Origin: Nonomuraea montanisoli
GTDB taxonomy: Bacteria; Actinomycetota; Actinomycetes; Streptosporangiales; Streptosporangiaceae
Reading direction: 5' to 3'
Assembly: GCF_013363975.1 (NCBI RefSeq)
Contig: NZ_JABWGN010000001.1
Span: forward strand, 620,001-684,000
Length of the DNA: 64,000 nt
Part shown: piece after piece, positions 1 through 64,000 of the stretch
Position numbering within the stretch: the stretch's first letter is position 1
Layout of the letters: each line of letters opens with the position of its first letter
Program-made: the position numbers and the translations under genes
Notes under the pieces: model-generated
What the model was told of the DNA's origin: nothing
Database searches by the model: none
The model's input: the letters and a program-made list of their open reading frames with translations, nothing else

Positions 1-179
1 GCGTCGCGCTTTCCGGTCGACCGCGATACCGGTCATGTTCTGCACGCCGTCAGAACGAGATACAACCTGCACAAGAAATACACATATTTCCCGCCATGGC
101 GGCCCTCACCCGAGATATCCTCGTGATCTTTCTTTGCCATGATCCACGAACGTTCGAATGAGAAACGACAAGGATGGAA

Positions 180-1079
180 ATGAAGCGAATCCTCACCGGC
201 GTCGCCTTGGCGTCCACCGCCATGATCATTTCGGCCGGCCCGGCCCTGGCCGCGCCGGTGAACCCGGTTGCGCCCGTGCAGAAGCAGTTCGTGGCGGGTC
301 ACGGCGTCAAGTTCGCCGAGCGCGTCAAGATCGTCGCCGGCGCCCAGCGCCAGGTGAGCATCCGGCGTAGCGGCTCCCTGGAGTTCGGCCCCTCCGGCGT
401 CGTCGCCTCCGACGTCACCGGCCAGTTCAACATCAAGCGGGAGGAGGCCGAGAAGCTCGCCGACACCCTGAAGGAGCTGGGGGACGAGGAGTTCAATCTC
501 GACCTCGTGACCGCGCTGACGATGCCGGAGCGGATCGTCACCAAGGGGCGCTACACCTACCTCACGGGCGGCCTGTGGAGCGCCGTGTTCAACTCGAACA
601 AGTCCTGGATCCGGGTTCCCGGCGTCCAGCCCATCGGGGCGACCACCGCGTACAGCCAGCCGCTGAACATCCTCTCCGAGCCCGCCACGCTCAAGACCAT
701 GCTCAAGGGCGCCAAGGCGACGAAGGACGGCTACACCGGCAAGATCCAGGCGAAGGACCTGAGCAAGAACTCCCCGCTCTTCGGCGGGCTCATGGTGCTG
801 TTCGCCCCCAGCAAGTCGTCCGCGAAGGGCGCCATCAGCTGGAAGCTCACCGTGGACGCCAAGGGCCTGCCGACGCGGCTCGTGTCGGTCATCCCGGCGA
901 CGGCCCTGGGCGCCAAGGAGGCCAACGGCGTGGCCATCAGCGTCGAGACCACCTTCAGCGACTGGGGCACGCCCGTGACCGTCACGGCCCCGCCGGAGCT
1001 GGAGGTCGCCAAGACCCTCGATGAGGCGATCGTGGTCCCCGGCCCGAAGACGCTCCCGCTGAGCGCCATCGCTCACTGA
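180..1079 (+). CDS. Secreted protein of unknown function
   Basis: A protein of about 299 residues with a clear Sec signal peptide: MKR, a hydrophobic stretch, then AGPALA followed by AP. It therefore acts outside the membrane. The rest is a soluble, Lys/Asp-rich domain with no motif I can name. The shape (signal peptide plus a single domain of about 270 residues) resembles the LppX/LprG-like lipid-carrier proteins of actinomycetes, but there is no lipobox cysteine, so this is only a loose comparison. I chose the ATG at 180 because the AAGG at 170-173 is six bases upstream of it. The in-frame ATG at 174 directly abuts that Shine-Dalgarno. The gene stands alone and is followed by a terminator-like hairpin. 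Confidence 0.8.
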   Translation: MKRILTGVALASTAMIISAGPALAAPVNPVAPVQKQFVAGHGVKFAERVKIVAGAQRQVSIRRSGSLEFGPSGVVASDVTGQFNIKREEAEKLADTLKELGDEEFNLDLVTALTMPERIVTKGRYTYLTGGLWSAVFNSNKSWIRVPGVQPIGATTAYSQPLNILSEPATLKTMLKGAKATKDGYTGKIQAKDLSKNSPLFGGLMVLFAPSKSSAKGAISWKLTVDAKGLPTRLVSVIPATALGAKEANGVAISVETTFSDWGTPVTVTAPPELEVAKTLDEAIVVPGPKTLPLSAIAH

Positions 1080-1088
1080 GAACCGGTC

Positions 1089-1126
1089 GCGCCCGTCTCC
1101 CCCGTGCTGGCGCGGGAGGCGGGCGC
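1089..1126. terminator. Terminator-like hairpin after the secreted-protein gene
   Basis: Arms at 1089-1101 and 1114-1126 pair over 13 bases with one G:T pair, around a 12-base loop. It lies ten bases after the stop of the secreted protein and before the convergent galE stop, so it could end transcription from either side. There is no U-tract, as is common in high-GC actinomycetes. Confidence 0.5.
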
Positions 1127-1200
1127 GACGCCTGTCCGGGCGCCCACGACAGCCAGGCGTCTACGGCAGCCGGGCCCGCCGCCCCTCCGGACTCCTACGA

Positions 1201-2184
1201 CTACGACAGGCGGGAGTCGCGGACCTCGGCCCAGGCCAGCGAGTGCCTGATGCCCTCCTCCAGCGAGTAGCCCGCGCGCCAGCCCAGCAGCCGCTCGGCG
1301 AGGTCGCTGCGCGTGTACGCCCCGGCCACGTCACCCGGGCGGCGCTCGGTCTCCACCACCTCCACCGGGCGATCCACCACGCGGTTGAACGCCTCGGCCA
1401 GCTCACGCACCGTCGTGCCGGACCCGGTGCCCAGGTTGATGACCGCCCCCTCCGGGAACAGGCCGTCGAAGCGCCGCAGCGCCTCCACGTGGGCCCGCGC
1501 GAGGTCCCAGACGTGGATGTAGTCGCGGATGCCGGACCCGTCCCGAGTCGGGTAGTCGGTGCCGGTGATCTGGAACGGCGTGCCCTCCTCGTACGCCTCG
1601 ATGAGCTTGCCCAGGGCGTGACTGGGCCGCCGGAGCTGGAGCCCGGTGCGCATCTGCGGATCGGCGCCGATCGGGTTGAAGTAGCGCAGCGACAGGATCC
1701 TGATCGGCCGGGTGGCCGCGATGTCGGCGAAGATGGCCTCGCACATCGCCTTGGTCCGCGCGTACGGGCTCTGCGGGTCGAGCGGCGACCCCTCGTCCAC
1801 GGTGTGGTCCTCGCCGGTGCGGTAGATCGACGCCGACGAGCTGAACACCATCCGCTCGCACCCGTTGCGCAGCAGGTGGTCGACGAACTCCAGGCTCTTG
1901 GCGACGTTGGCCCGGTAGTAGCCGACCGGGTCGGCCACCGAGTCGGGCACCACGATGAGCGCCGCGCAGTGGATGACGGCCTCGATGTCGGACCGCTCGG
2001 CGAAGATCTTGTCGATCAGCGCTCCGTCGCTGATGTCGCCCTCGTAGAAGGCGCGGCCCTCGGCGAACTCGCGCCGCCCCGTCACGAGGTTGTCGAGGAT
2101 CACCGGCTCGATCCCGGCGTCCAGGCACGCCGAGGCCACCGTGCTCCCGATGAACCCGGCGCCGCCGGAAATCAACACGCTCAT
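1201..2184 (-). CDS. galE: UDP-glucose 4-epimerase GalE
   Basis: A protein of 327 residues, the normal length for GalE. It interconverts UDP-glucose and UDP-galactose in the cytoplasm, supplying galactose for wall and exopolysaccharides. The N-terminus starts directly with the NAD-binding Rossmann motif GGAGFIGS. The catalytic SSSASIY and a YARTK (YxxxK) motif follow, and the C-terminal region carries the usual GTGSGTTVRELAEAF segment. The ATG at 2184 is chosen because AGGGGG lies seven bases upstream and the Rossmann motif begins at once; an upstream in-frame extension is low-complexity. It is divergent from the L,D-transpeptidase gene. Confidence 0.93.
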   Translation of the reverse strand: MSVLISGGAGFIGSTVASACLDAGIEPVILDNLVTGRREFAEGRAFYEGDISDGALIDKIFAERSDIEAVIHCAALIVVPDSVADPVGYYRANVAKSLEFVDHLLRNGCERMVFSSSASIYRTGEDHTVDEGSPLDPQSPYARTKAMCEAIFADIAATRPIRILSLRYFNPIGADPQMRTGLQLRRPSHALGKLIEAYEEGTPFQITGTDYPTRDGSGIRDYIHVWDLARAHVEALRRFDGLFPEGAVINLGTGSGTTVRELAEAFNRVVDRPVEVVETERRPGDVAGAYTRSDLAERLLGWRAGYSLEEGIRHSLAWAEVRDSRLS

Positions 2185-2477
2185 GCCAGCCCCCTGCTTC
2201 TCACGCTTCACCGCCCGCCGGCCTGCCCGGCGTGGCTCCCCACCGCACCCGCCGGCGATCGCCTCGGCCCGGCGGGGCCACGCGGCGCCGCGCGCCGTGC
2301 CCGACCATCCTCGGCCACCGCGCGCAGCGCTCGTGACCATTCAGGACGGCCGGGCGGCATCGCTCCGCCACCGGCCGGACAGCGTTACGTGATCGTTACA
2401 ACTTCCGGCGCTCTCAACGCACGTTTTGTTTGTCTACCTATGAGACGCATGCGAAGCACTTAGTCCTGGAGTACCCC

Positions 2478-3506
2478 GTGAATCCCCTCTTCCGGAAGCC
2501 GGCCCTGCTCGCCTTGGCCGCTCTGGTCTCGATGACGGCCTGCGCGGCGGAGAGCGCGCCCGCGACGCGGGCACAGGCGGCCCCCGCCGTCAGCGCTCCC
2601 GCCAAGGCCGCCACAGCGGCGAGGACGCCGCTCGCCCAGGCCGCCGGCGCGGCCAAGCACGTCGCGCCCAAGAAGCCCAAGCTGGAGATCGCCGACATCA
2701 CGCCCATGGGCGAGACCACCGAGAAGGTCGGCGTCGGTTTCCCGATCATCGTGACGTTCGACCGGGACGTGCGCGACAAGGCGGCAGCCGAGGCGACGCT
2801 CCAGGTGGAGGCCGAGAAGCCGACCGACGGCGCCTGGCGCTGGGTCTCCGACCGCAAGGTCATCTACCGCACGAAGACGTACTGGAAGCCGCACCAGAAG
2901 GTGCTGTTCAGCGCGCACCTCAGCCAGCTCCCCGGCAACGAGGCCGCCGAGGACGTCTCCCGCCGCTTCGCCGTGGGCACCGCCAACATCTCGGTGGTCG
3001 ACACGCGCCGGCACGTCATGAAGACCTACCGCGACGGCAAGCTCGCCAAGCGGATCCCGATCAGCGCCGGCCGCGGCGGCCTCGTGCGCAACGGCGTGGA
3101 CGTGTACCTGACGACCAGCGGCACCCACCTGACCATGGGCAAGAAGCGGGTCGAGACCATGACCTCGTCCTGGATGGGCATCACCGACCCCGAGGACGAT
3201 CAGTACTACAAGGAGGAGATCCCCTGGGCGGTGCGGATCTCCGACAGCGGCGAGTACGTGCACCAGAGCGCCGGCTACTACCAGTACCTCGGCCGCTCCA
3301 ACCAGAGCCACGGCTGTGTCCGCGCCACCCCCGAGGGCGCCCGCTGGTTCTACACGATTGCCCAGCGCGGCGACGTCGTGAAGATCACCGGCACCAAGCG
3401 CAAGCTCGACTGGCGCAACGGCTGGAGCTACTGGCAGCTCAACTGGACGCAGTGGAAGCAGGGCAGCGCCCTGGGCACCGACACCGCCACCGCCAAGAAG
3501 GGCTGA
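2478..3506 (+). CDS. L,D-transpeptidase lipoprotein (YkuD fold)
   Basis: A cell-wall enzyme forming 3-3 (L,D) peptidoglycan cross-links. It starts at a GTG with TGGAG six bases upstream. The signal sequence ends in SMTAC, a plausible but non-ideal lipobox. An Ala/Lys-rich linker leads to an Ig-like domain of about 100 residues beginning near IADITPMG. The YkuD catalytic domain carries SHGCVRA with the nucleophilic cysteine. This Ig-plus-YkuD layout is that of mycobacterial LdtMt2-type proteins. A Trp-rich C-terminal tail (WRNGWSYWQLNWTQW) fits the C-terminal subdomain of that family. It is convergent with pcrA, with a shared hairpin between them. Confidence 0.92.
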   Translation: MNPLFRKPALLALAALVSMTACAAESAPATRAQAAPAVSAPAKAATAARTPLAQAAGAAKHVAPKKPKLEIADITPMGETTEKVGVGFPIIVTFDRDVRDKAAAEATLQVEAEKPTDGAWRWVSDRKVIYRTKTYWKPHQKVLFSAHLSQLPGNEAAEDVSRRFAVGTANISVVDTRRHVMKTYRDGKLAKRIPISAGRGGLVRNGVDVYLTTSGTHLTMGKKRVETMTSSWMGITDPEDDQYYKEEIPWAVRISDSGEYVHQSAGYYQYLGRSNQSHGCVRATPEGARWFYTIAQRGDVVKITGTKRKLDWRNGWSYWQLNWTQWKQGSALGTDTATAKKG

Positions 3507-3519
3507 CGTCCGCGACGCG

Positions 3520-3550
3520 CGGCCGGTGAGAGCGCGAGCCTCACCGGCCG
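3520..3550. terminator. Bidirectional terminator between ldt and pcrA
   Basis: A perfect 11-base inverted repeat (CGGCCGGTGAG at 3520-3530 and CTCACCGGCCG at 3540-3550) with a nine-base loop. It lies in the short gap between two convergent genes, where a shared terminator is expected. Confidence 0.65.
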
Positions 3551-3566
3551 TGGCCGTCGCCTGGGC

Positions 3567-5819
3567 TCAGAGCTTCTCCAGCGGGGCGTACGCCAGCAGC
3601 AGCGTCTTCTCTCCCCCGCTCCCGAAGTCGATCTTCACCTTGGTCTTCTCGGCCTGCCCGTCCACCGACACCACGGTGCCCAGCCCGAACGCGTCGTGCG
3701 ACACCCGGTCGCCGGGGGTCAGCGACGGGAGCGCCTTGCCGCCCTTCTTCGGCGCGGCCGTCGCGGCGGCCGGCTCGCGGCGCGTCGCCGCGTTCCAGGC
3801 GGTCTTCTCCGGCGGTGTGCGCCAGTCGATGAGCTGGCCCGGCACCTCGCTGACGAACCGCGACGCCGGGTTGAACGACGGGGCGCCCCACGAGCTGCGC
3901 ACCGCCGCCCGCGTCAGGTAGAGGCGCTTCTGGGCGCGCGTGATGCCGACGTAGGCCAGCCGGCGCTCCTCCTCCAGCTCCTTCGGCTCGCCGAGCGAGC
4001 GCACGTGCGGGAAGACGCCGTCCTCCATCGCCGTCAGGAACACGACCGGGAACTCCAGCCCCTTGGCCGTGTGCAGCGTCATGAGCGTCACCACGCCCTG
4101 GCCGCCGTCGGCGTCGGGGATCTGGTCGGCGTCGGCCACCAGCGACACCTGCTCCAGGAACTCGACCAGTGTGCCCTCGGGGTTGGCCTCCTCGAACTCC
4201 GAGGCGACCGAGACGAGCTCGTTGAGGTTCTCCAGGCGGGACTCGTCCTGCGGGTCCTCGGACGCCTCCAGCTCGGCGCGGTAGCCGGTGGCCACCAGCA
4301 CCTCCTCCGCCAGCGCGGACGGCGGCACGCCCTCGGCCTTGGCGATCAGCTCCTCCAGCATGGCGACGAAGTCGCGCACCGCGTTGAGGGAGCGCGTGGC
4401 CATGCCCGGCGCCTCGCCGGCCCGGCGCAGCCCCTCCCAGAACGTGACCCGCTCGCGCGCGGCGAACGCCTCGATCATCGCCTCGGCCCGGTCGCCGATG
4501 CCGCGCTTGGGCACGTTGAGGATGCGCCGCAGCGACACCACGTCGGCCGGGTTGGCCAGCACCCGCAGGTAGGCCAGCAGGTCCTTGACCTCCTTGCGCT
4601 CGTAGAAGCGCACACCGCCGACGACCTTGTACGGCAGGCCGGTGCGGATGAAGATCTCCTCGAACACGCGGGAGGCGGCGTTGGTGCGGTAGAAGACGGC
4701 GACGTCGCCCGCCCGCACGCCCTCCTCGTCGGTGAGCCGGTCGACCTCCTGGGCGACGAACATGGCCTCGTCGTGCTCGTTGTCGGCGACGTACCCGACG
4801 ATCTTGGGGCCGTCGCCCTGGTCGGACCAGAGGTTCTTGGGCTTGCGCGACTCGTTGCGCGAGATGACCGCGTTGGCCGCGGCCAGGATGTTCTGGGTGG
4901 AGCGGTAGTTCTGCTCCAGCAGGATCGTGCGGGCGTCGGGGTAGTCGCGCTCGAACTCCAGGATGTTGCGGATCGTCGCGCCGCGGAAGGCGTAGATCGA
5001 CTGGTCGGCGTCACCCACGACGCACAGCTCGGACTGGTCGGCGCCCGAGCGCACCAGCTCGCCGTCGCTGGTGCGCAGCTCGGGCCGGCCGACCAGCTCG
5101 CGCACCAGGATGTACTGGGCGTGGTTGGTGTCCTGGTACTCGTCGACCATGACGTGCCGGAAGCGCATCCGGTAGTGCTCGGCCACCTCGGGGAAGAGCT
5201 GGAAGAGCGTCACCGTGTTCATGATGATGTCGTCGAAGTCCATCGCGCCGGCCTCGGTGAGCTTGAGCTGGTAGCTCTTGTACGCCTCGGCGAGGACCTT
5301 CTCCAGGTGCGAGCCCGCCTTGTCGAGCGCGGTCTCGTAGTCGATCAGCTCGTTCTTGAAGTTGCTCACCTGGGCCGAGAACGACCTGGGCGGGTAGCGC
5401 TTCGGGTCGAGGTCCATCTCGCGGCAGACCATGGCCATCAGCCGCTGGGAGTCGGCCTGGTCGTAGATGGAGAAGCTGGAGGGGAAGCCGAGCCGCTTGG
5501 CCTCGCGGCGCAGGATCCGCATGCACGCGCTGTGGAACGTCATCACCCACATCGCCTTGGAACGCGGGCCGACGAGCTTGTCGATGCGCTCCTTCATCTC
5601 GCGGGCGGCCTTGTTGGTGAAGGTGATCGCGAGGATCTCGCCCGGGTGGACGTCGCGCTCGGCGAGCAGGTAGGCGATGCGGTGGGTGAGCACCCGCGTC
5701 TTGCCCGACCCCGCCCCCGCCACGATCAGCAGCGGGCTGCCGTGATGGATCACGGCCTCGCGCTGCTGCGGGTTGAGGCCGTCGAGCAAGGGGTGGTCAA
5801 CAGAGACGTGGGTCGGCAC
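3567..5819 (-). CDS. pcrA: ATP-dependent DNA helicase PcrA (UvrD/Rep family)
   Basis: A 3'-5' SF1A helicase of 750 residues, close to the family norm, acting in nucleotide excision repair and replication-fork clearance. The Q-motif region (LNPQQREAV) precedes Walker A (AGAGSGKT) and is followed by the DEYQD Walker B motif, GDADQSIYAFRGA, QNYRST, and the late motif VTLMTLHTAKGLEFP. The last 60 residues form the Tudor-like RNAP-binding domain typical of PcrA. The start is GTG. There is no clear Shine-Dalgarno, but TAACCT ends six bases upstream, as expected of a -10 box for a leaderless transcript. It is divergent from the PIG-L gene. Confidence 0.95.
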   Translation of the reverse strand: MPTHVSVDHPLLDGLNPQQREAVIHHGSPLLIVAGAGSGKTRVLTHRIAYLLAERDVHPGEILAITFTNKAAREMKERIDKLVGPRSKAMWVMTFHSACMRILRREAKRLGFPSSFSIYDQADSQRLMAMVCREMDLDPKRYPPRSFSAQVSNFKNELIDYETALDKAGSHLEKVLAEAYKSYQLKLTEAGAMDFDDIIMNTVTLFQLFPEVAEHYRMRFRHVMVDEYQDTNHAQYILVRELVGRPELRTSDGELVRSGADQSELCVVGDADQSIYAFRGATIRNILEFERDYPDARTILLEQNYRSTQNILAAANAVISRNESRKPKNLWSDQGDGPKIVGYVADNEHDEAMFVAQEVDRLTDEEGVRAGDVAVFYRTNAASRVFEEIFIRTGLPYKVVGGVRFYERKEVKDLLAYLRVLANPADVVSLRRILNVPKRGIGDRAEAMIEAFAARERVTFWEGLRRAGEAPGMATRSLNAVRDFVAMLEELIAKAEGVPPSALAEEVLVATGYRAELEASEDPQDESRLENLNELVSVASEFEEANPEGTLVEFLEQVSLVADADQIPDADGGQGVVTLMTLHTAKGLEFPVVFLTAMEDGVFPHVRSLGEPKELEEERRLAYVGITRAQKRLYLTRAAVRSSWGAPSFNPASRFVSEVPGQLIDWRTPPEKTAWNAATRREPAAATAAPKKGGKALPSLTPGDRVSHDAFGLGTVVSVDGQAEKTKVKIDFGSGGEKTLLLAYAPLEKL

Positions 5820-5928
5820 CCACCTAGGTTATGACTCCCCACCGACAAACGGCGCCCGGAATGCGGACCCCGGGAGCTCCGGTTGTCACGAGAAGGGAGA
5901 TCCTGGAGCCGTCCGTCGTCCGGCAGAG

Positions 5929-6048
5929 GACACGGGCGGAACGGGACGTCCGGCCGAAGACGCGAGCGGAACGCGGACGTCCGGTCAGGGACGCGAGCAG
6001 AACGCGGACGTCCGGTCAAGGACGCGAGCGGAACGACGTCCGGTCAAG
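5929..6048. repeat. Four tandem ~30-bp repeats, each with a CGGACGTCCG-type palindrome
   Basis: Units lie at 5929-5958, 5959-5989, 5990-6020 and 6021-6048. Each reads roughly GACGCGAGCGGAACG followed by GACGTCCGG. The middle two contain the perfect 10-bp palindrome CGGACGTCCG. They fill the gap between pcrA and the PIG-L deacetylase, ending about 28 bases before the start codon. The repeats could be a neutral minisatellite or a multi-site operator. Confidence 0.85.
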
Positions 6049-6075
6049 GACGTGAGGGAATGGGAAAGGACGACC

Positions 6076-6795
6076 ATGCTGGCCGAGAGCGAGATCACCC
6101 GGGTGCTCACCGTCACGGCGCACCCCGACGACGTCGACTTCGGCGCGGCGGGGACCGTGGCGCTGTTCGGCGACAGGGGTGTCGAGGTCACCTACCTGGT
6201 CGTGACGGACGGCGACGCCGGCGGCAACGAGCGCGAGCTGGACAACTCCGGCATGGCGGAGCTGCGCCGGGCCGAGCAGACGGCCGCCGCCAAGGCCGTG
6301 GGCGTCACGGACGTGCGCTTCCTCGGCTACGCCGACGGCAGCGTGGTGCCCTCGCTGGAGCTCAGGCGCGACATCGCCCGCGTCATCCGCCAGGTACGGC
6401 CCGACCTCGTGATCACCCATCACCCCGACCGCAACTACCAGTTCATCGCCCCGAGCCATCCCGACCACCGCGCGGTGGGCGGCTCGGCCCTCGACGCGGT
6501 CTACCCGGACGCCCGCAACCCGTACGCGTTCCCCGAGCTCCTGACGGAGGAGGGGCTGGAGGCGTGGACCGTGCGCGAGGTGTGGCTGACGGGCGGCTCG
6601 ACGCCGGACCACTGGGTGGACGTGACGGAGGCCATGGACCGCAAGCTGACGGCGCTGCAGTCGCACGTCAGCCAGGTGGCGCACGTGGAGGGCTTCACCG
6701 ACTTCGTCCGCGGCCGCTTCGCGAGCTGGGGCGAGCGCGCCGGCTTCGGCCCGGGCCACTACGCGGAGGGCTTCCAGGTCGTACCGACGGCCTGA
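6076..6795 (+). CDS. PIG-L/LmbE-family deacetylase
   Basis: A cytosolic zinc-dependent N-deacetylase of 239 residues. The zinc motif AHPDDVDFG is near the N-terminus, and a second histidine site (HPDHRAVG) lies mid-protein. Known relatives deacetylate GlcNAc-containing substrates in mycothiol or bacillithiol synthesis or in antibiotic pathways. This one is shorter than typical MshB, so the substrate is not predicted. The ATG at 6076 is chosen because AAAGGA lies upstream at 6065-6070 and the conserved region starts just after it. A longer upstream reading frame only translates the tandem repeat. Confidence 0.85.
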   Translation: MLAESEITRVLTVTAHPDDVDFGAAGTVALFGDRGVEVTYLVVTDGDAGGNERELDNSGMAELRRAEQTAAAKAVGVTDVRFLGYADGSVVPSLELRRDIARVIRQVRPDLVITHHPDRNYQFIAPSHPDHRAVGGSALDAVYPDARNPYAFPELLTEEGLEAWTVREVWLTGGSTPDHWVDVTEAMDRKLTALQSHVSQVAHVEGFTDFVRGRFASWGERAGFGPGHYAEGFQVVPTA

Positions 6796-6861
6796 CCGTC
6801 ACGGCTCCCGCCCTCCCGGCAGGAGCCGATCCTTGGGGGGCGGACCGGCGCCGCGAGCCGG

Positions 6862-7272
6862 CTACGAGACGGACCCGGGCGGCACGACCCAGAGCGACGG
6901 CTGCCCGGTGACCTCGGCGATGATGTCGAAGTCCCGGTCGTAGTGCAGGATCGTGGCGCCGTGAACCTCGGCGCAGGCGGCGATCAGCAGGTCGTTCGGG
7001 CTGACCCCGCGGTGCTGCCCCTTCGTCACGAGCTCTTCCTGGACGACACATGCGCGCTTCTGCACCTGGTCGTCGACAGGCAGCATGATGCACTGTCGCT
7101 GGGCACGGACGATGCGCTGATAGTGCTCGTAGTCTCGGGCACTGTAGAAGAGCTCGAGGTCGACGACGGTGCACGTGGCGATGACACGCGCGGCGAAGAG
7201 CGGGTGTAGTGCCTTGGCGACCACCTCACTGGTGCGAATGCGCGCCAAGGCGCTCTTGTCCAGGAGATACAT
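6862..7272 (-). CDS. vapC: VapC-type PIN-domain ribonuclease toxin
   Basis: A PIN-domain toxin of 136 residues, the usual VapC length. Acidic residues expected at the active site are present: Asp in YLLDKSAL, Glu in VVDLELFY, Asp in SPNDLLIAA and Asp in HYDRDFD. VapC toxins cut specific RNAs, often tRNAs, when the antitoxin is lost. The ATG overlaps the vapB stop by one base (TGATG), indicating translational coupling. A GTG codon immediately precedes the ATG and could also serve as start. Confidence 0.88.
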   Translation of the reverse strand: MYLLDKSALARIRTSEVVAKALHPLFAARVIATCTVVDLELFYSARDYEHYQRIVRAQRQCIMLPVDDQVQKRACVVQEELVTKGQHRGVSPNDLLIAACAEVHGATILHYDRDFDIIAEVTGQPSLWVVPPGSVS

Positions 7273-7496
7273 CACTCCGGTCGCTGACACGCACCCTTCA
7301 TGATCTCCGGATCCAGCAGGTCCGGGCTCCCCTCCGTGCGCCAGAACTCGAACGCTTCGATGGCGCCGGCTCTTTCCTCGTCCCGTTCGAGCACCGCCCG
7401 CAGGGCCGTATGGACGGTCTCCTTCATGGTCGTCACGCCCAGCCGCCGCTGGGCGGCCTCCAGGAGCTCCTTGTCGATGTCGATCACCGTACGCAA
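7272..7496 (-). CDS. vapB: VapB-type antitoxin (ribbon-helix-helix)
   Basis: A protein of 74 residues beginning MRTVIDIDKELLEAAQRRLG, an RHH-like N-terminus that would bind the operator as a dimer. The acidic, Trp-containing C-terminus (EAFEFWRTEG) would sit in the toxin active site. The start is an unusual TTG, supported by GGAGGTGAT upstream; no ATG in this frame fits better. It lies directly upstream of vapC and downstream of a large palindrome. Confidence 0.85.
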   Translation of the reverse strand: MRTVIDIDKELLEAAQRRLGVTTMKETVHTALRAVLERDEERAGAIEAFEFWRTEGSPDLLDPEIMKGACQRPE

Positions 7497-7522
7497 GGGG
7501 CATCACCTCCGCTACCTCCAGG

Positions 7523-7551
7523 GTATATCACAGATCGTGATCTTGATATAC
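7523..7551. promoter_or_regulatory. Nested palindromic operator upstream of vapBC
   Basis: Outer arms GTATATCA (7523-7530) and TGATATAC (7544-7551) are perfect inverted repeats. They enclose inner arms AGATC (7532-7536) and GATCT (7539-7543). The site is strikingly AT-rich for this genome and lies 27 bases upstream of the vapB TTG. RHH antitoxins typically autoregulate through such sites. Confidence 0.75.
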
Positions 7552-7651
7552 GCACTCACTGTGAACACGCGAACACGGAAAGACGTCACGGAGACGCTAG
7601 GGCATCGCGACCGAGGCCTTCAGGGCCCCTCTCGCCACCGGAGGAGAATCC

Positions 7652-8356
7652 TCACCCCTCGGGTGAAGACTTGGCGTCGCACCTGGCGGCGAGGCGGGCG
7701 AACAAGTAGCCCAGGGAGTTGGTCGCCGTGTGCAGCATGGACGGCGCCAGCAGGCCGGCGCGGCGGCGCAGCTCGCAGAACAGCACCCCGGCCGCGCCCG
7801 TGGACAGCACGCTGCCCGCCACCACGCGGCCCGTGGCGAGCGGGCCCGGCTTCTCCCCCGCCGTGAGCGCGCCGAGGGCCGGGTTGGCGCGGGCCATGTC
7901 GATCGCGGGCAGCACGTGCCAGAGCCCGAACAGCACCGACGAGACCGCCGTGGCCGCTGCCGTGCCGTGGGTGCGGCGCAGCATGCCGTACAGGGCGCCC
8001 CGGAAACCGACCTCCTCCAGCAGGACCGTGCCGACGGGCACCTGGAGGAGGGCCTCCTCCAGGGCGCGGGCGTGCGACAGCGACAGGGCCCGCTCGTCGC
8101 GGAACAGCCGCCGGGTGCCGGGGATGGCGACGCCGGCCGTGTAGACGGCGGCCACGCCCGCGGCCAGGGCGCCTCCGGTCAGGGCACCCCTGCGGGGGTG
8201 CTCGAACCCGAGCTCCGCCCAGGACGCCCCTGATCGGCGCGCCATGGCCACCAGCACGGCGGTCGCGGCGGCGGAGGTCAGGGGGGCCAGGCGGGGGGCG
8301 ACCCGGTTGTTCAGCACGTTGGCCGCGGCCAGCACGGCGATCGACGCGATCAGCAC
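7652..8356 (-). CDS. CPBP-family intramembrane metalloprotease
   Basis: A multi-pass membrane protein of 234 residues. The family motifs are present in order: EEVGFRG (EExxxR), FGLWH (FxxxH) and a third segment, SMLHTATNSLGYL, all in predicted membrane helices. The family includes CAAX proteases and bacteriocin-immunity proteins; the bacterial substrates are mostly unknown. The GTG start directly precedes the first hydrophobic helix, and its ribosome site is weak. The upstream side is a repeat-rich gene-free stretch. Confidence 0.85.
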   Translation of the reverse strand: MLIASIAVLAAANVLNNRVAPRLAPLTSAAATAVLVAMARRSGASWAELGFEHPRRGALTGGALAAGVAAVYTAGVAIPGTRRLFRDERALSLSHARALEEALLQVPVGTVLLEEVGFRGALYGMLRRTHGTAAATAVSSVLFGLWHVLPAIDMARANPALGALTAGEKPGPLATGRVVAGSVLSTGAAGVLFCELRRRAGLLAPSMLHTATNSLGYLFARLAARCDAKSSPEG

Positions 8357-8921
8357 CCCTGCAGGCTACGTCCCCCCCCACCCCCATGCCCTACGCCCAC
8401 ATGCCCGCACGCCCTCTGCCCGCACGCCCACATGCCCGCATACGCTCCGCCCGCACGCCCACATACCCTCCGCCCGCACGCCCGCATACCCTCCGCCCGC
8501 ACGCCCGCGGACACACAGTCCGCGAACACACGGTCCCGCGTATACCCGGCCTGCGTGCTGGCGGGCGCCGGTTCACGGACACCCGGCCCGGGAGCTGGCG
8601 GGCGCCGTTTCATGGGCGCGCGAAAGGGCGCACGGCCCTCGTGCGCGGACGCGGGGCGCGCGGATTGGCGCACCCCTCGCCCCCACTGCGGGACACTCGG
8701 CGCGCGGGCGCACGGTGCGCAGTGCACGGGCGCGGCCCTCGTGGACGGGACGTGGGACGCGTGGAACGGCGCACCCCTCGCCCCCACTGCGGGACATCCG
8801 GTGCACGGGCGCGTGGAAGGGCGCACGACCGTGTACGCGGGTCGTGGGCATGCGGAAAGCGCACAGCACAGTGCGGGAGATGTGGGCGATCGCGTGCTGA
8901 AGGGGCGCCCGCAGGCGCCCG
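8357..8921. repeat. Gene-free stretch with two kinds of tandem repeat
   Basis: No coding signal is convincing here; reading frames across it only translate repeats. At 8405-8510 the decamer CCGCACGCCC recurs at 8405, 8420, 8451, 8474 and 8497, settling into a 23-bp period (CCGCACGCCC, CATACCCT, CCGC). At about 8620-8850 an imperfect unit with a period of about 101 bp recurs. Its core, GGCGCACCCCTCGCCCCCAC, is at 8667 and 8768, each followed by TGCGGGACA. Confidence 0.8.
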
Positions 8922-9179
8922 TCAGGCTGAGGCGCGGGTGCGCCAGCCTGCCGGGAAGCGGGAGCGGCGGCGCTCCTGGGGCGTGAGCCCGCCCCAGATG
9001 CCCTCCGTCTCCCCCGCGCGTAACGCGTAGGCTCTGCACTCCGCCAGAACCTCGCAGCGGGCGCACACCGCCTTGGCGCGTCGCTCCTGGGCCGCCGAGG
9101 GCGCGAGCGGAAAGAAGAGCTCAGGATCGCTGGATCTGCAGGCGCCCCCTCGCAGCCAGCCGGTTTCCTCCAATGGCAT
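8922..9179 (-). CDS. WhiB-family iron-sulfur transcription factor
   Basis: A protein of 85 residues with the WhiB signature: one cysteine near the N-terminus (GGACRSSDPELFFP), then CARCEVLAEC giving Cys-x2-Cys-x5-Cys, which bind a [4Fe-4S] cluster. The G[VI]WGG-type turn (EGIWGGLT) and a basic tail (QERRRSR) for DNA contact follow. WhiB proteins occur only in actinobacteria and their phages, and control development, redox response or antibiotic resistance together with the main sigma factor. Which WhiB class this is cannot be settled here. No clear Shine-Dalgarno is seen before the ATG. Confidence 0.92.
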   Translation of the reverse strand: MPLEETGWLRGGACRSSDPELFFPLAPSAAQERRAKAVCARCEVLAECRAYALRAGETEGIWGGLTPQERRRSRFPAGWRTRASA

Positions 9180-9238
9180 GGCGCCAACGGTATTGCCGGG
9201 GCATGATCGGCCGCATCATCCTCTGGGTTGACCTTTGC

Positions 9239-9300
9239 GTACGACCTGAGCGGGCGTCGGACGTACGACCTGAGCGGGCGTCGGACGTACGACCCGCACC
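9239..9300. repeat. 24-bp tandem repeat, about 2.5 copies
   Basis: GTACGACCTGAGCGGGCGTC plus GGAC is perfectly repeated at 9239-9262 and 9263-9286, with a degenerating third copy from 9287. It lies just past the stop of the metallopeptidase gene and upstream of the WhiB gene. Confidence 0.9.
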
Positions 9301-9311
9301 GGGGCGGCGGG

Positions 9312-9971
9312 TCAGCAGGCCGTGACGCCCTGGTTGTACCCGGTCGCGAAGGACTGCTGGCGCTGCTCGGCCGTGCCGTGGGCGGCCGGGTCGAGCCAGT
9401 CGTCCGTGGGGTCGCCGGCCGCCTCCAGGTTGAGCAGCAGCTCGTCCTCGTCGCCCGGCTCGGCGCGCAGCGCGCCGGACCCGACCAGGGCCGACAGGGT
9501 GCCGCCCGCGTAGCAGTCGGCCTGCAGCTCCGCCTGGACGTTGAGCCGGAAGCCGGTCTGGAGCTGAGCCTGCACGGCGTGCCCGAACTCGTGCGGGATG
9601 ATCAGGTAGACCGATCCGTCGCCCATCTCGTTCCAGAGGCTCTCCATCCAGTCCCGGTCGTAGGCGATGAAGTGGCCGTCCGGGCAGTAGAAGGCGTTCT
9701 GCGGTACGGCCGGCTCGCCGGCGCAGCTCGGGCCGTCGCTCCCCGAGTAGGCGACGAAACGGGTGATGGGCTGGTAGGCGCGGCCGGACGCGGCGAACTG
9801 CCGCTCCCAGAACGCCTCCGTCAGGGACCGGGCCGCCCGCACGTCGCCCTCGAAGCTGTCGTCCCCCTGGACGTTGCGCGACGCGCGCTGGGTGAGCCCG
9901 CACGACGCGACGAGCGCGCAGGCGAGCATGAGCGCAAGGGCGAGGATGCCGCCGCGTCCCCGGCGCCTCAC
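9312..9971 (-). CDS. Neutral zinc metallopeptidase lipoprotein (YpfJ-like)
   Basis: A protein of about 219 residues from the GTG at 9971. A basic start (VRRRGRGG) and a hydrophobic stretch end in the lipobox LVASC, so the mature protein is a membrane-anchored lipoprotein. The catalytic HExxH (IIPHEFGHAV) and the downstream conserved QAELQADCYAG place it in the putative neutral zinc metallopeptidase family (PF04228). The start is set by the signal peptide; a second GTG five codons further out is possible. It lies 20 bases after the ligase-like gene on the same strand, probably one operon. Confidence 0.85.
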   Translation of the reverse strand: MRRRGRGGILALALMLACALVASCGLTQRASRNVQGDDSFEGDVRAARSLTEAFWERQFAASGRAYQPITRFVAYSGSDGPSCAGEPAVPQNAFYCPDGHFIAYDRDWMESLWNEMGDGSVYLIIPHEFGHAVQAQLQTGFRLNVQAELQADCYAGGTLSALVGSGALRAEPGDEDELLLNLEAAGDPTDDWLDPAAHGTAEQRQQSFATGYNQGVTAC

Positions 9972-9991
9972 CGTTCCCGCATCCACGTCGG

Positions 9992-11455
9992 TCACACGTC
10001 CCACGTGTGCACCGGTTCGTTCGCGTGCATGTGCGTAATGTAGTCGAGCGTCATCCGCCGCAGCGCGTCGTACCTGTCGCCGCCCAGCGCGTTCACCTTG
10101 TCCACCTGCCAGCTCGCCCCGGTACGCCCGGTCAGGCAGCGCGCCTCGATGATCCCGAGCAGCCGGTCGGCGACGGCGGAGTCCACGCCCCGCACGGCGA
10201 GCCCCTCGTGGGCCATCGGGAGCAGGCGGCGCAGGATGAGCTCGGCGGCCGGCACCTCGCCGAGCCCCGGCCAGTAGAGCTGGGCGTCCAGGCCGTGGCG
10301 GGCGGCGGCGTTGAGGTTCTCCTCGGCCGCGGCGAACGACATCTGGCTCCAGATGGGGCGCCCGGCGTGCGGCAGGACGCGCATCAGGCCGTAGTAGAAC
10401 GCGGCGTTGGCGGCGATGTCGACCACCGACGGGCCGGCGGGCAGCACGCGGTTCTCGACGCGCAGGTGGGGCCGGCCGCCCGCGACGGCGTACACCGGCC
10501 GGTTCCAGCGGTAGATGGTGCCGTTGTGCAGGGTCAGCTCGGCCAGCTCGGGGGCGTGCCCGGCCCTCAGCGTCTCCTCGGGGTTCTCGGCCTCGCACAG
10601 GGGCAGCAGTGCCGGGAAGTAGCGGACGTTCTCCTCGAACAGGTCGAAGACACTGGTGATCCACCGCTCGCCGAACCACACGCGCGGGCGCACGCCCTGC
10701 GCCTTCAGCTCGTCCGGCCGCGTGTCGGTGGCCTGCTCGAACAGGGTGATCCTGGTCTCGCGGTGCAGCTCCTTGCCGAACAGGTACGGCGAGTTGGCGG
10801 CGACGGCCACCTGCGGCCCGGCGATGGCCTGGGCGGCGTTCCAGTGGGCGGCGAACGCCTCGGGGCTGACCTGGAGGTGGAGCTGCACGCTGGTGCAGGC
10901 CGCCTCGGGCGTGATGCTGTCGGCGTGCGTGTCCAGGGTCTCGGGGCCCTCGATGGACAGGTGGAGGTCCTCGCCGCGGGCGGCGAAGATCTGCTCGTTG
11001 AGCAACCGGTAGCGGGGGTTGGCGGACAGGGTGGCCTCGCTGATGTCCTCCTCCCGCAGCGTGGGCAGGATGCCGATCAGGACGAGATGGCCGCCCTGCG
11101 AGCGGGCGCGCGACTCGGCGTGGTTGAGGCGGGCGCGGACGTCGTCCTCCAGCCTGAGGGCGCCGTCGCCGCCCAGGTCCTGGGGCTCGATGTTGATCTC
11201 GATGTTGAACTGGCCCAGCTCGGTGGCCCAGTCGGGCTCCTGGATGGCGCCGAGGACGGCGGCGTTGCACATGGCGGGCTCGCCGATCGCGTCGACGATG
11301 TTGAGCTCGATCTCCAGGCCGGCCAGCGGCCGCTCGTCCTCGAAACGGGACTCGCGGAGCATCTGGGCAAAGACATCAAGGCATCGTCGGACCTTTTCCC
11401 GATATTTCCGGCGGTCGTCCCGGCTGAAAACGACGACCGGCACATCCCTTCCCAT
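9992..11455 (-). CDS. Glutamate-cysteine-ligase-family enzyme
   Basis: A protein of 487 residues related to the GCS2/YbdK-type carboxylate-amine ligases. The early GLEIELNIVD segment holds the metal-binding acidic residues, and FNIEINIEPQ and SVQLHLQV match further active-site strands. Such enzymes join glutamate to an amine using ATP. Actinomycetes use mycothiol, so a glutathione role is uncertain and I do not assign gshA. It starts at an ATG preceded by an AT-richer 58-base gap after the response regulator gene. Its own downstream partner is the metallopeptidase. Confidence 0.78.
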   Translation of the reverse strand: MGRDVPVVVFSRDDRRKYREKVRRCLDVFAQMLRESRFEDERPLAGLEIELNIVDAIGEPAMCNAAVLGAIQEPDWATELGQFNIEINIEPQDLGGDGALRLEDDVRARLNHAESRARSQGGHLVLIGILPTLREEDISEATLSANPRYRLLNEQIFAARGEDLHLSIEGPETLDTHADSITPEAACTSVQLHLQVSPEAFAAHWNAAQAIAGPQVAVAANSPYLFGKELHRETRITLFEQATDTRPDELKAQGVRPRVWFGERWITSVFDLFEENVRYFPALLPLCEAENPEETLRAGHAPELAELTLHNGTIYRWNRPVYAVAGGRPHLRVENRVLPAGPSVVDIAANAAFYYGLMRVLPHAGRPIWSQMSFAAAEENLNAAARHGLDAQLYWPGLGEVPAAELILRRLLPMAHEGLAVRGVDSAVADRLLGIIEARCLTGRTGASWQVDKVNALGGDRYDALRRMTLDYITHMHANEPVHTWDV

Positions 11456-11513
11456 ACACCGAAATTTCCCTAACGCAGCCTTTTTAGGCCAGAAATCCCG
11501 GACTAAAGGAGGA

Positions 11514-12146
11514 TTAAACGAGGCGGCGCGCGGTGGCCCAGCGCGACAGCTCGTGCCGGTTGGACAGCTGCAGCTTGCGCAGCACCGACGACACGTGCGT
11601 CTCGACCGTCTTCACCGAGATGAACAGCTCCTTCGCGATCTCCTTGTACGCGTAACCGCGCGCGATCAGCCGCAGCACCTCGCGCTCGCGCTGCGTCAGC
11701 GAGTCGAGCTCCGGGTCGATCGACGGCGCCTCCGACGAGGCGAACGCGTCCAGCACGAACCCCGCCAGGCGCGGCGAGAACACCGCGTCGCCCTCGGCCA
11801 CCCGGCGGATCGCGTCGGTCAGCTCCCTGCCGCTGATGTTCTTGGTGACGTAACCCCGGGCGCCGCCCCGGATGACGCCGATCACGTCCTCGGCCGCGTC
11901 CGACACCGACAGGGCGAGGAAACGCACCTGCGAGCCCGAGCCGAGCACCCGGCGCAGCACCTCCTGGCCGCCACCGCCGGGCATGTGCACATCCAGCAGC
12001 ACCACGTCGGGCTGCAGCTCGGCGATCGCCTTCACCGCCGTCTCGACGTCCTCGGCCTCGCCTACCACCTGGATCGAGTCGCCCAGCTCGGCCCGCACCC
12101 CGGAACGGAACAGCCGGTGGTCGTCCACGATCAGTACGCGCGTCAT
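11514..12146 (-). CDS. NarL/LuxR-family response regulator (LiaR-like)
   Basis: A protein of 210 residues. The receiver domain carries the acidic pair VDDH, the phosphorylated Asp52 in VVLLDVHM, and the conserved Lys in YVTKN. The C-terminal LuxR helix-turn-helix runs LTQREREVLRLIARGYAYKEIA through SVKTVETHVSSVLRKL. It follows the histidine kinase gene on the same strand, separated only by a 25-bp tandem repeat, so the two form one system. The neighbouring PspC/LiaF-like protein suggests an envelope-stress role. Confidence 0.92.
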   Translation of the reverse strand: MTRVLIVDDHRLFRSGVRAELGDSIQVVGEAEDVETAVKAIAELQPDVVLLDVHMPGGGGQEVLRRVLGSGSQVRFLALSVSDAAEDVIGVIRGGARGYVTKNISGRELTDAIRRVAEGDAVFSPRLAGFVLDAFASSEAPSIDPELDSLTQREREVLRLIARGYAYKEIAKELFISVKTVETHVSSVLRKLQLSNRHELSRWATARRLV

Positions 12147-12155
12147 GGCAGTCGA

Positions 12156-12219
12156 TCCTTCGCGATCTTCATTGCTTCAGTCCTTCGCGATCTTAATTGC
12201 TTCAGTCCTTCGCGATCTT
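12156..12219. repeat. 25-bp tandem repeat grown from the kinase 3' end, 3 copies
   Basis: TCCTTCGCGATCTT begins at 12156, 12181 and 12206, giving an exact 25-base period. The third copy is the last codons of the histidine kinase (MKIAKD and stop on the minus strand). The two extra copies extend into the gap before the response regulator start. Confidence 0.92.
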
Positions 12220-13410
12220 CATCGTCAGCATCACCTCGGTGCCCTCGCCGGGCTCGGTGCGAACCCTGGCCGTGCCGCCGTGGCGCTCCATTCTCCCGAT
12301 GATGGACTCCCTGATGCCCATCCGGTCGAGCGGGACCGCGTCCAGGTCGAACCCCTTGCCGCGATCCTTCACGAAAATGGTGGCCTCGTCACCCTCGACT
12401 TCGGCGTACACCGAGATGGTAGGACTTCCCGAGTACTTCGCGGCGTTGACCATCGCCTGCCGCGACGCCTTCAGCATGGCGGCGAGCCGGCCGCCCGGGT
12501 CGATGTCCATGTCGCCGACGCAGACCACCTCGATGGCGACGCCGTGCGCGTCCTCCTCCTCGGCGGCGATCCGGCGGACGGCCGCGGCCAGCGTCGCGTC
12601 CGCGTCCTGCGCCGGCTGGTAGAGCCAGTTGCGCAGGTCGCGCTCCTGCGCGCGGGCCAGGCGCACCACCTCGCGCGGGTCGTGCGCGACCCGCTGGATC
12701 AGCGTGAGCGTGTGCAGCACCGAGTCGTGGACCATCGCGGCCACCTCGGCCCGCTCCTCCTGCCGGATGCGCTCACGCCGTTCGAGCTGGAGCTCCTTCC
12801 ACAGGCCGGCGAGCCACGGCGCGGCGATCACGGTGAGGCCGCCGACCACGACCCCGGTGAACAGCAGTCCCGGCTGCGCGTCGGCCAGCTCCCCCTCGGC
12901 GGCCAGGAAGCCGATCGCGCCGATGACGACGAGCGTCACGCCGAGCAGCGTGCGCACCCGGTTGCCGCGGATGCTCTTGGTGGCCCCGCTGACCCAGCCC
13001 TTGCGCCGCTCGGGATCGGCCTGCTGCCACAGGATGAGCGCGCCGATGCCGCCCACCGCGAACGGCAGCATGCCGATGCCGCCCTTGGACGCCCCGGTCA
13101 GCCAGCCGAACGCGAGCAGCGCCACGCCGATCGCGCTGAACGCGGCGAGCTGGCTCCAGTCGCGCGGCGGCGGCGCCCCCTCGTACGGCTCACGAGGCGC
13201 GATCATCCACAGCACCGCGTACGCCACCGCGCCGAGTCCACCCGCCACGCTCAGCAGCACGAACATCAGCCGGATCACGACCGGGTCGAGCTTGAGCTGC
13301 GCGGCGATGCCCTGCGCCACGCCTCCGAGGAGGCGGCCCTCCATGGGCCGCGTCATCCGGCGGTAGGGCGCGTCGCCACCGGGCTCGGCAAGAGTCTTCT
13401 GGTCAGCCAT
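12202..13410 (-). CDS. PspC-domain sensor histidine kinase (LiaS-like)
   Basis: A protein of 402 residues. An N-terminal PspC domain (GRLLGGVAQGIAAQLKLDPVVIRLMFVL) is followed by several hydrophobic segments, a HisKA_3 phosphoacceptor region (VAAMVHDSVLHTL) and an HATPase domain with NAAKYSG and DRGKGFD. It senses an envelope signal and phosphorylates the adjacent response regulator. The ATG at 13410 is taken as start because it just precedes the PspC domain. No good Shine-Dalgarno is visible, and an alternative ATG at 13449 exists. It is divergent from the second PspC protein, with about 110 bases for shared promoters. Confidence 0.88.
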   Translation of the reverse strand: MADQKTLAEPGGDAPYRRMTRPMEGRLLGGVAQGIAAQLKLDPVVIRLMFVLLSVAGGLGAVAYAVLWMIAPREPYEGAPPPRDWSQLAAFSAIGVALLAFGWLTGASKGGIGMLPFAVGGIGALILWQQADPERRKGWVSGATKSIRGNRVRTLLGVTLVVIGAIGFLAAEGELADAQPGLLFTGVVVGGLTVIAAPWLAGLWKELQLERRERIRQEERAEVAAMVHDSVLHTLTLIQRVAHDPREVVRLARAQERDLRNWLYQPAQDADATLAAAVRRIAAEEEDAHGVAIEVVCVGDMDIDPGGRLAAMLKASRQAMVNAAKYSGSPTISVYAEVEGDEATIFVKDRGKGFDLDAVPLDRMGIRESIIGRMERHGGTARVRTEPGEGTEVMLTMKIAKD

Positions 13411-13523
13411 AACACCGTCATCGTCACACGGAGCGGGCGAAAGCGGCATCAGGGAACGACCCCCGGGTCCGGTCAGGGGTGTCCCGGATGCGACGCGCCA
13501 CGCCCCCGGGCCACGATAGGGGC

Positions 13524-15107
13524 ATGACAGAGGCACCGCCGAAGACGCCCGCCGCGCCTCCCCGGTCGCTGCGCCGCAGCTCCGAGGGACGTTTCCTGCT
13601 CGGCATCTGCGCCGGGCTGGGGCGGCAGACCGGGATCGACCCGGTGGTGTTCCGCGTGGGGTTCGCGGTGCTGCTGTTCGGCTCCGGCATCGGCATCTTC
13701 CTCTACATCGCCGCGTTCCTGCTCATGAAGGAGCCGAACGGCCGGCCCGGCTGGATCGAGCAGTGGACCCGGCGCGACTTCGACGCCGAGACCGTGATGG
13801 CGCTGCTCACGGCGGTGTTCGGGTTCGGTCTGGCGATCAACCTGACGACGGTCTGGCTGGACACGGGCACGCTGGTGGTGGGCCTGCTGCTCGCGGTCTC
13901 GCTGCTCGCGGCGCACTCCAGGGGCGTGGACCTGCTCGGCCTGCTCCGCTCGATGCCGGAGCGGCTCAACCGCCGCCCGGCGCCGGGCGCCTATCCGCCG
14001 CCGCCGGTCTACCCGCCGGCGCCGGCCGCTGCCCGGCCGTACCAGCCGGGGGCGCCGTCGCAGGGCGTCACGCGGGCCTTCGCCCAGGGGACGGCGCGCC
14101 CGTCCACCCAGGAGTACGTGGCGCCCCCCTTCGGACCCGCGGCGAGCGCCGCACCCGGGCAGGCCGCGGCCGCGGACCGGCCGGACGCCTCCGGGCTCCG
14201 CGCCACGGACGGGCCGGACGCCCCCGAGTTCCGCACCGAGGAGCCGCAGACCGCCGAGAGCGGCGAGGGCGCCGCCAGGGCCGCCTCGCCGTCGGCCGAG
14301 CCGTTCGCGCCCCGGGGGCCGTTCCAGCCGAGCGGCCCGCAGCGGCCGCGCGACGCCTTCCCGCCGCGCCCGCCGTTCCCGCCGGGCGACGCGTACCAGC
14401 CGCTGGACCCGCGCAGACGCGCCGGCGCCGGCTACTCCCCCTACGACCCGGTCCTGTACGGCCGGCCCGTGCCGCGGCCCCGCAGGCCGCGGCGGCCCCC
14501 GTCGTTCATCGGCCCCATCACCCTGCTGCTGGCCTTCATCGTTGGAGGGATCATCGTGGCCGTCCAAGCCCGCTCGAGCGCGGGTGTGAGCCCGGCCGTC
14601 GTCGGCGGTGCCGTGCTCGTGACGATCGGCGCCGGCCTGCTGGTCGCCACCTGGTGGGGCCGCGGCGCGGGGCTGGTGGCGGCGGGCACGGGCGTGGCGT
14701 TCCTGCTGGCGTTCGCCATGATGGTGGGCGGCCTGCCGCGCAACATCGGCGACTACGTGTGGACGCCGCACACGGCCGCGGAGGCGAACCGCCCGTACGA
14801 GGTGGCGCTGGGCGAGGGCAGGCTGGACCTGTCGGAGCTGAGGATGACGCCCGGCACGAGCCTGACCCTGAACGCGCGGGTCAACCTCGGCGAGCTGACG
14901 GTGATCGTGCCGTCGGAGGCCCGGGTCGAGGTGCACGCGAGCAACAAGGTGGGCGACATCCAGATCGACCAGTCGATCAGGGGCGGCACGGACATCCGCT
15001 TCGACAAGGTGCTGGAGCCCGAGACGACGACCAAGGGACCGGTGTCGACCATCGTGCTGAACCTGAGGGGCGGCTTCGGGGACATGGAGGTGCGCCGTGC
15101 CGCGTGA
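13524..15107 (+). CDS. PspC/LiaF-like envelope-stress membrane protein
   Basis: A protein of 527 residues. It has an N-terminal PspC domain (SSEGRFLLGICAGLGRQTGIDPVVFRVGFAVL), membrane helices, a long Pro/Ala-rich cytoplasmic linker of about 200 residues, and more helices. The C-terminal beta-rich LiaF-like region (LGEGRLDLSELRM, NLGELTVIVPSEARVEV, NKVGDIQID) resembles the domain by which LiaF holds LiaS off. The divergent PspC kinase and regulator complete a Lia-like module. It starts at an ATG with a short AGGGGC-type site. Its 3' end overlaps the next small gene by 11 bases. Confidence 0.85.
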   Translation: MTEAPPKTPAAPPRSLRRSSEGRFLLGICAGLGRQTGIDPVVFRVGFAVLLFGSGIGIFLYIAAFLLMKEPNGRPGWIEQWTRRDFDAETVMALLTAVFGFGLAINLTTVWLDTGTLVVGLLLAVSLLAAHSRGVDLLGLLRSMPERLNRRPAPGAYPPPPVYPPAPAAARPYQPGAPSQGVTRAFAQGTARPSTQEYVAPPFGPAASAAPGQAAAADRPDASGLRATDGPDAPEFRTEEPQTAESGEGAARAASPSAEPFAPRGPFQPSGPQRPRDAFPPRPPFPPGDAYQPLDPRRRAGAGYSPYDPVLYGRPVPRPRRPRRPPSFIGPITLLLAFIVGGIIVAVQARSSAGVSPAVVGGAVLVTIGAGLLVATWWGRGAGLVAAGTGVAFLLAFAMMVGGLPRNIGDYVWTPHTAAEANRPYEVALGEGRLDLSELRMTPGTSLTLNARVNLGELTVIVPSEARVEVHASNKVGDIQIDQSIRGGTDIRFDKVLEPETTTKGPVSTIVLNLRGGFGDMEVRRAA

Positions 15108-15327
15108 GCGTGATGCGGGCGAGGAACTGGAGCCGGCGCGCCGCACCCACCGCACGGACTGGATGGCGCTGCTCAGCGGCATGCTGTTCGTGGCGCTGGG
15201 CGCGCTCGTGCTGACGGGCGAGCTGAAGGACCCGCTGGGGCTGCTGGTGCTGCTGGTGGTCGGGCTGGGCTTCTCGGGCCTGGTGGCGGTGGTCGCCAGG
15301 ATCGCCAGGGTCGCCAGGGGCCGCTGA
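15097..15327 (+). CDS. Small two-helix membrane protein
   Basis: A protein of 76 residues starting at a GTG inside the end of the PspC/LiaF-like gene, with GGAGG at 15087-15091 six bases upstream. A charged N-terminus of about 20 residues is followed by two hydrophobic segments (ALLSGMLFVALGALVL and LGLLVLLVVGLGFSGLVAVVA) and a basic tail. I do not recognise a family. Translational coupling to the PspC/LiaF-like gene suggests a partner in the same membrane complex. Confidence 0.75.
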   Translation: MPRERDAGEELEPARRTHRTDWMALLSGMLFVALGALVLTGELKDPLGLLVLLVVGLGFSGLVAVVARIARVARGR

Positions 15328-15471
15328 GCGAAGCGTCTCCTCCGGGGGCTCAGCCGCCTCCTCGGGGTCGTGGGAACGAGTGGTACGGGGTAAGTGAACC
15401 CTTGACCGGGAAAAAGCCCGGCGTAATTTGGCATTTATCCACTTATTCCCCCCTGCCTCGAGGGAGGACTT

Positions 15472-15954
15472 ATGCCCCGCATCACCATCACCGTCGATGG
15501 GATCAGGTACGAGGAGGACGTGGAGCCGCGGCTCCTCCTCGTCCACCTCCTAAGAGAGCGTCTGGGCAAGACCGGCACACCCATCGGCTGTGACACCAGC
15601 AACTGCGGAGCCTGCACCGTGATGCTCGACGGCAGGAGCGCCAAGAGCTGCTCCGTCCTCGCGGTCCAGGCCGACGGCTGCGACGTCGTCACGATCGAGG
15701 GCCTCGGCGCGGACGGGGCCCTGCACCCGATGCAGCGGGCCTTCCACGAGGAGCACGCGCTGCAGTGCGGCTACTGCACGCCGGGCATGGTCATGGCGGC
15801 GATCGACCTGCTGAGGGACGACGCCGACCCGTCGGAGGAGACGATCCGGCACGGCCTGGAGGGCAACCTGTGCCGGTGCACCGGCTACTGCAACATCGTG
15901 CGCGCGGTGAAGCGGGGAGCCCAGGAGATGGGGCAGGGGGTTCGGACGCCATGA
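15472..15954 (+). CDS. coxS: CO-dehydrogenase-like small subunit, two [2Fe-2S] clusters
   Basis: A protein of 160 residues with the eight family cysteines: Cys40, 45, 48 and 60 for the plant-type [2Fe-2S] cluster, and Cys99, 102, 134 and 136 (CGYC and CRC) for the second cluster. It passes electrons between the molybdenum site and FAD. It has GAGGGAGG just upstream. Its stop overlaps the large-subunit ATG (ATGA). The gene order S-L-M matches form II enzymes, so the true substrate may not be CO. Confidence 0.9.
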   Translation: MPRITITVDGIRYEEDVEPRLLLVHLLRERLGKTGTPIGCDTSNCGACTVMLDGRSAKSCSVLAVQADGCDVVTIEGLGADGALHPMQRAFHEEHALQCGYCTPGMVMAAIDLLRDDADPSEETIRHGLEGNLCRCTGYCNIVRAVKRGAQEMGQGVRTP

Positions 15955-18362
15955 CCGAGCTGGACGCCGGACTTGTCGGCGAGCAGATCGCGGAGAGCGG
16001 CCAGATCGCGGAGCCGACGGGCCGCGGGGAGATCGGCCGGGCCCGCAGGCGCAAGGAGGACGCCCGGCTGCTGACCGGGCACACCCGCTGGACGGACAAC
16101 CTTCAGCAGCCGGGCATGCTCCAGGTGATGTTCCTGCGCAGCCCGATGGCGCACGCCCGCATCACCCGGGTGGACGTGTCGGCCGCGCGGGACCTGCCCG
16201 GCGTGCTGGCCGCCTTCAGCGGCCAGGACTTCGCGGACGAGCAGGGCAGCCTGCCGTGCGCGTGGCCGGTGAGCGAGGACATCGTGATCCCCGACCACCC
16301 GCCGATGGCGGTGTCGGAGGTGCGCTACGTCGGCGAGGCCGTCGCCTGCGTGGTGGCCACCGACCGCTACCGGGCCGCCGACGCCCTGGAGGCCATCGAG
16401 GTCGACTACGAGCCGCTGCCGGCGGTCATGGACATGCACGACGCGCTCACCCCGGACAGCCCGAAGGTGCACGAGAGCGGCAACAAGGCGTTCAGCACCA
16501 CGATCACCTCGGGTGACGTGGAGGCCGCGTTCCGGGACGCCCCGGTGGTCATCGACCGGACGTACATCCAGCAGCGGCTGATCCCGAGCGCGATGGAGCC
16601 GCGCGCGGTGCTCGCGAGCACCGACGGCGACACGTTCACGCTCTGGTCGTCCACGCAGATCCCGCACGTGCTGCGGGTCATGCTGGCGGTCACCACCGGC
16701 ATCCCCGAGCACCGGCTGCGGGTGATCGCGCCGGACGTGGGCGGCGGCTTCGGCTCGAAGCTCCAGGTCACGGCCGAGGAGGTGCTGTGCCTGCTGCTGA
16801 CCCGCCGGCTCGGCCGCCCGGTCAAATGGAGCGAGTCGCGTACCGAAGGCAACCTGACCGTCCACCACGGCCGCGACCAGATCCAGCACATCCGGCTGGC
16901 GGCCGAGGCCGACGGCCGCATCCGCGGCCTGCGGGTGGAGCTGCTGGCCGACATGGGCGCCTACCTCATGCTCGTCACCCCGGGGGTGCCGATGCTGGGC
17001 GCGTCGATGTTCAACGCGATCTACAAGATGGACGCCTACGAGTTCGCCTGCACGGGCGTGTTCACCACGAAGATGCCGACCGACGCCTACCGGGGCGCGG
17101 GCCGGCCCGAGGCGACGTACGCCATCGAGCGCGTCATGGACGAGCTGGCCGCCGAGCTGGGGATCGACCCGCTGGAGGCGCGGCGGCGCAACTGGATCCG
17201 GCACGACGAGTTCCCGTACACCACGATCTCCGGCCTGACCTACGACTCGGGCAACTACGAGGCGGCCACGGACCGGGCGATGGCGTTGTTCGGCTACGAC
17301 AAGCTGCGGGCCGAGCAGGCGGACCGGCGCGACAGGGGCGACCCGGTGCAGCTCGGCATCGGCGTCAGCACCTACACCGAGATGTGCGGCCTGGCGCCGT
17401 CGCGCCTGCTCGGCATGGCCAACTACGGCGCCGGCGGCTGGGAGCACGGCTCGGTGCGGATGCTGCCCACGGGCAAGGTCGAGGTCATCACCGGCACCTC
17501 GCCGCACGGGCAGGGGCACGTGACGTCGTGGAGCCAGATCGCCGCCGACGCGCTCGGCGTGCCGTTCGACGACATCACGGTGCTGCACGGCGACACGGCG
17601 GTCGCGCACAAGGGCATGGACACCTACGGCTCGCGCTCGCTGGTCATCGGCGGCGTCGCGGTGCTCAAGGCGTGCGAGAAGGTCAAGGACAAGGCCAGGA
17701 AGCTGGCCGCGCACCTGCTGGAGTGCTCGCCGGACGACCTGGAGTTCGAGGCCGGGGCGTTCAAGGTGCGGGGCACCGGGGCGAGCAGGACGATCCAGGA
17801 GCTGGCGTTCGCCGCGTTCACGGCGCACGACCTGCCCGAGGGCGTCGAGGCGCGGCTGGACTCCGACGCGACGTTCGACCCGGACAACTACTCCTTCCCG
17901 CACGGCACCCACCTGTGCGCGGTCGAGGTGGACACCGAGACGGGCATGGTCAAGATCCGCTCGTACGTCGCGGTGGACGACGTCGGCAAGGTCGTCAACC
18001 CGCTGATCGTCGAGGGGCAGGTCCACGGCGGCATCGCGCAGGGCGTCGCCCAGGCGCTGTTCGAGGAGGCGGTGTACGACGCGGACGGCAACCTGCTGAC
18101 CGCGACGATGGCCGACTACCTGCTGCCGTCGGCGGCGGACCTGCCGGCCTTCACGACGGACCGCACCGAGACGCCTTCCACGGGCAACCCGCTGGGCGTC
18201 AAGGGCGTGGGCGAGGCGGGCACGATCGCCTCCACGCCGGCCGTCGTCAACGCGGTCGTGGACGCGCTGCGCCCGCGCGGCGTCCGCGACGTCCAGATGC
18301 CCTGCACGCCGGAGCGCGTGTGGCGGGCGGTCCAGGGCACCCGGGGAGGAGTGCGGTCATGA
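15951..18362 (+). CDS. coxL: Form II CO-dehydrogenase-like molybdenum large subunit
   Basis: A protein of 803 residues of the xanthine-oxidase/CoxL molybdopterin family. An N-terminal a/b-hammerhead domain begins near GRARRRKEDARLLTGHTRW, and the Mo-binding GGGFGSK and the late GVGEAGTIA motif are present. The active-site loop reads AYRGAGR at about residues 378-384. That is the form II signature, not the AYxCSFR of true CO dehydrogenase. It is therefore an aldehyde/purine/CO-like oxidoreductase of unknown substrate. It starts inside the coxS stop (ATGA) and ends inside the coxM start (ATGA), so the three genes are translated together. Confidence 0.88.
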   Translation: MTELDAGLVGEQIAESGQIAEPTGRGEIGRARRRKEDARLLTGHTRWTDNLQQPGMLQVMFLRSPMAHARITRVDVSAARDLPGVLAAFSGQDFADEQGSLPCAWPVSEDIVIPDHPPMAVSEVRYVGEAVACVVATDRYRAADALEAIEVDYEPLPAVMDMHDALTPDSPKVHESGNKAFSTTITSGDVEAAFRDAPVVIDRTYIQQRLIPSAMEPRAVLASTDGDTFTLWSSTQIPHVLRVMLAVTTGIPEHRLRVIAPDVGGGFGSKLQVTAEEVLCLLLTRRLGRPVKWSESRTEGNLTVHHGRDQIQHIRLAAEADGRIRGLRVELLADMGAYLMLVTPGVPMLGASMFNAIYKMDAYEFACTGVFTTKMPTDAYRGAGRPEATYAIERVMDELAAELGIDPLEARRRNWIRHDEFPYTTISGLTYDSGNYEAATDRAMALFGYDKLRAEQADRRDRGDPVQLGIGVSTYTEMCGLAPSRLLGMANYGAGGWEHGSVRMLPTGKVEVITGTSPHGQGHVTSWSQIAADALGVPFDDITVLHGDTAVAHKGMDTYGSRSLVIGGVAVLKACEKVKDKARKLAAHLLECSPDDLEFEAGAFKVRGTGASRTIQELAFAAFTAHDLPEGVEARLDSDATFDPDNYSFPHGTHLCAVEVDTETGMVKIRSYVAVDDVGKVVNPLIVEGQVHGGIAQGVAQALFEEAVYDADGNLLTATMADYLLPSAADLPAFTTDRTETPSTGNPLGVKGVGEAGTIASTPAVVNAVVDALRPRGVRDVQMPCTPERVWRAVQGTRGGVRS

Positions 18363-19213
18363 TCCCTGCGCGGTTCGACTACCTGCGCGCCGGCTCGCTG
18401 GAGGAGGCGTGCCAGGCGCTGGCCTCCGACGAGGACGCCAAGGTGCTGGCGGGCGGCCAGTCGCTGCTGCCGCTGCTGCGGCTGCGGCTGTCGTACCCGA
18501 CGACGCTGGTCGACATCGGCCGGCTGCCCGGGCTGTCGGGCGTCGAGGACCGGGGCGACCACGTCCACATCGGCGCGATGACCACGCACGACGAGGTGAT
18601 GCGCTCGCCCGTCGTCACCGCGGCCTGCCCGCTGGTGGCGATGGCCACCGCCACGGTGGCCGACCCGGCCGTGCGGCACCGCGGCACGTTCGGCGGCTCG
18701 CTGGCGCACGGCGACCCGGCGGGTGACCTGCCGGCCGTGGTGCTGGCGCTGGACGGGGTGTTCGTGGCCCGGTCCGCGCGCGGCGAGCGGGACATCCCGG
18801 CCGCGGAGTTCTTCGTGGACTACCTGGAGTCGTCGCTGCGGCCGGGCGAGATCCTGGCCGGGGTGCGGATCCCGAAGCTCGGCGAGGGCTGGGGCTACCA
18901 CTACGAGAAGTTCCACCGGACCGCTCAGGCGTGGGCGATCGTGGGCGTGGCGGCGGCCGTCAAGCGCTCGAACGGCGCCATCCAGGAGGCGCGCGTCGGC
19001 CTGACGAACATGGGCTCCACGCCGTTGCGGGCCCGCGCGGTCGAGGCGGCGCTGCGCGGCGTGGAGGTCGGCGAGCAGGTACGGCCGGCCTGCGAGGCGG
19101 CGGCCGAGGGCACCTCGCCCCCGGCGGACCTCCACGCGCAGCCCGACTACCGCAGGCACCTGGCCAAGGTGCTGACCTACCGCGCGATCGGCAAGGCCGC
19201 CGGAGCGCCGTGA
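18359..19213 (+). CDS. coxM: CO-dehydrogenase-like FAD subunit
   Basis: A protein of 284 residues, normal for CoxM. It has both FAD-binding motifs: AGGQSLLPLL near residue 35 and TFGGSLAHGDPAGD near residue 110. It accepts electrons from the iron-sulfur subunit and passes them to a quinone or oxygen. The ATG overlaps the coxL stop by four bases. Its own stop overlaps a GTG that could be an alternative start of the next gene. Confidence 0.9.
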   Translation: MIPARFDYLRAGSLEEACQALASDEDAKVLAGGQSLLPLLRLRLSYPTTLVDIGRLPGLSGVEDRGDHVHIGAMTTHDEVMRSPVVTAACPLVAMATATVADPAVRHRGTFGGSLAHGDPAGDLPAVVLALDGVFVARSARGERDIPAAEFFVDYLESSLRPGEILAGVRIPKLGEGWGYHYEKFHRTAQAWAIVGVAAAVKRSNGAIQEARVGLTNMGSTPLRARAVEAALRGVEVGEQVRPACEAAAEGTSPPADLHAQPDYRRHLAKVLTYRAIGKAAGAP

Positions 19214-19281
19214 CGCGAGCGGGGGCGCCCCTTCCCGGGCGTCCCCGTCCGGACGTAGTGTCGAAGGTGAGGAGCGTTCCG

Positions 19282-20076
19282 ATGGCGATGCGGTTCGAGC
19301 ACGAGTTCACCGTCCCGGTCCCGGTCGAGCAGGCATGGGCGGTGCTGCTCGACGTCGAGCGCGTGGCGCCGTGCCTTCCGGGCGCGACGCTCGACGTCTT
19401 CGAGGGCGACGAGTTCACCGGCCGGATGAAGGTCAAGGTGGGGCCCATCACCGTGACCTACCGCGGCTCCGCCCGGTTCGAGGACGTGGACAAGGACTCC
19501 CACACGCTCACGATCAAGGGGTCGGGCAAGGAGGCGCGCGGGGCCGGCACGGCGTCGGCCACGGTCAAGGCCCGGCTGGCCCCGGCCGCGGGCGGCACGA
19601 CCGCCGTGGCGGTGGAGACGTCGTTCCAGGTGACGGGGCGGCCCGCGCAGTTCGGACGCGGGGTCATGGCGGAGGTGGGCCAGAAGCTCATCGACAGGTT
19701 CGCGGCGAACCTGGCCGAGCTGCTGACCGAGCCGTCCCACGAGACCGCGCCCGCGGCGGCGGTCCCGGCCCCGGCGAAGGCCCCGGCCGAGGTTCCCGCC
19801 CCGGTGGAGGTCCCGGCCGCCGAGGCGGTCACCGCAGGAGGGCCGGTCGGCCCGGCCGCGGCGGGAGAGCGGCATCTCGCCGCGGTGCCCGAGCCCGAGC
19901 CGGAGCCCGAGTCATGGCCGGCGGGCACGCTGCGCACCTCGCGCAGCCCCGACGAGGAGGCCCTGGACCTGCTGGAGATCGCCGGCGCGCCGCTGCTGAA
20001 GCGGCTCGCGCCCGTAGCGGGCGCGCTGGTGGCGCTCGCGTTCGCGATCTGGCTGATCCGGCGGCTGATGCGGTGA
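19282..20076 (+). CDS. coxG: CoxG-like SRPBCC protein with C-terminal membrane anchor
   Basis: A protein of 264 residues. The first 150 form an SRPBCC/CoxG lipid-binding-type domain (FEHEFTVPVPVEQAWAVLLD, VAPCLPGATL, MKVKVGPITVTYRG). A Pro/Ala/Glu-rich linker (APAKAPAEVPAPVEVPAAEA) then leads to one membrane helix (LVALAFAIWLIRRLMR). CoxG is known to tether CO dehydrogenase to the membrane, which fits this layout. The ATG at 19282 has GGAG eight bases upstream. A GTG at 19210 overlapping the coxM stop would add 24 residues. The 3' end is partly duplicated in the following gap. Confidence 0.82.
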   Translation: MAMRFEHEFTVPVPVEQAWAVLLDVERVAPCLPGATLDVFEGDEFTGRMKVKVGPITVTYRGSARFEDVDKDSHTLTIKGSGKEARGAGTASATVKARLAPAAGGTTAVAVETSFQVTGRPAQFGRGVMAEVGQKLIDRFAANLAELLTEPSHETAPAAAVPAPAKAPAEVPAPVEVPAAEAVTAGGPVGPAAAGERHLAAVPEPEPEPESWPAGTLRTSRSPDEEALDLLEIAGAPLLKRLAPVAGALVALAFAIWLIRRLMR

Positions 20077-20100
20077 ATGTCGATCAGGCGGCTGATGCGA
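20055..20100. repeat. 27-bp direct repeat at the coxG 3' end
   Basis: GATCCGGCGGCTGATGCGGT, the last codons of coxG, is repeated from 20082 as GATCAGGCGGCTGATGCGAT just past the stop. The period is 27 bases. Confidence 0.85.
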
Positions 20101-20191
20101 TAGATATCCCCAAAACACCTTAAATCCGGACAAGTTACTCCGAACTCCGGGAATCCCCTCCCCACGTGACGCTCTCACGGGGGGAGGCGGC

Positions 20192-22861
20192 ATGCCGGAC
20201 TGCACAGTCGTCGTGATCACCTACAACGACGCGGCCCGCCTGCCCCGGGCCGTGCGCTCCGTCCTCCGCCAGACGCAGCACGACCTGGAAGTGATCATCG
20301 CCGACGACGCGAGCACGGACGACACCGCGCGCGTGGCCGCGGAGCTCGCGCGGTCCGACCCGCGCGTGCGCCACCTGCGCCGGGAGGTCAACAGCGGCGG
20401 CTGCGGCGCCCCGCGCAACGACGGGCTCGACGCCGCGACCTCGCCGTACGTCATGTTCCTCGACAGCGACGACGAGCTGCCGCGGCACGCCTGCAAGAGC
20501 CTGCTCACCGAGATCCGGCGCACCGGCGCGGACTTCGTCTCCGGCCAGATCTCGCGCCTGTACGAGTGGTCCGGCCGCAGCGAGCCCTACTACCCCGAGC
20601 TGTTCGCCGCCCGGCGGGTCGTGGACGGCATCCGCGCGGAGCCCCGGCTGTTCCTCGACTCGTTCACCACCAACAAGCTCTACCGGGTGCCCTTCCTGCG
20701 CGAGCACCGGCTGCGCTTCCCCGAGGACATCCACTACGAGGACCACGTCTTCGCCACCGAGGCGTACGCCGTCGCCCGCCGCTTCGCGGTCGTGCCGTGG
20801 CCCGTCTACCTGTGGCACCGGTTGCGCGACGGCTCGTCCGGCCCGACCAGCATCTCGCTGCGGATCCGCGAGATGGAGAACGTGCGCCACCGGCTCGTGG
20901 CCGCCTGGCGCAGCGACGACGTGCTGCGCGCGCACGGCCTGGCCGACCTGGTGCCGGACCGGCAGGAGCGGTTCCTGCGCCAGGACCTGCGCGTCTACCT
21001 CAACCCGCTGCCCCGGCGCGAGAGGGTGTGGGTCAAGGAGTTCGCCTCGGTCGTGCGGCCGTACATGGAGCGGATCCCCGCCGAGGTGGTCGGCCGGCTC
21101 GACCCGATGACCCGGGTGTGCTGCCACCTCATCCTGGAGGACCGGATCGACGACCTCATGGTGGCCGCCGGCTCGCTGACCGGCCACCACGCCCCGCCGC
21201 GCGCCGCGGTCCGGGCCGGCGGGCGGACGTACTGGGGCACCACGGTCTCCCCCGGCATGGACATCACCGCCCTGCGGCTGGCCGAGCTGCCCTTCGGCGC
21301 GAGCCGCCTGCGGCACGAGGTGACGGAGCTGTCCGCCGAGGGCGAGCGGGTGCGCATGACCGTGCGCACGTACGACCCGTTCGGCGCGCTGCCGCTGGAG
21401 TGGCGGGCATGCCTGCGGCTCGGCGGCGAGGAGGTGCCGATCCGGCCCGCCCCGTCGGGCGAGGGCGGCTACACCACCGAGGTGACCTTCACCGTGCGGC
21501 GGGGGTGTGAGCCGCGCATCGCCTTCACCAGCCTCGCGACCGGCCACACCACCTGCGACCGGCTCATCGTCCATCCCGGCGCCGAGCCGATCGACCTGCG
21601 CCGCGTGCGGCTCGAACCGTGCGGCCACACCGCGTACCTGCGGGCCCGCGAGCACCGAAGCGTCCGCTCGCTGCCGCGCCGGATCGCCCGCAGGCTGATC
21701 AGGATCGCCGGCCGGCCGCGCCACAAGCTGCTGGTCTACCGCGCGCTGACCATGCTGCTGCCGGCGCGCCACGACCTCGCCCTGTTCGAGTCGGACGTCG
21801 GCAAGGGATGCACGGGCAGCCCGCGCGCCGTCCACGACGAGGTCAAGCGGCGTGGCCTGCCCGTCGAGACGGTCTGGTCGGTGGTCAGGGGCCGCGCGGA
21901 CGTCCCCGCCGGGTCGCGGGCGGTGCGCCGCGGGAGCTGGCGCTACGTCTGGACGCTGGCCCGCGCCGGCATCTGGGTGGACAGCCACGGCTTCCCGCTC
22001 GACTACCCGAAGCCGCGCCGCACCCGCTATCTGCAGACCTGGCACGGGCAGGGCATCAAGTCCATCGGCTTCGACGCGCCCGACCTGCGCGCCGACTTCG
22101 ACCGGCCGCGCGAGGTGTGGCGCGCCGCGGTGGCCCGCTGGGACGCGCTCGTCTCCCCCAGCGAGGAGTTCTCGCGGCTGTTCGCCCGCGCCAACGGCTA
22201 CACCGGCCCCATCCTGCGCTACGGCACGCCGCGCTGCGACGCGCTGGTCCGCGGGGTGTCGCGGACCGACGTCCGCGCCCGGCTGGAGATCCCGCCGGAC
22301 CGCAGGATCCTGCTGTACGCGCCCACCTACCGCGACCGGGCCAAGGGCGGGGGCGCGTCGGTCCGGGCCGACCTGGAGCTGATGGCCGAGGAGCTGGCCG
22401 CCGAGTGGGTGGTGGTCCTGCGCACCCATCCGGTCGAGCGGTACACGGTGCCGGAGCACCTGCGGCACTTCGTCCGGCCGGCGGGGACCTATCCCGAGGT
22501 CAACGACCTGATGCTGGCCTCGGACGCGCTGCTGACCGACTACTCGTCGGTGATGTGCGACTACGCGATCACGGGCAAGCCGATGCTGTTCCTCATCGAC
22601 GACTGGGACGACTACCGGCTGCGCGAGCGCGGCGTGTACCACGACCTGCCGGCGATCGCCCCGGGCCCGTGCGTGACGACCACCGGGGAGCTCATCGACC
22701 GGCTGCGTGACCTGGCCGAGGTCCACGCCGCCCACGCGGCCCGGTACGCGGCCTTCCGCGAGCTGTGGTGCGCCGACGAGCGCGGCGACGCGGCGTCCAG
22801 GGTCGTGACGGCCTTCTTCGGCGACCTCGGCTCCGGGCCCGGGACGGGGTGGGCCGCGTGA
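20192..22861 (+). CDS. GT2 glycosyltransferase fused to a TagF-like polymerase
   Basis: A two-domain protein of 889 residues. Residues 1-300 are a GT2 glycosyltransferase (VVVITYNDAARLPRAV, IIADDAS, FLDSDDE). A beta-rich linker follows. Residues from about 520 onward are a CDP-glycerol glycerophosphotransferase domain with the TagF histidine (TWHGQGIK), RYGTPRCD, LYAPTYRD and LLTDYSSVMCDYA. TagF proteins polymerise polyol-phosphate chains of teichoic acids on the inner membrane face. GGGGAGG precedes the ATG. It opens the surface-glycan locus and is coupled to the next gene by a GTGA overlap. Confidence 0.88.
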   Translation: MPDCTVVVITYNDAARLPRAVRSVLRQTQHDLEVIIADDASTDDTARVAAELARSDPRVRHLRREVNSGGCGAPRNDGLDAATSPYVMFLDSDDELPRHACKSLLTEIRRTGADFVSGQISRLYEWSGRSEPYYPELFAARRVVDGIRAEPRLFLDSFTTNKLYRVPFLREHRLRFPEDIHYEDHVFATEAYAVARRFAVVPWPVYLWHRLRDGSSGPTSISLRIREMENVRHRLVAAWRSDDVLRAHGLADLVPDRQERFLRQDLRVYLNPLPRRERVWVKEFASVVRPYMERIPAEVVGRLDPMTRVCCHLILEDRIDDLMVAAGSLTGHHAPPRAAVRAGGRTYWGTTVSPGMDITALRLAELPFGASRLRHEVTELSAEGERVRMTVRTYDPFGALPLEWRACLRLGGEEVPIRPAPSGEGGYTTEVTFTVRRGCEPRIAFTSLATGHTTCDRLIVHPGAEPIDLRRVRLEPCGHTAYLRAREHRSVRSLPRRIARRLIRIAGRPRHKLLVYRALTMLLPARHDLALFESDVGKGCTGSPRAVHDEVKRRGLPVETVWSVVRGRADVPAGSRAVRRGSWRYVWTLARAGIWVDSHGFPLDYPKPRRTRYLQTWHGQGIKSIGFDAPDLRADFDRPREVWRAAVARWDALVSPSEEFSRLFARANGYTGPILRYGTPRCDALVRGVSRTDVRARLEIPPDRRILLYAPTYRDRAKGGGASVRADLELMAEELAAEWVVVLRTHPVERYTVPEHLRHFVRPAGTYPEVNDLMLASDALLTDYSSVMCDYAITGKPMLFLIDDWDDYRLRERGVYHDLPAIAPGPCVTTTGELIDRLRDLAEVHAAHAARYAAFRELWCADERGDAASRVVTAFFGDLGSGPGTGWAA

Positions 22862-23922
22862 ACGTCGTCTTCGCGTGCCTGGACGCCGACACGCTGGGCG
22901 GGATCCAGCGGGTCACGCACACCCTCGCGCAGGGCCTGGCCGGGCGCGGCCACGACGTCCGGGTGATCGGCCTGCACCGCTCGGCCGCGCCGTTCCGGTA
23001 CGTGGCCGAGCCCCGCTACCGGCGCCACGTGGTCAGCCGGACCCGCTCGGGCCGGCCCGGCCGCCTGGCGCGGGCGCGGGCCGACCGGCGCCTGGCCCGG
23101 CTGCTGCGGGACTGCGCGCCGGGGTTCGCGGTGCTGACCTCGCCGAGCGTGGTGGCCCGGGTGGCGCCGCTGCTGCCGGACGGGCTGCGCTCGATCGGCC
23201 AGTACCACGGCTCGTACGAGCACGCGGGCGGCTGCTGGCACCTGGGCTCCATCCGCCGCCACTACCCGGGCCTCGACCAGGCGGTGTTCCTGAGCGAGGA
23301 CGACGCCTGGCGCTTCTCCGAAGGGGCGCTGCTGCCCAACGCCTGGTCGCTGCCGAACCCGCTGCCCGGCTGGCCGGAGCGGGTCTCCACGCTGGAGGCC
23401 CCGCGCGTGCTGGGCGTGGGGCGCCTGGAAGGGGTCAAGCGGTTCGACCGGTTGATCACCGCGTTCGCGGCCTCGGGCGCGCCACCGCCCTGGGAGCTGC
23501 ACCTCGTGGGCGACGGCGCCGAGCTGGACCGGCTGCGCGCGCACGCCGCGCGCGAGGGGGTGGCCGACCGGGTGGTGTTCCGGGGGCGGGTGCCCGCCGA
23601 GCGGATGCCCGGCGAGTACCTGGCCGCCTCGCTGGTGGCGCTGACCAGCGAGCACGAGGGACTGCCGCTGACGCTGCTGGAGGCGGCGGCACACGGGGTG
23701 CCCGCGGTGGCGTACGACGTGTCGGGAGGGGTACGGGCCGCGGGCCCGGTGCTGGTGCCGCCGGGCGACACCGGCGGGTTCGCCCTGGAGCTGGGCCGGC
23801 TGGCCGGCTCGCCCCGGGAGCGGCGACGGCTCGGCGCCGCCGCCCGCGCCCGGGCCGAGGCGTTCCGCCCCGACCGCGTGCTGGACGCCTGGGAGACCCT
23901 GTTCGTCCACGTCAGGCGGTGA
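22858..23922 (+). CDS. GT4-family glycosyltransferase
   Basis: A protein of 354 residues with a GT-B fold. Near the N-terminus is a GGIQRVTHTLAQGLAGRGHDV segment. The C-terminal nucleotide-sugar half has GVGRLEGVKRFDRLI, LVGDGAEL and the EHEGLPLTLLEAAAHGVPAV signature, whose two glutamates (E-x7-E) bind the donor. The GTG start overlaps the stop of the TagF fusion (GTGA), so the two are co-translated and likely build the same polymer. The donor sugar cannot be read from sequence. Confidence 0.88.
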   Translation: MNVVFACLDADTLGGIQRVTHTLAQGLAGRGHDVRVIGLHRSAAPFRYVAEPRYRRHVVSRTRSGRPGRLARARADRRLARLLRDCAPGFAVLTSPSVVARVAPLLPDGLRSIGQYHGSYEHAGGCWHLGSIRRHYPGLDQAVFLSEDDAWRFSEGALLPNAWSLPNPLPGWPERVSTLEAPRVLGVGRLEGVKRFDRLITAFAASGAPPPWELHLVGDGAELDRLRAHAAREGVADRVVFRGRVPAERMPGEYLAASLVALTSEHEGLPLTLLEAAAHGVPAVAYDVSGGVRAAGPVLVPPGDTGGFALELGRLAGSPRERRRLGAAARARAEAFRPDRVLDAWETLFVHVRR

Positions 23923-23994
23923 CTCCGGGAGCCTCGTCAGGCGGTGACCCCGGGAGTCCCTCGGCAGAGGGCGGGTCAGGCGGTGACGGACGGG
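23911..23994. repeat. Threefold GTCAGGCGGTGAC repeat between convergent genes
   Basis: GTCAGGCGGTGAC occurs at 23911, 23936 and 23975; the first two are followed by CYCCGGGAG. The first copy is the 3' end of the GT4 gene and the last is the 3' end of the convergent sulfotransferase gene, so both coding ends belong to the repeat. Confidence 0.88.
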
Positions 23995-25022
23995 TGCTTG
24001 TCCTCGGCCGGCTGCGGCGGCAGCCCGGCCAGCGCCCGCTGGCGCGAGGTGAGCAGCGCCGCCACCGGCCCGGGCTCGCGCAGCCGCTGGAAGCGGTCGC
24101 GCAGGCGCTTGCGGGAGCGGGCGGCCTTGCGCTTCTGCATGACCCGCTGGAGGGTCGCGACGTGCTCCTTGGACGGCGCCGGCGCGCCGCTGAGCTCGTA
24201 CCCGTTGGCCACCAACCGGTCGCCGAGCGCCTGCTCGGCCAGCGAGATCTCCCAGCCCTCCAGCCGGCCGGTCCAGCTCCCGACCCGCGTGCGCAGCACC
24301 TCGCCGTGGGTGTTGCTGTGCCAGACCTTGTGGACGGGCACGGCCACCTGCGCCGCCTCGCGCGGCGAGACCATGGCCGGGTCGAAGTCCTCCTCAAGGA
24401 AGAGGCAGAGCTTCTTCAGCTCGGTCGACGGGTCGTCGGTCAGGTCCTCGTAGCGCAGCTCGTAGTAGCTGTCGGCGGGCATCGTGCGGCGCAGCTTGAC
24501 GCCCGCGTCCATGGCCTCGGCCCAGGTGGAGATGGCGTGGAAGGAGTTGTGGGTGTACCAGGGCATCTCCTTCAGGGAGGAGACGCAGTCGCGGCCGTCC
24601 CTGATGAGGTGGATGAACTGGGCGTCGGGGAAGATCCTGAGCAGGATGTCCACCTGCTTGACGTAGCTCGGCCGCTTGTCGCCCCAGCGCGGCTTGCCGA
24701 ACCTCTCCGCGTACATGCGGAACGTCGTGCCGATCACCGAGCCCAGCGAACCGGGGCCCTCGACGCACTCACGGACGAACTCATCCTTGTCGATCTTGAG
24801 TTCCTTGAACTTCGTGGTGCGGTCGGTCGCGATCCACTCCGCGAGGGCGGCGCGCCGCTGGGCGAGGCGCATGTCGCCGAACTCGCGGCGGCGCTGGTAC
24901 ACGGGCACGACGTACCGCGTCTCGGGCGGGACCGCCATGCGTGGATGGGAGTGGAGCATGAGCTGCAGCATCGTGGTGCCGGAGCGCGGGCAGCCGACGA
25001 CGAAGACAGGCCGATCGGACAT
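23976..25022 (-). CDS. PAPS-dependent sulfotransferase family protein
   Basis: A protein of 348 residues. The 5'-phosphosulfate loop is GCPRSGTTML at residues 10-19. The 3'-phosphate-binding motif is LIRDGRDCVSSL near residue 140, and RYEDL follows. Such enzymes move sulfate from PAPS to sugars or other acceptors; in a glycan cluster this suggests sulfation of the surface polymer. Residues 290-348 are a basic helical tail (KRKAARSRKRLRDRFQRL) that may bind membrane. It is the last gene of a three-gene minus-strand unit with a phosphatidyltransferase and a GT2. Confidence 0.85.
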   Translation of the reverse strand: MSDRPVFVVGCPRSGTTMLQLMLHSHPRMAVPPETRYVVPVYQRRREFGDMRLAQRRAALAEWIATDRTTKFKELKIDKDEFVRECVEGPGSLGSVIGTTFRMYAERFGKPRWGDKRPSYVKQVDILLRIFPDAQFIHLIRDGRDCVSSLKEMPWYTHNSFHAISTWAEAMDAGVKLRRTMPADSYYELRYEDLTDDPSTELKKLCLFLEEDFDPAMVSPREAAQVAVPVHKVWHSNTHGEVLRTRVGSWTGRLEGWEISLAEQALGDRLVANGYELSGAPAPSKEHVATLQRVMQKRKAARSRKRLRDRFQRLREPGPVAALLTSRQRALAGLPPQPAEDKHPSVTA

Positions 25023-25043
25023 TACGTACTAACCCCCGAAAAC

Positions 25044-25988
25044 TTAGACGAGAACGTGCTCTCGGCTCTCCTGCCGGGAGGACACGGTGTGCCGGCGCGT
25101 GAAGCGCCACATCCGGTAGACAAGGAAGATCTCGTTGGCGAGCAGCAGCACGCCGGCGACCGCGGACACCGGCACCAGCGCGGCCACGCCGACGACCGGC
25201 GCGACCACGAACACCGCGGCGTGGAACTCGATGCCGCTGATCAGGTGGGTGCGGATGCGGCGGCGGGCGAGGTACCTGTTGAGCCGCCGGGAGAACTTGC
25301 GGTTGCGGCCCCGCCGGCGGGCGGCGGCGGCCACGTGCTCCACCGCCTCGTCGTCGTCGACGGCCGCGCCGACCGGCTCGTCGTCGCCCTCGCCGAGTGA
25401 CGGCTCGTCGACGATCCGCAGGTCGAGAACCGGCTCACGGACGGCCGTGGCGTACTCCCGGTGCCAGACCCGGGCGGCCTCCGCCAGCTCGGCGGCCTCC
25501 ACCCGCGACTCCCTGATGATCTCCCGCACCCGCTTCATCTGCGGCGCGTTGACGTACCGGAACAGGTCGAGCACGGCGACCCCCGCGCCGAGCACGATGA
25601 ACCGCACGTCACCGGTGAGCGCGTACTGCCCGTAGGCCAGGCCGGTCGCGCAGAGGACCACCCGCACCCGGTCGCCCACGTAGTCGAGCCAGAGCCCGAA
25701 GGGCGTCCCCGTGCCCTTGAGCCGGGCGATCTTCCCGTCCACGCAGTCGACCATGAAGCTGAGGTAGAACGCCGCCGCGCCCGCGACCAGCAGGTCCAGG
25801 GCGAAGCAGACGGCCGAGACCAGGCCGATGACCAGCGACGCCACGGTGAGCTCGTTGGGCGTGATCCGCGTCCGGTTGGCCACCAGCAGAGCCGTCCGGC
25901 AGGCCAGCGGGTCCACGAGGTACACGGTCCACCAGGAGTCTCTCCGCTTGCGTGCCGCATGGACGTCATCGAGCGAATAGGACCTCAT
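25044..25988 (-). CDS. CDP-alcohol phosphatidyltransferase family membrane protein
   Basis: About 314 residues from the ATG at 25988; a GTG at 26027 would add 13. The family motif is intact (DCVDGKIAR, then G, then LDYVGD), giving the metal-binding aspartates. The enzyme moves a phospho-alcohol group from a CDP-alcohol to an acceptor. Membrane helices flank an acidic-then-basic soluble insert of about 90 residues (DDDEAVEHVAAAARRRGRNRK). In this locus it may supply a lipid or polyol-phosphate linkage for the wall polymer. Both candidate starts have weak ribosome sites. Confidence 0.82.
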   Translation of the reverse strand: MRSYSLDDVHAARKRRDSWWTVYLVDPLACRTALLVANRTRITPNELTVASLVIGLVSAVCFALDLLVAGAAAFYLSFMVDCVDGKIARLKGTGTPFGLWLDYVGDRVRVVLCATGLAYGQYALTGDVRFIVLGAGVAVLDLFRYVNAPQMKRVREIIRESRVEAAELAEAARVWHREYATAVREPVLDLRIVDEPSLGEGDDEPVGAAVDDDEAVEHVAAAARRRGRNRKFSRRLNRYLARRRIRTHLISGIEFHAAVFVVAPVVGVAALVPVSAVAGVLLLANEIFLVYRMWRFTRRHTVSSRQESREHVLV

Positions 25989-26036
25989 GGATTCCAGGAT
26001 GACTACCCGCCGTGACCTCAGAACCACTCTCTGGAA

Positions 26037-27485
26037 CTACTGGGTGATGTCCATGCCCGTTCTTGACCATCCCGGCACGGACAACCGCCACGTCCGGTTG
26101 CCGTCCCCGTCGCGGAAGCAGCCCTCCATCACCAGCCCGCGCGCCTCCACCTGCGCGTGCAGGCGCCACGTGGGGCCGCCGCGGCGCAGTCGCCGCGGGT
26201 CGATCTCGGCCATCAGCCGTCCCGGGCCGAGCCGCCGCGACGGCAGCGGCACCTTGCGGCTGCCGTCGCTCAGCCACACCTCGATCTTGCGCGGTCTGCG
26301 CTCCACCCGGTGCAGGGCCACCTCGCCGACCACCGCGAAGCCCTGGCCGTCCCACCGGCACTCCTCGACCCTGGCCAGCACCTTGATCTCGTCGCGGGCG
26401 TCGTACACCTCGTCGGGGATGCGCAGCGACCGGTCGCGGAAGTACGGGTAGTCGCCGTACCAGCCGACGCGGCGCAGCCCGCGCGGCACGATGCGCGCGG
26501 CCTCCTCCGACGACCTCCTGAACTCGCGCACCCTGCGCAGCTCCTTGACCAGCCCGCGCTCCACCAGGTGCAGCTCCAGCCGCCGCAGCGACGGCGCGGT
26601 GGCCAGCACGCCCGGATTGAGCACGGCCAGCCACTGGCGGGCGAGATCCAGCAGCGGCTCCAGCTCGTCCTCGTCGGCGTGCTCCAGCGCCTGGAACAGG
26701 AAGACGATGTCCTTCTCCAGCACCAGGCCGTCGAAGGAGCGGGTCAGCTCCGGCGCCTCCTCCTGCAGGAACGACCGGACGGCGCGGATGGCCTCCAGCC
26801 GGTCGGCGAGGTTGGGCAGCTCGGCCCGCCGCTGCGTGATCGAGGTGCCCCCGGCCTCGCGCCTGCGCCAGTGGTAGACGACGTCCGGCAGCAGGTCCAC
26901 GCTGGCGGCCAGCACGTGGGCGCGCATGCTGAGCGGCACGTCCTCGTAGATGCCCTGCCGGAACCGCAGCCGGTGCTCGTACCAGAATTCCTTGCGGTAG
27001 AGCTTGTTCCACACCGTGCGGTCCCTGACCAGCGCCCGCCGGTCCATGATGTGCGTGCGCCGCACCTCGCGCCTGAACAGCTTGTCGTGCAGCGACGACG
27101 GCGACAGCTCGCCGTCCGCCATGCGCCGCACCCCGCCGCACGCCAGGTCGGAGCCGGTCCGCTCCAGCGAGGAGACCAGCAGCTCGTACGCCTCGGCCGG
27201 TACGACGTCGTCGCTGTCGGCGAACGCCAGGTACGCCCCGCGGGCCCACCGGACGCCCTCGTTGCGGGCCGGGCCGGGCCCCCGGTTGGGCTGACGCACC
27301 ACGGTGAAGCGCGGGTCGCGGGAGGCGAACCCCTCGGCGATCCGGCGGCTGCCGTCCACCGAGCCGTCGTCCACCAGGATGACCTCGATGTCGTTCAGCG
27401 TCTGGGTCGCCAGCGACTCCAGGCACTCGGCGATGTACTGCTCCACGTTGTAGAAGGGGACGACGACGCTGACCAGGGGCGCCAT
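26037..27485 (-). CDS. GT2-family glycosyltransferase
   Basis: A protein of 482 residues. The GT-A domain starts at once (VSVVVPFYNVEQYIAECLESL), with VILVDDGS and the DSDD metal motif (AFADSDDVVP). The central WNKLYRKEFW and YEDVPLSMRAHVLA segments match the central part of the larger GT2 protein at 33174-35081, so the two are paralogs. The last 120 residues are beta-rich and probably non-catalytic. It is first in a minus-strand unit with the phosphatidyltransferase and sulfotransferase, and divergent from the pseH-pseI pair. Confidence 0.88.
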   Translation of the reverse strand: MAPLVSVVVPFYNVEQYIAECLESLATQTLNDIEVILVDDGSVDGSRRIAEGFASRDPRFTVVRQPNRGPGPARNEGVRWARGAYLAFADSDDVVPAEAYELLVSSLERTGSDLACGGVRRMADGELSPSSLHDKLFRREVRRTHIMDRRALVRDRTVWNKLYRKEFWYEHRLRFRQGIYEDVPLSMRAHVLAASVDLLPDVVYHWRRREAGGTSITQRRAELPNLADRLEAIRAVRSFLQEEAPELTRSFDGLVLEKDIVFLFQALEHADEDELEPLLDLARQWLAVLNPGVLATAPSLRRLELHLVERGLVKELRRVREFRRSSEEAARIVPRGLRRVGWYGDYPYFRDRSLRIPDEVYDARDEIKVLARVEECRWDGQGFAVVGEVALHRVERRPRKIEVWLSDGSRKVPLPSRRLGPGRLMAEIDPRRLRRGGPTWRLHAQVEARGLVMEGCFRDGDGNRTWRLSVPGWSRTGMDITQ

Positions 27486-27643
27486 GCCAGGGCTCCTTGT
27501 GTGTCGGGGGACGGGTCCGAGGGCAGCATCCCGCCGCCATGGCCCGGTGGCCGCTGTCGATGCCCCACCCTGATCAGCTCTTTACCGGGCGCATAGTCCG
27601 CTACGGTGTGGACGTAACCAGACACAGAGCGTGAGGAGGTCCG

Positions 27644-28153
27644 GTGCTCAGACAGGTCCACGACGACGATCTGCCGGTCATGCTCCGCTGGCGCAACCAC
27701 CCGAAGGTCCGCGCGGCCAGCTTCACCACCCATGCGATCGGCGAGGAGGAGCACGCCCACTGGTGGGCCGGGGTGCGCGCCGACCCCTCCCGGCGGGTGC
27801 TCGTCTACGAGCACGGCGGGACCGCCTGCGGCGTGGTGACCTTCTCCGGGCTCTCCCCGGAGCGGCCGGTCGCCTCCTGGGGCTTCTACCTCGACCTCGA
27901 CGGGCTGGAGCGGTCGGGCGGGCTGATCTCCGCATGGTTCGGGATCGAGCGTGACGCGATCGACCACGCCTTCGGGCCGCTCGGGCTGACGACCCTGCGG
28001 GGCGAGGTGCTGGCCGGCAACCGGCCGGTCCGCCTCCTGCACAGCCGCTTCGGCTTCGAGGAGACCGGCGGCTACCGCCGCGTCATCGACGGCGAGACCG
28101 TGGACGTGGTGACCGTCGAGGTCACCCGCGCGTCCCGAGAGGAGCGGGCATGA
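27644..28153 (+). CDS. pseH: PseH-like N-acetyltransferase (pseudaminic acid pathway)
   Basis: A GNAT protein of 169 residues resembling PseH, which acetylates the 4-amino group of UDP-4-amino-4,6-dideoxy-AltNAc using acetyl-CoA. Seen are the N-terminal LRQVHDDDLPVMLRWRNHPKVR, HAHWWAGV, and a late EVLAGNRPVRLLHSRFGFEETG, the usual GNAT helix-strand end. The GTG start has GAGGAGG four bases upstream. Its end overlaps the pseI start by four bases. The assignment rests on family resemblance plus the five other Pse genes beside it. Confidence 0.83.
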   Translation: MLRQVHDDDLPVMLRWRNHPKVRAASFTTHAIGEEEHAHWWAGVRADPSRRVLVYEHGGTACGVVTFSGLSPERPVASWGFYLDLDGLERSGGLISAWFGIERDAIDHAFGPLGLTTLRGEVLAGNRPVRLLHSRFGFEETGGYRRVIDGETVDVVTVEVTRASREERA

Positions 28154-29199
28154 GGCCCCTGACGATCGCCGGCCGCCGCGTCGGCCCCGGCGAGCCGCCG
28201 TTCGTCGTCGCCGAGATGTCCGGCAACCACGACGGCAGCCTCGACCGCGCCCTGGCCATCGTCGAGGCCGTGGCCGCGAGCGGCGCCCACGCGCTGAAGC
28301 TGCAGACCTACCGGCCCGACACCATCACGATCGACGCCGACGGCCCGGCCTTCCGCCTCGGCTCCGGCCACGAGCTGTGGGGCGGCGAACGGCTCTACGA
28401 CCTGTACCGGCGGGCCCACACGCCGTGGGAGTGGCACGAGCCGATCTTCGCCAGGGCGCGCGAGCTGGGGCTCGTGGTGTTCTCCTCGCCGTTCGACCCC
28501 ACGGCCGTCGAGCTGCTGGAGAAGCTCGGCTGTCCCGCGTACAAGATCGCCTCGTCCGAGCTGGTGGACCTGCCGCTGATCCGGCTGGTCGCGGCCACCG
28601 GCAAGCCGCTCGTGCTGTCCACGGGCATGGCCACGGCCGGCGAGATCGACGCGGCCGTGACGGCCGCCCGCGAGACCGGCTGCGCCGAGCTGGCCGTGCT
28701 CGCCTGCACCGCCTCCTACCCGGCCTCACCCGCCGAGAGCGACCTGCGGCGGCTGCCGCTGCTGGCCGGGCTCACCGGCGCGGTCGTCGGCGTCTCCGAC
28801 CACACGCCGGGCATCGGCGCGGCGCTCGCGGCGGTCGCCCTCGGCGCCTGCGTCATCGAGAAGCACGTGACGCCGGACCGGGCGGGCGGCGGGGTGGACG
28901 CGGCGTTCTCGCTGGAGCCGGCCGAGCTGGCGGCGCTGGTCGTGGAGAGCGAGCGGGCCTGGCAGGCGCTCGGCGAGGCCCGCCTCGGGCCGCGGCCGTC
29001 GGAGCGGGAGGGGCTGCGGTTCCGCCGGTCGCTGTACGTGGTCGCCGGGGTGCGGGCGGGCGAGCCGGTGACGGAGCGCAACGTCCGCTCGATCCGGCCC
29101 GCCGGCGGGCTGCCGCCCGCGGCGCTGGCGGAGGTGACGGGGCGCCGCTTCACCCGCGACGTGCCGGCGGGCACGCCGCTCACCTGGGACCTCATCTGA
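28150..29199 (+). CDS. pseI: Pseudaminic acid synthase (NeuB family)
   Basis: A protein of 349 residues. The NeuB TIM barrel includes EMSGNHDGSL, KLQTYRPDTITID, FSSPFDPTAVELLEKLG, KIASSEL, STGMATAGEI, LACTASYP, SDHTPGIG and EKHVTPDR. A C-terminal SAF/antifreeze-like domain (FRRSLYVVAGVRAGEPVTERNVRSIRPAGGL) is typical. It condenses 6-deoxy-AltdiNAc with PEP to pseudaminic acid. It overlaps pseH (ATGA). The 3' end is partly duplicated in the gap before the convergent pseG. Confidence 0.92.
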   Translation: MRPLTIAGRRVGPGEPPFVVAEMSGNHDGSLDRALAIVEAVAASGAHALKLQTYRPDTITIDADGPAFRLGSGHELWGGERLYDLYRRAHTPWEWHEPIFARARELGLVVFSSPFDPTAVELLEKLGCPAYKIASSELVDLPLIRLVAATGKPLVLSTGMATAGEIDAAVTAARETGCAELAVLACTASYPASPAESDLRRLPLLAGLTGAVVGVSDHTPGIGAALAAVALGACVIEKHVTPDRAGGGVDAAFSLEPAELAALVVESERAWQALGEARLGPRPSEREGLRFRRSLYVVAGVRAGEPVTERNVRSIRPAGGLPPAALAEVTGRRFTRDVPAGTPLTWDLI

Positions 29200-29240
29200 C
29201 CTGACCTGGGACCTCATCGGAGACCTGACCTGACCTGACT
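29181..29240. repeat. 22-bp direct repeat at the pseI 3' end
   Basis: ACCTGGGACCTCATC from the last pseI codons recurs 22 bases later (29181-29196 and 29203-29218). It is followed by a short CCTGA microsatellite (GACCTGACCTGACCTGAC). Confidence 0.88.
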
Positions 29241-29262
29241 TGGGAGGTGGCGCGCTCCGGGC

Positions 29263-30228
29263 TCACCGCAGGGCGAGGAGCGCGTCGGCGACGCGCTCGC
29301 GGCCCTTGCCGTCCACGAGGCCGCTGCCCCGCCTGCCGTACTCCTCGCGCAGCGCCGGGTCGGCGAGCAGCCGGGTCAGCATCTCGGTGGCGACGGCGCC
29401 GGGCGCGGGGCCGAGCCCGGCCGCGATGCCGCCGCCCACCAGCGCCTCGTAGCCGATGAGCTGGTTGCCGGTCACCCAGGTCAGCGCGGCCGGCACCCCG
29501 AGGTAGAGCAGCTCCCAGATGGTCGAGCCGGCGGCGGTGAGCACGAGGTCGGCCTCCGACATGAGCTCGGGCAGCCGGTCGGTGGGCGGGATGACGGTGA
29601 TCGGCCCGTCCGCCGCGAACGGCCGCGGGCTCACCACCGTCGCGCGGAACGGCACGCCGGTCGCCACCAGCGCCTCGGCCCAGGCCGGCGTCACGCCCGC
29701 GCTGTCGGTGCCGCCGAAGAAGCACAGCACGCGCGGCACGTCACCGCGCGGCCCGGCCGTCCGGCGCAGCCTGCGGACGCTGTCGCGCAGCAGCGCGTAG
29801 CGCACCCCGGCCAGCCGCTCGGCGAGCAGCGGGAACGGCCGCAGCTCGGCCCCGAGGTTCTGGTCGAGGTAGACGTCGGCCTCCTGGCCGAGCGGGTCGC
29901 CGTCGACGATCGCCAGCACGGCCGCGCCCGTCCGCCTGACCCGGGCGCCCGTGCCGGGGGCCAGGTCGTACGAGTCGAGCACGACCACGTCGAGGCGCAG
30001 GTCGCCCACCAGCTCCGCGAGCCGCCCGGGCGCGGCGGGGGCCGGGACGAGCGGCAGGCCGCGCGCCAGGAGCTGGGCCCGCGCCCACGCCGAACCGGCC
30101 AGATCGCCCAGGAAGCTGACCTCGACGCCGCGCCCGCGCAGCTCCTCGGCGAGCGCCACGCAGCGCACCAGGTGGCCGACGCCCCTGCCGGCGCCGGCGT
30201 CGCAACGGACGCCGACCCGGCCGATCAT
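29263..30228 (-). CDS. pseG: PseG-like UDP-sugar hydrolase
   Basis: A protein of 321 residues with a GT-B-like fold, resembling PseG, which removes UDP from UDP-2,4-diacetamido-trideoxy-altropyranose. The N-terminus (VGVRCDAGAGRGVGHLVRCVALAEEL) has the GxGHxxRC loop with the catalytic histidine. CFFGGTD and LVLTAAGSTIWELLYLGVPA follow. The ATG overlaps the pseF stop by four bases. A long upstream reading frame in this phase is only a shadow of pseF. Confidence 0.88.
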   Translation of the reverse strand: MIGRVGVRCDAGAGRGVGHLVRCVALAEELRGRGVEVSFLGDLAGSAWARAQLLARGLPLVPAPAAPGRLAELVGDLRLDVVVLDSYDLAPGTGARVRRTGAAVLAIVDGDPLGQEADVYLDQNLGAELRPFPLLAERLAGVRYALLRDSVRRLRRTAGPRGDVPRVLCFFGGTDSAGVTPAWAEALVATGVPFRATVVSPRPFAADGPITVIPPTDRLPELMSEADLVLTAAGSTIWELLYLGVPAALTWVTGNQLIGYEALVGGGIAAGLGPAPGAVATEMLTRLLADPALREEYGRRGSGLVDGKGRERVADALLALR

Positions 30229-30953
30229 GCCTCCTGCAGCGCTTTCTGCTGGACGTGCGCGTTGAGCCGGCAGATCTCCGGCCGGGCGCGCAGCCAGCCC
30301 ACGAGCGTCGCGTACGGCACGCACCGGTCGCCGAAGGCGGCCACCACCCGCGAGATGAGCGCCCAGTCGTCCTCGGTGTCGAGCGTGACGCGCAGGTCGG
30401 CGGCCGGCGGGGCGTAGGCCAGGCCGAGCAGCCGCGACGCGCCCGGGTGCGTGTAGACGTAGGAGGTGACGTGGACGCGGTGGTGGGCGGTCGCCTCCCG
30501 CCCGGCCCGCGCGAGCGCCTGCCCGCTCACGATCTCCACGTCGAGGCCGCGGGGCAGGGTGCGGGTCAGGCTCGTGCTCAGGTAGTCGAGGCCCGGCACC
30601 GCCCGGTGGACCAGCGCGGCCTCGCGGACGATCGCCGGGTCGAGCAGCGGGCAGTCGGCGGTGAAGCGCATCACCGCGTCGGCCGGGTGGAGCTCCAGCG
30701 TCTGCTGGAAGCGGCCGAGCACGTCGTCCACCGGCCCCCGGTGCCAGGCGAGGCCGAGCCGCAGGCACTCGGCCACCACGGCGTCGTCGGCGGGCTCGGT
30801 CGTGGTGGCGACCACCAGCTCGTCCACCGCGTCCGCCTGCCGCACGGCCCGCGCCACCCAGCTCAGCACCGACCGGCCGCCCAGGTCGCGCAGGACCTTG
30901 CCCGGCAGGCGCGTGGACCCCGTCCGTGCCTGAATGATTCCGACAATCCGCAC
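30225..30953 (-). CDS. pseF: PseF/SpsF-like cytidylyltransferase
   Basis: A protein of 242 residues. The nucleotide-binding start MRIVGIIQARTGSTRLPGKV is the CMP-sialate-synthetase-type signature, followed by FTADCPLLDP. It activates pseudaminic acid to the CMP-sugar used by the glycosyltransferase. It is the first gene of a pseF-pseG unit and divergent from pseB, with about 100 bases between them. The late HHRVHVTSYVYTHP and LRVTLDTEDDW segments are usual for the SpsF subgroup. Confidence 0.88.
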   Translation of the reverse strand: MRIVGIIQARTGSTRLPGKVLRDLGGRSVLSWVARAVRQADAVDELVVATTTEPADDAVVAECLRLGLAWHRGPVDDVLGRFQQTLELHPADAVMRFTADCPLLDPAIVREAALVHRAVPGLDYLSTSLTRTLPRGLDVEIVSGQALARAGREATAHHRVHVTSYVYTHPGASRLLGLAYAPPAADLRVTLDTEDDWALISRVVAAFGDRCVPYATLVGWLRARPEICRLNAHVQQKALQEA

Positions 30954-31057
30954 TGAAGCCCCATTCCCCCGTGTGACCGTGCGTTGCTGAACGATCGCGC
31001 TATGCTACCGGCTCAGCTCCGGCGACTACAGGGCGTGAACACGATTCAGGGGGTCAC

Positions 31058-32044
31058 GTGAGCATTCTGAGCGGATCGTCCGTACTGATCACCGGAGGCA
31101 CGGGGTCCTTCGGCAAGGCCTTCATCCGCCATGCCCTGCACGTCCTCGACGTGCGGCGGCTGGTGGTCTTCTCCCGCGACGAGCTCAAGCAGTGGGAGTC
31201 GCGCCAGACGTTCGGCGACGACCGGCGGCTGCGCTGGTTCATCGGCGACGTGCGCGACCGCGACCGGCTCACCCGCGCCATGCACGGCGTCGACTTCGTG
31301 GTCCACGCCGCGGCGCTCAAGCAGGTCGACACCGCCGAGTACAACCCGTTCGAGTACGTCCGCACCAACGTCACCGGCTCGCAGAACGTCGTCGAGGCCG
31401 CCATCGACAGCGGCGTGCGCAAGGTCGTCGCCCTGTCCACCGACAAGGCGTCCGGCCCGGTCAACCTGTACGGCGCGACCAAGCTCGTGGCCGACAAGCT
31501 GTTCGTGTCGGCCAACCACTACGCGGCCGGCCACGCCACCCGCTTCGCGGTCGTGCGCTACGGCAACGTGGTGGGCAGCCGCGGCTCGGTGGTGCCGTTC
31601 TTCCAGCGGCTCGCCGCCGAGGGCGCCAGCCTGCCGATCACCGACAAGCGCATGACCCGGTTCTGGATCACCCTCGACCAGGCGGTGCGCTTCGTCGTCG
31701 ACTCCTTCGACATCATGCGCGGCGGCGAGCTGTACGTGCCGCGCATCCCCAGCATGCGCATCACCGACCTGGCCGAGGCCGTGGCGCCGTACGCCCCCGT
31801 CTACGAGGTCGGCGTCCGGCCCGGCGAGAAGCTGCACGAGGAGATGATCGGGCCCGACGACGGCCGCCGCGCGCTGCGGCTCGGCGACCGCTACGTCGTC
31901 CGGCCCGCCATCGCCACGTGGGGCTACGAGCCGCCGGCCGACGGCGAGCCGCTGCCCGACGGCTTCGCCTACCGCTCCGACACCAACGACCTGTGGCTGT
32001 CGGCCGACGAGCTGCGCCGCATGCTCGCGGACGGCCGCTGGTGA
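31058..32044 (+). CDS. pseB: UDP-GlcNAc 4,6-dehydratase (inverting) PseB
   Basis: A protein of 328 residues of the extended SDR family. The Rossmann loop is LITGGTGSFGKAF. The PseB-type catalytic set STDKA and NLYGATKL is present, as is HAAALKQVDTAEYNPFE. It catalyses the first step of the pseudaminic pathway, removing water from UDP-GlcNAc and inverting C5. It starts at a GTG preceded by GGGGGTCAC. It is followed directly by pseC through a GTGA overlap. Confidence 0.94.
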   Translation: MSILSGSSVLITGGTGSFGKAFIRHALHVLDVRRLVVFSRDELKQWESRQTFGDDRRLRWFIGDVRDRDRLTRAMHGVDFVVHAAALKQVDTAEYNPFEYVRTNVTGSQNVVEAAIDSGVRKVVALSTDKASGPVNLYGATKLVADKLFVSANHYAAGHATRFAVVRYGNVVGSRGSVVPFFQRLAAEGASLPITDKRMTRFWITLDQAVRFVVDSFDIMRGGELYVPRIPSMRITDLAEAVAPYAPVYEVGVRPGEKLHEEMIGPDDGRRALRLGDRYVVRPAIATWGYEPPADGEPLPDGFAYRSDTNDLWLSADELRRMLADGRW

Positions 32045-33165
32045 TCCCCTACGGCCGGCAGTCGATCGCCGAGGACGACGTGCGGGCCGTCGCCGAGGTG
32101 CTGCGCGGTGACTGGCTGACCACCGGGCCGGCGGTCACCGCGTTCGAGGCCGGGCTGGCCCGCTGGACCGGCGGCGTCCCCTGCCTGGCCGTCACCTCCG
32201 GCACCGCCGCCCTGCACGTGGCCTACGCCGCCGCCGGCGTCGGCCGGGGCGACGAGGTCGTCACCTCGCCGCTGACGTTCGTGGCCACCGCCGCCACGGC
32301 CGCGCTGCGGGAGGCGCGGGTCGTCTTCGCCGACGTCTGCGACGACACCGGCAACCTCGACCCCGATGCCGCGGGCGCGGCGGTCACCGGCCGCACGAGG
32401 GCGGTCACCGCCGTCGACTACGCCGGCCACCCCGCCGACTACGACGAGCTGCGCGCCCTCGCCGACCGGGCCGGGGCGCTCCTCGTCGGCGACGCCGCCC
32501 ACTCCCTCGGCGCCTCCTACAAGGGCCGGCCGGTGGGGTCGCTGGCCGACGTCACCACGTTCTCGTTCTTCGCCACCAAGACCGTCACCACCGCCGAGGG
32601 CGGCGCGCTGGCCCTGCCCCACGGCGAGCGGTTCGCCCGCGCGGCGCGCTTCCGCAACCACGGGCTGGTGCGCGACCCGGCCGAGCAGCGCGACCCCGGC
32701 CACGGCGGCTGGCACCAGGAGGTGCACGACTTCGGCCTCAACTACCGGCTTCCCGACGTGCTGTGCGCGCTCGGCCTGAGCCAGCTCGGGCGGCTGCCCG
32801 CATTCCTGGCGCGCCGCGCCGAGCTGGTGGCCCGCTACGACGCGCTGCTGGCCGGGGTGCCCGGACTGCGGCTGCCGGAGCGACGGCCGTACGTGGAGCC
32901 GGCCTGGCACCTGTACCCCGTGCGGATCGGCGGGGGGCGCAGGCGCGAGGTGTACGACCGCATGCGGGCGGCCGGCATCGGGGTGCAGGTCAACTACATC
33001 CCGGCGTACTGGCATCCCGTGTTCGAGGACCTCGGCTACCGGCGCGGCATGTGCCCGCGGGCCGAGGCGTACTACGCGGAGGAGCTGTCGCTGCCGCTCT
33101 TCCCCGGCCTCACCGACGCTCAGCAGGACCGGGTCGTGGAGTGCCTGCTGGCCATCCTGGTCTGA
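32041..33165 (+). CDS. pseC: PLP-dependent aminotransferase PseC
   Basis: A protein of 374 residues of the DegT/DnrJ/EryC1 family. The conserved start (IPYGRQSIAEDDV, RGDWLTTGPAV), SGTAALHVAY, GDAAHSLGA and the PLP lysine in FSFFATKTVTTAEGG are visible. It aminates the 4-keto product of PseB with glutamate as donor. The GTG start overlaps the pseB stop, so the pair is co-translated. It ends eight bases from the convergent GT2 gene. Confidence 0.93.
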   Translation: MIPYGRQSIAEDDVRAVAEVLRGDWLTTGPAVTAFEAGLARWTGGVPCLAVTSGTAALHVAYAAAGVGRGDEVVTSPLTFVATAATAALREARVVFADVCDDTGNLDPDAAGAAVTGRTRAVTAVDYAGHPADYDELRALADRAGALLVGDAAHSLGASYKGRPVGSLADVTTFSFFATKTVTTAEGGALALPHGERFARAARFRNHGLVRDPAEQRDPGHGGWHQEVHDFGLNYRLPDVLCALGLSQLGRLPAFLARRAELVARYDALLAGVPGLRLPERRPYVEPAWHLYPVRIGGGRRREVYDRMRAAGIGVQVNYIPAYWHPVFEDLGYRRGMCPRAEAYYAEELSLPLFPGLTDAQQDRVVECLLAILV

Positions 33166-33173
33166 CGGCCGTT

Positions 33174-35081
33174 CTACCTCTGGTTCTCCATCGGCGGGCA
33201 GTGCTCCACCAGCATCAGGCAGCCGTCGTCGCCCCGGTCGGCCACGAACCTGCGGCCCGCCACGGTCGCGGCCGGGCGGGCCCGGGTCCGTACCAGCGGG
33301 CGGAGCTTCCTGCCCTGGTCGAGCAGGACGTCCCAGCGCGGCACCCGGCCCACGGGCGGCTCGATGTCGCCGAGCCGGATCCGGCCGCTGAAGACGTGAC
33401 CGTCCAGGGTGGCCGGGAAGTAGACCTCCTCGCCGTCGCCGCGCCGGATCAGCCGCAGCACCGGCTCGCCGTCGCCCGGGTCGGTCAGCTCGCCCGCCAC
33501 CAGCAGGTCGCCGCCCTCGATCCGGCACTCGCCGATCAGCGCCTCGGCGCCGCGCACCCGCAGCCCCCACACCCCCTTGCCGGCCCGTACGGGCACCAGC
33601 CAGGACCCCGCGCGGCGCACCGGCGGCGGCACCGCCGGAGGCAGCCATCGGGGCCCCGCGACCTTCGCCTCCAGCCGCAGCCCACCGGCCCGCAGCTCGA
33701 CGCGCAGCTCCCAGTGACCGCGCCGGGCCAGCCGCGCCGGTGACAGCGTGGCGGGGTCGAAGGCGAAGCCGAACGGGAAGCCGTGCTCGGCCGCCACCCC
33801 GCCGTCCTCCTGGGGGAGGCCGAGGCTGGCCGGCATCACCCTGTCCTCCGACAGGGGCACGGTGTCGCCCGTGCAGCGTTCCCGGAGCCACACGCGGACG
33901 CGGGCGCGTCCCAGGCTCCGCGCGTCGAACCGGCCGACCGACATCCAGCCCTCGCCGCGCAGCAGGCCGTCCCGCCAGCCGGTGGACAGCAGCCGCGTCT
34001 CCAGGTCGAGCTCGTCGGTCACCTCCGACAGGTGCGCGGGCAGGGCGGGATGCCGGCCGTACCAGCGCCTGCCGCCCAGCCCGAACCCCGTGGAGGCGAG
34101 CGGCGGCCGCAGACGGCCCTCGCGCTCCTCCGCGTACACCGCCGCCAGCTCCTCCACCCGTCGCCGGTGCAGCAGGTGCGTCAGCAGCCTTCGCCGGTAC
34201 GGCAGGCTCAGCCAGTCCTCCGGGGCGACGCCGTCGAGGTAGCGGGCCGCGAGGTCCAGGAGCGCCGGGTCGGTCGCCGGCCCCGTGCGGGCCACCGCCG
34301 CCACCGCCACGCTCATGTCGATGTCGAGGGTGTCGCGGTCGAAGCGCCGCTTGACGCCCGGCGCCCGGCGGGCGAGCAGCGTGGCCGTCTCCAGCACCGA
34401 CAGCAGGCGGTCGCGCACGTTGCCCGGCTCCAGGCTGCGCTGGGTGACCGACCAGTCGCGCCGGCGCCAGTGGTAGACGACGGCCTTCAGAACGTCCACC
34501 GAGGTCGCGCCCACGTGCGCGGCCATGGCCACGGGCTGGTCCTCGTACAGGCGCTCCGGGAACGTCAGGGCGAGGGCGTCCCAGAAGGAGCGCCGGTAGA
34601 CCTTGTTCCACAGCATGCGGTCGCGGACCAGCAGCGGGTGGCGGGTGATGTGGGTCCGCTCCAGCCGCCTGGCGAACGCCTGCCGGTGCGCCCACGACGG
34701 CACGAGCTGGTCGCGGTGGAGGCGCATGACGTTGCCGCAGGCCAGGTCCGAGCCGGTGGACTCCAGTGACGCCACCAGGCGGCGGAACGCGTCCCGGGGC
34801 ACCAGGTCGTCGCCGTCCACGAACGCCAGGTAGCGGCCGGTCGCGTGCCGCACGCCGAGGTTGCGCGCCCGTCCCACGCCGCCGCCGGCCTGCCGGACGA
34901 GGCGCACGCGAGGGTCGGCCGCCCACCTGGCCTCGACCACGGCCGGCCCGCCGTCACGGCTGCCGTCGTCGACGCAGATCACCTCGATGTCGCGCAGCGT
35001 CTGCGTGGTCAGCGAGTCGAGGCAGGGGCCGAGGTACTCCTCGACGTCGTGGAACGGGACGACCACCGACAGGATCGGCAC
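33174..35081 (-). CDS. Large GT2-family glycosyltransferase
   Basis: A protein of 635 residues. Residues 1-250 are a GT-A domain (LSVVVPFHDVEEYLGPCLDSL, VICVDDGSRDGG, FVDGDDLVP), similar to the GT2 at 26037-27485. It includes WNKVYRRSFW and the YEDQPVAMAAHV counterpart. The remainder is about 370 residues of charged, beta-strand-rich sequence with no motif I recognise. It may be a carbohydrate-binding or assembly part. It is likely in one unit with the two upstream minus-strand genes. The sugar donor is unknown. Confidence 0.87.
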   Translation of the reverse strand: MPILSVVVPFHDVEEYLGPCLDSLTTQTLRDIEVICVDDGSRDGGPAVVEARWAADPRVRLVRQAGGGVGRARNLGVRHATGRYLAFVDGDDLVPRDAFRRLVASLESTGSDLACGNVMRLHRDQLVPSWAHRQAFARRLERTHITRHPLLVRDRMLWNKVYRRSFWDALALTFPERLYEDQPVAMAAHVGATSVDVLKAVVYHWRRRDWSVTQRSLEPGNVRDRLLSVLETATLLARRAPGVKRRFDRDTLDIDMSVAVAAVARTGPATDPALLDLAARYLDGVAPEDWLSLPYRRRLLTHLLHRRRVEELAAVYAEEREGRLRPPLASTGFGLGGRRWYGRHPALPAHLSEVTDELDLETRLLSTGWRDGLLRGEGWMSVGRFDARSLGRARVRVWLRERCTGDTVPLSEDRVMPASLGLPQEDGGVAAEHGFPFGFAFDPATLSPARLARRGHWELRVELRAGGLRLEAKVAGPRWLPPAVPPPVRRAGSWLVPVRAGKGVWGLRVRGAEALIGECRIEGGDLLVAGELTDPGDGEPVLRLIRRGDGEEVYFPATLDGHVFSGRIRLGDIEPPVGRVPRWDVLLDQGRKLRPLVRTRARPAATVAGRRFVADRGDDGCLMLVEHCPPMENQR

Positions 35082-35159
35082 GAAACCACCTTCTCTTCTC
35101 CGGCCGTGGGGGTTGCTCCCGCTCCCGTTCGGGCTTCAGCGGGACATGGGGCAGGGCGT

Positions 35160-37019
35160 TCAGCGGGTCAGGAGGCGCAGGACCTTGCGGGCGGCCCGGC
35201 GCGGGCGGGACAGGCGGCGCGACAGCCGGTACCCGAGCGTCCGGCGCAGCGTGGCCGCCTTCCGCTGGCTCTTGCGCAACTTGGCGCGGGTGCGCACCAG
35301 CTCGCGCTCGCGGTAGCTCAGCTTGGTCTCCAGGCGCGCGATCCGGGCCAGCGAGGCGGTGAGCTGCTCGGTCACCCGGTCACGGGCGCTCAGCAGGTCC
35401 CGGTAGGTGGGGGCGGCCCCGGCCAGTTCGGCGGGCCCCACGGGTTGCCCCAGCTCGGCCTCCAGCTTGCGGGCCCGGTCGAGGTCGTCCTGGTCGCAGG
35501 TCTGACCGGCCATGCCGCAGAGCGTCAGCGCGAGCTGCCCGGCGTCGAGCGGCCACGGCCACGGATGGTGGTGTCCGGCCGCGAGCAGCCGTACGGCGAA
35601 CCGCCACAGGATCCGGCAGAGCACCACGGGCACGGACTCCGGACTGCCGGGGGCGGGGACCGGGGTGATGGCGGTGAACCGCTCGCCGTCCCAGACGAGG
35701 TTGTCGGCGGGGGCGTCCCCTCCGTCGGCCACCCACGCGGCCAGCGCGGCCAGCAGGTCGCGGACCGCGCGCACGTCCTCGCGGGCGCACGCCTCGACCA
35801 GCACCTCCTCGACGATGCGGCCGCGCGGGATGGGGCGCGCGGTCCCGCCGGGCAGGCGCCTGGTGGAGGTGGCGGTGACCTCGTGCACGGCCCGGCCGAC
35901 CTCGACCAGCCCTTCCGGCAGGACGTCGCGCGGGGCGTCGGCCACGGCCGCCGGCTCGCGGGCGTCCTCGACGGCGACGTCCGGCGCGCAGGCGTGCTCT
36001 GCCACGACGTCCGACGCGTAAGGCCCTTCTTCCGCAGACGCGACGCCCGGCTCTTCCGCAGGCGCGACGCCCGGCGCGTAAGGAGCCTCGTCGATCCCGG
36101 CGCCTGCCTCGTACGGCCCCTCCTCGGCGGCCGCGACGCCCGGCTCGTAAGAACCCTCCTCGGCCTCCGCCCCGTGAGGCCCGTCCTCGGCGGCGGAGCT
36201 TCGGGGGCGGGTCGCCACCGTGAGCCAGAGCGGCGCCAGGTGCTCCCCGAGCCCGTGGCGGAACGCCAGCCGGGTCAGCCGCAGCGGGTCCGCCACGAGC
36301 ATGGTGTCGCCGCCAGGCGCCGTGAGCGGCACCGTGAGCGCCTCGGGCAGGTCCTCGCGCAGGAGTTCACGTCCGAACAGGGCACGGGGCGCGCACCGTG
36401 ACGGGTAGGCGGCGTAGCACCGCTCGGCCACGACCCCCACCGCCTCCAGAGCCGCGTCCAGGGCCTCCGGACCGCCGGGATGGCTGGGGTCGAAGCCGTG
36501 CGGCTCCCAGTGCCCGTCGGCGCCCTCACGGTCGGGCGGCCGGGCATCCACGAACCGGTCGACGCCGAGGTCGTTCGGCACCGCGAGGACGAGCCGCCCG
36601 CCCGGCGCCACGAGCGCGGCGAGGGCCTGGAGCGACGCCCGCCACGGCGGCGCCGGCTCCTCGGCGGAGTGCGTGCGTTCGAGCCCGTCCAGGGCCAGCA
36701 CCAGGTCGTACGGCTGGACCCCGGTGAGCGCCCGGAGCCGTCCGCAGTGAACGTCCAGCGCGGGGTGACGCTCGCCGAGGGCGCACGCGTCGGGGTAGGA
36801 CCGCACGAGCACGGCCACCGAGGAGGCGGTGCCGGACACCGCGCCGATGAGGCCCTTCGGGTGCGGACCGGCCACCAGCACCCTCCCGCCGGGAGGGACG
36901 AGCCGCCGGACCAGTTCGAGCCCGGCGCCGCGCCAGTCGGTGACCGCGTCGGCGTCGGACCACAGCAGCATCTCGCCGCCGATCAATCGGACATTGCCGG
37001 GCACCTCGGTCATGCGCAT
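35160..37019 (-). CDS. Methyltransferase-like protein with repeat linker and coiled-coil tail
   Basis: A protein of 619 residues with three parts. Residues 1-270 resemble a class I SAM-dependent methyltransferase (PPGGRVLVAGPHP, YDLVLALDGLE, LVAPGGRLVLAVPNDLG). Residues of about 276-340 are an acidic repeat (AEEGSYEPG, AEEGPYEAG, IDEAPYAPG, AEEGPYASD). The rest holds a domain with NLVWDGERFTAI and a basic coiled coil (RIARLETKLSYRERELVRTRAKLRKSQRK). The kinase-like NLVWDGERF suggests a degenerate phosphotransferase. An ATG at 37013 overlaps the upstream stop (ATGA) and may be the true start. Confidence 0.7.
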   Translation of the reverse strand: MRMTEVPGNVRLIGGEMLLWSDADAVTDWRGAGLELVRRLVPPGGRVLVAGPHPKGLIGAVSGTASSVAVLVRSYPDACALGERHPALDVHCGRLRALTGVQPYDLVLALDGLERTHSAEEPAPPWRASLQALAALVAPGGRLVLAVPNDLGVDRFVDARPPDREGADGHWEPHGFDPSHPGGPEALDAALEAVGVVAERCYAAYPSRCAPRALFGRELLREDLPEALTVPLTAPGGDTMLVADPLRLTRLAFRHGLGEHLAPLWLTVATRPRSSAAEDGPHGAEAEEGSYEPGVAAAEEGPYEAGAGIDEAPYAPGVAPAEEPGVASAEEGPYASDVVAEHACAPDVAVEDAREPAAVADAPRDVLPEGLVEVGRAVHEVTATSTRRLPGGTARPIPRGRIVEEVLVEACAREDVRAVRDLLAALAAWVADGGDAPADNLVWDGERFTAITPVPAPGSPESVPVVLCRILWRFAVRLLAAGHHHPWPWPLDAGQLALTLCGMAGQTCDQDDLDRARKLEAELGQPVGPAELAGAAPTYRDLLSARDRVTEQLTASLARIARLETKLSYRERELVRTRAKLRKSQRKAATLRRTLGYRLSRRLSRPRRAARKVLRLLTR

Positions 37020-37852
37020 CGCACCCGCTTCCAGCCGAACATTCGCTGCAGCTCCTCAGGTGTCGCCTGATAGTCGAATCCCAGCTCCCGTAGCGCGGCC
37101 TCGGCGGCCAGGCCACGGTCGACGTGCTCGCCGTGCAGCTCAGGCCAGAGCCGCATGCGACGGGCCGTACCTCCGTATTCGGGGCGTTCGCCCTCGAACT
37201 GCATCGGATCGCCGTACACGGCGATGTCGCAGCCCACCGACGCGCCGTAGAACAGCGCGCTGCCGAGCCGGTTGGAGGCCACCCTGCGGTGACGGCGCAG
37301 CTCGGTGAGCTGGCGCCGCAGGAAGTCGCGTCCGGTGTCGTCCCATCGGGAACCGCGGCTGCCGTGGCAGATGACGCGGAATCCGGCCGACTCGTACGCC
37401 CCCCTGATACCGATATTTGCGAATTCGAGCCAGTAAAGGCATACGGTCACCGGACCGCTTTCCACCTCGCGGATGTACGCGGCGAGCCGGCCGTGGTCGC
37501 CGATCACCGCATTCTTCTCCCAGCCGTGGAACGGATACCAGATCGTGCCTTCCCGCTCTTCTTCCGGCACAAGACCCAGATCGGGCTCCAGGGCGAGGAG
37601 GTAGATCCACGGCGCGCCGATGAGGTAATGGCCGCGGCGGCCCATCGACCAGCCGCGCCGACGCAGCACGTCGGCCCAGATGAACCGGGGATATCCCGGT
37701 GTGCACCAATGGTCGTTCGGTGGGTATCCGTGGAGATAGTTCCAGCCATGCTGGACGAATCCCTGTATGCGGCGGGGAACGTCGTCCGGGAGCCCGCAGT
37801 ATCGGGCGAGTATGCGGGAGTGCCCGTACCAGTGATTGGATTCGTCCATCAT
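37010..37852 (-). CDS. Unknown protein, GT-B-like features, in the Pse locus
   Basis: A protein of 280 residues that I do not firmly recognise. It has HGWNYLHG near the N-terminus and a Trp/Tyr-rich first half. Late in the sequence SNRLGSALFYGASVGCDIAVYGDP resembles the donor-site segment of GT-B and sialyltransferase-like enzymes. Visible GC content is clearly lower than that of the neighbours, suggesting separate acquisition. It overlaps the methyltransferase-like gene by about four bases. With a complete CMP-Pse pathway and no obvious Pse transferase nearby, it is a candidate for that role. AGGGGG lies before two consecutive ATG codons; the second (37849) is better spaced. Confidence 0.6.
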   Translation of the reverse strand: MMDESNHWYGHSRILARYCGLPDDVPRRIQGFVQHGWNYLHGYPPNDHWCTPGYPRFIWADVLRRRGWSMGRRGHYLIGAPWIYLLALEPDLGLVPEEEREGTIWYPFHGWEKNAVIGDHGRLAAYIREVESGPVTVCLYWLEFANIGIRGAYESAGFRVICHGSRGSRWDDTGRDFLRRQLTELRRHRRVASNRLGSALFYGASVGCDIAVYGDPMQFEGERPEYGGTARRMRLWPELHGEHVDRGLAAEAALRELGFDYQATPEELQRMFGWKRVRCA

Positions 37853-37951
37853 TCCCCCTGTAGCGGTTGGCGCGCCCTCAGGGACATTCGCATCCTCGCC
37901 CGGACATCACCCAGCTTTATACGGTTCCATTACTCGCGACGGGGGCTCGGT

Positions 37952-37979
37952 TTGAGCCATGGAGGATCACCGATACACT
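37952..37979 (+). promoter_or_regulatory. Possible promoter of the ACP-SDR operon
   Basis: TTGAGC (37952-37957) and TACACT (37974-37979) are separated by 16 bases, a reasonable match to a housekeeping promoter. They lie about 35 bases upstream of the carrier-protein start, in an AT-richer divergent gap. Confidence 0.4.
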
Positions 37980-38012
37980 ACGTTCTGGTTCGACCACGGA
38001 GAGTGAGGGAGC

Positions 38013-38258
38013 ATGGGCCACCTCGACCGCCTGCGCGGCGTCTTCCGCGCCGCGCTGAGCCTTCCGGACGGCGCCGACGTCGACGAGCTCGAATACCGGG
38101 CGATCCCGCAATGGGACTCCCTTGCCCACATGGCGCTGGTCGCCGCCATCGAGGACGAGTTCGACATCATGCTCGAAACGGACGAGATCATCGACATGAG
38201 CTCGTTCGCCCAGGCGGCACGGCTGCTGGAGAAGCACGGTGCCGGCGCCGCGTTCTGA
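38013..38258 (+). CDS. Acyl carrier protein
   Basis: A protein of 81 residues. The phosphopantetheine attachment serine lies in WDSLAHMALV, and the acidic helix around IEDEFDIMLETDEI is typical of carrier proteins. It holds an acyl group as a thioester. GAGGGAG precedes the ATG. It opens the acyl cassette (SDR, AMP-ligase, LuxE-like, LuxC-like) and is divergent from the low-GC unknown gene. This is not the fatty-acid-synthase ACP context, so it is probably dedicated to the glycan pathway. Confidence 0.9.
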   Translation: MGHLDRLRGVFRAALSLPDGADVDELEYRAIPQWDSLAHMALVAAIEDEFDIMLETDEIIDMSSFAQAARLLEKHGAGAAF

Positions 38259-39075
38259 CCCATCGCCCGGCCGGGCCGCCGACGGCGACGACAAGGCCGT
38301 CGACGAGGCGATCGCGGCCCCGGTCCCGACGGCCGGCACCTCGCGAGTGGCGCTGGTCACCGGCTCGACCTCCGGCATCGGGCGAGCCGTCGCCGTGGCG
38401 CTCGCCGCGGCCGGTGACGAGGTGATCGTCCACGGCCGCGACGCCGAGCGGGCCGCCAAGGTCGCCGCGGAGGTGGCCGCCGAGACCGGCGGACGCACCT
38501 GGTCGGTCCACGGCGACGTGGCCGACCCCGGCGCGGTGTCCAGCATGATGCGCCGGATCCGCGAACGCCACGGCCGCCTCGACGCACTCGTGGTCAACGC
38601 GGGCGCCCACGACGCGGCGCTGCTCGGCCTGCTGCCCGGCATGGCGGTGTCCCGGCTGTTCGACGTCAACGCGGTGGGCGCGGTCCACACCCTGCAGTCG
38701 GCGATCAGGCTGCTGCGCAGGGGCACGAGCCCCGCCGTGGTGCTGGTCTCCTCGATCATGGCCCGGCGCGGTTCGGTGGGCCAGGCCGTCTACTCCGCCA
38801 CCAAGGCCGCGCTGCTGGGCCTGACCGTGTCCGCGGCCAAGGAGCTCGGCCCCGCCGGCATCCGGGTCAACGCGGTGGCCCCCGGCTTCGTGGAGACGGC
38901 CATGCTCGCCACGCTCGACGACCGGGCCCGCGCCACGACCGTCGCCGCCACCCCGCTCGGCCGGGTGGGGCAGCCGCGCGAGGTCGCCGCCGCCGTGGCG
39001 TTCCTGCTCTCCGGCCACGCCTCGTTCGTCACCGGCCAGGTGCTCGGTGTCGACGGCGGGCTGGTGGTGCTGTGA
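38239..39075 (+). CDS. SDR-family 3-oxoacyl reductase-like (FabG-like)
   Basis: A protein of 278 residues from a GTG inside the ACP gene (20-base overlap, GGAG eight bases upstream). Classical SDR motifs are present: TGSTSGIG for NADP, NAGAHD, the catalytic Ser in VSSIMA, the YSATK motif, and the C-terminal GQVLGVDGG. It likely reduces a ketoacyl group on the neighbouring ACP. The first 30 residues before the Rossmann fold are low-complexity. The IS200/IS605 element follows immediately. Confidence 0.87.
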   Translation: MPAPRSDPSPGRAADGDDKAVDEAIAAPVPTAGTSRVALVTGSTSGIGRAVAVALAAAGDEVIVHGRDAERAAKVAAEVAAETGGRTWSVHGDVADPGAVSSMMRRIRERHGRLDALVVNAGAHDAALLGLLPGMAVSRLFDVNAVGAVHTLQSAIRLLRRGTSPAVVLVSSIMARRGSVGQAVYSATKAALLGLTVSAAKELGPAGIRVNAVAPGFVETAMLATLDDRARATTVAATPLGRVGQPREVAAAVAFLLSGHASFVTGQVLGVDGGLVVL

Positions 39076-39084
39076 GGTCCCGAC

Positions 39085-39240
39085 ACGGTGACTCCTCCGC
39101 TCCCTGAAGCGAGCGGCTTCTCGCTAAGCCGCTCGCGCGACCCGGCGAAGGGCAAGCCCTGCCCTCAAGATGTTGATCGCCGCGTTGACGTCGGCGTGCG
39201 CTTCGTAGCCGCACTGTTGACATCGGAACTCGGCTTGAGT
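39085..39240 (-). ncRNA. Candidate reRNA (omega RNA) at the tnpB 3' end
   Basis: TnpB proteins are guided by an RNA made from the 3' end of tnpB and the right end, with the guide taken from flanking DNA. Here the perfect right-end hairpin overlaps the tnpB stop exactly where this RNA is expected. The boundaries are estimates from the family; no transcript evidence exists. Confidence 0.4.
39109..39136. other. Right-end hairpin of the IS200/IS605 element
   Basis: A perfect 11-base stem (GCGAGCGGCTT at 39109-39119 and AAGCCGCTCGC at 39126-39136) with a six-base loop, overlapping the tnpB stop. TnpA recognises such imperfect or perfect hairpins near the ends. Confidence 0.75.
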
Positions 39241-40326
39241 GACGCGGTTCTCCCTCGCACAATGCCCGCACTCGGCGCACGTACGGGAGGTGTTGGCAGG
39301 ATTCACCGCGATCAGCTCTCGACCGGCGCTTTCAGCCTTGTGCGACAGGATCGTCAGGAACACCCCCCAACCCGCGTCCAAGATCGAACGGTTCAGCCCG
39401 GACTTCGCAGCGGCGCCGTTGGGCAGATAGCCGCCGTTGCCGTCCGGTTTGGGTGCTGCCCGCTTGGTCATATTGGTGACTTTGAGTGCTTCGTGCACGA
39501 TCAGGTCATAGCCGGCCACCAGCGCCTTGGCTGCTTTATGCGCGGCATCCAGACGCTGGCGGCGCACCTTGGCGTGCAGGGCCGCAACGCGGGCCACAGT
39601 CTTGCGACGTCTGTTCGAACCCCGCTTCTTGCGGGCCAGGCCACGCTGCGCGGCCGCGAGAAGGCCGGCGGAGGCGGCGAAGTGCCGTTTGTGCTCCAGA
39701 TGGTCGCCGTCGCTGGTGGTGGCGAGCGAGGCGACGCCCATGTCGATCCCGGCCATGGCACCCGTAGCGGGCAATGCTTCGGCGGGAACGTCGTCGCACG
39801 ACAGCACCACGAACCAGCGGGAGGCCTCATGCTTGACGCTGATCGTCTTGATGTTGCCCAGCACGCGGCGATGCTGGTGCACCCGGACGTGGCCGATCCC
39901 CTGAAGCCGCACGTAGATGGTGACCGGGTGATGGGGCTGGGAGTCCCACCGGCAGCCGTCCCCGTCCTTGGGCCATTCGACGGTGTCGTACCATCCCCGT
40001 CCCTTGAAGCGGGGAAAGCCCGGTGTCCGTCCCGCCTTGACCCGGGCGAAGAACATGGCGAACGCCTTGTCAAGCCGGCGCAGGGTGGCCTGTTGGGAGG
40101 AGAAGGACCAACGCGCTTGGCCACCTGGATCGTCGGCTCGGATGTGCTTGAGGTCGGCCGACTGGTCGCCGTAGCGGACTGTGACGCCCGCCTTGCGGTA
40201 GGCGATACGGCGATGCTCCAGTGCGGCGTTGTACAGCTGCCGGTGGTCCTCCAGGCAGTGCGCGAGCGCGGCGGCCTGCTTGCTGGTGGGGCGCAGCAGG
40301 AATTTGAACGACCTACGCATTGCCAC
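39124..40326 (-). CDS. tnpB: TnpB RNA-guided nuclease (IS605 OrfB family)
   Basis: A protein of 400 residues. The RuvC-like residues are all present: Asp in AGIDMGVASL, Glu in DLIVHEALKV, and Asp in HADVNAAINIL. The zinc finger is CAECGHC then CQQCGY. The N-terminal helix-turn-helix (FKFLLRPTSKQAAALAHCLEDHRQLYNAALEHR) is typical. TnpB cuts DNA with an RNA guide from the element end and helps the element persist. Its start overlaps the tnpA end by 14 bases. The catalytic set suggests an active enzyme. Confidence 0.93.
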   Translation of the reverse strand: MAMRRSFKFLLRPTSKQAAALAHCLEDHRQLYNAALEHRRIAYRKAGVTVRYGDQSADLKHIRADDPGGQARWSFSSQQATLRRLDKAFAMFFARVKAGRTPGFPRFKGRGWYDTVEWPKDGDGCRWDSQPHHPVTIYVRLQGIGHVRVHQHRRVLGNIKTISVKHEASRWFVVLSCDDVPAEALPATGAMAGIDMGVASLATTSDGDHLEHKRHFAASAGLLAAAQRGLARKKRGSNRRRKTVARVAALHAKVRRQRLDAAHKAAKALVAGYDLIVHEALKVTNMTKRAAPKPDGNGGYLPNGAAAKSGLNRSILDAGWGVFLTILSHKAESAGRELIAVNPANTSRTCAECGHCARENRVTQAEFRCQQCGYEAHADVNAAINILRAGLALRRVARAA

Positions 40327-40735
40327 CGCCCTTGGACGGCCGTTCGTACTGCGTGTCGATGTAGCGCTGCACAGTCTCAGCGGTCACGGCGCCGGCCGTG
40401 GCCACGAAGTAGGACCTCGACCACAACGTGGGCAACCGGGAACGCAGGTGGCCGAACTCGGCCCGCAGGTGGTGGGAGGTGAACCCCTTGAACTGGTTGG
40501 CCACGTACGACGGAGAGTTCTTCGGGTGCGGCTTGACGAACAGGTGCACGTGGTCGGGCATCACCTCAAGCACCACGATTTCCCAGCCGTGCTCGTCAGC
40601 CTTGGCGTGGATCAACTGCTCCAGGCGCGTCTTGACCCGCCCGCCAAGGACCGGGCGGCGATACTTCGGGCACCACACGACGTGGTAACCCAGGTCGTAC
40701 GCCGCGCCGGGGGAGGTGCGCACCCGACTAGCCAC
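40313..40735 (-). CDS. tnpA: IS200-type Y1 transposase TnpA
   Basis: A protein of about 140 residues from the GTG at 40735, the usual size. The HUH metal motif is in VMPDHVHLFVKP, and the nucleophile tyrosine is in VQRYIDTQ. YHVVWCPKYRRPVL is the family's conserved start. It excises and inserts single-stranded DNA. The longer upstream reading frame reaches into the left end of the element and the next gene's leader and is not credible. Confidence 0.92.
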   Translation of the reverse strand: MASRVRTSPGAAYDLGYHVVWCPKYRRPVLGGRVKTRLEQLIHAKADEHGWEIVVLEVMPDHVHLFVKPHPKNSPSYVANQFKGFTSHHLRAEFGHLRSRLPTLWSRSYFVATAGAVTAETVQRYIDTQYERPSKGGGNA

Positions 40736-40851
40736 GCGATCAATATAACAGCGTGACGCATCTAATACGCGATGGACGGAGTTCTTTGATGCGCAGACCA
40801 GAAAGGTCAGGGCACGCTCAGGCCTTGACGGCCCTCCCGCTCCCGATTCCC

Positions 40852-40871
40852 CCGTCGCCTGAAGGCGACGG
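40852..40871. other. Left-end hairpin of the IS200/IS605 element
   Basis: A perfect eight-base stem (CCGTCGCC and GGCGACGG) with a TGAA loop, upstream of tnpA and only 18 bases before the AMP-ligase start codon. Confidence 0.72.
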
Positions 40872-40889
40872 TTCACTCGGGAGGACTTG

Positions 40890-42203
40890 ATGGATGGTTT
40901 CCCGCACCCTGACGCGCGGCTCGTCGTCGCCGGAGAGCCGGGCGAGCTCACGGGCGACCTGCTGGCCGCACGCGTCGAGCGCACCGCGCAGGTGCTCGCG
41001 GGTCTGCCGCCGGGCCCGGTGTTCTGCGGCATGCGCAACGACCTGGCGTCGGTGGTGCGCTACCTCGCCGCGTGGCGGACCCGCAGGCCGGTGGCTCTGC
41101 TCGACCCCGACCTCTCGGCGGGGGCGCTGACCGGGCTGATCCGGAGGTTCCGGCCGGCGGCGCTGTTCGGGTTCGCCCACGCCGTGGAGAGCGCGCCGCG
41201 CGGGCGCCGCGACGCCGACGATCCCCATCCGGACCTGGCCGTCCTGCTCGCCACCTCGGGCTCGACCGGCAGCCCCAAGCTCGTGCGCCTGTCGCGCCGG
41301 GCCGTGCTGTCCAACGCCACGGCCATCGCCACCGCCCTGGCCATCGAGCCCGGCGACGTCGCGCCGACGAGCCTGCCGCTCTACTACAGCTTCGGGTTGT
41401 CGGTGCTCAACAGCCATCTGGCAGCGGGGGCCACGGTGGTCCTGACCGACGCGGGCCTGCTGGAGCGGTCGTTCTGGACCCACCTCGACGCCCACGGCTG
41501 CACGTCGCTCGCGGCCGTGCCGTACCAGTACGAGATGCTGCGCAGGCTCGGCTTCGACGCCAAGGAGCACCCGACGCTGACCACGCTCACACAGGCGGGC
41601 GGCCGGTTGCGTCCGGAGCTCGTGACGGAGTTCTCCGGCAGGGCCGACCGGTTCTTCGTCATGTACGGGCAGACGGAGGCGACGGCGCGTGTCGCGGTCC
41701 TGCCGCCGGACCGGCTGGCCGCCAAGCCGGGCTCGGCCGGGGTCGCCGTTCCTGGTGGCCGGCTCAGCGTGGCCGACGGCGAGATCGTGTACGAGGGGCC
41801 CAACGTGATGATGGGCTACGCGGAGACGGCCGCCGACCTGGCCAGGGGCGACGACCTGGGCGGCGTGCTGCGCACCGGCGACCTCGGCCACCTCGACGAC
41901 GAGGGCTTCCTCTACCTCACCGGGCGGATGAAACGCATCGCCAAGATCTTCGGTGTGCGGGTCAGCCTGGACGACGTCGAGGGGCTGCTGCGCGACTGCG
42001 GGCCGGTGGCGGTGACCAGCGGCGACGACCGGGTCACGGTGTGGGCCGAAGGGCTCGACCGCGACGCGTGCGCCCGCCTCGCCCGCCGCCTCAGCACGGA
42101 GCTGCGGTTGCACTGGAGCGGCTTCGACGTCCGCGCCGTGGACCGTCTCCCGCTGCTGACCACGGGCAAGGTCGACTACGGCGCGCTGGAGGCACGGACA
42201 TGA
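40890..42203 (+). CDS. AMP-dependent acyl synthetase/ligase
   Basis: A protein of 437 residues of the ANL family. Core motifs are LLATSGSTGSPK (A3), YGQTEATARV (A5), RTGDLG (A7), RIAKIFGVRVS (A8) and TTGKVDY with the catalytic lysine (A10). It activates a carboxylic acid with ATP and likely loads it onto the nearby ACP or CoA. It is slightly shorter than typical acyl-CoA ligases. The ATG at 40890 has GGAGG six bases upstream; this ribosome site lies at the IS border and may be part of the element. Confidence 0.88.
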   Translation: MDGFPHPDARLVVAGEPGELTGDLLAARVERTAQVLAGLPPGPVFCGMRNDLASVVRYLAAWRTRRPVALLDPDLSAGALTGLIRRFRPAALFGFAHAVESAPRGRRDADDPHPDLAVLLATSGSTGSPKLVRLSRRAVLSNATAIATALAIEPGDVAPTSLPLYYSFGLSVLNSHLAAGATVVLTDAGLLERSFWTHLDAHGCTSLAAVPYQYEMLRRLGFDAKEHPTLTTLTQAGGRLRPELVTEFSGRADRFFVMYGQTEATARVAVLPPDRLAAKPGSAGVAVPGGRLSVADGEIVYEGPNVMMGYAETAADLARGDDLGGVLRTGDLGHLDDEGFLYLTGRMKRIAKIFGVRVSLDDVEGLLRDCGPVAVTSGDDRVTVWAEGLDRDACARLARRLSTELRLHWSGFDVRAVDRLPLLTTGKVDYGALEART

Positions 42204-42258
42204 GTCCGCGGAGGGGCGGCCGGACCGCCGCCGGTCCCCCGAGGCGCGGGGAGACCGC

Positions 42259-43512
42259 ATGAGCGTCTTCACGCTGACGGCGGACGACCGGGAGTGGGCG
42301 TTGGTGCCCCGGCTGGCCGAGCTGACCGAGCGGCACCGGCACGCCTGCCCGCCGTACGGGCGGATCCTGGCGGCGATCGGGTCGCACGGGCCGTACGAGC
42401 GCGTGGCGGACCTGCCGTGGCTGCCGGTGCGGATGTTCAAGACGCACGAGCTGCGCAGCGTGCCCAAGGAGGAGGTGTTCCGGGTGCTCACCTCCAGCGG
42501 CACGACCGGGCAACGGCCCAGCCGTGTCCACCTCGACCGGCACGCCGCGGCGGCGCAGCCGCGCATGCTGGCGGCGACGCTGCGGGAGGTGCTCGGCGAG
42601 CGGCGGCTGCCCATGCTGATCGTCGACACCCGCTCGGTCGTACGCGCCGCCACACTGAGCGCGCGTGGCGCCGGGGTGCTCGGCATGATGAACCTCGGTC
42701 GCGACCACACCTTCGTGCTGGACGACGGCGGCGAGGTGGACGCGGCGGCGGTGCAGGCGTTCCTGGCGCGGCACGGCGGCCGGCCGTTCCTGATCTTCGG
42801 GTTCACGTACATGGTGTGGCTGCACCTGCGCGAGCTGGGGCTCGACCTGTCGCGCGGCGTGCTGATCCACTCCGGCGGGTGGAAGAAGCTGGCCGAACGG
42901 GCGGTGGACGCGGCGGAGTTCCGCGGGCGGCTGGCGAGCGAGTGCGGGCTGACCCGCATCCACGACTTCTACGGCATGGTGGAGCAGATCGGCACGATCT
43001 TCCTGGAGGGGCCGGAGGGAGACGGGCTGTACTGTCCCGACTTCGCCGACGTGGTGATCCGCGACCCGGAGACGTGGGAGGAGGCGCCGCCGGGCGTTCC
43101 CGGGCTGATCGAGGTGGTCAGCACGCTGCCGACGTCGTACCCGGGGCACGTGCTGCTGACCGAGGACCTGGGGGTGATCCACGGGGTGGACGACGGCATC
43201 TGGCCGGGCAAGCGCTTCTCGGTGCTGGGCCGGCTGCCGCGCGCGGAGGCACGGGGGTGCAGCGACACTATGGGCGCACCGACGGGCGGGGCGTCGGACG
43301 CGATCATGGGCGACTCGTGGGGCGGGTCGATGGTGGCGCGGACGCCTCCGCAAGCGCCTCCGCAGACACCTCCGCAAGCGCCTCCGCAGGCATCTCCGCA
43401 GGCGTCTCCACAGGCGAACGGGCGCGATGCCGCCGCGGACAGGCCGATGCCGCCGACGTCTCCGCGAACGTCCGAACGTGGTGACGCCACGGACGGGACG
43501 GCGGCCGCATGA
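42259..43512 (+). CDS. LuxE-like acyl-protein synthetase
   Basis: A protein of 417 residues. Residues 1-337 match the LuxE acyl-protein synthetase family: VLTSSGTTGQ for AMP binding, LIFGFTYMVW, LIHSGGWKK, FYGMVEQIGTIF, and the ending RGCSDT. In bioluminescence LuxE activates a fatty acid and hands the acyl group to LuxC. Here it sits in a glycan cluster. Residues 341-417 are an added low-complexity tail with PPQA repeats. Its stop overlaps the LuxC-like start (ATGA), so the two are co-translated as partners. Confidence 0.86.
   Translation: MSVFTLTADDREWALVPRLAELTERHRHACPPYGRILAAIGSHGPYERVADLPWLPVRMFKTHELRSVPKEEVFRVLTSSGTTGQRPSRVHLDRHAAAAQPRMLAATLREVLGERRLPMLIVDTRSVVRAATLSARGAGVLGMMNLGRDHTFVLDDGGEVDAAAVQAFLARHGGRPFLIFGFTYMVWLHLRELGLDLSRGVLIHSGGWKKLAERAVDAAEFRGRLASECGLTRIHDFYGMVEQIGTIFLEGPEGDGLYCPDFADVVIRDPETWEEAPPGVPGLIEVVSTLPTSYPGHVLLTEDLGVIHGVDDGIWPGKRFSVLGRLPRAEARGCSDTMGAPTGGASDAIMGDSWGGSMVARTPPQAPPQTPPQAPPQASPQASPQANGRDAAADRPMPPTSPRTSERGDATDGTAAA
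43345..43416 (+). repeat. 12-nt coding repeat (PPQA) in the LuxE-like tail
   Basis: Repeats of CCTCCGCAAGCG-like units encode PPQAPPQTPPQAPPQASPQA at residues 363-386, beyond the conserved LuxE domain. Confidence 0.85.
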
Positions 43513-45119
43513 CGGGCGACGCCGACCCCACCCCCGCACGGGCCCCTGAAGAGGGGTCCGACGGCGTGCGGTACCGCTCCGAGCAGGGCGCCGGCTCGCG
43601 ATCCCGCTTTGACGGCGGCGCCGGGGCGCGATCACTCTCGGAGGGGGCGGTGGACGTGCGGTTTCCCTTTGAGGGCGCCGTCGGCGTGTGGGAGCTGCTT
43701 GACGACATGGCCGCTGCGCCGAGGCTGGTCGTGGGCGACGAGCGGATGCGGGCGTTCCTTGAGGACGTCGGGCGGAGGCTGCGGGCGCCCGAGGTGGCGC
43801 GGCGGCATCCCGAGCTGGCGTCCCTCGGATTCTTCCTGCGGCGGAGCGAGCTGGAGCGAGCGGCGGGCCTGCCGCGAGGCGACGAGCCGCGGCAGACCGG
43901 CGCGGCCGGGGCCGGGGAGTTCTTGCGGGTGCCGCGTGGCTTGGTGTTCCACGTCGCTCCGGCGAACGTCGACACCGTCTTCGTCTACTCCTGGGCCCTT
44001 TCCGCCCTCATGGGCAACCGCAACGTCGTCCGGCTGTCGGCACGCGCGGGCGGAGCGGCCGAGGCGATCCTCGACATCATGCGCCAGGCGCTCGACGACG
44101 CCGATCCGGTCGTGGCCCGCACCCAGCGCATCGTTTCCTACGAGCACCACAGGGCCGCCCCGCGCAAGAGCCACGCCGAGCCCTTCTCCAAGCAGCTCGA
44201 ACGCCCCACCGCCGCTGACCAGGCCCTGGACCACCGTCAGACCGACTCCACCAACCACGCTTCCGTCGATCACTCCCAGAGCGACCACGACCGCCACGAC
44301 TCCGGCAAACAGCCTCGAACCGGCTCCGTCAGTCACCCCCAGCCCGTCGCCTCCACGGCCCCCGGTCCCGGGAATGCGGCGGGACCCACAGCGGTGCTGT
44401 CGGCGGCGTGCGACCTGCGGGTGATCTGGGGCGGTGACCGTACGGTGAACGAGATCCGCCGGCACCCGCTGGCCCCGCACGCCCTCGATCTCGCCTTCCC
44501 CGACCGGTCGTCGTTCGCGGTGATCCGCGCGCGGGCGTGGCTGGAGGCGACGCCCGCGACGCGGGAGGCGGTGGCCGACGGGTTCGCGGTCGACGCGTAC
44601 TGGTTCGACCAGGCCGCCTGTTCCTCCCCCGGCACCGTCTTCTGGGTGGGCTCCCCCACCGAGTGTCACGTGGCCCGCGACGGGTTCGCCGCGTGTCTGG
44701 CGGAGGCCGTGGCCCGGCGCGGGTGGACGGTGGACACGGCGATGGCCGTCGAGAAACGGGTGGCCGCGTACGGGCTGGCGGCCGACGGCGTGGCGGACGC
44801 GGTCGAGTTCCGCGGGAACGTCCTGGCCCAGGTGATCCTGACGACGCCCGGCGTGGCTCCGCGGCGGTGGCTCGGCACGGGAACGTTCGCGCACGCCCGG
44901 CTCAGCTCGCTCGATGAGCTGGCGGACGTGGTGCGGCGCAAGGATCAGACGCTGACGCACTTCGGGTTCGCCCGCGAGGAGCTGGCCGGGCTGGCTCGGG
45001 CGCTGGGCGGGCGCGGGCTGGACAGGATCGTGCCGATCGGGAAGGCGCTGGGGTTCCACCGGGTGTGGGACGGCGTCGACCTGCCGGCCGAGTTCTCCCG
45101 CCTGGTGACCATCCAGTAA
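43509..45119 (+). CDS. LuxC-like acyl-CoA/acyl-protein reductase with inserted segments
   Basis: A protein of 536 residues, larger than usual LuxC. The conserved reductase fold is seen in VPRGLVFHVAPANVDTVFVYSW, GNRNVVRLSARAGG, AACDLRVIWGGDRTVNEIR and the catalytic Cys371 in WFDQAACSSPG. LuxC reduces an acyl thioester to the aldehyde with NADPH. Two additions stand out: a 10-residue repeat (four copies, residues 21-60) and a His/Ser/Asp-rich insert (about 214-293) between conserved segments. The insert lies at a loop position, so activity may be kept. It is the last gene of the acyl cassette. Confidence 0.85.
   Translation: MTGDADPTPARAPEEGSDGVRYRSEQGAGSRSRFDGGAGARSLSEGAVDVRFPFEGAVGVWELLDDMAAAPRLVVGDERMRAFLEDVGRRLRAPEVARRHPELASLGFFLRRSELERAAGLPRGDEPRQTGAAGAGEFLRVPRGLVFHVAPANVDTVFVYSWALSALMGNRNVVRLSARAGGAAEAILDIMRQALDDADPVVARTQRIVSYEHHRAAPRKSHAEPFSKQLERPTAADQALDHRQTDSTNHASVDHSQSDHDRHDSGKQPRTGSVSHPQPVASTAPGPGNAAGPTAVLSAACDLRVIWGGDRTVNEIRRHPLAPHALDLAFPDRSSFAVIRARAWLEATPATREAVADGFAVDAYWFDQAACSSPGTVFWVGSPTECHVARDGFAACLAEAVARRGWTVDTAMAVEKRVAAYGLAADGVADAVEFRGNVLAQVILTTPGVAPRRWLGTGTFAHARLSSLDELADVVRRKDQTLTHFGFAREELAGLARALGGRGLDRIVPIGKALGFHRVWDGVDLPAEFSRLVTIQ
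43569..43688 (+). repeat. 30-nt coding repeat in the LuxC-like N-terminus, 4 copies
   Basis: Four ten-residue units: RYRSEQGAGS, RSRFDGGAGA, RSLSEGAVDV and RFPFEGAVGV. The unit length of 30 bases matches the intergenic repeats in this window. Confidence 0.8.
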
Positions 45120-45147
45120 GCCGACAGGCCGATGGGTCTCATCGCCC

Positions 45148-45188
45148 GCAGGTCCCAGCAGACCTACTCGCAGGACCCAGCAGACCTA
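45148..45188. repeat. 22-bp direct repeat after the LuxC-like gene
   Basis: GCAGGTCCCAGCAGACCTA (45148-45166) recurs as GCAGGACCCAGCAGACCTA (45170-45188). It lies between the LuxC-like gene and the convergent rph gene. The remainder of that 200-base gap is GC-rich, with no gene seen. Confidence 0.85.
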
Positions 45189-45323
45189 TAGGCCCACGGC
45201 CACCGCGGCCGCCCCCCGGCGCCGTGGCTCGCGGCGCCCCGGCCGGCCCGGCGGCGTCGAGCGTCGCGGGCGCGCCGAGCGGTAGGCCCCGCCGCCGCCC
45301 GGCCAGCGAGATCCCACGGAACG

Positions 45324-47957
45324 CTAGGACAGGATCTCGATGTACCCGTTCGTTCCATTCACGTGGATCCGCTGCCCGTCCCGGATCAGCCGGGTGGCAT
45401 CCTGCACCCCCACGACGGCCGGCAAGCCGTACTCCCGGGCGATCACCGCGCCATGGGTCATCAGGCCGCCCACCTCCGTCACCAGCCCCTTTACCCTGAC
45501 GAACACGGGCGACCAGCTCGGATCGGTGTAGGCGGTGACCAGGATGTCGTCCGCTTCGAGGTCGGCCTCGGTCATGTCCAGGATGACGCGGGCGCGCCCC
45601 TCGACGTTCCCGGCGGACACCGGTAGACCGACCAGCGCGCCGGCCGGCACGTCCTGGCGTCGGTACGACCCGGCGACGGCCTCGCCGTCCGAGGTGAGCA
45701 CTCGGGGAGGCGTGAGCGCCTGGTACGCGCCGAACTCCTCCTTGCGCCGGCGGATGAGCCGGTCGTCGACCTGTCCGGTGCGTACGACGTCGTGCAGCTC
45801 CTGAAACCTGAGGTAGAAGATGTCTTCCCGGTCACGGAGCACGCCGGCCCGCACGAGACGCCCGGCCTCCTCCAGCAGAGCCCGCTTGTAGACGAAGTAA
45901 CGGCTGACCTTGCCGTATTTGGGATACTCCCGGTACCCGGCGAAGGTCCGCAGGCGGTCGATCATCGACTTGGTCTCTTCGGCCTTCCGCTCCCCGTCCG
46001 GCAGGGCCCGCAGGCGCTCCAGCAGCTCCTGTTCCTTCTTCCGCGCCTCCTGTCGCCCTTGTTCGAAGCGCCGCCGGCCGGCGCCGGGCTCGACGTTCTC
46101 GATGTTGCCGAGAATCACGGGCACGAGGGTGACGGGGCGTTCGCTCCAGCGCGGCCTCGTGATGTCGATCTCACCGACGCAGCGCATGCCGTACTTGTCG
46201 AGGTAGGCCCGGATCGCGTCCCGCGCCTCGCGCCCGCCCGGGAGTTCGGGTAGTTCGTCCAGGAAATCTTCGTCCTCGACGTCCCGCAGAAAGGCCACCA
46301 CCTCCGGATGCGGGCGGATCGCATCCGCGACGTCCAGGAGGGCGAGTCCCATCTCCGACGTGACGTTGCCGGGGACGGACTGGGTGAGTGCGTCGGCCGC
46401 GTTCTCCTCGCCCAACCACGTGTGCAGCTGCCTGTTGAGCCACCACGTCGCGTCCATCGCCGCCATGATCACCTGGAGGCTCCGCGGGTCGAACAGGAGC
46501 CGCCTCAGTTCCCGCAAGTCCTCCAGGATGAAGTCGAACAGCTCCGACCCGTGCTTCGACCGGATGTCGCGTTCGACCGCGGCCAGGGACGCCTGGCTGC
46601 CCGCGATCAGCTCGTCGACGATGGCCGGATCGGTTTCGATCGGAGCCGGCGCGCCACCGGCGGGCGGCCAGCCGGCCCCCTCCTCCGGCGGTGCCGGGAC
46701 GAAGTCGCCGCGGTCGAGAACGGTCTGCAGCGCGTCCTTGATCAGCGGATCGGACCTCCCCAGGGTCTCCAGGAGGACCTCGCGGCCGGCCGGTGACGCC
46801 AAGCCCTCGGTGACATCGACGAACAGTCTCCCGCCGGCCTCGGACATGGGCCGTGGCGTGGTCAACTGCCAGACGGACAGGCCCAGGGGCTTCATCGGGT
46901 CGGTCATCATCTGCTGATGACCGACGGAGACGTAGACGTGGTCGGCTCCGTCCCCGGCTGCGGGGATGGGGAACAGCGTGGTGATCGGCCGGCTCTGGAC
47001 GATCTGGAAGCCACCGTCGACCAGGCACCACTCGATGTCCTGGGGGCGGCCGAAGTGCGCCTCGATCCGCCGGCCCAGCCGCGCGAGCGCCACGACCTGC
47101 GCATCGGTCAGCGCCGGCTGCCGCTGCGACTCCGGCTCGATCGCCTGCCGCCGTGTCCCGCCTTCCGGCGAGGCGTGGATGGCCAACTGCTTGGCGGCGA
47201 CCGTCTTGTCGATGATCTCGCCGTCGCGGACCTTGTAGACGTCCGCGTTCACCAGGCCGGAGACCAGGGCCTCGCCGAGGCCGAAGCCGGCCTCCACGCT
47301 GGCGACCTTCCGGTTCGAGGTGACGGGGTCGGCCGTGAACAGGATGCCGGACGCGTCCGGCGAGACCATCCGCTGCACGACCACGGCCATGTGGACCTTG
47401 CGGTGGTCGAAACCGTTGCGCAGGCGGTAGGTCACGGCTCGCTCGGTGAAGAGCGACGCCCAGCACGACCTGATGTGGTGGAGGATCGCCTCCGGTCCCA
47501 CGACGTTCAGGTACGTGTCGTGCTGGCCCGCGAAGGAGGCCGTCGGCGAGTCCTCGGCCGTCGCACTGGATCGGACGGCGTAGGCGGCCTGCTCGTTCAG
47601 ACGGGCGAGCGGGCGAGTGATCTCCGCCGCCAGGTCGTCAGGGATGGGGATCCCTTCGACGGCGGCGCGGATCTCCGCGCTGAGCGTACCGATCGCGTCC
47701 CGGTCGTCCGGGGCCAGGCGCGACAGCCGGTCGAGCCGGTCTTCCAGCGACGGCGCGTCCGCCAGGACCCGCCGGAAGGCGTCCGTCGTCACGCAGTAGC
47801 CGGCGGGCACGTGGATGCCCTCGATCCGCGAGAGCTCCCCCAGATGCGCGCCCTTGCCCCCGACGACCGCGACCCGGCTCTGGTCGATCTCCTCGAATCC
47901 CAGCACGGAGCCACCGAGCGAGAAGGACGTCGTTGCACTGCTGTCCGTATCAACCAC
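45324..47957 (-). CDS. rph: Rifampin phosphotransferase
   Basis: About 877 residues. An N-terminal ATP-grasp PEP-synthase-like domain (VVGGKGAHLGEL, AVRSSATAEDSPTASFAGQHDTYLNV, GILFTADPVT, EAGFGLGEALVSGLVNADVY, VQSRPITT) is followed by a middle rifamycin-binding region. The C-terminal swivelling phosphohistidine domain is GGLMTHGAVIAREYGLPAVVGV, with the catalytic His at about residue 835. Length and the middle domain fit rifampin phosphotransferase better than PEP synthase. RPH inactivates rifamycins by phosphorylating the ansa chain. The GTG at 47957 has GGGGG five bases upstream; ATGs at 47969 and 47978 are alternatives. A RAE motif lies 100 bases upstream. Confidence 0.9.
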   Translation of the reverse strand: MVDTDSSATTSFSLGGSVLGFEEIDQSRVAVVGGKGAHLGELSRIEGIHVPAGYCVTTDAFRRVLADAPSLEDRLDRLSRLAPDDRDAIGTLSAEIRAAVEGIPIPDDLAAEITRPLARLNEQAAYAVRSSATAEDSPTASFAGQHDTYLNVVGPEAILHHIRSCWASLFTERAVTYRLRNGFDHRKVHMAVVVQRMVSPDASGILFTADPVTSNRKVASVEAGFGLGEALVSGLVNADVYKVRDGEIIDKTVAAKQLAIHASPEGGTRRQAIEPESQRQPALTDAQVVALARLGRRIEAHFGRPQDIEWCLVDGGFQIVQSRPITTLFPIPAAGDGADHVYVSVGHQQMMTDPMKPLGLSVWQLTTPRPMSEAGGRLFVDVTEGLASPAGREVLLETLGRSDPLIKDALQTVLDRGDFVPAPPEEGAGWPPAGGAPAPIETDPAIVDELIAGSQASLAAVERDIRSKHGSELFDFILEDLRELRRLLFDPRSLQVIMAAMDATWWLNRQLHTWLGEENAADALTQSVPGNVTSEMGLALLDVADAIRPHPEVVAFLRDVEDEDFLDELPELPGGREARDAIRAYLDKYGMRCVGEIDITRPRWSERPVTLVPVILGNIENVEPGAGRRRFEQGRQEARKKEQELLERLRALPDGERKAEETKSMIDRLRTFAGYREYPKYGKVSRYFVYKRALLEEAGRLVRAGVLRDREDIFYLRFQELHDVVRTGQVDDRLIRRRKEEFGAYQALTPPRVLTSDGEAVAGSYRRQDVPAGALVGLPVSAGNVEGRARVILDMTEADLEADDILVTAYTDPSWSPVFVRVKGLVTEVGGLMTHGAVIAREYGLPAVVGVQDATRLIRDGQRIHVNGTNGYIEILS

Positions 47958-48056
47958 TGTTTCCCCCATGTACGTCATCGTGGCCGTCAACGGCCAGGTG
48001 AGCGCGCAGGTTGCCGGCCCTCGGGCGCTTCGGTCGGAGATTCTGCGGCACGACCC

Positions 48057-48075
48057 GGGTCTTGCCGCAAGCCCC
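48057..48075 (-). promoter_or_regulatory. Rifamycin-associated element (RAE)
   Basis: On the minus strand the sequence is GGGGCTTGCGGCAAGACCC, a near-perfect 19-bp inverted repeat. It matches the RAE described upstream of rifamycin-inactivation genes in actinomycetes, as I recall the consensus. It sits about 100 bases upstream of the rph start and would make the gene rifamycin-inducible. Confidence 0.82.
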
Positions 48076-48175
48076 CCGGCCCGCTATACGTTGAAAGTGG
48101 CGGGAGGTCGTCACTCCTCCTGCCGTTCGCGCGTAGGAGCCGGGGCGCACGCGGGGCAGAGGGTTTGGCCATAAG

Positions 48176-48886
48176 GTGGCTCCTGTGGTGATTCAGGGCT
48201 TGCTGGCGGCTTCACTGGTGGTGAGCGGCGCACCGGCCGCCGTGTCGAACGACGCCCCGGCCGCGGGGGCGAAGGCGCGGGTCGACTGCGCGAAGGTGAC
48301 CTGCCTCGCGCTGACCTTCGACGACGGCCCGGGCAAGCGCACCGGCGCCCTGCTGGACGTGCTCAAGCGCGAGCATGTCCCCGCCACGTTCTTCCTCATG
48401 GGCAAGCACGTGGAGGAGCTCCCCAAGGTGGTCAAGCGGACCATGGCCGAGGGGCACGCGATCGGCAACCACACCTACTCGCACCCGTCGTTACCGACCC
48501 TGCTCGACCAGGAGATCATCGACGAGATCCGGCTCACCCAGGACGCCATCCAGCAGGTGACCGGCCGCCGGCCGCGGATGTTCCGGCCCCCGTACGGGAA
48601 CACCGACGACCGGGTGCTGCGGCTCGCCGGCTCCCAGGACCTCTCGCAGGTGCTGTGGACGGGCACGACGCTCGACTGGAAGCTGCGCGACCCGGCGAAG
48701 ATCAAGGCGGCGGTGCTGCGGCTCGCCAAGCCCAACGGCGTGATCCTCATGCACGACACGGTCCCGCAGACGGTCCAGGCCATGCCGACGATCCTCAAGG
48801 AGCTGAAGAAGCGCGGCTACCACCTGGTGACCGTCCCCACCCTGCTCGGCGGCAGAACGCCGGACGCGGGTGTGAGTTTTCCCTAG
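48176..48886 (+). CDS. Secreted polysaccharide deacetylase (NodB domain)
   Basis: A protein of 236 residues. A short hydrophobic N-terminus (VVIQGLLAASLVVSGAPAAVS) suggests export. The carbohydrate esterase 4 motifs are in order: TFDDGPG, HTYSHPSL (metal histidines), RPPYGNTD and LMHDTV. It removes acetyl groups from cell-wall GlcNAc or similar. The GTG at 48176 and later GTGs at 48185 and 48188 all fit; AAGGTGG favours the latter pair. It is divergent from rph. Confidence 0.9.
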   Translation: MAPVVIQGLLAASLVVSGAPAAVSNDAPAAGAKARVDCAKVTCLALTFDDGPGKRTGALLDVLKREHVPATFFLMGKHVEELPKVVKRTMAEGHAIGNHTYSHPSLPTLLDQEIIDEIRLTQDAIQQVTGRRPRMFRPPYGNTDDRVLRLAGSQDLSQVLWTGTTLDWKLRDPAKIKAAVLRLAKPNGVILMHDTVPQTVQAMPTILKELKKRGYHLVTVPTLLGGRTPDAGVSFP

Positions 48887-48941
48887 TTCGCGGTAGTAAG
48901 CAGGTCGGGGCGACGGCCCCGGCAGCCGGGATTGGGAGCAC

Positions 48942-50441
48942 ATGCTGACGGAGACCGCGAAGCCATCGCGCTGGGCGACGCTCGCGACCTTCCTCGCCAT
49001 CCAGGCCGTGCTCGCGTGCTGGTGGCTCGCGTACTATCCGGGCCTGTTCAGCCGCGACTCGGTGCTGTACCTGAGCCACACCATGGTCGGCCCCTGGGTG
49101 AGCGACCACTCGGTGACCTACGACGCGCTGCTGTGGCTCAGCGTGCGCCTGACCGGCGACATCGGCGCGGTCACGCTGCTGCAGACGACCGCGATGGCCG
49201 CCACCCTCGCCTACCTGGCCGCCGCGCTGAAGGCGCTCGGCGCTCCTCGCCTGGCGACGACGGCCGTGGCCGTCGTGCTGCCGTTCCTGCCTCCGGTGGG
49301 GGCGTTCTCGGTGGCGCTGTGGAAGGACGTTCCGTTCACGCTGTGCGCGGTCGCGATCGCGGCGTCCTGCGCGGGACTCGCGGCGGCCCGGCGCGTCACC
49401 ATGTGGCGGCTGGCCGGCCTCGGGGCGCTCATGCTGGCGCTGGGGCTGTTCCGGGCGAACGGCTTCCTCGTGGTGGGCGTCGCCGTGGCGGTGATGCTGG
49501 TCGTGGTGAAGGGCGCACGGGTACGGCTGGCGGTGACCGGGCTGGTCGCGGCGGCCGTGCCGCTGCTGCTGACCAACCTCGTGCTGCCGCGCGTGGGCAT
49601 CGAGGCCCCGTCGAAGACGTACGTGTACCACACGGCGTACGGCGACATCGCGGTCCTCTACCGGGAGCATCCGGAGCTGTTCGACGACCGCGACCGGACG
49701 CTCATGACCTCCGTCGCCCCCCTGTCGCGGTGGAGCGAGGGCGGCACCTGCTACACGATCAACCCGCTGATCTGGCGGCGCGACTTCAGCTGGCCGCAGG
49801 CCGACCGGCACGCCGGCGAGCTGCTGGACCTGTGGCGGCGGCTGCTCACGCAGCGGCCCATGGACGTCGTGGACGCCCGCCTGTGCCGGGGCTCGATCGC
49901 CTGGAGCCCGGTGGAGAACGAGTGGGCCGTGGGCGGGGAGACGTACCACTTCTCGCGCCGGCCGAGCGCCGAGACGTACGTCGGCCCGAACAAGGTGCCC
50001 GACTACCCGCAGCGGTGGATGTTCTCGCTGCGGCCGAAGTCGGAGCACCTGCACCGGGTGGCCGACTCGTGGCTGGTGACCTCGGCCGAGCCGGGCTACG
50101 ACTGGTGGCTGTGGCGGGGCGCGACGTGGGCGTACCTGTCGTACCTCGCGGCGGGGCTGGCGGCGTGGGCGCTGCGCAACAGGTACGTGCCGGCCGTGGT
50201 GGCGGTGGTGGCCGGGCAGCAGCTCGCCGTGCTGGCCAACATCTCGGCGCAGGACTTCCGGTACATGGCCACGCCGCTCCTCGTCGGGATGCTCATGGTG
50301 CCGCTGCTGTTCGGCAGCCTGGTACGGCTGCTGCGCGGGACGAGACGACCGGCCACCGGACCGGCCAAGAGTCCCGACGCAGCCAAGAGCCCCCAGCCGG
50401 CCAAGGGCTCCGAGGCGGCCACGGACGCCGAGGGCGGATAA
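48942..50441 (+). CDS. Multi-pass membrane protein, GT-C/DUF6020-like
   Basis: A protein of 499 residues with about ten hydrophobic segments. The first loop has YYPGLFSRDSVLYL, and the second half-domain has FSVALWKDVPFTL and LGLFRANGFLVV. This pattern resembles the membrane glycosyltransferase-like proteins of the DUF6020/GT39 superfamily, in which the early Asp is catalytic. A large external domain of about 150 residues (RVGIEAPSKTYVYHT to LRPKSEHL) follows. The tail is Ala/Pro/Lys-rich (GPAKSPDAAKSPQPAKGSEA). No substrate can be named. It follows the deacetylase on the same strand. Confidence 0.75.
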   Translation: MLTETAKPSRWATLATFLAIQAVLACWWLAYYPGLFSRDSVLYLSHTMVGPWVSDHSVTYDALLWLSVRLTGDIGAVTLLQTTAMAATLAYLAAALKALGAPRLATTAVAVVLPFLPPVGAFSVALWKDVPFTLCAVAIAASCAGLAAARRVTMWRLAGLGALMLALGLFRANGFLVVGVAVAVMLVVVKGARVRLAVTGLVAAAVPLLLTNLVLPRVGIEAPSKTYVYHTAYGDIAVLYREHPELFDDRDRTLMTSVAPLSRWSEGGTCYTINPLIWRRDFSWPQADRHAGELLDLWRRLLTQRPMDVVDARLCRGSIAWSPVENEWAVGGETYHFSRRPSAETYVGPNKVPDYPQRWMFSLRPKSEHLHRVADSWLVTSAEPGYDWWLWRGATWAYLSYLAAGLAAWALRNRYVPAVVAVVAGQQLAVLANISAQDFRYMATPLLVGMLMVPLLFGSLVRLLRGTRRPATGPAKSPDAAKSPQPAKGSEAATDAEGG

Positions 50442-50444
50442 ATT

Positions 50445-50476
50445 TTGCGGACCCGGCATATTTGCCGAGCCCGCAA
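50445..50476. promoter_or_regulatory. Nested inverted repeat upstream of tetR
   Basis: Outer arms TTGCGG (50445-50450) and CCGCAA (50471-50476) enclose an inner perfect repeat CGGCA-TATT-TGCCG (50454-50467). It lies right before the TetR gene, so an autoregulatory operator is likely. Confidence 0.6.
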
Positions 50477-50484
50477 GTTTATGT

Positions 50485-51117
50485 ATGGTGGAGACCGTGG
50501 GAATCGACGACCGTGAGCGCCCGGGTCTGCGCGAGCGCAAGAAGCGAGAGACGCGCATCGCGCTGAGCTGGGCCGCCATCCAGCTCACCGTGGAGCGCGG
50601 GTGGGACAACGTACGGGTGGAGGACATCGCCGCCGCGGCGGGCGTCTCCACCCGTACCTTCAACAACTACTTCTCCAGCAAGGGAGAGGCGATCGCGGCC
50701 CGGCACGTCGAGCGGGCCCACGCGATCGCGGCCGAGCTGCGCGCCCAGCCGGCGGACAAGCCGCTGTGGGACGCCATCATCGACGCGGCGCTCTCCCAGT
50801 TCGCGCTCGGCCTCGAACCGCAGGGCGACGCGTCCGGCCAGCGGGCGGCGGGGCTCAAGCTGATGCTCGCCGAGCCGGCGTTGCAGGGCGAGTTCGCCAA
50901 GGCGTACATGGCCGCGGAGGCCGAGTTCGCCGAGGTGGTCGCCGAACGCACGGGCACCGACGTCACCACCGACCTGTACCCGAAGCTCGTCGCGGGCGCC
51001 ATCGGCGCGGCCATCTCGGCGGTCACGCAGCAGCGGCTGCACACCCCGGACGCGCCCATGGAGGAGCTGATCCGCGAGGCGTTCGGCCGGCTCGCCACAG
51101 GACTCACCGCCCCGTAG
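50485..51117 (+). CDS. TetR-family transcriptional regulator
   Basis: A protein of 210 residues. The N-terminal helix-turn-helix runs RETRIALSWAAIQLTVERGWDNVRVEDIAAAAGVSTRTFNNYFSSKGEAI, typical of the family. The C-terminal half is helical, for ligand and dimer contacts. A GTG at 50497 with GGTGGAG upstream may be the true start rather than the ATG at 50485. The FAD monooxygenase gene lies 109 bases downstream on the same strand and is the likely target along with the regulator itself. Confidence 0.9.
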   Translation: MVETVGIDDRERPGLRERKKRETRIALSWAAIQLTVERGWDNVRVEDIAAAAGVSTRTFNNYFSSKGEAIAARHVERAHAIAAELRAQPADKPLWDAIIDAALSQFALGLEPQGDASGQRAAGLKLMLAEPALQGEFAKAYMAAEAEFAEVVAERTGTDVTTDLYPKLVAGAIGAAISAVTQQRLHTPDAPMEELIREAFGRLATGLTAP

Positions 51118-51226
51118 CCCCTCCGACACTCACAAGATCCCACATCGTACGAAGCCCGGCGCCGCCGGGCCGATGCGTCATGCCCTTTCGACGATCAGGT
51201 CGATCACGACGATCAGGAGGATCGCC

Positions 51227-52807
51227 ATGAGCACTGACCCCTACCCCCACGACAGCACCGACGTCGTCATCGCGGGCGGCGGCCCGAACGGGCTCATGCT
51301 GGCCTGCGAGCTCAGCCTGGCCGGGGTGCGGCCCGTGGTGCTGGAGCGGCTGACCGCCCGCGCCGAGGAGAACCGCGCCAACGGCCTGGTCGGCCAGGTG
51401 GTCCGGCTGCTCGACCACCGCGGCCTGCACGAACGGCTCACGGGCAGCGCGGAGCCGCCCCGGCCCGTGCCCGGTTTCGTGTTCGGCGCCCTGCCGCTGG
51501 ACCTGAGCGCGGTGGAGGACAACCCGCTCCACATCCTCGGGGTGCCGCAACGCCGCGTCGAGCAGATCCTGGAGGAGCGCGCGACCGAGCTGGGCGTCGA
51601 GATCCGCCGGGGACACGAGCTGACCGGCCTGTCCCAGGACGCGGAGGGCGTCACCGCCGAGATCGCGGGGCCCGGGGGCCCGTACCGGCTGCGCGCCCGC
51701 TACCTGGTCGGCGCGGACGGCGGCCGGAGCCTCGCGCGCAAGCTGTCCGGCATCGGCTTCCCCGGCGTGACCAGGGACGACACGGTCTCCCGCAGCGCGC
51801 ACGTGTCGGTGCCCGAGTCGCTGATCGACGGGGCCACCGGCGGGCTCGACGTCCCCGGCTACGGCGTCATCCCGCCGTTCATGCACCATCGCACCGAGCA
51901 CGGCCTGATCGCGTACGGCCCGTTCCCCGGCCGCCCGACGATCCTGACCACCATGGAATGGGGCGGCTCCGGCGAGAGCGAGCCGCCGCCGATGTCGCTG
52001 GACGAGCTGCGGAAGAGCGCTCGCCGGGTGCTCGGCGTGGACCTGCCCTTCGGGCCGCCGGAGGGCGAGGGGCCGCATCTGCTGCGCCTGCTGACCGGCG
52101 GCAACACGCGGCTGGCCGACCGGTTCCGCGCCGGGCGGGTGCTGCTGGCGGGCGACGCCGCTCATGTGCACAGCGCGATCGGCGGCCCCGGCCTGAACCT
52201 GGGCCTCCAGGACACGGTCAACCTGGGCTGGAAGCTGGCCGCCGTCGTCCGGGGGCAGGCGTCCGAGGAGCTGCTGGACACGTACGAGAGCGAGCGCAGA
52301 CCGGCGGCCGAGCGGGTCGTCACGCACACGCAGGCGCAGTCGGCGCTCATCGCGCCCGGCGCCGAGACCACCGCGCTGCGCGTGCTGTTCGCCGAGCTGC
52401 TGCGCGACCCGGGCAACGCCCGCCACATCGCGGCCACGATGGCGGGGTCCGACGTGCGCTACGACATGGGGAGCGCGGACGCGCATCCGCTGGCCGGCCA
52501 TTTCGCGCCGGACCTGACGATCGAGGCGGACGGCGGCCCCGTGCGGCTCGCCGAGCTGGCCCGGACGGCGCGGCCCCTGTTGCTGGACTTCACGGGGGAC
52601 GCGGCGGCGGCCAAGGAGGCGTCCGGCCGGTACGACCGGGTCCGCACCGTCACCGGGCGCTGCTCCGGCGCCTCGCACGGGGTGAGCGCGCTGCTGGTGC
52701 GCCCGGACGGGTACGTGGCCTGGGCGTCGTCCTCGCCGGAGCCGGACGAGGGCGAGCTGGGGGCGCTGCGCACGGCCCTCACCCGCTGGTTCGGGCCTGC
52801 CGCCTGA
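51227..52807 (+). CDS. FAD-dependent aromatic monooxygenase (PheA/TfdB family)
   Basis: A protein of 526 residues. It has the Rossmann FAD loop (VIAGGGPNGLMLACELSLAG), the DG motif region (LVGADGGRSLARK) and the second FAD motif GRVLLAGDAAHVHSAIGGPGLNLGLQD. The C-terminal thioredoxin-like domain is reduced but present (LLLDFTGDAA to LVRPDGYVAWAS). It hydroxylates an aromatic substrate with NAD(P)H and oxygen; polyketides, phenols and rifamycins are all used by relatives. AGGAGG is six bases before the ATG. The leader has 9-bp CGATCAGG-type repeats. Confidence 0.9.
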   Translation: MSTDPYPHDSTDVVIAGGGPNGLMLACELSLAGVRPVVLERLTARAEENRANGLVGQVVRLLDHRGLHERLTGSAEPPRPVPGFVFGALPLDLSAVEDNPLHILGVPQRRVEQILEERATELGVEIRRGHELTGLSQDAEGVTAEIAGPGGPYRLRARYLVGADGGRSLARKLSGIGFPGVTRDDTVSRSAHVSVPESLIDGATGGLDVPGYGVIPPFMHHRTEHGLIAYGPFPGRPTILTTMEWGGSGESEPPPMSLDELRKSARRVLGVDLPFGPPEGEGPHLLRLLTGGNTRLADRFRAGRVLLAGDAAHVHSAIGGPGLNLGLQDTVNLGWKLAAVVRGQASEELLDTYESERRPAAERVVTHTQAQSALIAPGAETTALRVLFAELLRDPGNARHIAATMAGSDVRYDMGSADAHPLAGHFAPDLTIEADGGPVRLAELARTARPLLLDFTGDAAAAKEASGRYDRVRTVTGRCSGASHGVSALLVRPDGYVAWASSSPEPDEGELGALRTALTRWFGPAA

Positions 52808-52928
52808 GACCCCGCCGGTAAGGGCCGCGACCTCTGGTGCAGGCAGGCCCCTCCTCGCGCGAGCACCCTCCGCACGGGGCGAGGACGTCATGGCGGTGAG
52901 CCCGGTGCGGGTCAGGCCAGGTAACGGG

Positions 52929-53321
52929 TCAGGTGGACGTGGCGGCGGACTGGCGGGCGTCGTATCTCCGGCGGGCGGCCTCCACTCCCGCGCCGTGCCG
53001 CCGCGCCCAGTCCGTCAGCGTGAGCAGCGCCTCGCGCAGCTCCAGCGCCATCGGCGTGGCGTGGTACTCGACCTCGGGCGGGACCGTCGGATGGACCCGG
53101 CGCTCCAGCAGCCCGTCACGCTCCAGGTGGCGCAGCGTGAGGGTGAGCATGCGCCGGCTGACCCCCTCGACCGCCCGCTCCAGGTCGGTGAACCGGATCG
53201 GGCCGTCGGAGGCGGCCAGGACGATCTGGATCGCCCCATGGCCGGAGATCCGGTCGAGGAGGTCACGCGGCGGGATCGGACCGGAGCCGGTCCCGTCCGG
53301 CGAGCCATCGCCCGCCGTCAT
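52929..53321 (-). CDS. HxlR-family transcriptional regulator
   Basis: A protein of 130 residues. The winged helix has the family wording GHGAIQIVLAASDGPIRFTDLERAVEGVSRRMLTLTLRHLERDGLLERRVHPTVPPEVEYHATPMALEL. It lacks the usual N-terminal cysteine pattern of redox- or aldehyde-sensing HxlR proteins. It is convergent with the monooxygenase and downstream of guaA on the same strand. The target is unknown. Confidence 0.9.
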   Translation of the reverse strand: MTAGDGSPDGTGSGPIPPRDLLDRISGHGAIQIVLAASDGPIRFTDLERAVEGVSRRMLTLTLRHLERDGLLERRVHPTVPPEVEYHATPMALELREALLTLTDWARRHGAGVEAARRRYDARQSAATST

Positions 53322-53379
53322 GAGCCGCCGCCAGGGGACGCCAGAACTCGCCGCGACGAGCCGCCGGCACCGCCCGCCG

Positions 53380-54927
53380 TCACTCCCACTCGATGGTGCC
53401 CGGCGGCTTGCTCGTCACGTCGAGCACCACCCGGTTGACCTCGCGGACCTCGTTGGTGATGCGGGTGGAGATACGCGCCAGCACGTCGTACGGCACGCGC
53501 GCCCAGTCGGCGGTCATCGCGTCCTCGGAGGTGACGGGGCGCAGCACGACCGGGTGACCGTAGGTGCGGCCGTCGCCCTGGACGCCGACCGAGCGGACGT
53601 CGGCCAGCAGGACCACCGGGCACTGCCAGATGTCGCGGTCGAGGCCGGCGCGCGACAGCTCCTCGCGGGCGATCGCGTCGGCCTCGCGCAGCAGGTCGAG
53701 CCGCTCGCGGGTGACCTCGCCGACGATGCGGATGCCGAGGCCGGGGCCGGGGAACGGCTGGCGCCACACCATGGCGGCCGGCAGGCCCAGCTCCTCGCCG
53801 GCGCGGCGCACCTCGTCCTTGAACAGCGTGCGCAGCGGCTCGACCAGGGTGAACTGGAGGTCCTCGGGCAGGCCGCCGACGTTGTGGTGGGACTTGATGT
53901 TGGCGGTGCCGGTGCCGCCGCCCGACTCGACCACGTCGGGGTAGAGGGTGCCCTGCACCAGGAAGTCGACCGGGCCGTCGGCCAGGATGGCGCGCTGCTC
54001 GTCCTCGAAGACGCGGATGAACTCGCGCCCGATGATCTTGCGCTTCTCCTCGGGGTCGCTGACGCCCTCCAGCGCCTTGAGGAAGCGGTCGGCGGCGTCG
54101 ACGACGCGCAGCTTGACGCCCGTGGCGGCCACGAAGTCGCGCTCGACCTGCTCGGCCTCGCCCTTGCGCAGCAGCCCGTGGTCGACGAAGACGCAGGTCA
54201 GCCGGTCGCCGATGGCGCGCTGGACCAGGGCGGCGGCCACGGCGGAGTCGACGCCGCCGGACAGGGCGCAGATCGCCCGGCCGTCGCCGACCTGCTTGCG
54301 CACCGCCTCGACGGACTCCTCGACGATGTTGAGCATGGTCCAGGTGGGGCGGCAGCCGGCCGCGTCGAGGAAGTGCTTGAGCACCGCCTGGCCGTGCTCG
54401 GAGTGGAGCACCTCCGGGTGGAACTGCACGCCGTACAGGCCGCGCTCGCGGTGCTCGAAGGCGGCGACCGGGGTCTCGCGCGTGGAGGCGGTCACCTGGA
54501 AGCCGGCCGGCGCGGCCTTGACGCTGTCGCCGTGGGACATCCACACCTTCTGCGTGGCGGGCAGGCCGGCGAAGATGACGCCTTCGGACAGCACGTCGAG
54601 CTGGGTGCCGCCGTACTCGGCGACGCCGGTGCGGGCGACCTCGCCGCCGAGCGCGCGCGCCATCGCCTGGAAGCCGTAGCAGATGCCGAACGTGGGCACA
54701 CCGGTGTCGAACAGGCCGTCGGCGACGGCCGGCGCGTTCTCGGCGTAGACCGACGAGGGGCCGCCGGACAGGATGATCGCCTTGGGCCGCTTGGCCAGCA
54801 TCTCCTCGACCGGCATGGTCGAGGGGACGATCTCGGAATAGACGTGGCACTCGCGCACCCGCCTCGCGATCAACTGCGCGTACTGCGCGCCGAAGTCGAC
54901 CACGAGAACTGTGTCGAACTCAGACAC
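53380..54927 (-). CDS. guaA: GMP synthase (glutamine-hydrolysing)
   Basis: A protein of 515 residues, standard length. The class I amidotransferase domain has [13 protein letters not shown], Cys83 in [10 protein letters not shown], and [12 protein letters not shown]. The ATP-pyrophosphatase loop is [11 protein letters not shown]. The C-terminal dimer domain ends with the conserved [16 protein letters not shown]. It converts XMP to GMP in the cytoplasm. The start codon is followed by the typical [22 protein letters not shown]. Confidence 0.97.
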
Positions 54928-55026
54928 CGAAGAAACCCCCCAGAGGCGAATGCGGTGTCACCAGTCTATCGGCAGGCCGCGTTCGTCCCTGACCGGCCGC
55001 CCCCGCTGGTCACGCCCCCGTCCGGG

Positions 55027-55866
55027 TCACGCCTCCCGGGCCGCCCCGCGCAGCGTCGGGAGGCCGCCGGACAGCAGGGTCTCGGTCTGCCGGCGCATGC
55101 TCCCGCCGTACTCGGGGTGGGTGAGGAGGAGGAAGCGCTCCTCGCGCACGGCGTCGACGACCATGTCCGCGACCCGCGCCGGATCCATGCCGCGCGCGAC
55201 GCCGGCGTCCACCCGCTCCTGGGATTCCAGCTCGTCGGGACTGGGCGCGACGGTCAGGTCGAACGGGCGTACGCGCCCGGAGTGGTTGATGCGCGTGCGG
55301 ACCGCGCCGGGGCACAGGGCGGTGACGCGGAGCCTGGAGCCCGAGGCCACCAGGTCGTGGGCGAGCGCCTGGGAGGCGGCGAACGCGGCGTACTTGCTGA
55401 CGGCGTAGCCGCCCGCGTGCGGCCCGGCGAACAGGCCGGCCACCGACACCGTGTTGACGATGTGGCCCTCGGTGTCCTGCTCGATCATGCGGGGGACGAA
55501 CGCGTTGATGCCGTGCAGCACGCCCCACAGGTTGACGCCGAGCACCCAGGTGAAGTCCTCGCGGGTACGGGTCCACAGGTGGCCGCCCTGGTAGACGCCC
55601 GCGTTGTTGCACAGCAGATGGACGGCGCCCAACTCGCCGAAGGTCCGGTCGGCCAGATGGAGCACGGCGGCCTCGTCGGAGACGTCGGTGATCTGCGTGA
55701 GCACCTTCGTGTCGCCCGCCAGCGTCGCCGTCTCCGCGAGCCCGCCGGGATCGACGTCGGCCAGCATCAGGGACATGCCCTCACTCGCGAATCTGACGGC
55801 GAGCGCCCGGCCGATGCCGCTCGCCGCACCCGTGACCACCGCGACCTTGCCGGAGAGTTCCCGCAC
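55027..55866 (-). CDS. SDR-family oxidoreductase
   Basis: A protein of 279 residues, classical SDR. TGAASGIG binds the cofactor, NNAGVYQ follows, Ser in NTVSVAG and the YAVSKYA motif (YxxxK) form the catalytic set. An Asp in LADVD after the second strand suggests NAD preference. The GTG start has GGGAGGA upstream. A palindrome at 55904-55917, about 40 bases before the start, may be its operator. The substrate is unknown. Confidence 0.88.
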   Translation of the reverse strand: MRELSGKVAVVTGAASGIGRALAVRFASEGMSLMLADVDPGGLAETATLAGDTKVLTQITDVSDEAAVLHLADRTFGELGAVHLLCNNAGVYQGGHLWTRTREDFTWVLGVNLWGVLHGINAFVPRMIEQDTEGHIVNTVSVAGLFAGPHAGGYAVSKYAAFAASQALAHDLVASGSRLRVTALCPGAVRTRINHSGRVRPFDLTVAPSPDELESQERVDAGVARGMDPARVADMVVDAVREERFLLLTHPEYGGSMRRQTETLLSGGLPTLRGAAREA

Positions 55867-55903
55867 CGAATCCTCCCTAGCACTCGCCTCGAACGCTACA
55901 GCA

Positions 55904-55917
55904 ACTCACCGGTCAGT
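55904..55917. promoter_or_regulatory. Palindrome ACTnACCGGTnAGT upstream of the SDR gene
   Basis: ACTCACC and GGTCAGT form an inverted repeat matching at 12 of 14 positions, about 40 bases before the SDR start. The shape is that of a TetR-type operator; no regulator is assigned. Confidence 0.45.
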
Positions 55918-56135
55918 CCAGTGCATTTCATAGAATCTCCAACTTTATGAGTGCACCATTCTCACCATCAAAAGGAACAATCCCCGAGCAGCGGAAAAGC
56001 GCGGCATGACGCGAAGGGAAAAGCCTTCGCAATTGCGCAATACTCCGGGGCGCCATTCCGCCGGTTGTCCGCATGCCGGGCATCGGTGGTCGATCCGTCG
56101 GCGAACGGCTACCCTCCCCGAACGGGAGGCCGCCC

Positions 56136-56612
56136 ATGAAGCATGACGCCGCACTGGATTCGATCGACCTGGCGATCCTCGCCGAGTTGCAGAACGACGC
56201 GCGGCTGCCCAACAAGGAGCTCGCCGAACGGCTCGGCGTGGCCCCCTCCACCTCGCTGGAACGGGTGCGCTCGCTGCGCCGCCGGGGCATCATCACCGGC
56301 TTCCGCGCGACGGTCGACACCGCGCGGCTCGGCCGTCCGCTCCAGGCGCTGCTCGCCCTGCGCGTGCGGCCGCACGCCAGCCGGCTCGTCGATCCGCTGC
56401 GGGCGTTCGTGCTGGCGCTGCCGGAGACGATCACGCTGTTCCACGTGGCCGGCCCGCAGGACCTCCTCGTCCACGTCGCGGTGGCCGACGCCGACCACCT
56501 GCACCGGCTGGTGCTGGAGAAGTTCCTGGTACGCCAGGAGATCGTCCATCTGGAGACGACCCTCATCTTCAAGACCGAGCATCAGCCCGTGCAGCGGCCG
56601 TCCGAGATGTGA
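56136..56612 (+). CDS. Lrp/AsnC-family transcriptional regulator
   Basis: A protein of 158 residues. The N-terminal helix-turn-helix is LDSIDLAILAELQNDARLPNKELAERLGVAPSTSLERVRSLRRRGII. The C-terminal RAM domain (LLALRVRPHASRLV, HVAGPQDLLVHVAVADADHL) binds an amino acid or similar effector. The ATG at 56136 has GGGAGG seven bases upstream. Its stop overlaps the start of the next gene (GTGA). A 270-base AT-richer gap precedes it, with no other gene seen. Confidence 0.93.
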   Translation: MKHDAALDSIDLAILAELQNDARLPNKELAERLGVAPSTSLERVRSLRRRGIITGFRATVDTARLGRPLQALLALRVRPHASRLVDPLRAFVLALPETITLFHVAGPQDLLVHVAVADADHLHRLVLEKFLVRQEIVHLETTLIFKTEHQPVQRPSEM

Positions 56613-57367
56613 CAATGATCCGCATGCCATTGCGGATCACCACGCTCGCCGAGCGTCCCGAGTTCGCCTCCACGCTCTGGGACATGGACCACGCGTGGGC
56701 CGGGTTCATGATGAACGACCCCGTCGCGGACTTCTTCTACCCCGCCGCGGCGGGCGCCTTCGCCGACTTCGTGCTCGTGGCCGACGACGAGGCCGAGCCC
56801 GGCCGGCTCGTGGCGCGCGGCTGCATGATCCCGTACCCGGGCAAGGACGACCCGCTGCCCGACGGCGGCTGGGACACCGTGATCCGCCGGGGCCGGATCG
56901 CCCGCGACTCGGCCGCCGGGACCGACCGCGTCAGCGCCCTGGAGATCACGGTGCGCCGCGACCGGCTCGGGTCGGGGGTGTCGCCGCAGATGGTCGCCGC
57001 GATGCGCGAGCACGCCGCCCGGCTCGGCTTCTCCGAGCTGGTCGCGCCGGTCCGGCCCAACCAGAAGCACCTGGAGCCGCACACCCCCATGGAGGAGTAC
57101 GCCTTCCGCACGCGCCCCGACGGCCTGCCGCACGACGCCTGGCTGCGCGTCCACGTGCGGGCCGGCGGGAGGATCGTGCGGGTGGCGTCCCGCTCGATGG
57201 TGATCGCCGGATCGCTCGCCGAGTGGCGCGCCTGGACCGGCCTGCCGTTCGAGCGCAGCGGCCCGGTCGAGGTGCCCGGCGCCCTCACGCCCGTCCACTG
57301 CGACGTGACGCACGATCACGCCGTCTACGTGGAGCCCAACGTATGGGTCAGCCACCCGCTCGGCTGA
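56609..57367 (+). CDS. GNAT-like N-acetyltransferase
   Basis: A protein of 252 residues. The fold hints are weak, but a VSALEITVRRDRLGSGVSPQMVAAMREHAARLGFSELVAPVRPN stretch matches the acetyl-CoA-binding strand-loop-helix (R-x2-G-x-G/S) and following strand of GNAT enzymes. HAWAGFMMNDPVADFFYP is distinctive but unnamed. The GTG start overlaps the Lrp stop; ATGs at 56615 and 56624 are alternatives. Co-translation with Lrp suggests a shared function. The substrate is not predictable. Confidence 0.72.
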   Translation: MTMIRMPLRITTLAERPEFASTLWDMDHAWAGFMMNDPVADFFYPAAAGAFADFVLVADDEAEPGRLVARGCMIPYPGKDDPLPDGGWDTVIRRGRIARDSAAGTDRVSALEITVRRDRLGSGVSPQMVAAMREHAARLGFSELVAPVRPNQKHLEPHTPMEEYAFRTRPDGLPHDAWLRVHVRAGGRIVRVASRSMVIAGSLAEWRAWTGLPFERSGPVEVPGALTPVHCDVTHDHAVYVEPNVWVSHPLG

Positions 57368-57434
57368 GGACGCGGCATCAGGGCCGCCCGCCGGCGCGAC
57401 GTTAGGCCCGGCCGCTCGAGGGCAAGCGCTCGGC

Positions 57435-58298
57435 ATGGCCGAACAATCCAACAGCACACCACCCGAGCAGTCCCAGCCGTACCCGGGCCGCAGCGGCGAG
57501 ATGACGCCCGAGCCGCGTGACGAGATGCGCGACTACGTGGGGCGCGACCTGCTCGCCGGCCGGCGCGCCCTGATCACCGGCGGCGACTCCGGCATCGGCC
57601 GGGCCGTCGCCGTCGCCTTCGCCAAGGAGGGCGCGGACGTCGCCATCGCGTACCTGACCGAGCACGAGGACGCCAACCACACGCGCAAGCTGGTCGAGCA
57701 GGAGGGGCGGCGCTGCGTGCTCATCCCCGGCGACCTGAGCGACCGCGACCACTGCGCGTCGGTCGTCCAGCAGACGGTCCAGGAGCTCGGCGGCCTGGAG
57801 ATCCTCGTCAACAACGTGGCCTTCCAGAAGCCCGTGGAGGGGCTGGAGGAGCTGAGCGACGACCAGTGGGAGTACACGTTCGCGGTCAACATCCACAGCT
57901 ACTTCCGCGTCACCAAGGCGGCGCTGGCGCACCTGCGCGAGGGCGGCGCGATCATCAACACCTCCTCCATCAACGGGCTGCGCGGCAACAAGACGCTGCT
58001 CGACTACGCCGCCACCAAGGGGGCGATCAACGCCTTCACCTACTCGATGGCGCAGAACCTGGTGGACCGGGGCATCCGGGTGAACGCGGTCGCCCCGGGG
58101 CCGGTGTGGACGCCGCTGATCCCGGCCACGTTCCCGGAGGAGAAGGTGGGCTCGTTCGGCAAGCAGGTGCCGATGGAGCGTCCCGCGCACCCGGACGAGA
58201 TCGCGCCGTCGTACGTGTTCTTCGCGGCGGAGCGCCTGTCGTCGTACTACACGGGCGAGATCCTGGCCCCGATCGGCGGCGAGACGCTCCCCGGCTGA
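57435..58298 (+). CDS. SDR-family oxidoreductase (YhdG/YdaD-like)
   Basis: A protein of 287 residues with the extended N-terminus of the general-stress SDR group (PYPGRSGEMTPEPRDEMRDYVG before the fold). TGGDSGIGRAVA binds the cofactor; NNVAFQ, SSINGL and the YAATKG motif make up the active site. GPVWTPLIP and the end TGEILAPIGGETLPG are characteristic. Members are stress-induced dehydrogenases of unclear substrate. It ends ten bases from the convergent MBL gene. Confidence 0.9.
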   Translation: MAEQSNSTPPEQSQPYPGRSGEMTPEPRDEMRDYVGRDLLAGRRALITGGDSGIGRAVAVAFAKEGADVAIAYLTEHEDANHTRKLVEQEGRRCVLIPGDLSDRDHCASVVQQTVQELGGLEILVNNVAFQKPVEGLEELSDDQWEYTFAVNIHSYFRVTKAALAHLREGGAIINTSSINGLRGNKTLLDYAATKGAINAFTYSMAQNLVDRGIRVNAVAPGPVWTPLIPATFPEEKVGSFGKQVPMERPAHPDEIAPSYVFFAAERLSSYYTGEILAPIGGETLPG

Positions 58299-58308
58299 GG
58301 CATCGCGG

Positions 58309-59067
58309 TCAGGACAGGGTGATCCGCTCGCCGGGGGCGAGCAGGCGGGCCCGGTCGCCCAGCGGGGCCAGCGCCGCGGCCAGCGTGTCGCGTCCCTGCG
58401 AGAAGTGCGCCCAGTGCTCGAAGTGCAGCGGCACCACGTGCCGGGCGCCCAGCAGGCCGGCGGCCTCGACCACGTCGTCGGCGGCCAGCGTGAGGTTCGC
58501 GCCCTCGACCAGCGGGGTGCGCGCCGCGCCCGCGAACAGCACGGCCACGTCCACCGGTCCCACCCGGGAGGCGATGGCGCGCACCACGTCGAGGGAGGCG
58601 TTGTCGCCGCTCACGTACACCGTCGGCAGCCCGTCGCCGCTCAGCGCGAACCCGGTGACCTCGCCCACGAGGTGCTCGCTGCCGTCGGGGCCGTGCTGGG
58701 CGGGCACGCCGGTGATCCGCAGCACGCCGCCGTCGGGGCGGGGCAGCTCGACGTGGTCCCAGTTCGGCAGGGCGCGCACGGGCGGGCCGACGCGCTCGGC
58801 CGCCGACGCGGTGGACAGCACGAGGGGCGCGGCGGCGAGGTAGGCGCGGCCCGCCCGGTCGAGGTTGTCGGGGTGATGGTCGTGCGAGAGGAGCACGGCG
58901 TCGACCGGGCCCGCCTCGTCCGGGCCGAACGCCGGGCCGCCGGTCTTGGTGAGCACCCGCTGCCCGATCGGGTAGTCACCCGGCGGGTCGAAGGTCGGGT
59001 CCGTCAGCAGGCGCACGCCGCCGATCTTCAGTACCGCCGTGGGGCCGCCCACATAACGCATCTCCAT
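58309..59067 (-). CDS. MBL-fold metal-dependent hydrolase (UlaG-like)
   Basis: A protein of 252 residues. The metallo-beta-lactamase metal motif is LLSHDHHPDNLD, with further ligands at PAQHGPDG, YVSGDNA and VPLHFEHWAHF. Related proteins hydrolyse lactones, phosphodiesters or act in acyl-ethanolamine metabolism. There is no signal peptide, so it is cytosolic. It is 42 bases downstream of the aldehyde dehydrogenase on the same strand, a probable two-gene unit. Confidence 0.88.
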   Translation of the reverse strand: MEMRYVGGPTAVLKIGGVRLLTDPTFDPPGDYPIGQRVLTKTGGPAFGPDEAGPVDAVLLSHDHHPDNLDRAGRAYLAAAPLVLSTASAAERVGPPVRALPNWDHVELPRPDGGVLRITGVPAQHGPDGSEHLVGEVTGFALSGDGLPTVYVSGDNASLDVVRAIASRVGPVDVAVLFAGAARTPLVEGANLTLAADDVVEAAGLLGARHVVPLHFEHWAHFSQGRDTLAAALAPLGDRARLLAPGERITLS

Positions 59068-59109
59068 GGTGGGCTACGACACGGCGAGGGCCGCGGGTAT
59101 TCCCCGCCG

Positions 59110-60648
59110 TCACTTGAGGCGCAGGCGGCGCATGGTCTTGAGGGTGCCGGCCAGGACGCCGGCCCACTTCTCGTACGGCATGCCGCCCGGCGGCTCGAAC
59201 CCGAGCCACGGCGCCTGCGTGGCCACGGTCTGCGCCTCGGTGTAGCGCAGCAGCCCCTCGGCGCCGTGCCTGCGGCCGAGGCCGGACGCCTTCATGCCGC
59301 CCATCGGCGCGTCGTACGAGGCGTATGCGGCGCCGTACCCCTCGTTGACGTTGACCGTGCCGGCCCGGACGCGGGCGGCCAGGGCGCGGCCGCGCGCCGG
59401 GTCGGAGGTCCAGACGGAGGCGTTGAGCCCGTAGACCGTGTCGTTGGCCAGCGCCACGGCCTCGTCGTCGGAGGAGAACGGGTGCAGCGCGACGACCGGG
59501 CCGAACGTCTCCTCCCGGCACAGGTCCATGTCCTCGGTGACGCCCGTGAGGATGGTCGGCTCGTAGAACAGCGGACCGACGTCGGGCCTGGCCCTGCCGC
59601 CGGCCAGCAGCGTGGCGCCCTTGGCCAGCGCGTCCTGCACGCGCGCGGTGACGGTGTCGAGCTGGCGGCGCGAGGTGAGCGAGCCCATGTCGGCCGACCA
59701 GTCGTGCCCGGCGGCCAGCCGCATGCCGCGCGCCTGGGCGGCGAAGCGCTCGGCGAAGGCGTCGAAGACGCTCGTGTGGACGTACAGCCGCTCGATCGAC
59801 AGGCAGAGCTGGCCGGCGTTGGTGAAGCAGGCCCGCACGGCGCCCTGGACGGCGCGGTCGAGGTCGGCGTCGTCGAGGACCAGCATCGGGTTCTTGCCGC
59901 CGAGCTCCAGCGAGCAGCCGATGAGCCGCTTGGCTGCCTCCTCGGCGATCTTCCGGCCGCCGCGGGTGGAGCCGGTGAAGGCCACGTAGTCGGCGCCGTC
60001 GAGCAGCGCCTCGCCCACCTCGGCGGGCTCGCCGAGGACGACCTGCCAGATCTCGCGGGGCATGCCCAGCTCGGCCAGCAGCTCGATGGTCCACAGGGTG
60101 GACAGCGCGGTCTGCGTGTCGGGCTTGTGGACGATCGCGTTGCCGGCGAGGAGGGCGGGCACGGCGTCGGTGACGCCGAGGGAGAGCGGGTAGTTCCACG
60201 GCGAGATCAGCGCGACCACCCCCTTCGGCGGGCGCAGCTCGCTGACCCGCGTGGCCACCGGGAAGATCCCCTGCCGGCGGCGTGGGGCGAGCAGGCGCGG
60301 CGCGCGGCGGGCGTAGTAGAGCGCGCAGCCCGCGACGTCCAGCACCTCCTCCAGGGCGTGGCGGCGGGCCTTGCCCGTCTCGTCCTGGAGGATGTCGAGG
60401 ACCTCGGAGCGGCGGTCGAGCAGCGCGTCGTGCAGCCGCAGGAACGGGCGCACGCGCTCGGCGACCGGCCGCGCGGCCCACTCGGCCTGGGCCGCGCGGG
60501 CCCGGGCGTGGGCGCGGCTGACGTCGTCGGCGCTGGAAAGGGGCATCCGGGCCAGCGGCTCGCCGGTGAACGGCGTGCTGATCTCCTGGGTCTCCCCGCT
60601 GGAGGTCACATGGGCCGTGGTCACGCGCTCAGGCGTCGTCACGTGCAT
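59110..60648 (-). CDS. gabD2: Succinate-semialdehyde dehydrogenase-like aldehyde dehydrogenase
   Basis: A protein of 512 residues. It has SPWNYPL, the NAD loop GSTRGG, the Glu motif LELGGKNPML and the catalytic Cys in NAGQLCLSIERLY, all intact. Close actinobacterial relatives are annotated as GabD2-type succinic semialdehyde dehydrogenases. The C-terminal YEKWAGVLAGTLKTMRRLRLK tail is usual for them. A perfect palindrome lies just upstream, shared with the divergent kinase. Confidence 0.88.
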   Translation of the reverse strand: MHVTTPERVTTAHVTSSGETQEISTPFTGEPLARMPLSSADDVSRAHARARAAQAEWAARPVAERVRPFLRLHDALLDRRSEVLDILQDETGKARRHALEEVLDVAGCALYYARRAPRLLAPRRRQGIFPVATRVSELRPPKGVVALISPWNYPLSLGVTDAVPALLAGNAIVHKPDTQTALSTLWTIELLAELGMPREIWQVVLGEPAEVGEALLDGADYVAFTGSTRGGRKIAEEAAKRLIGCSLELGGKNPMLVLDDADLDRAVQGAVRACFTNAGQLCLSIERLYVHTSVFDAFAERFAAQARGMRLAAGHDWSADMGSLTSRRQLDTVTARVQDALAKGATLLAGGRARPDVGPLFYEPTILTGVTEDMDLCREETFGPVVALHPFSSDDEAVALANDTVYGLNASVWTSDPARGRALAARVRAGTVNVNEGYGAAYASYDAPMGGMKASGLGRRHGAEGLLRYTEAQTVATQAPWLGFEPPGGMPYEKWAGVLAGTLKTMRRLRLK

Positions 60649-60672
60649 GGTCAGAAGGATATTCCGGAGTTG

Positions 60673-60686
60673 CTACCGACCGGTAG
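60673..60686. promoter_or_regulatory. Palindrome CTACCG-AC-CGGTAG between gabD2 and the kinase
   Basis: A perfect six-base inverted repeat with a two-base centre, 25 bases upstream of the aldehyde dehydrogenase start. It is a plausible TetR-type operator for that gene. Confidence 0.5.
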
Positions 60687-60723
60687 TTTTTGCGGATGAA
60701 CGGCTAAGGGCCACAATCCCCTC

Positions 60724-62943
60724 ATGCCTTCCATCGCTCCGCTCAGACCCGGCGACCCGCAACGGCTCGCGGGCCTGGAGCTCACCGGCAGGCTCGGCGA
60801 AGGCGGCCAGGGCGTCGTCTACCTGGCCAAGGACCCCGCGGGAGCGCAGTTCGCCGTCAAGTGGCTGCGCCACGACCTCGCGGCCGACCGGGTGAGCGTC
60901 GAGCGGTTCCTGCGCGAGGCACAGGTGGCCCAGCGCATCGCGCCCTTCTGCACGGCGGCCGTGCTCGGCTCGGGCGTCGAGCAGGACCGGCCGTACATCG
61001 TCAGCGAGTTCATCGAGGGGCCGTCGCTGCACCGGATCGTGCAGGAAGAGGGACCGCGCGCCGGGGCGTCCCTGCACCGGCTGGCGATCGGCACGGCCAC
61101 CGCGCTGGCGGCCATCCACCAGGCGGGCATCGTCCACCGCGACGTCAAACCGGCCAACGTCATCCTCGGCGCCGACGGGCCGCGGGTCATCGACTTCGGC
61201 ATCGCCCGCGCGCTCAACGCCACCTCGACGATCAGCGGCATGCCGGTGGGCACGCCGTCGTACATGCCGCCCGAGCAGATCCTCGGCCACCCGGCCGGGC
61301 CGGCCGCCGACATGTTCTCGTGGGCGAGCACCATGGTGTACGCGGCGTCGGGCCGGGCGCCGTTCGGCAACGACACGATGCCGGCCGTGATCAACCGGGT
61401 GCTCAACAACCCGCCCGACCTGGGAGTCCTCGACGGGCCGCTGCGCGAGCTGGTGACCGCGTGCCTCGACAAGGACCCGGCGCGGCGGCCCACGGCCGAG
61501 CAGGTGCTCATGCGGCTCATCCAGCAGCCGGGCCAGACGGGACAGCCGCTGCCGCCACTCGCGCAGGCGGCGCACAACCAGGCGGCGCACAACCAGGCGG
61601 CGCACGGGCAGGCGGCGCACGGGCAGGCGGCGCACGGGCAGGCGGCGCACGGGCAGATGGCGTCACAGGGGCAGGCGGCACACGCGCAGCCGGCTCAGCC
61701 CACTGCGCCCGGGCAGGGCGGCCGGTTCCAGCAGGCGCCGCCGCCGTGGGGTCCCCTCCAGCAGCAGGGGCCGCCGTCGGGACCGGTGCCGGGTCCCGGC
61801 TTCTCCACCCCTCCGCCGCCGATGACCCCCGGTTCACCGCCGCGCCGCAAGAGCCGGGCCCCGATGATCGTCGGCATGACCGCGGCCGTCACGCTGCTCC
61901 TGCTGGCCGGCGTCGCGGTGATCGTGTCCCAGCGCAAGGCGACGACCGCCACGCCGACGGCCTCGGCCACGAACCCGTCCAGGCGCTCGACCGCCACGCC
62001 GTCGGAGCGCGTCACGCAGACCCCGGTCAGGAAGCGGCTGGCGGGCGGCTCCATCTACCTGTACGAGCTGCCGGCCGACCCGGTCACGCTCACCTCGTAC
62101 GAGGTCTACGACAAGAAGTCCGACGACTGGATCGACTACGCCAGGAAGACGCTGCGCGGCGGCGCCTTCCAGAAGTACAGCGCGAACTGGGAGACGCTGG
62201 TCTCCCCCGACGGCCGCTACCTCGCCACGCGGGGGCGCAAGTACACCGGCGACGGCTACGACTCGGTGATCATCACCGACCGCACCTCGGGCGCGACCTC
62301 CACGGTCAAGACCGTGCGCAAGCCGCAGATCAGCAGCATCCGCTCGTGGTCCCGCGACGGCTCCAAGCTGCTGCTCAACATCGAGAAGGAGACCAAGAAC
62401 GCCCAGGGCAAGGAGGACTGGCTGTACCCGGGGTTCGTCCTGGTGGACGTGGCCGAGGCGAAGGCCGGCGTGGTGCGGCTGCCGGGCGGCCAGGCCCCGC
62501 CCACCACCGGGTTCGGCTGGGACGCCGAGCAGCGGGGCGTGGTCAACCTGTACGGCTCGGGCAAGGGGCTGCGCTTCTTCGACGCCGCCGGCGAGACCGT
62601 GCGTGACGTGCCGGGCGTCGGCTCGCTCGCGTCCGGCACGCAGGACATCTTCTCGCCGTCGGGCAAGGCGTTCGTGACGAACTGCCCGGGCGGCGGCGAC
62701 GGCGACCACTGCGTGTGGAACTCCGCCACCGGCGAGCGGGTGCGGAAGTTCTCCTCCGACTGCGACAAGGTGCTCGGCTGGTTCGACGAGACGCACCTCT
62801 ACTGCTGGGAGCAGGACAACGCCTCCACCGACCAGATCCAGGTCGTCGGGTTCGACGGCCGGCTGGTGCGCAAGCTGCTGGAGGTCCCGGACGATCTCGA
62901 CTTCAGCCCGGTCTTCACCGTCAACCCCGGCAAGGGCGGCTGA
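60724..62943 (+). CDS. Membrane Ser/Thr protein kinase with C-terminal sensor region
   Basis: A protein of 739 residues. The kinase domain has GEGGQGVVY, Lys46 in AVKW, HRDVKPAN (Asp140), DFG (157-159) and GTPSYMPPE. A His/Gln/Ala repeat linker (QAAHNQAAHGQ, residues about 280-325) and a Pro-rich stretch lead to one membrane helix (MIVGMTAAVTLLLLAGVAVIV). The outside region of about 320 residues has repeated Ser/Asp-Gly turns (LVSPDGRYLATRG, SIRSWSRDGSKLLL) typical of a WD40/beta-propeller-like fold, not PASTA. It signals from outside to inside. It is divergent from gabD2. Confidence 0.9.
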   Translation: MPSIAPLRPGDPQRLAGLELTGRLGEGGQGVVYLAKDPAGAQFAVKWLRHDLAADRVSVERFLREAQVAQRIAPFCTAAVLGSGVEQDRPYIVSEFIEGPSLHRIVQEEGPRAGASLHRLAIGTATALAAIHQAGIVHRDVKPANVILGADGPRVIDFGIARALNATSTISGMPVGTPSYMPPEQILGHPAGPAADMFSWASTMVYAASGRAPFGNDTMPAVINRVLNNPPDLGVLDGPLRELVTACLDKDPARRPTAEQVLMRLIQQPGQTGQPLPPLAQAAHNQAAHNQAAHGQAAHGQAAHGQAAHGQMASQGQAAHAQPAQPTAPGQGGRFQQAPPPWGPLQQQGPPSGPVPGPGFSTPPPPMTPGSPPRRKSRAPMIVGMTAAVTLLLLAGVAVIVSQRKATTATPTASATNPSRRSTATPSERVTQTPVRKRLAGGSIYLYELPADPVTLTSYEVYDKKSDDWIDYARKTLRGGAFQKYSANWETLVSPDGRYLATRGRKYTGDGYDSVIITDRTSGATSTVKTVRKPQISSIRSWSRDGSKLLLNIEKETKNAQGKEDWLYPGFVLVDVAEAKAGVVRLPGGQAPPTTGFGWDAEQRGVVNLYGSGKGLRFFDAAGETVRDVPGVGSLASGTQDIFSPSGKAFVTNCPGGGDGDHCVWNSATGERVRKFSSDCDKVLGWFDETHLYCWEQDNASTDQIQVVGFDGRLVRKLLEVPDDLDFSPVFTVNPGKGG
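61561..61690 (+). repeat. 15-nt coding repeat (QAAHG) in the kinase linker
   Basis: CAGGCGGCGCACGGG-like units repeat seven or more times between the kinase domain and the membrane helix, encoding QAAHN/QAAHG. The histidine spacing is regular. Confidence 0.88.
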
Positions 62944-62975
62944 ACCGGCACGATCCCCCATCCGTGATGGTGGTC

Positions 62976-64000
62976 ATGAAGACCCTGACCCGTACGGCGA
63001 CGGCCGCCCTCGCTCTCGTCACGGCCGCCGCCGCCTGCACCTCCCCGGCCGGGGAGGCGGGGCCCGACTCCTCCCCCGCCCGGCGACCGCTCGGGGCCGT
63101 ACGGCTGGTGGCGTACAGCGGCTGCGACGACATGCTGGCCGGCCTGCGCGAGCACGCCGCGCGCACCGTCGGGCCGTGGGGTTTCGGCGGCCCCATGCTC
63201 ATGATGGAGCGGCGCGACACCGCGATGGCCGTGCCGCAGGCCAAGTCGACGGTCGCGCAGGAGCACTCCACCACGAACACGCACGAGGCGGGCGTGGACG
63301 AGCCGGACCTGGTCAAGACCGACGGCGCCCGCGTCGTCACGGTCACCGGCGGCACGCTGCGGATCATCGACGCCGCCACGCGCGAGGTCACGGCCAAGCT
63401 CAGGCTGACCGGCGACGACGAGCCCGCCTTCCTGCCCGCGGACCTGCTCATGTCCGGTGACCGGGCGCTGGTGCTGCTGCGCGGCGGCGGCATCATGTAC
63501 AAGTCGATCGCCCCCATGAAGTCCGACACCCGGTACGTCCTCGTCGACCTGAGCGGCAAGCCGAAGGTGCTGTCCACGATCCGGCCGCGCGGCCAGTACG
63601 TGGACGCCCGGATGGTCGGCTCGGTCGTCCGGATCGTCACCCGCTCGGAGCCGGACATCACGCTGCCCCAGGCCAAGGACGACGCCACGGACGCCGAACG
63701 GCGCAGGCTCAACCAGCAGGCGGTCCGCACGGCCCCCGCCGGCGCGTGGCAGCCCAAGGTCGAGATCATCGACGCCTCCGGCGCCAAGCGCGAGCTGTCC
63801 GTGCCGTGCGAGCGGATCAGCCACCCCGCCGACTACACCGGTGCCTCGCTGCTGACCGTCCACACCCTCGACCTCGCGCAGGGGGTCACCGACGCGGGCA
63901 CCGACCCGATCACCCTGGCCGCCGACGGCGACATCGTGTACGGCACGGGACAGAGCCTGTACGTGGCCAGCAACCCGCGCTGGTGGCCCGTGGACCCGGC
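62976..64000 (+). CDS. Beta-propeller-domain lipoprotein (partial)
   Basis: The gene runs off the window end; 341 residues are visible. The start MKTLTRTATAALALVTAAAAC has a lipobox (AAAC), so it is membrane-anchored. STTNTHEAGVDEPDLVKTDG matches the conserved opening of the actinobacterial/archaeal beta-propeller family (PF09826). An ATG at 62967 is an alternative start; 62976 is chosen for the signal peptide. It follows the kinase by 32 bases and may be in its unit. Confidence 0.85.
   Translation, partial: MKTLTRTATAALALVTAAAACTSPAGEAGPDSSPARRPLGAVRLVAYSGCDDMLAGLREHAARTVGPWGFGGPMLMMERRDTAMAVPQAKSTVAQEHSTTNTHEAGVDEPDLVKTDGARVVTVTGGTLRIIDAATREVTAKLRLTGDDEPAFLPADLLMSGDRALVLLRGGGIMYKSIAPMKSDTRYVLVDLSGKPKVLSTIRPRGQYVDARMVGSVVRIVTRSEPDITLPQAKDDATDAERRRLNQQAVRTAPAGAWQPKVEIIDASGAKRELSVPCERISHPADYTGASLLTVHTLDLAQGVTDAGTDPITLAADGDIVYGTGQSLYVASNPRWWPVDP

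Follow-up and report, generated by a model that had tools for sequence, protein, structure and literature searches.

A set of five genes encoding an ACP, a ketoreductase-like SDR, an acyl ligase, LuxE and LuxC has been described from flagellin glycosylation islands of Gram-negative bacteria. In Aeromonas, the set was published beside the pseudaminic acid (Pse) genes of 98 strains (PMC7874193); by their description, orf1-3, luxE and luxC of the Group II island resemble the locus studied here in the five gene types, their order as listed and the adjoining pse genes. Similar sets were published for about 70 enterobacterial strains (PMC4875605) and for Dickeya (PMC7575072), with acp, fabG, ligase, luxE and luxC together as in our locus; the Dickeya set, as described, lacks the pse pathway and has vioA and transketolase genes alongside. 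In addition, hydroxyacyl amides on bacterial amino sugars, including 4-hydroxybutyryl, are well established. Thus, although the initial annotation regarded this arrangement on a glycan as undescribed, the cassette belongs to an already known kind, and what is new here is its Gram-positive setting, which is absent from the published descriptions of the set that we considered.

Parts of the set also have counterparts elsewhere. GriC/GriD of Streptomyces griseus, an acyl-AMP-forming protein and a reductase, constitute a two-part carboxylic acid reductase that, by description, resembles the role proposed below for LuxE/LuxC in converting a carboxylic acid to an aldehyde without luciferase, but it acts on an aromatic substrate and to our knowledge has no ACP. 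In the R-group genes wfpC-wfpG of the Flavobacterium psychrophilum O-antigen (PMC6519341), a dedicated ACP and a reductase were proposed to provide the hydroxyacyl group that a PglD-like sugar N-acyltransferase uses, similar to our proposal; however, ketosynthases build the chain in that system, and LuxE/LuxC are not mentioned. The two enzymes of the light-emitting LuxC-LuxE fatty acid reductase (PDB 7xc6) align to the pair studied here, with the LuxE acyl-Cys and the LuxC catalytic Cys kept, whereas the partners of our pair are an ACP, an SDR and a ligase.

The cassette and its neighbours in Nonomuraea montanisoli

The window, i.e., the whole stretch of 64,000 nucleotides that was analysed, derives from a genome of 9.76 Mb whose nearest relatives found were Nonomuraea species. 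The cassette occupies 38013-45119 in the order ACP-SDR-ligase-LuxE-LuxC. All five open reading frames lie where the initial annotation had placed them, and each has a family match, which bears out its claim that an ACP, a ketoreductase-like SDR and an acyl ligase accompany LuxE/LuxC:

38013-38258, + strand, ACP of 81 aa (PF00550, E = 0.00099; phosphopantetheine Ser36 in WDSLAHM)
38239-39075, + strand, FabG-like SDR oxidoreductase (PF13561, 1.4e-57)
39088-40889 (boundaries approximate), - strand, IS200/IS605-family insertion between SDR and ligase (PF07282/PF01385 and PF01797)
39124-40326, - strand, TnpB (PF07282/PF01385)
about 40313-40756, - strand, TnpA (PF01797)
40890-42203, + strand, AMP-dependent acyl ligase of 437 aa (PF00501, 2.8e-41)
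42259-43512, + strand, LuxE-like acyl-protein synthetase (PF04443, 4.6e-44)
43509-45119, + strand, LuxC-like acyl reductase (PF05893, 1.3e-22)

The ACP scored 19.8 bits against PF00550, slightly below the cut-off of 20.8; the real start of the SDR probably lies downstream of the listed GTG, and the ligase is presumed to load the acyl group on the ACP. As annotated, luxE and luxC overlap in an ATGA junction (43509-43512), and no luciferase was found among the window genes examined. Against the equivalog models of the long-chain enzymes, LuxE reached 58.9 bits (cut-off 550) and LuxC 25.1 bits (cut-off 750); judged by sequence, the former apparently acts as a LuxE distinct from the light-organ enzyme. 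Other LuxC-like matches in the same genome scored far more weakly than the cassette LuxC, and the one inspected, on C17, appeared by eye to be an aldehyde dehydrogenase.

The gene set of the initial annotation therefore stood, but its account of the cassette left unmentioned that an IS200/IS605 element splits the SDR from the ligase. Neither N. roseoviolacea (L031) nor N. rhodomycinica (L032), which are the closest relatives, has the element at the SDR-ligase junction, and its insertion in the window copy was thus probably a recent event. It may impair the expression of ligase-luxE-luxC in this strain.

The check for loss of catalytic residues suggested with the initial annotation was performed on 80 loci retrieved with the LuxE alignment, which were also the sample for the order and context counts below, and no loss was seen. 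The ACP Ser, the LuxE acyl-Cys and the ligase Lys were each present in 80 of 80 loci, and the LuxC catalytic Cys and the SDR Ser/Tyr/Lys in 79 of 79. The window LuxE aligns to LuxE of 7xc6 through the C-terminal Cys, with RGCSDT as the matching Cys motif, and LuxC aligns to its counterpart across the WGG and DQxAC motifs; from these alignments, the pair is apparently active. Both proteins also carry low-complexity regions, namely a proline-rich C-terminal extension in LuxE (43279-43509) and a lineage-specific insertion in LuxC (approximately residues 213-293, about 44145-44388). Their lengths vary in each close relative (LuxE, 378, 361 and 417 aa; LuxC, 528, 477 and 536 aa), as fast-changing in-frame additions.

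Pse pathway genes adjoin the cassette at 27.6-33.2 kb, and the following features were assigned in this part of the window:

20192-22861, fusion of GT2 and CDP-glycerol glycerophosphotransferase
27644-28153, + strand, PseH-like GNAT N-acyltransferase (TIGR03585, 83.5 bits, below the cut-off of 93.1), overlapping the pseI start
28150-29199, + strand, PseI, pseudaminic acid synthase (TIGR03586, 435 bits, above the cut-off of 340)
29263-30228, - strand, PseG-like protein, presumably of the PseG family, judged by where it lies and by its homology to the gene at the syntenic place in N. gerenzanensis
30225-30953, - strand, PseF-like CMP-sugar synthase (PF02348, 8.8e-23; PseF model weak, 22 bits)
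31058-32044, + strand, PseB, inverting UDP-GlcNAc 4,6-dehydratase (TIGR03589, 486.8 bits, above cut-off)
32041-33165, + strand, PseC, aminotransferase (TIGR03588, 393.7 bits, below the cut-off of 423.5)
33174-35081, - strand, GT2 glycosyltransferase (PF00535, 2.7e-33)
35160-37019, - strand, conserved 619-aa protein next to the cassette, with no Pfam match and methyltransferase-like only by eye
37010-37852, - strand, conserved 280-aa protein with no family match

PseB and PseI are thus above their cut-offs, while PseC, PseH and PseF fall below theirs but are in place. The low PseH score was considered as a sign of altered donor use and then dropped, as PseH-like proteins from other genomes of the same class also score below 93.1 bits. 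This GNAT is nevertheless a candidate acyltransferase partner of the cassette. The 619-aa and 280-aa proteins are both kept in most of the pse-context loci described below; for the latter, Foldseek weakly matched the AlphaFold model (pLDDT 74) to UDP-GlcNAc 2-epimerases of the GT-B fold (TM about 0.4), and on this basis it is a possible GT-B glycosyltransferase. N. gerenzanensis shows synteny over the block that runs from a sulfotransferase gene to luxC. Compared to the Aeromonas Group II island, which is Gram-negative, has flagellin as its target, places the cassette downstream of pseH and contains many glycosyltransferases, the window is from a Gram-positive organism, bears an IS element inside the set, and has in its neighbourhood the CDP-glycerol glycerophosphotransferase gene, which hints at a teichoic-type wall polymer.

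Distribution and genomic contexts of the cassette

The order ACP-SDR-ligase-LuxE-LuxC was kept in 79-80 of the 80 retrieved loci, which come from many actinobacterial genera, with an SDR match absent at a single locus (L056). Because of this shared order, and because dN/dS was below 1 in all five genes when compared to four relatives, the five genes occur together beyond chance. Within the genus, 45 of 55 genomes had LuxE and 46 had orthologous PseI, the two being together in 45 and both missing in the same nine; the single mismatch is a genome that is 63% complete (G033). This co-occurrence could reflect one block that was gained or lost together. In the phylum sample, 3 of 396 had the set, whose distribution is thus patchy.

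According to blast matches within 10 kb, 36 of the 80 loci were in a pse context, 35 were with an LpxA-like acyltransferase, 5 with a PseH-like GNAT and 4 were other or truncated, the last class being inflated by cut-off contigs. In Amycolatopsis, the ACP is directly preceded by a gene whose best match is acyl-ACP-dependent LpxA (172 bits, under the cut-off of 226) and which adjoins aminotransferase and UDP-GlcNAc 3-dehydrogenase-like genes, a trio that presumably resembles GnnA/GnnB/LpxA. The cassette neighbours a sugar acetyltransferase of the NeuD/PglB/VioB family in Deinococcus (above cut-off) and in Rhizobium (slightly below cut-off), and in Ponticoccus a PseH-like GNAT follows luxE. These N-acyltransferases represent several types that are unrelated or only distantly related. 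Thus, the recurring contexts (Pse, LpxA-like and GNAT) place the cassette beside sugar-amine N-acyltransferases. On the LuxE tree, at least two label changes for pse, at least six for LpxA-like and at least two for GNAT are required by well-supported branches; owing to long branches, it is unsure where Rhizobium, Ponticoccus, L115 and Deinococcus belong. The required changes indicate that the cassette became associated with different modules on more than one occasion.

Several individual loci depart from these patterns. In another actinobacterial family, an LpxA-like gene and the cassette lie beside what by eye is an apparent flagellin gene (L114:1-5932). The Rhizobium locus (L013:6336-14984) combines the cassette with two transketolase genes and a separate SDR. 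A second LuxE, 45% identical, occurs together with a LuxC next to a peptide synthetase-like gene in a Nonomuraea genome (L116:293-2825). In Pantoea, LuxE, LuxC and an SDR occur together without ACP or ligase, a group compatible with a reduction unit, and its LuxE is only about 27% identical.

Probable supply of an acyl group to an amino sugar and a possible route

Five enzyme types with invariant catalytic residues, repeatedly found next to a sugar aminotransferase and an N-acyltransferase, point to the cassette as a dedicated acyl-ACP supply for the N-acylation of an amino sugar, a role that we consider likely; since N-acyltransferases keep recurring as neighbours, acyl-ACP is the likely product. 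The sugar amine named as the target in the initial annotation is accordingly probable. Both the acyl group and the acceptor sugar are what we infer. In the window, Pse is on balance the favoured acceptor, and acyl supply joined to a Pse-pathway acceptor is likewise a reading to which we lean slightly. Against it, the PseH-like protein lies 10 kb away from the ACP, and a PseH using acetyl-CoA would account for Pse without the cassette. In the literature searched for teichulosonic acid or Pse acyl groups in actinobacteria, no structure was found.

As for the chemistry, we tentatively propose a reductive route to a hydroxy acid, with the order of steps and the substrates that we infer. LuxE would activate a small carboxylic acid and keep it as a thioester, LuxC would reduce the LuxE-held acyl group to an aldehyde, and the SDR would turn this aldehyde into an alcohol. 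The hydroxy acid so formed would then be loaded on the ACP by the AMP ligase, and the PseH-like enzyme would move the hydroxyacyl group from the ACP onto the UDP-sugar at its 4-amine, which later becomes N7 of Pse. With LuxE feeding the reduction and the ligase reloading the product, each of the two activating enzymes would have its own job. Our leading guess for the product is a C4 group, e.g., 4-hydroxybutyryl (from succinate) or dihydroxybutyryl (from malate). Against our reading stand L056, which has no SDR match, and Rhizobium with its two extra transketolase genes.

A possible trace of such a group comes from A. piscicola AH-3, in which the five genes lie downstream of pseH (PMC7874193) and the flagellin carries a Pse derivative of 376.14 Da together with a 102 Da moiety lacking explanation. 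Pse with acetyl and C4H6O3 (dihydroxybutyryl) was computed as 376.148 Da, and C4H6O3 itself, at 102.032, equals the 102 Da moiety; the data are from one strain, and 376.148 also fits two lactoyl groups or formyl and dimethylglyceroyl. The single monosaccharide on the AH-1 flagellin, a pattern reported for strains that have a Group I island, is 403 Da. The O-antigen of Yersinia ruckeri O1 carries 4-hydroxybutyryl, and this organism was considered as structural support and dropped: in its O1-specific gene list, the ACP, ligase and SDR genes lie at another locus and LuxE/LuxC are absent, which does not support a link between LuxE/LuxC and this group.

Other uses of the five genes have to be weighed against the same observations. 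The ligase might charge the ACP with a 3-oxo or precursor acid, from which the SDR would make 3-hydroxyacyl-ACP, with LuxE/LuxC left to a side role (hydrolysis, proofreading or acyl transfer). The SDR is nearest to FabG 3-oxoacyl-ACP reductases, 3-hydroxybutyryl amides are common on amino sugars, and the 3,5-dihydroxyhexanoyl group of Flavobacterium was proposed to arise from a dedicated ACP, ketosynthases and a reductase; however, the cassette has no ketosynthase, and it would go unexplained why 79 of 80 loci retain LuxE and LuxC with their active sites intact. In addition, the arginine at the FabG position that we presume to dock the ACP occurs in only 11 of 79 cassette SDRs, although this is weak evidence. 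We regard this use of the cassette as rather unlikely. Improbable, in our estimation, is that the LuxC aldehyde itself meets the sugar amine, or is extended by a transketolase, to yield an N-alkyl or C-branched sugar. LuxC is an aldehyde maker by homology and transketolase genes accompany the cassette in Rhizobium and Dickeya, yet there were no transketolase matches in the 80 actinobacterial loci; and since N-acyltransferases are recurring neighbours of the cassette in most contexts, the aldehyde fed directly to a sugar amine, as the initial annotation had it, is less likely than an amide formed from acyl-ACP.

It is very unlikely that the glycan receives a fatty acyl group or a fatty aldehyde to give a liposugar, a role put forward by the Aeromonas and Enterobacteriaceae authors (PMC7874193, PMC4875605) and in line with the long-chain acids used by light-organ LuxE/LuxC, as the Pse residue of AH-3 at 376 Da has room for small groups only. 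We give just as little weight to a pathway with no tie to a glycan. LuxE/LuxC homologues do occur in other clusters, e.g., with the peptide synthetase-like genes of L116, and a comparable reductase pair serves grixazone, but in distant taxa the cassette is repeatedly linked to genes for sugar aminotransferases and N-acyltransferases, and LuxE and PseI are jointly present or absent in the genus.

Returning to the reductive route, a LuxE/LuxC carboxylate reductase that turns succinate or malate into an ACP-loaded omega-hydroxy acid for Pse and other amino sugars is possible, although rather doubtful. If true, it would account for the 4-hydroxybutyryl and dihydroxybutyryl groups of sugars, for which we know of no biosynthesis. 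The cassette spans Gram-negative flagellin islands and many actinomycetes, and the comparison narrows its role to amino-sugar acyl supply, with the 376 Da Pse derivative of Aeromonas as a testable lead. Should the proposal hold, reductases of the luminescence type would enter surface glycan chemistry, and it would help to predict N-acyl groups from genomes.
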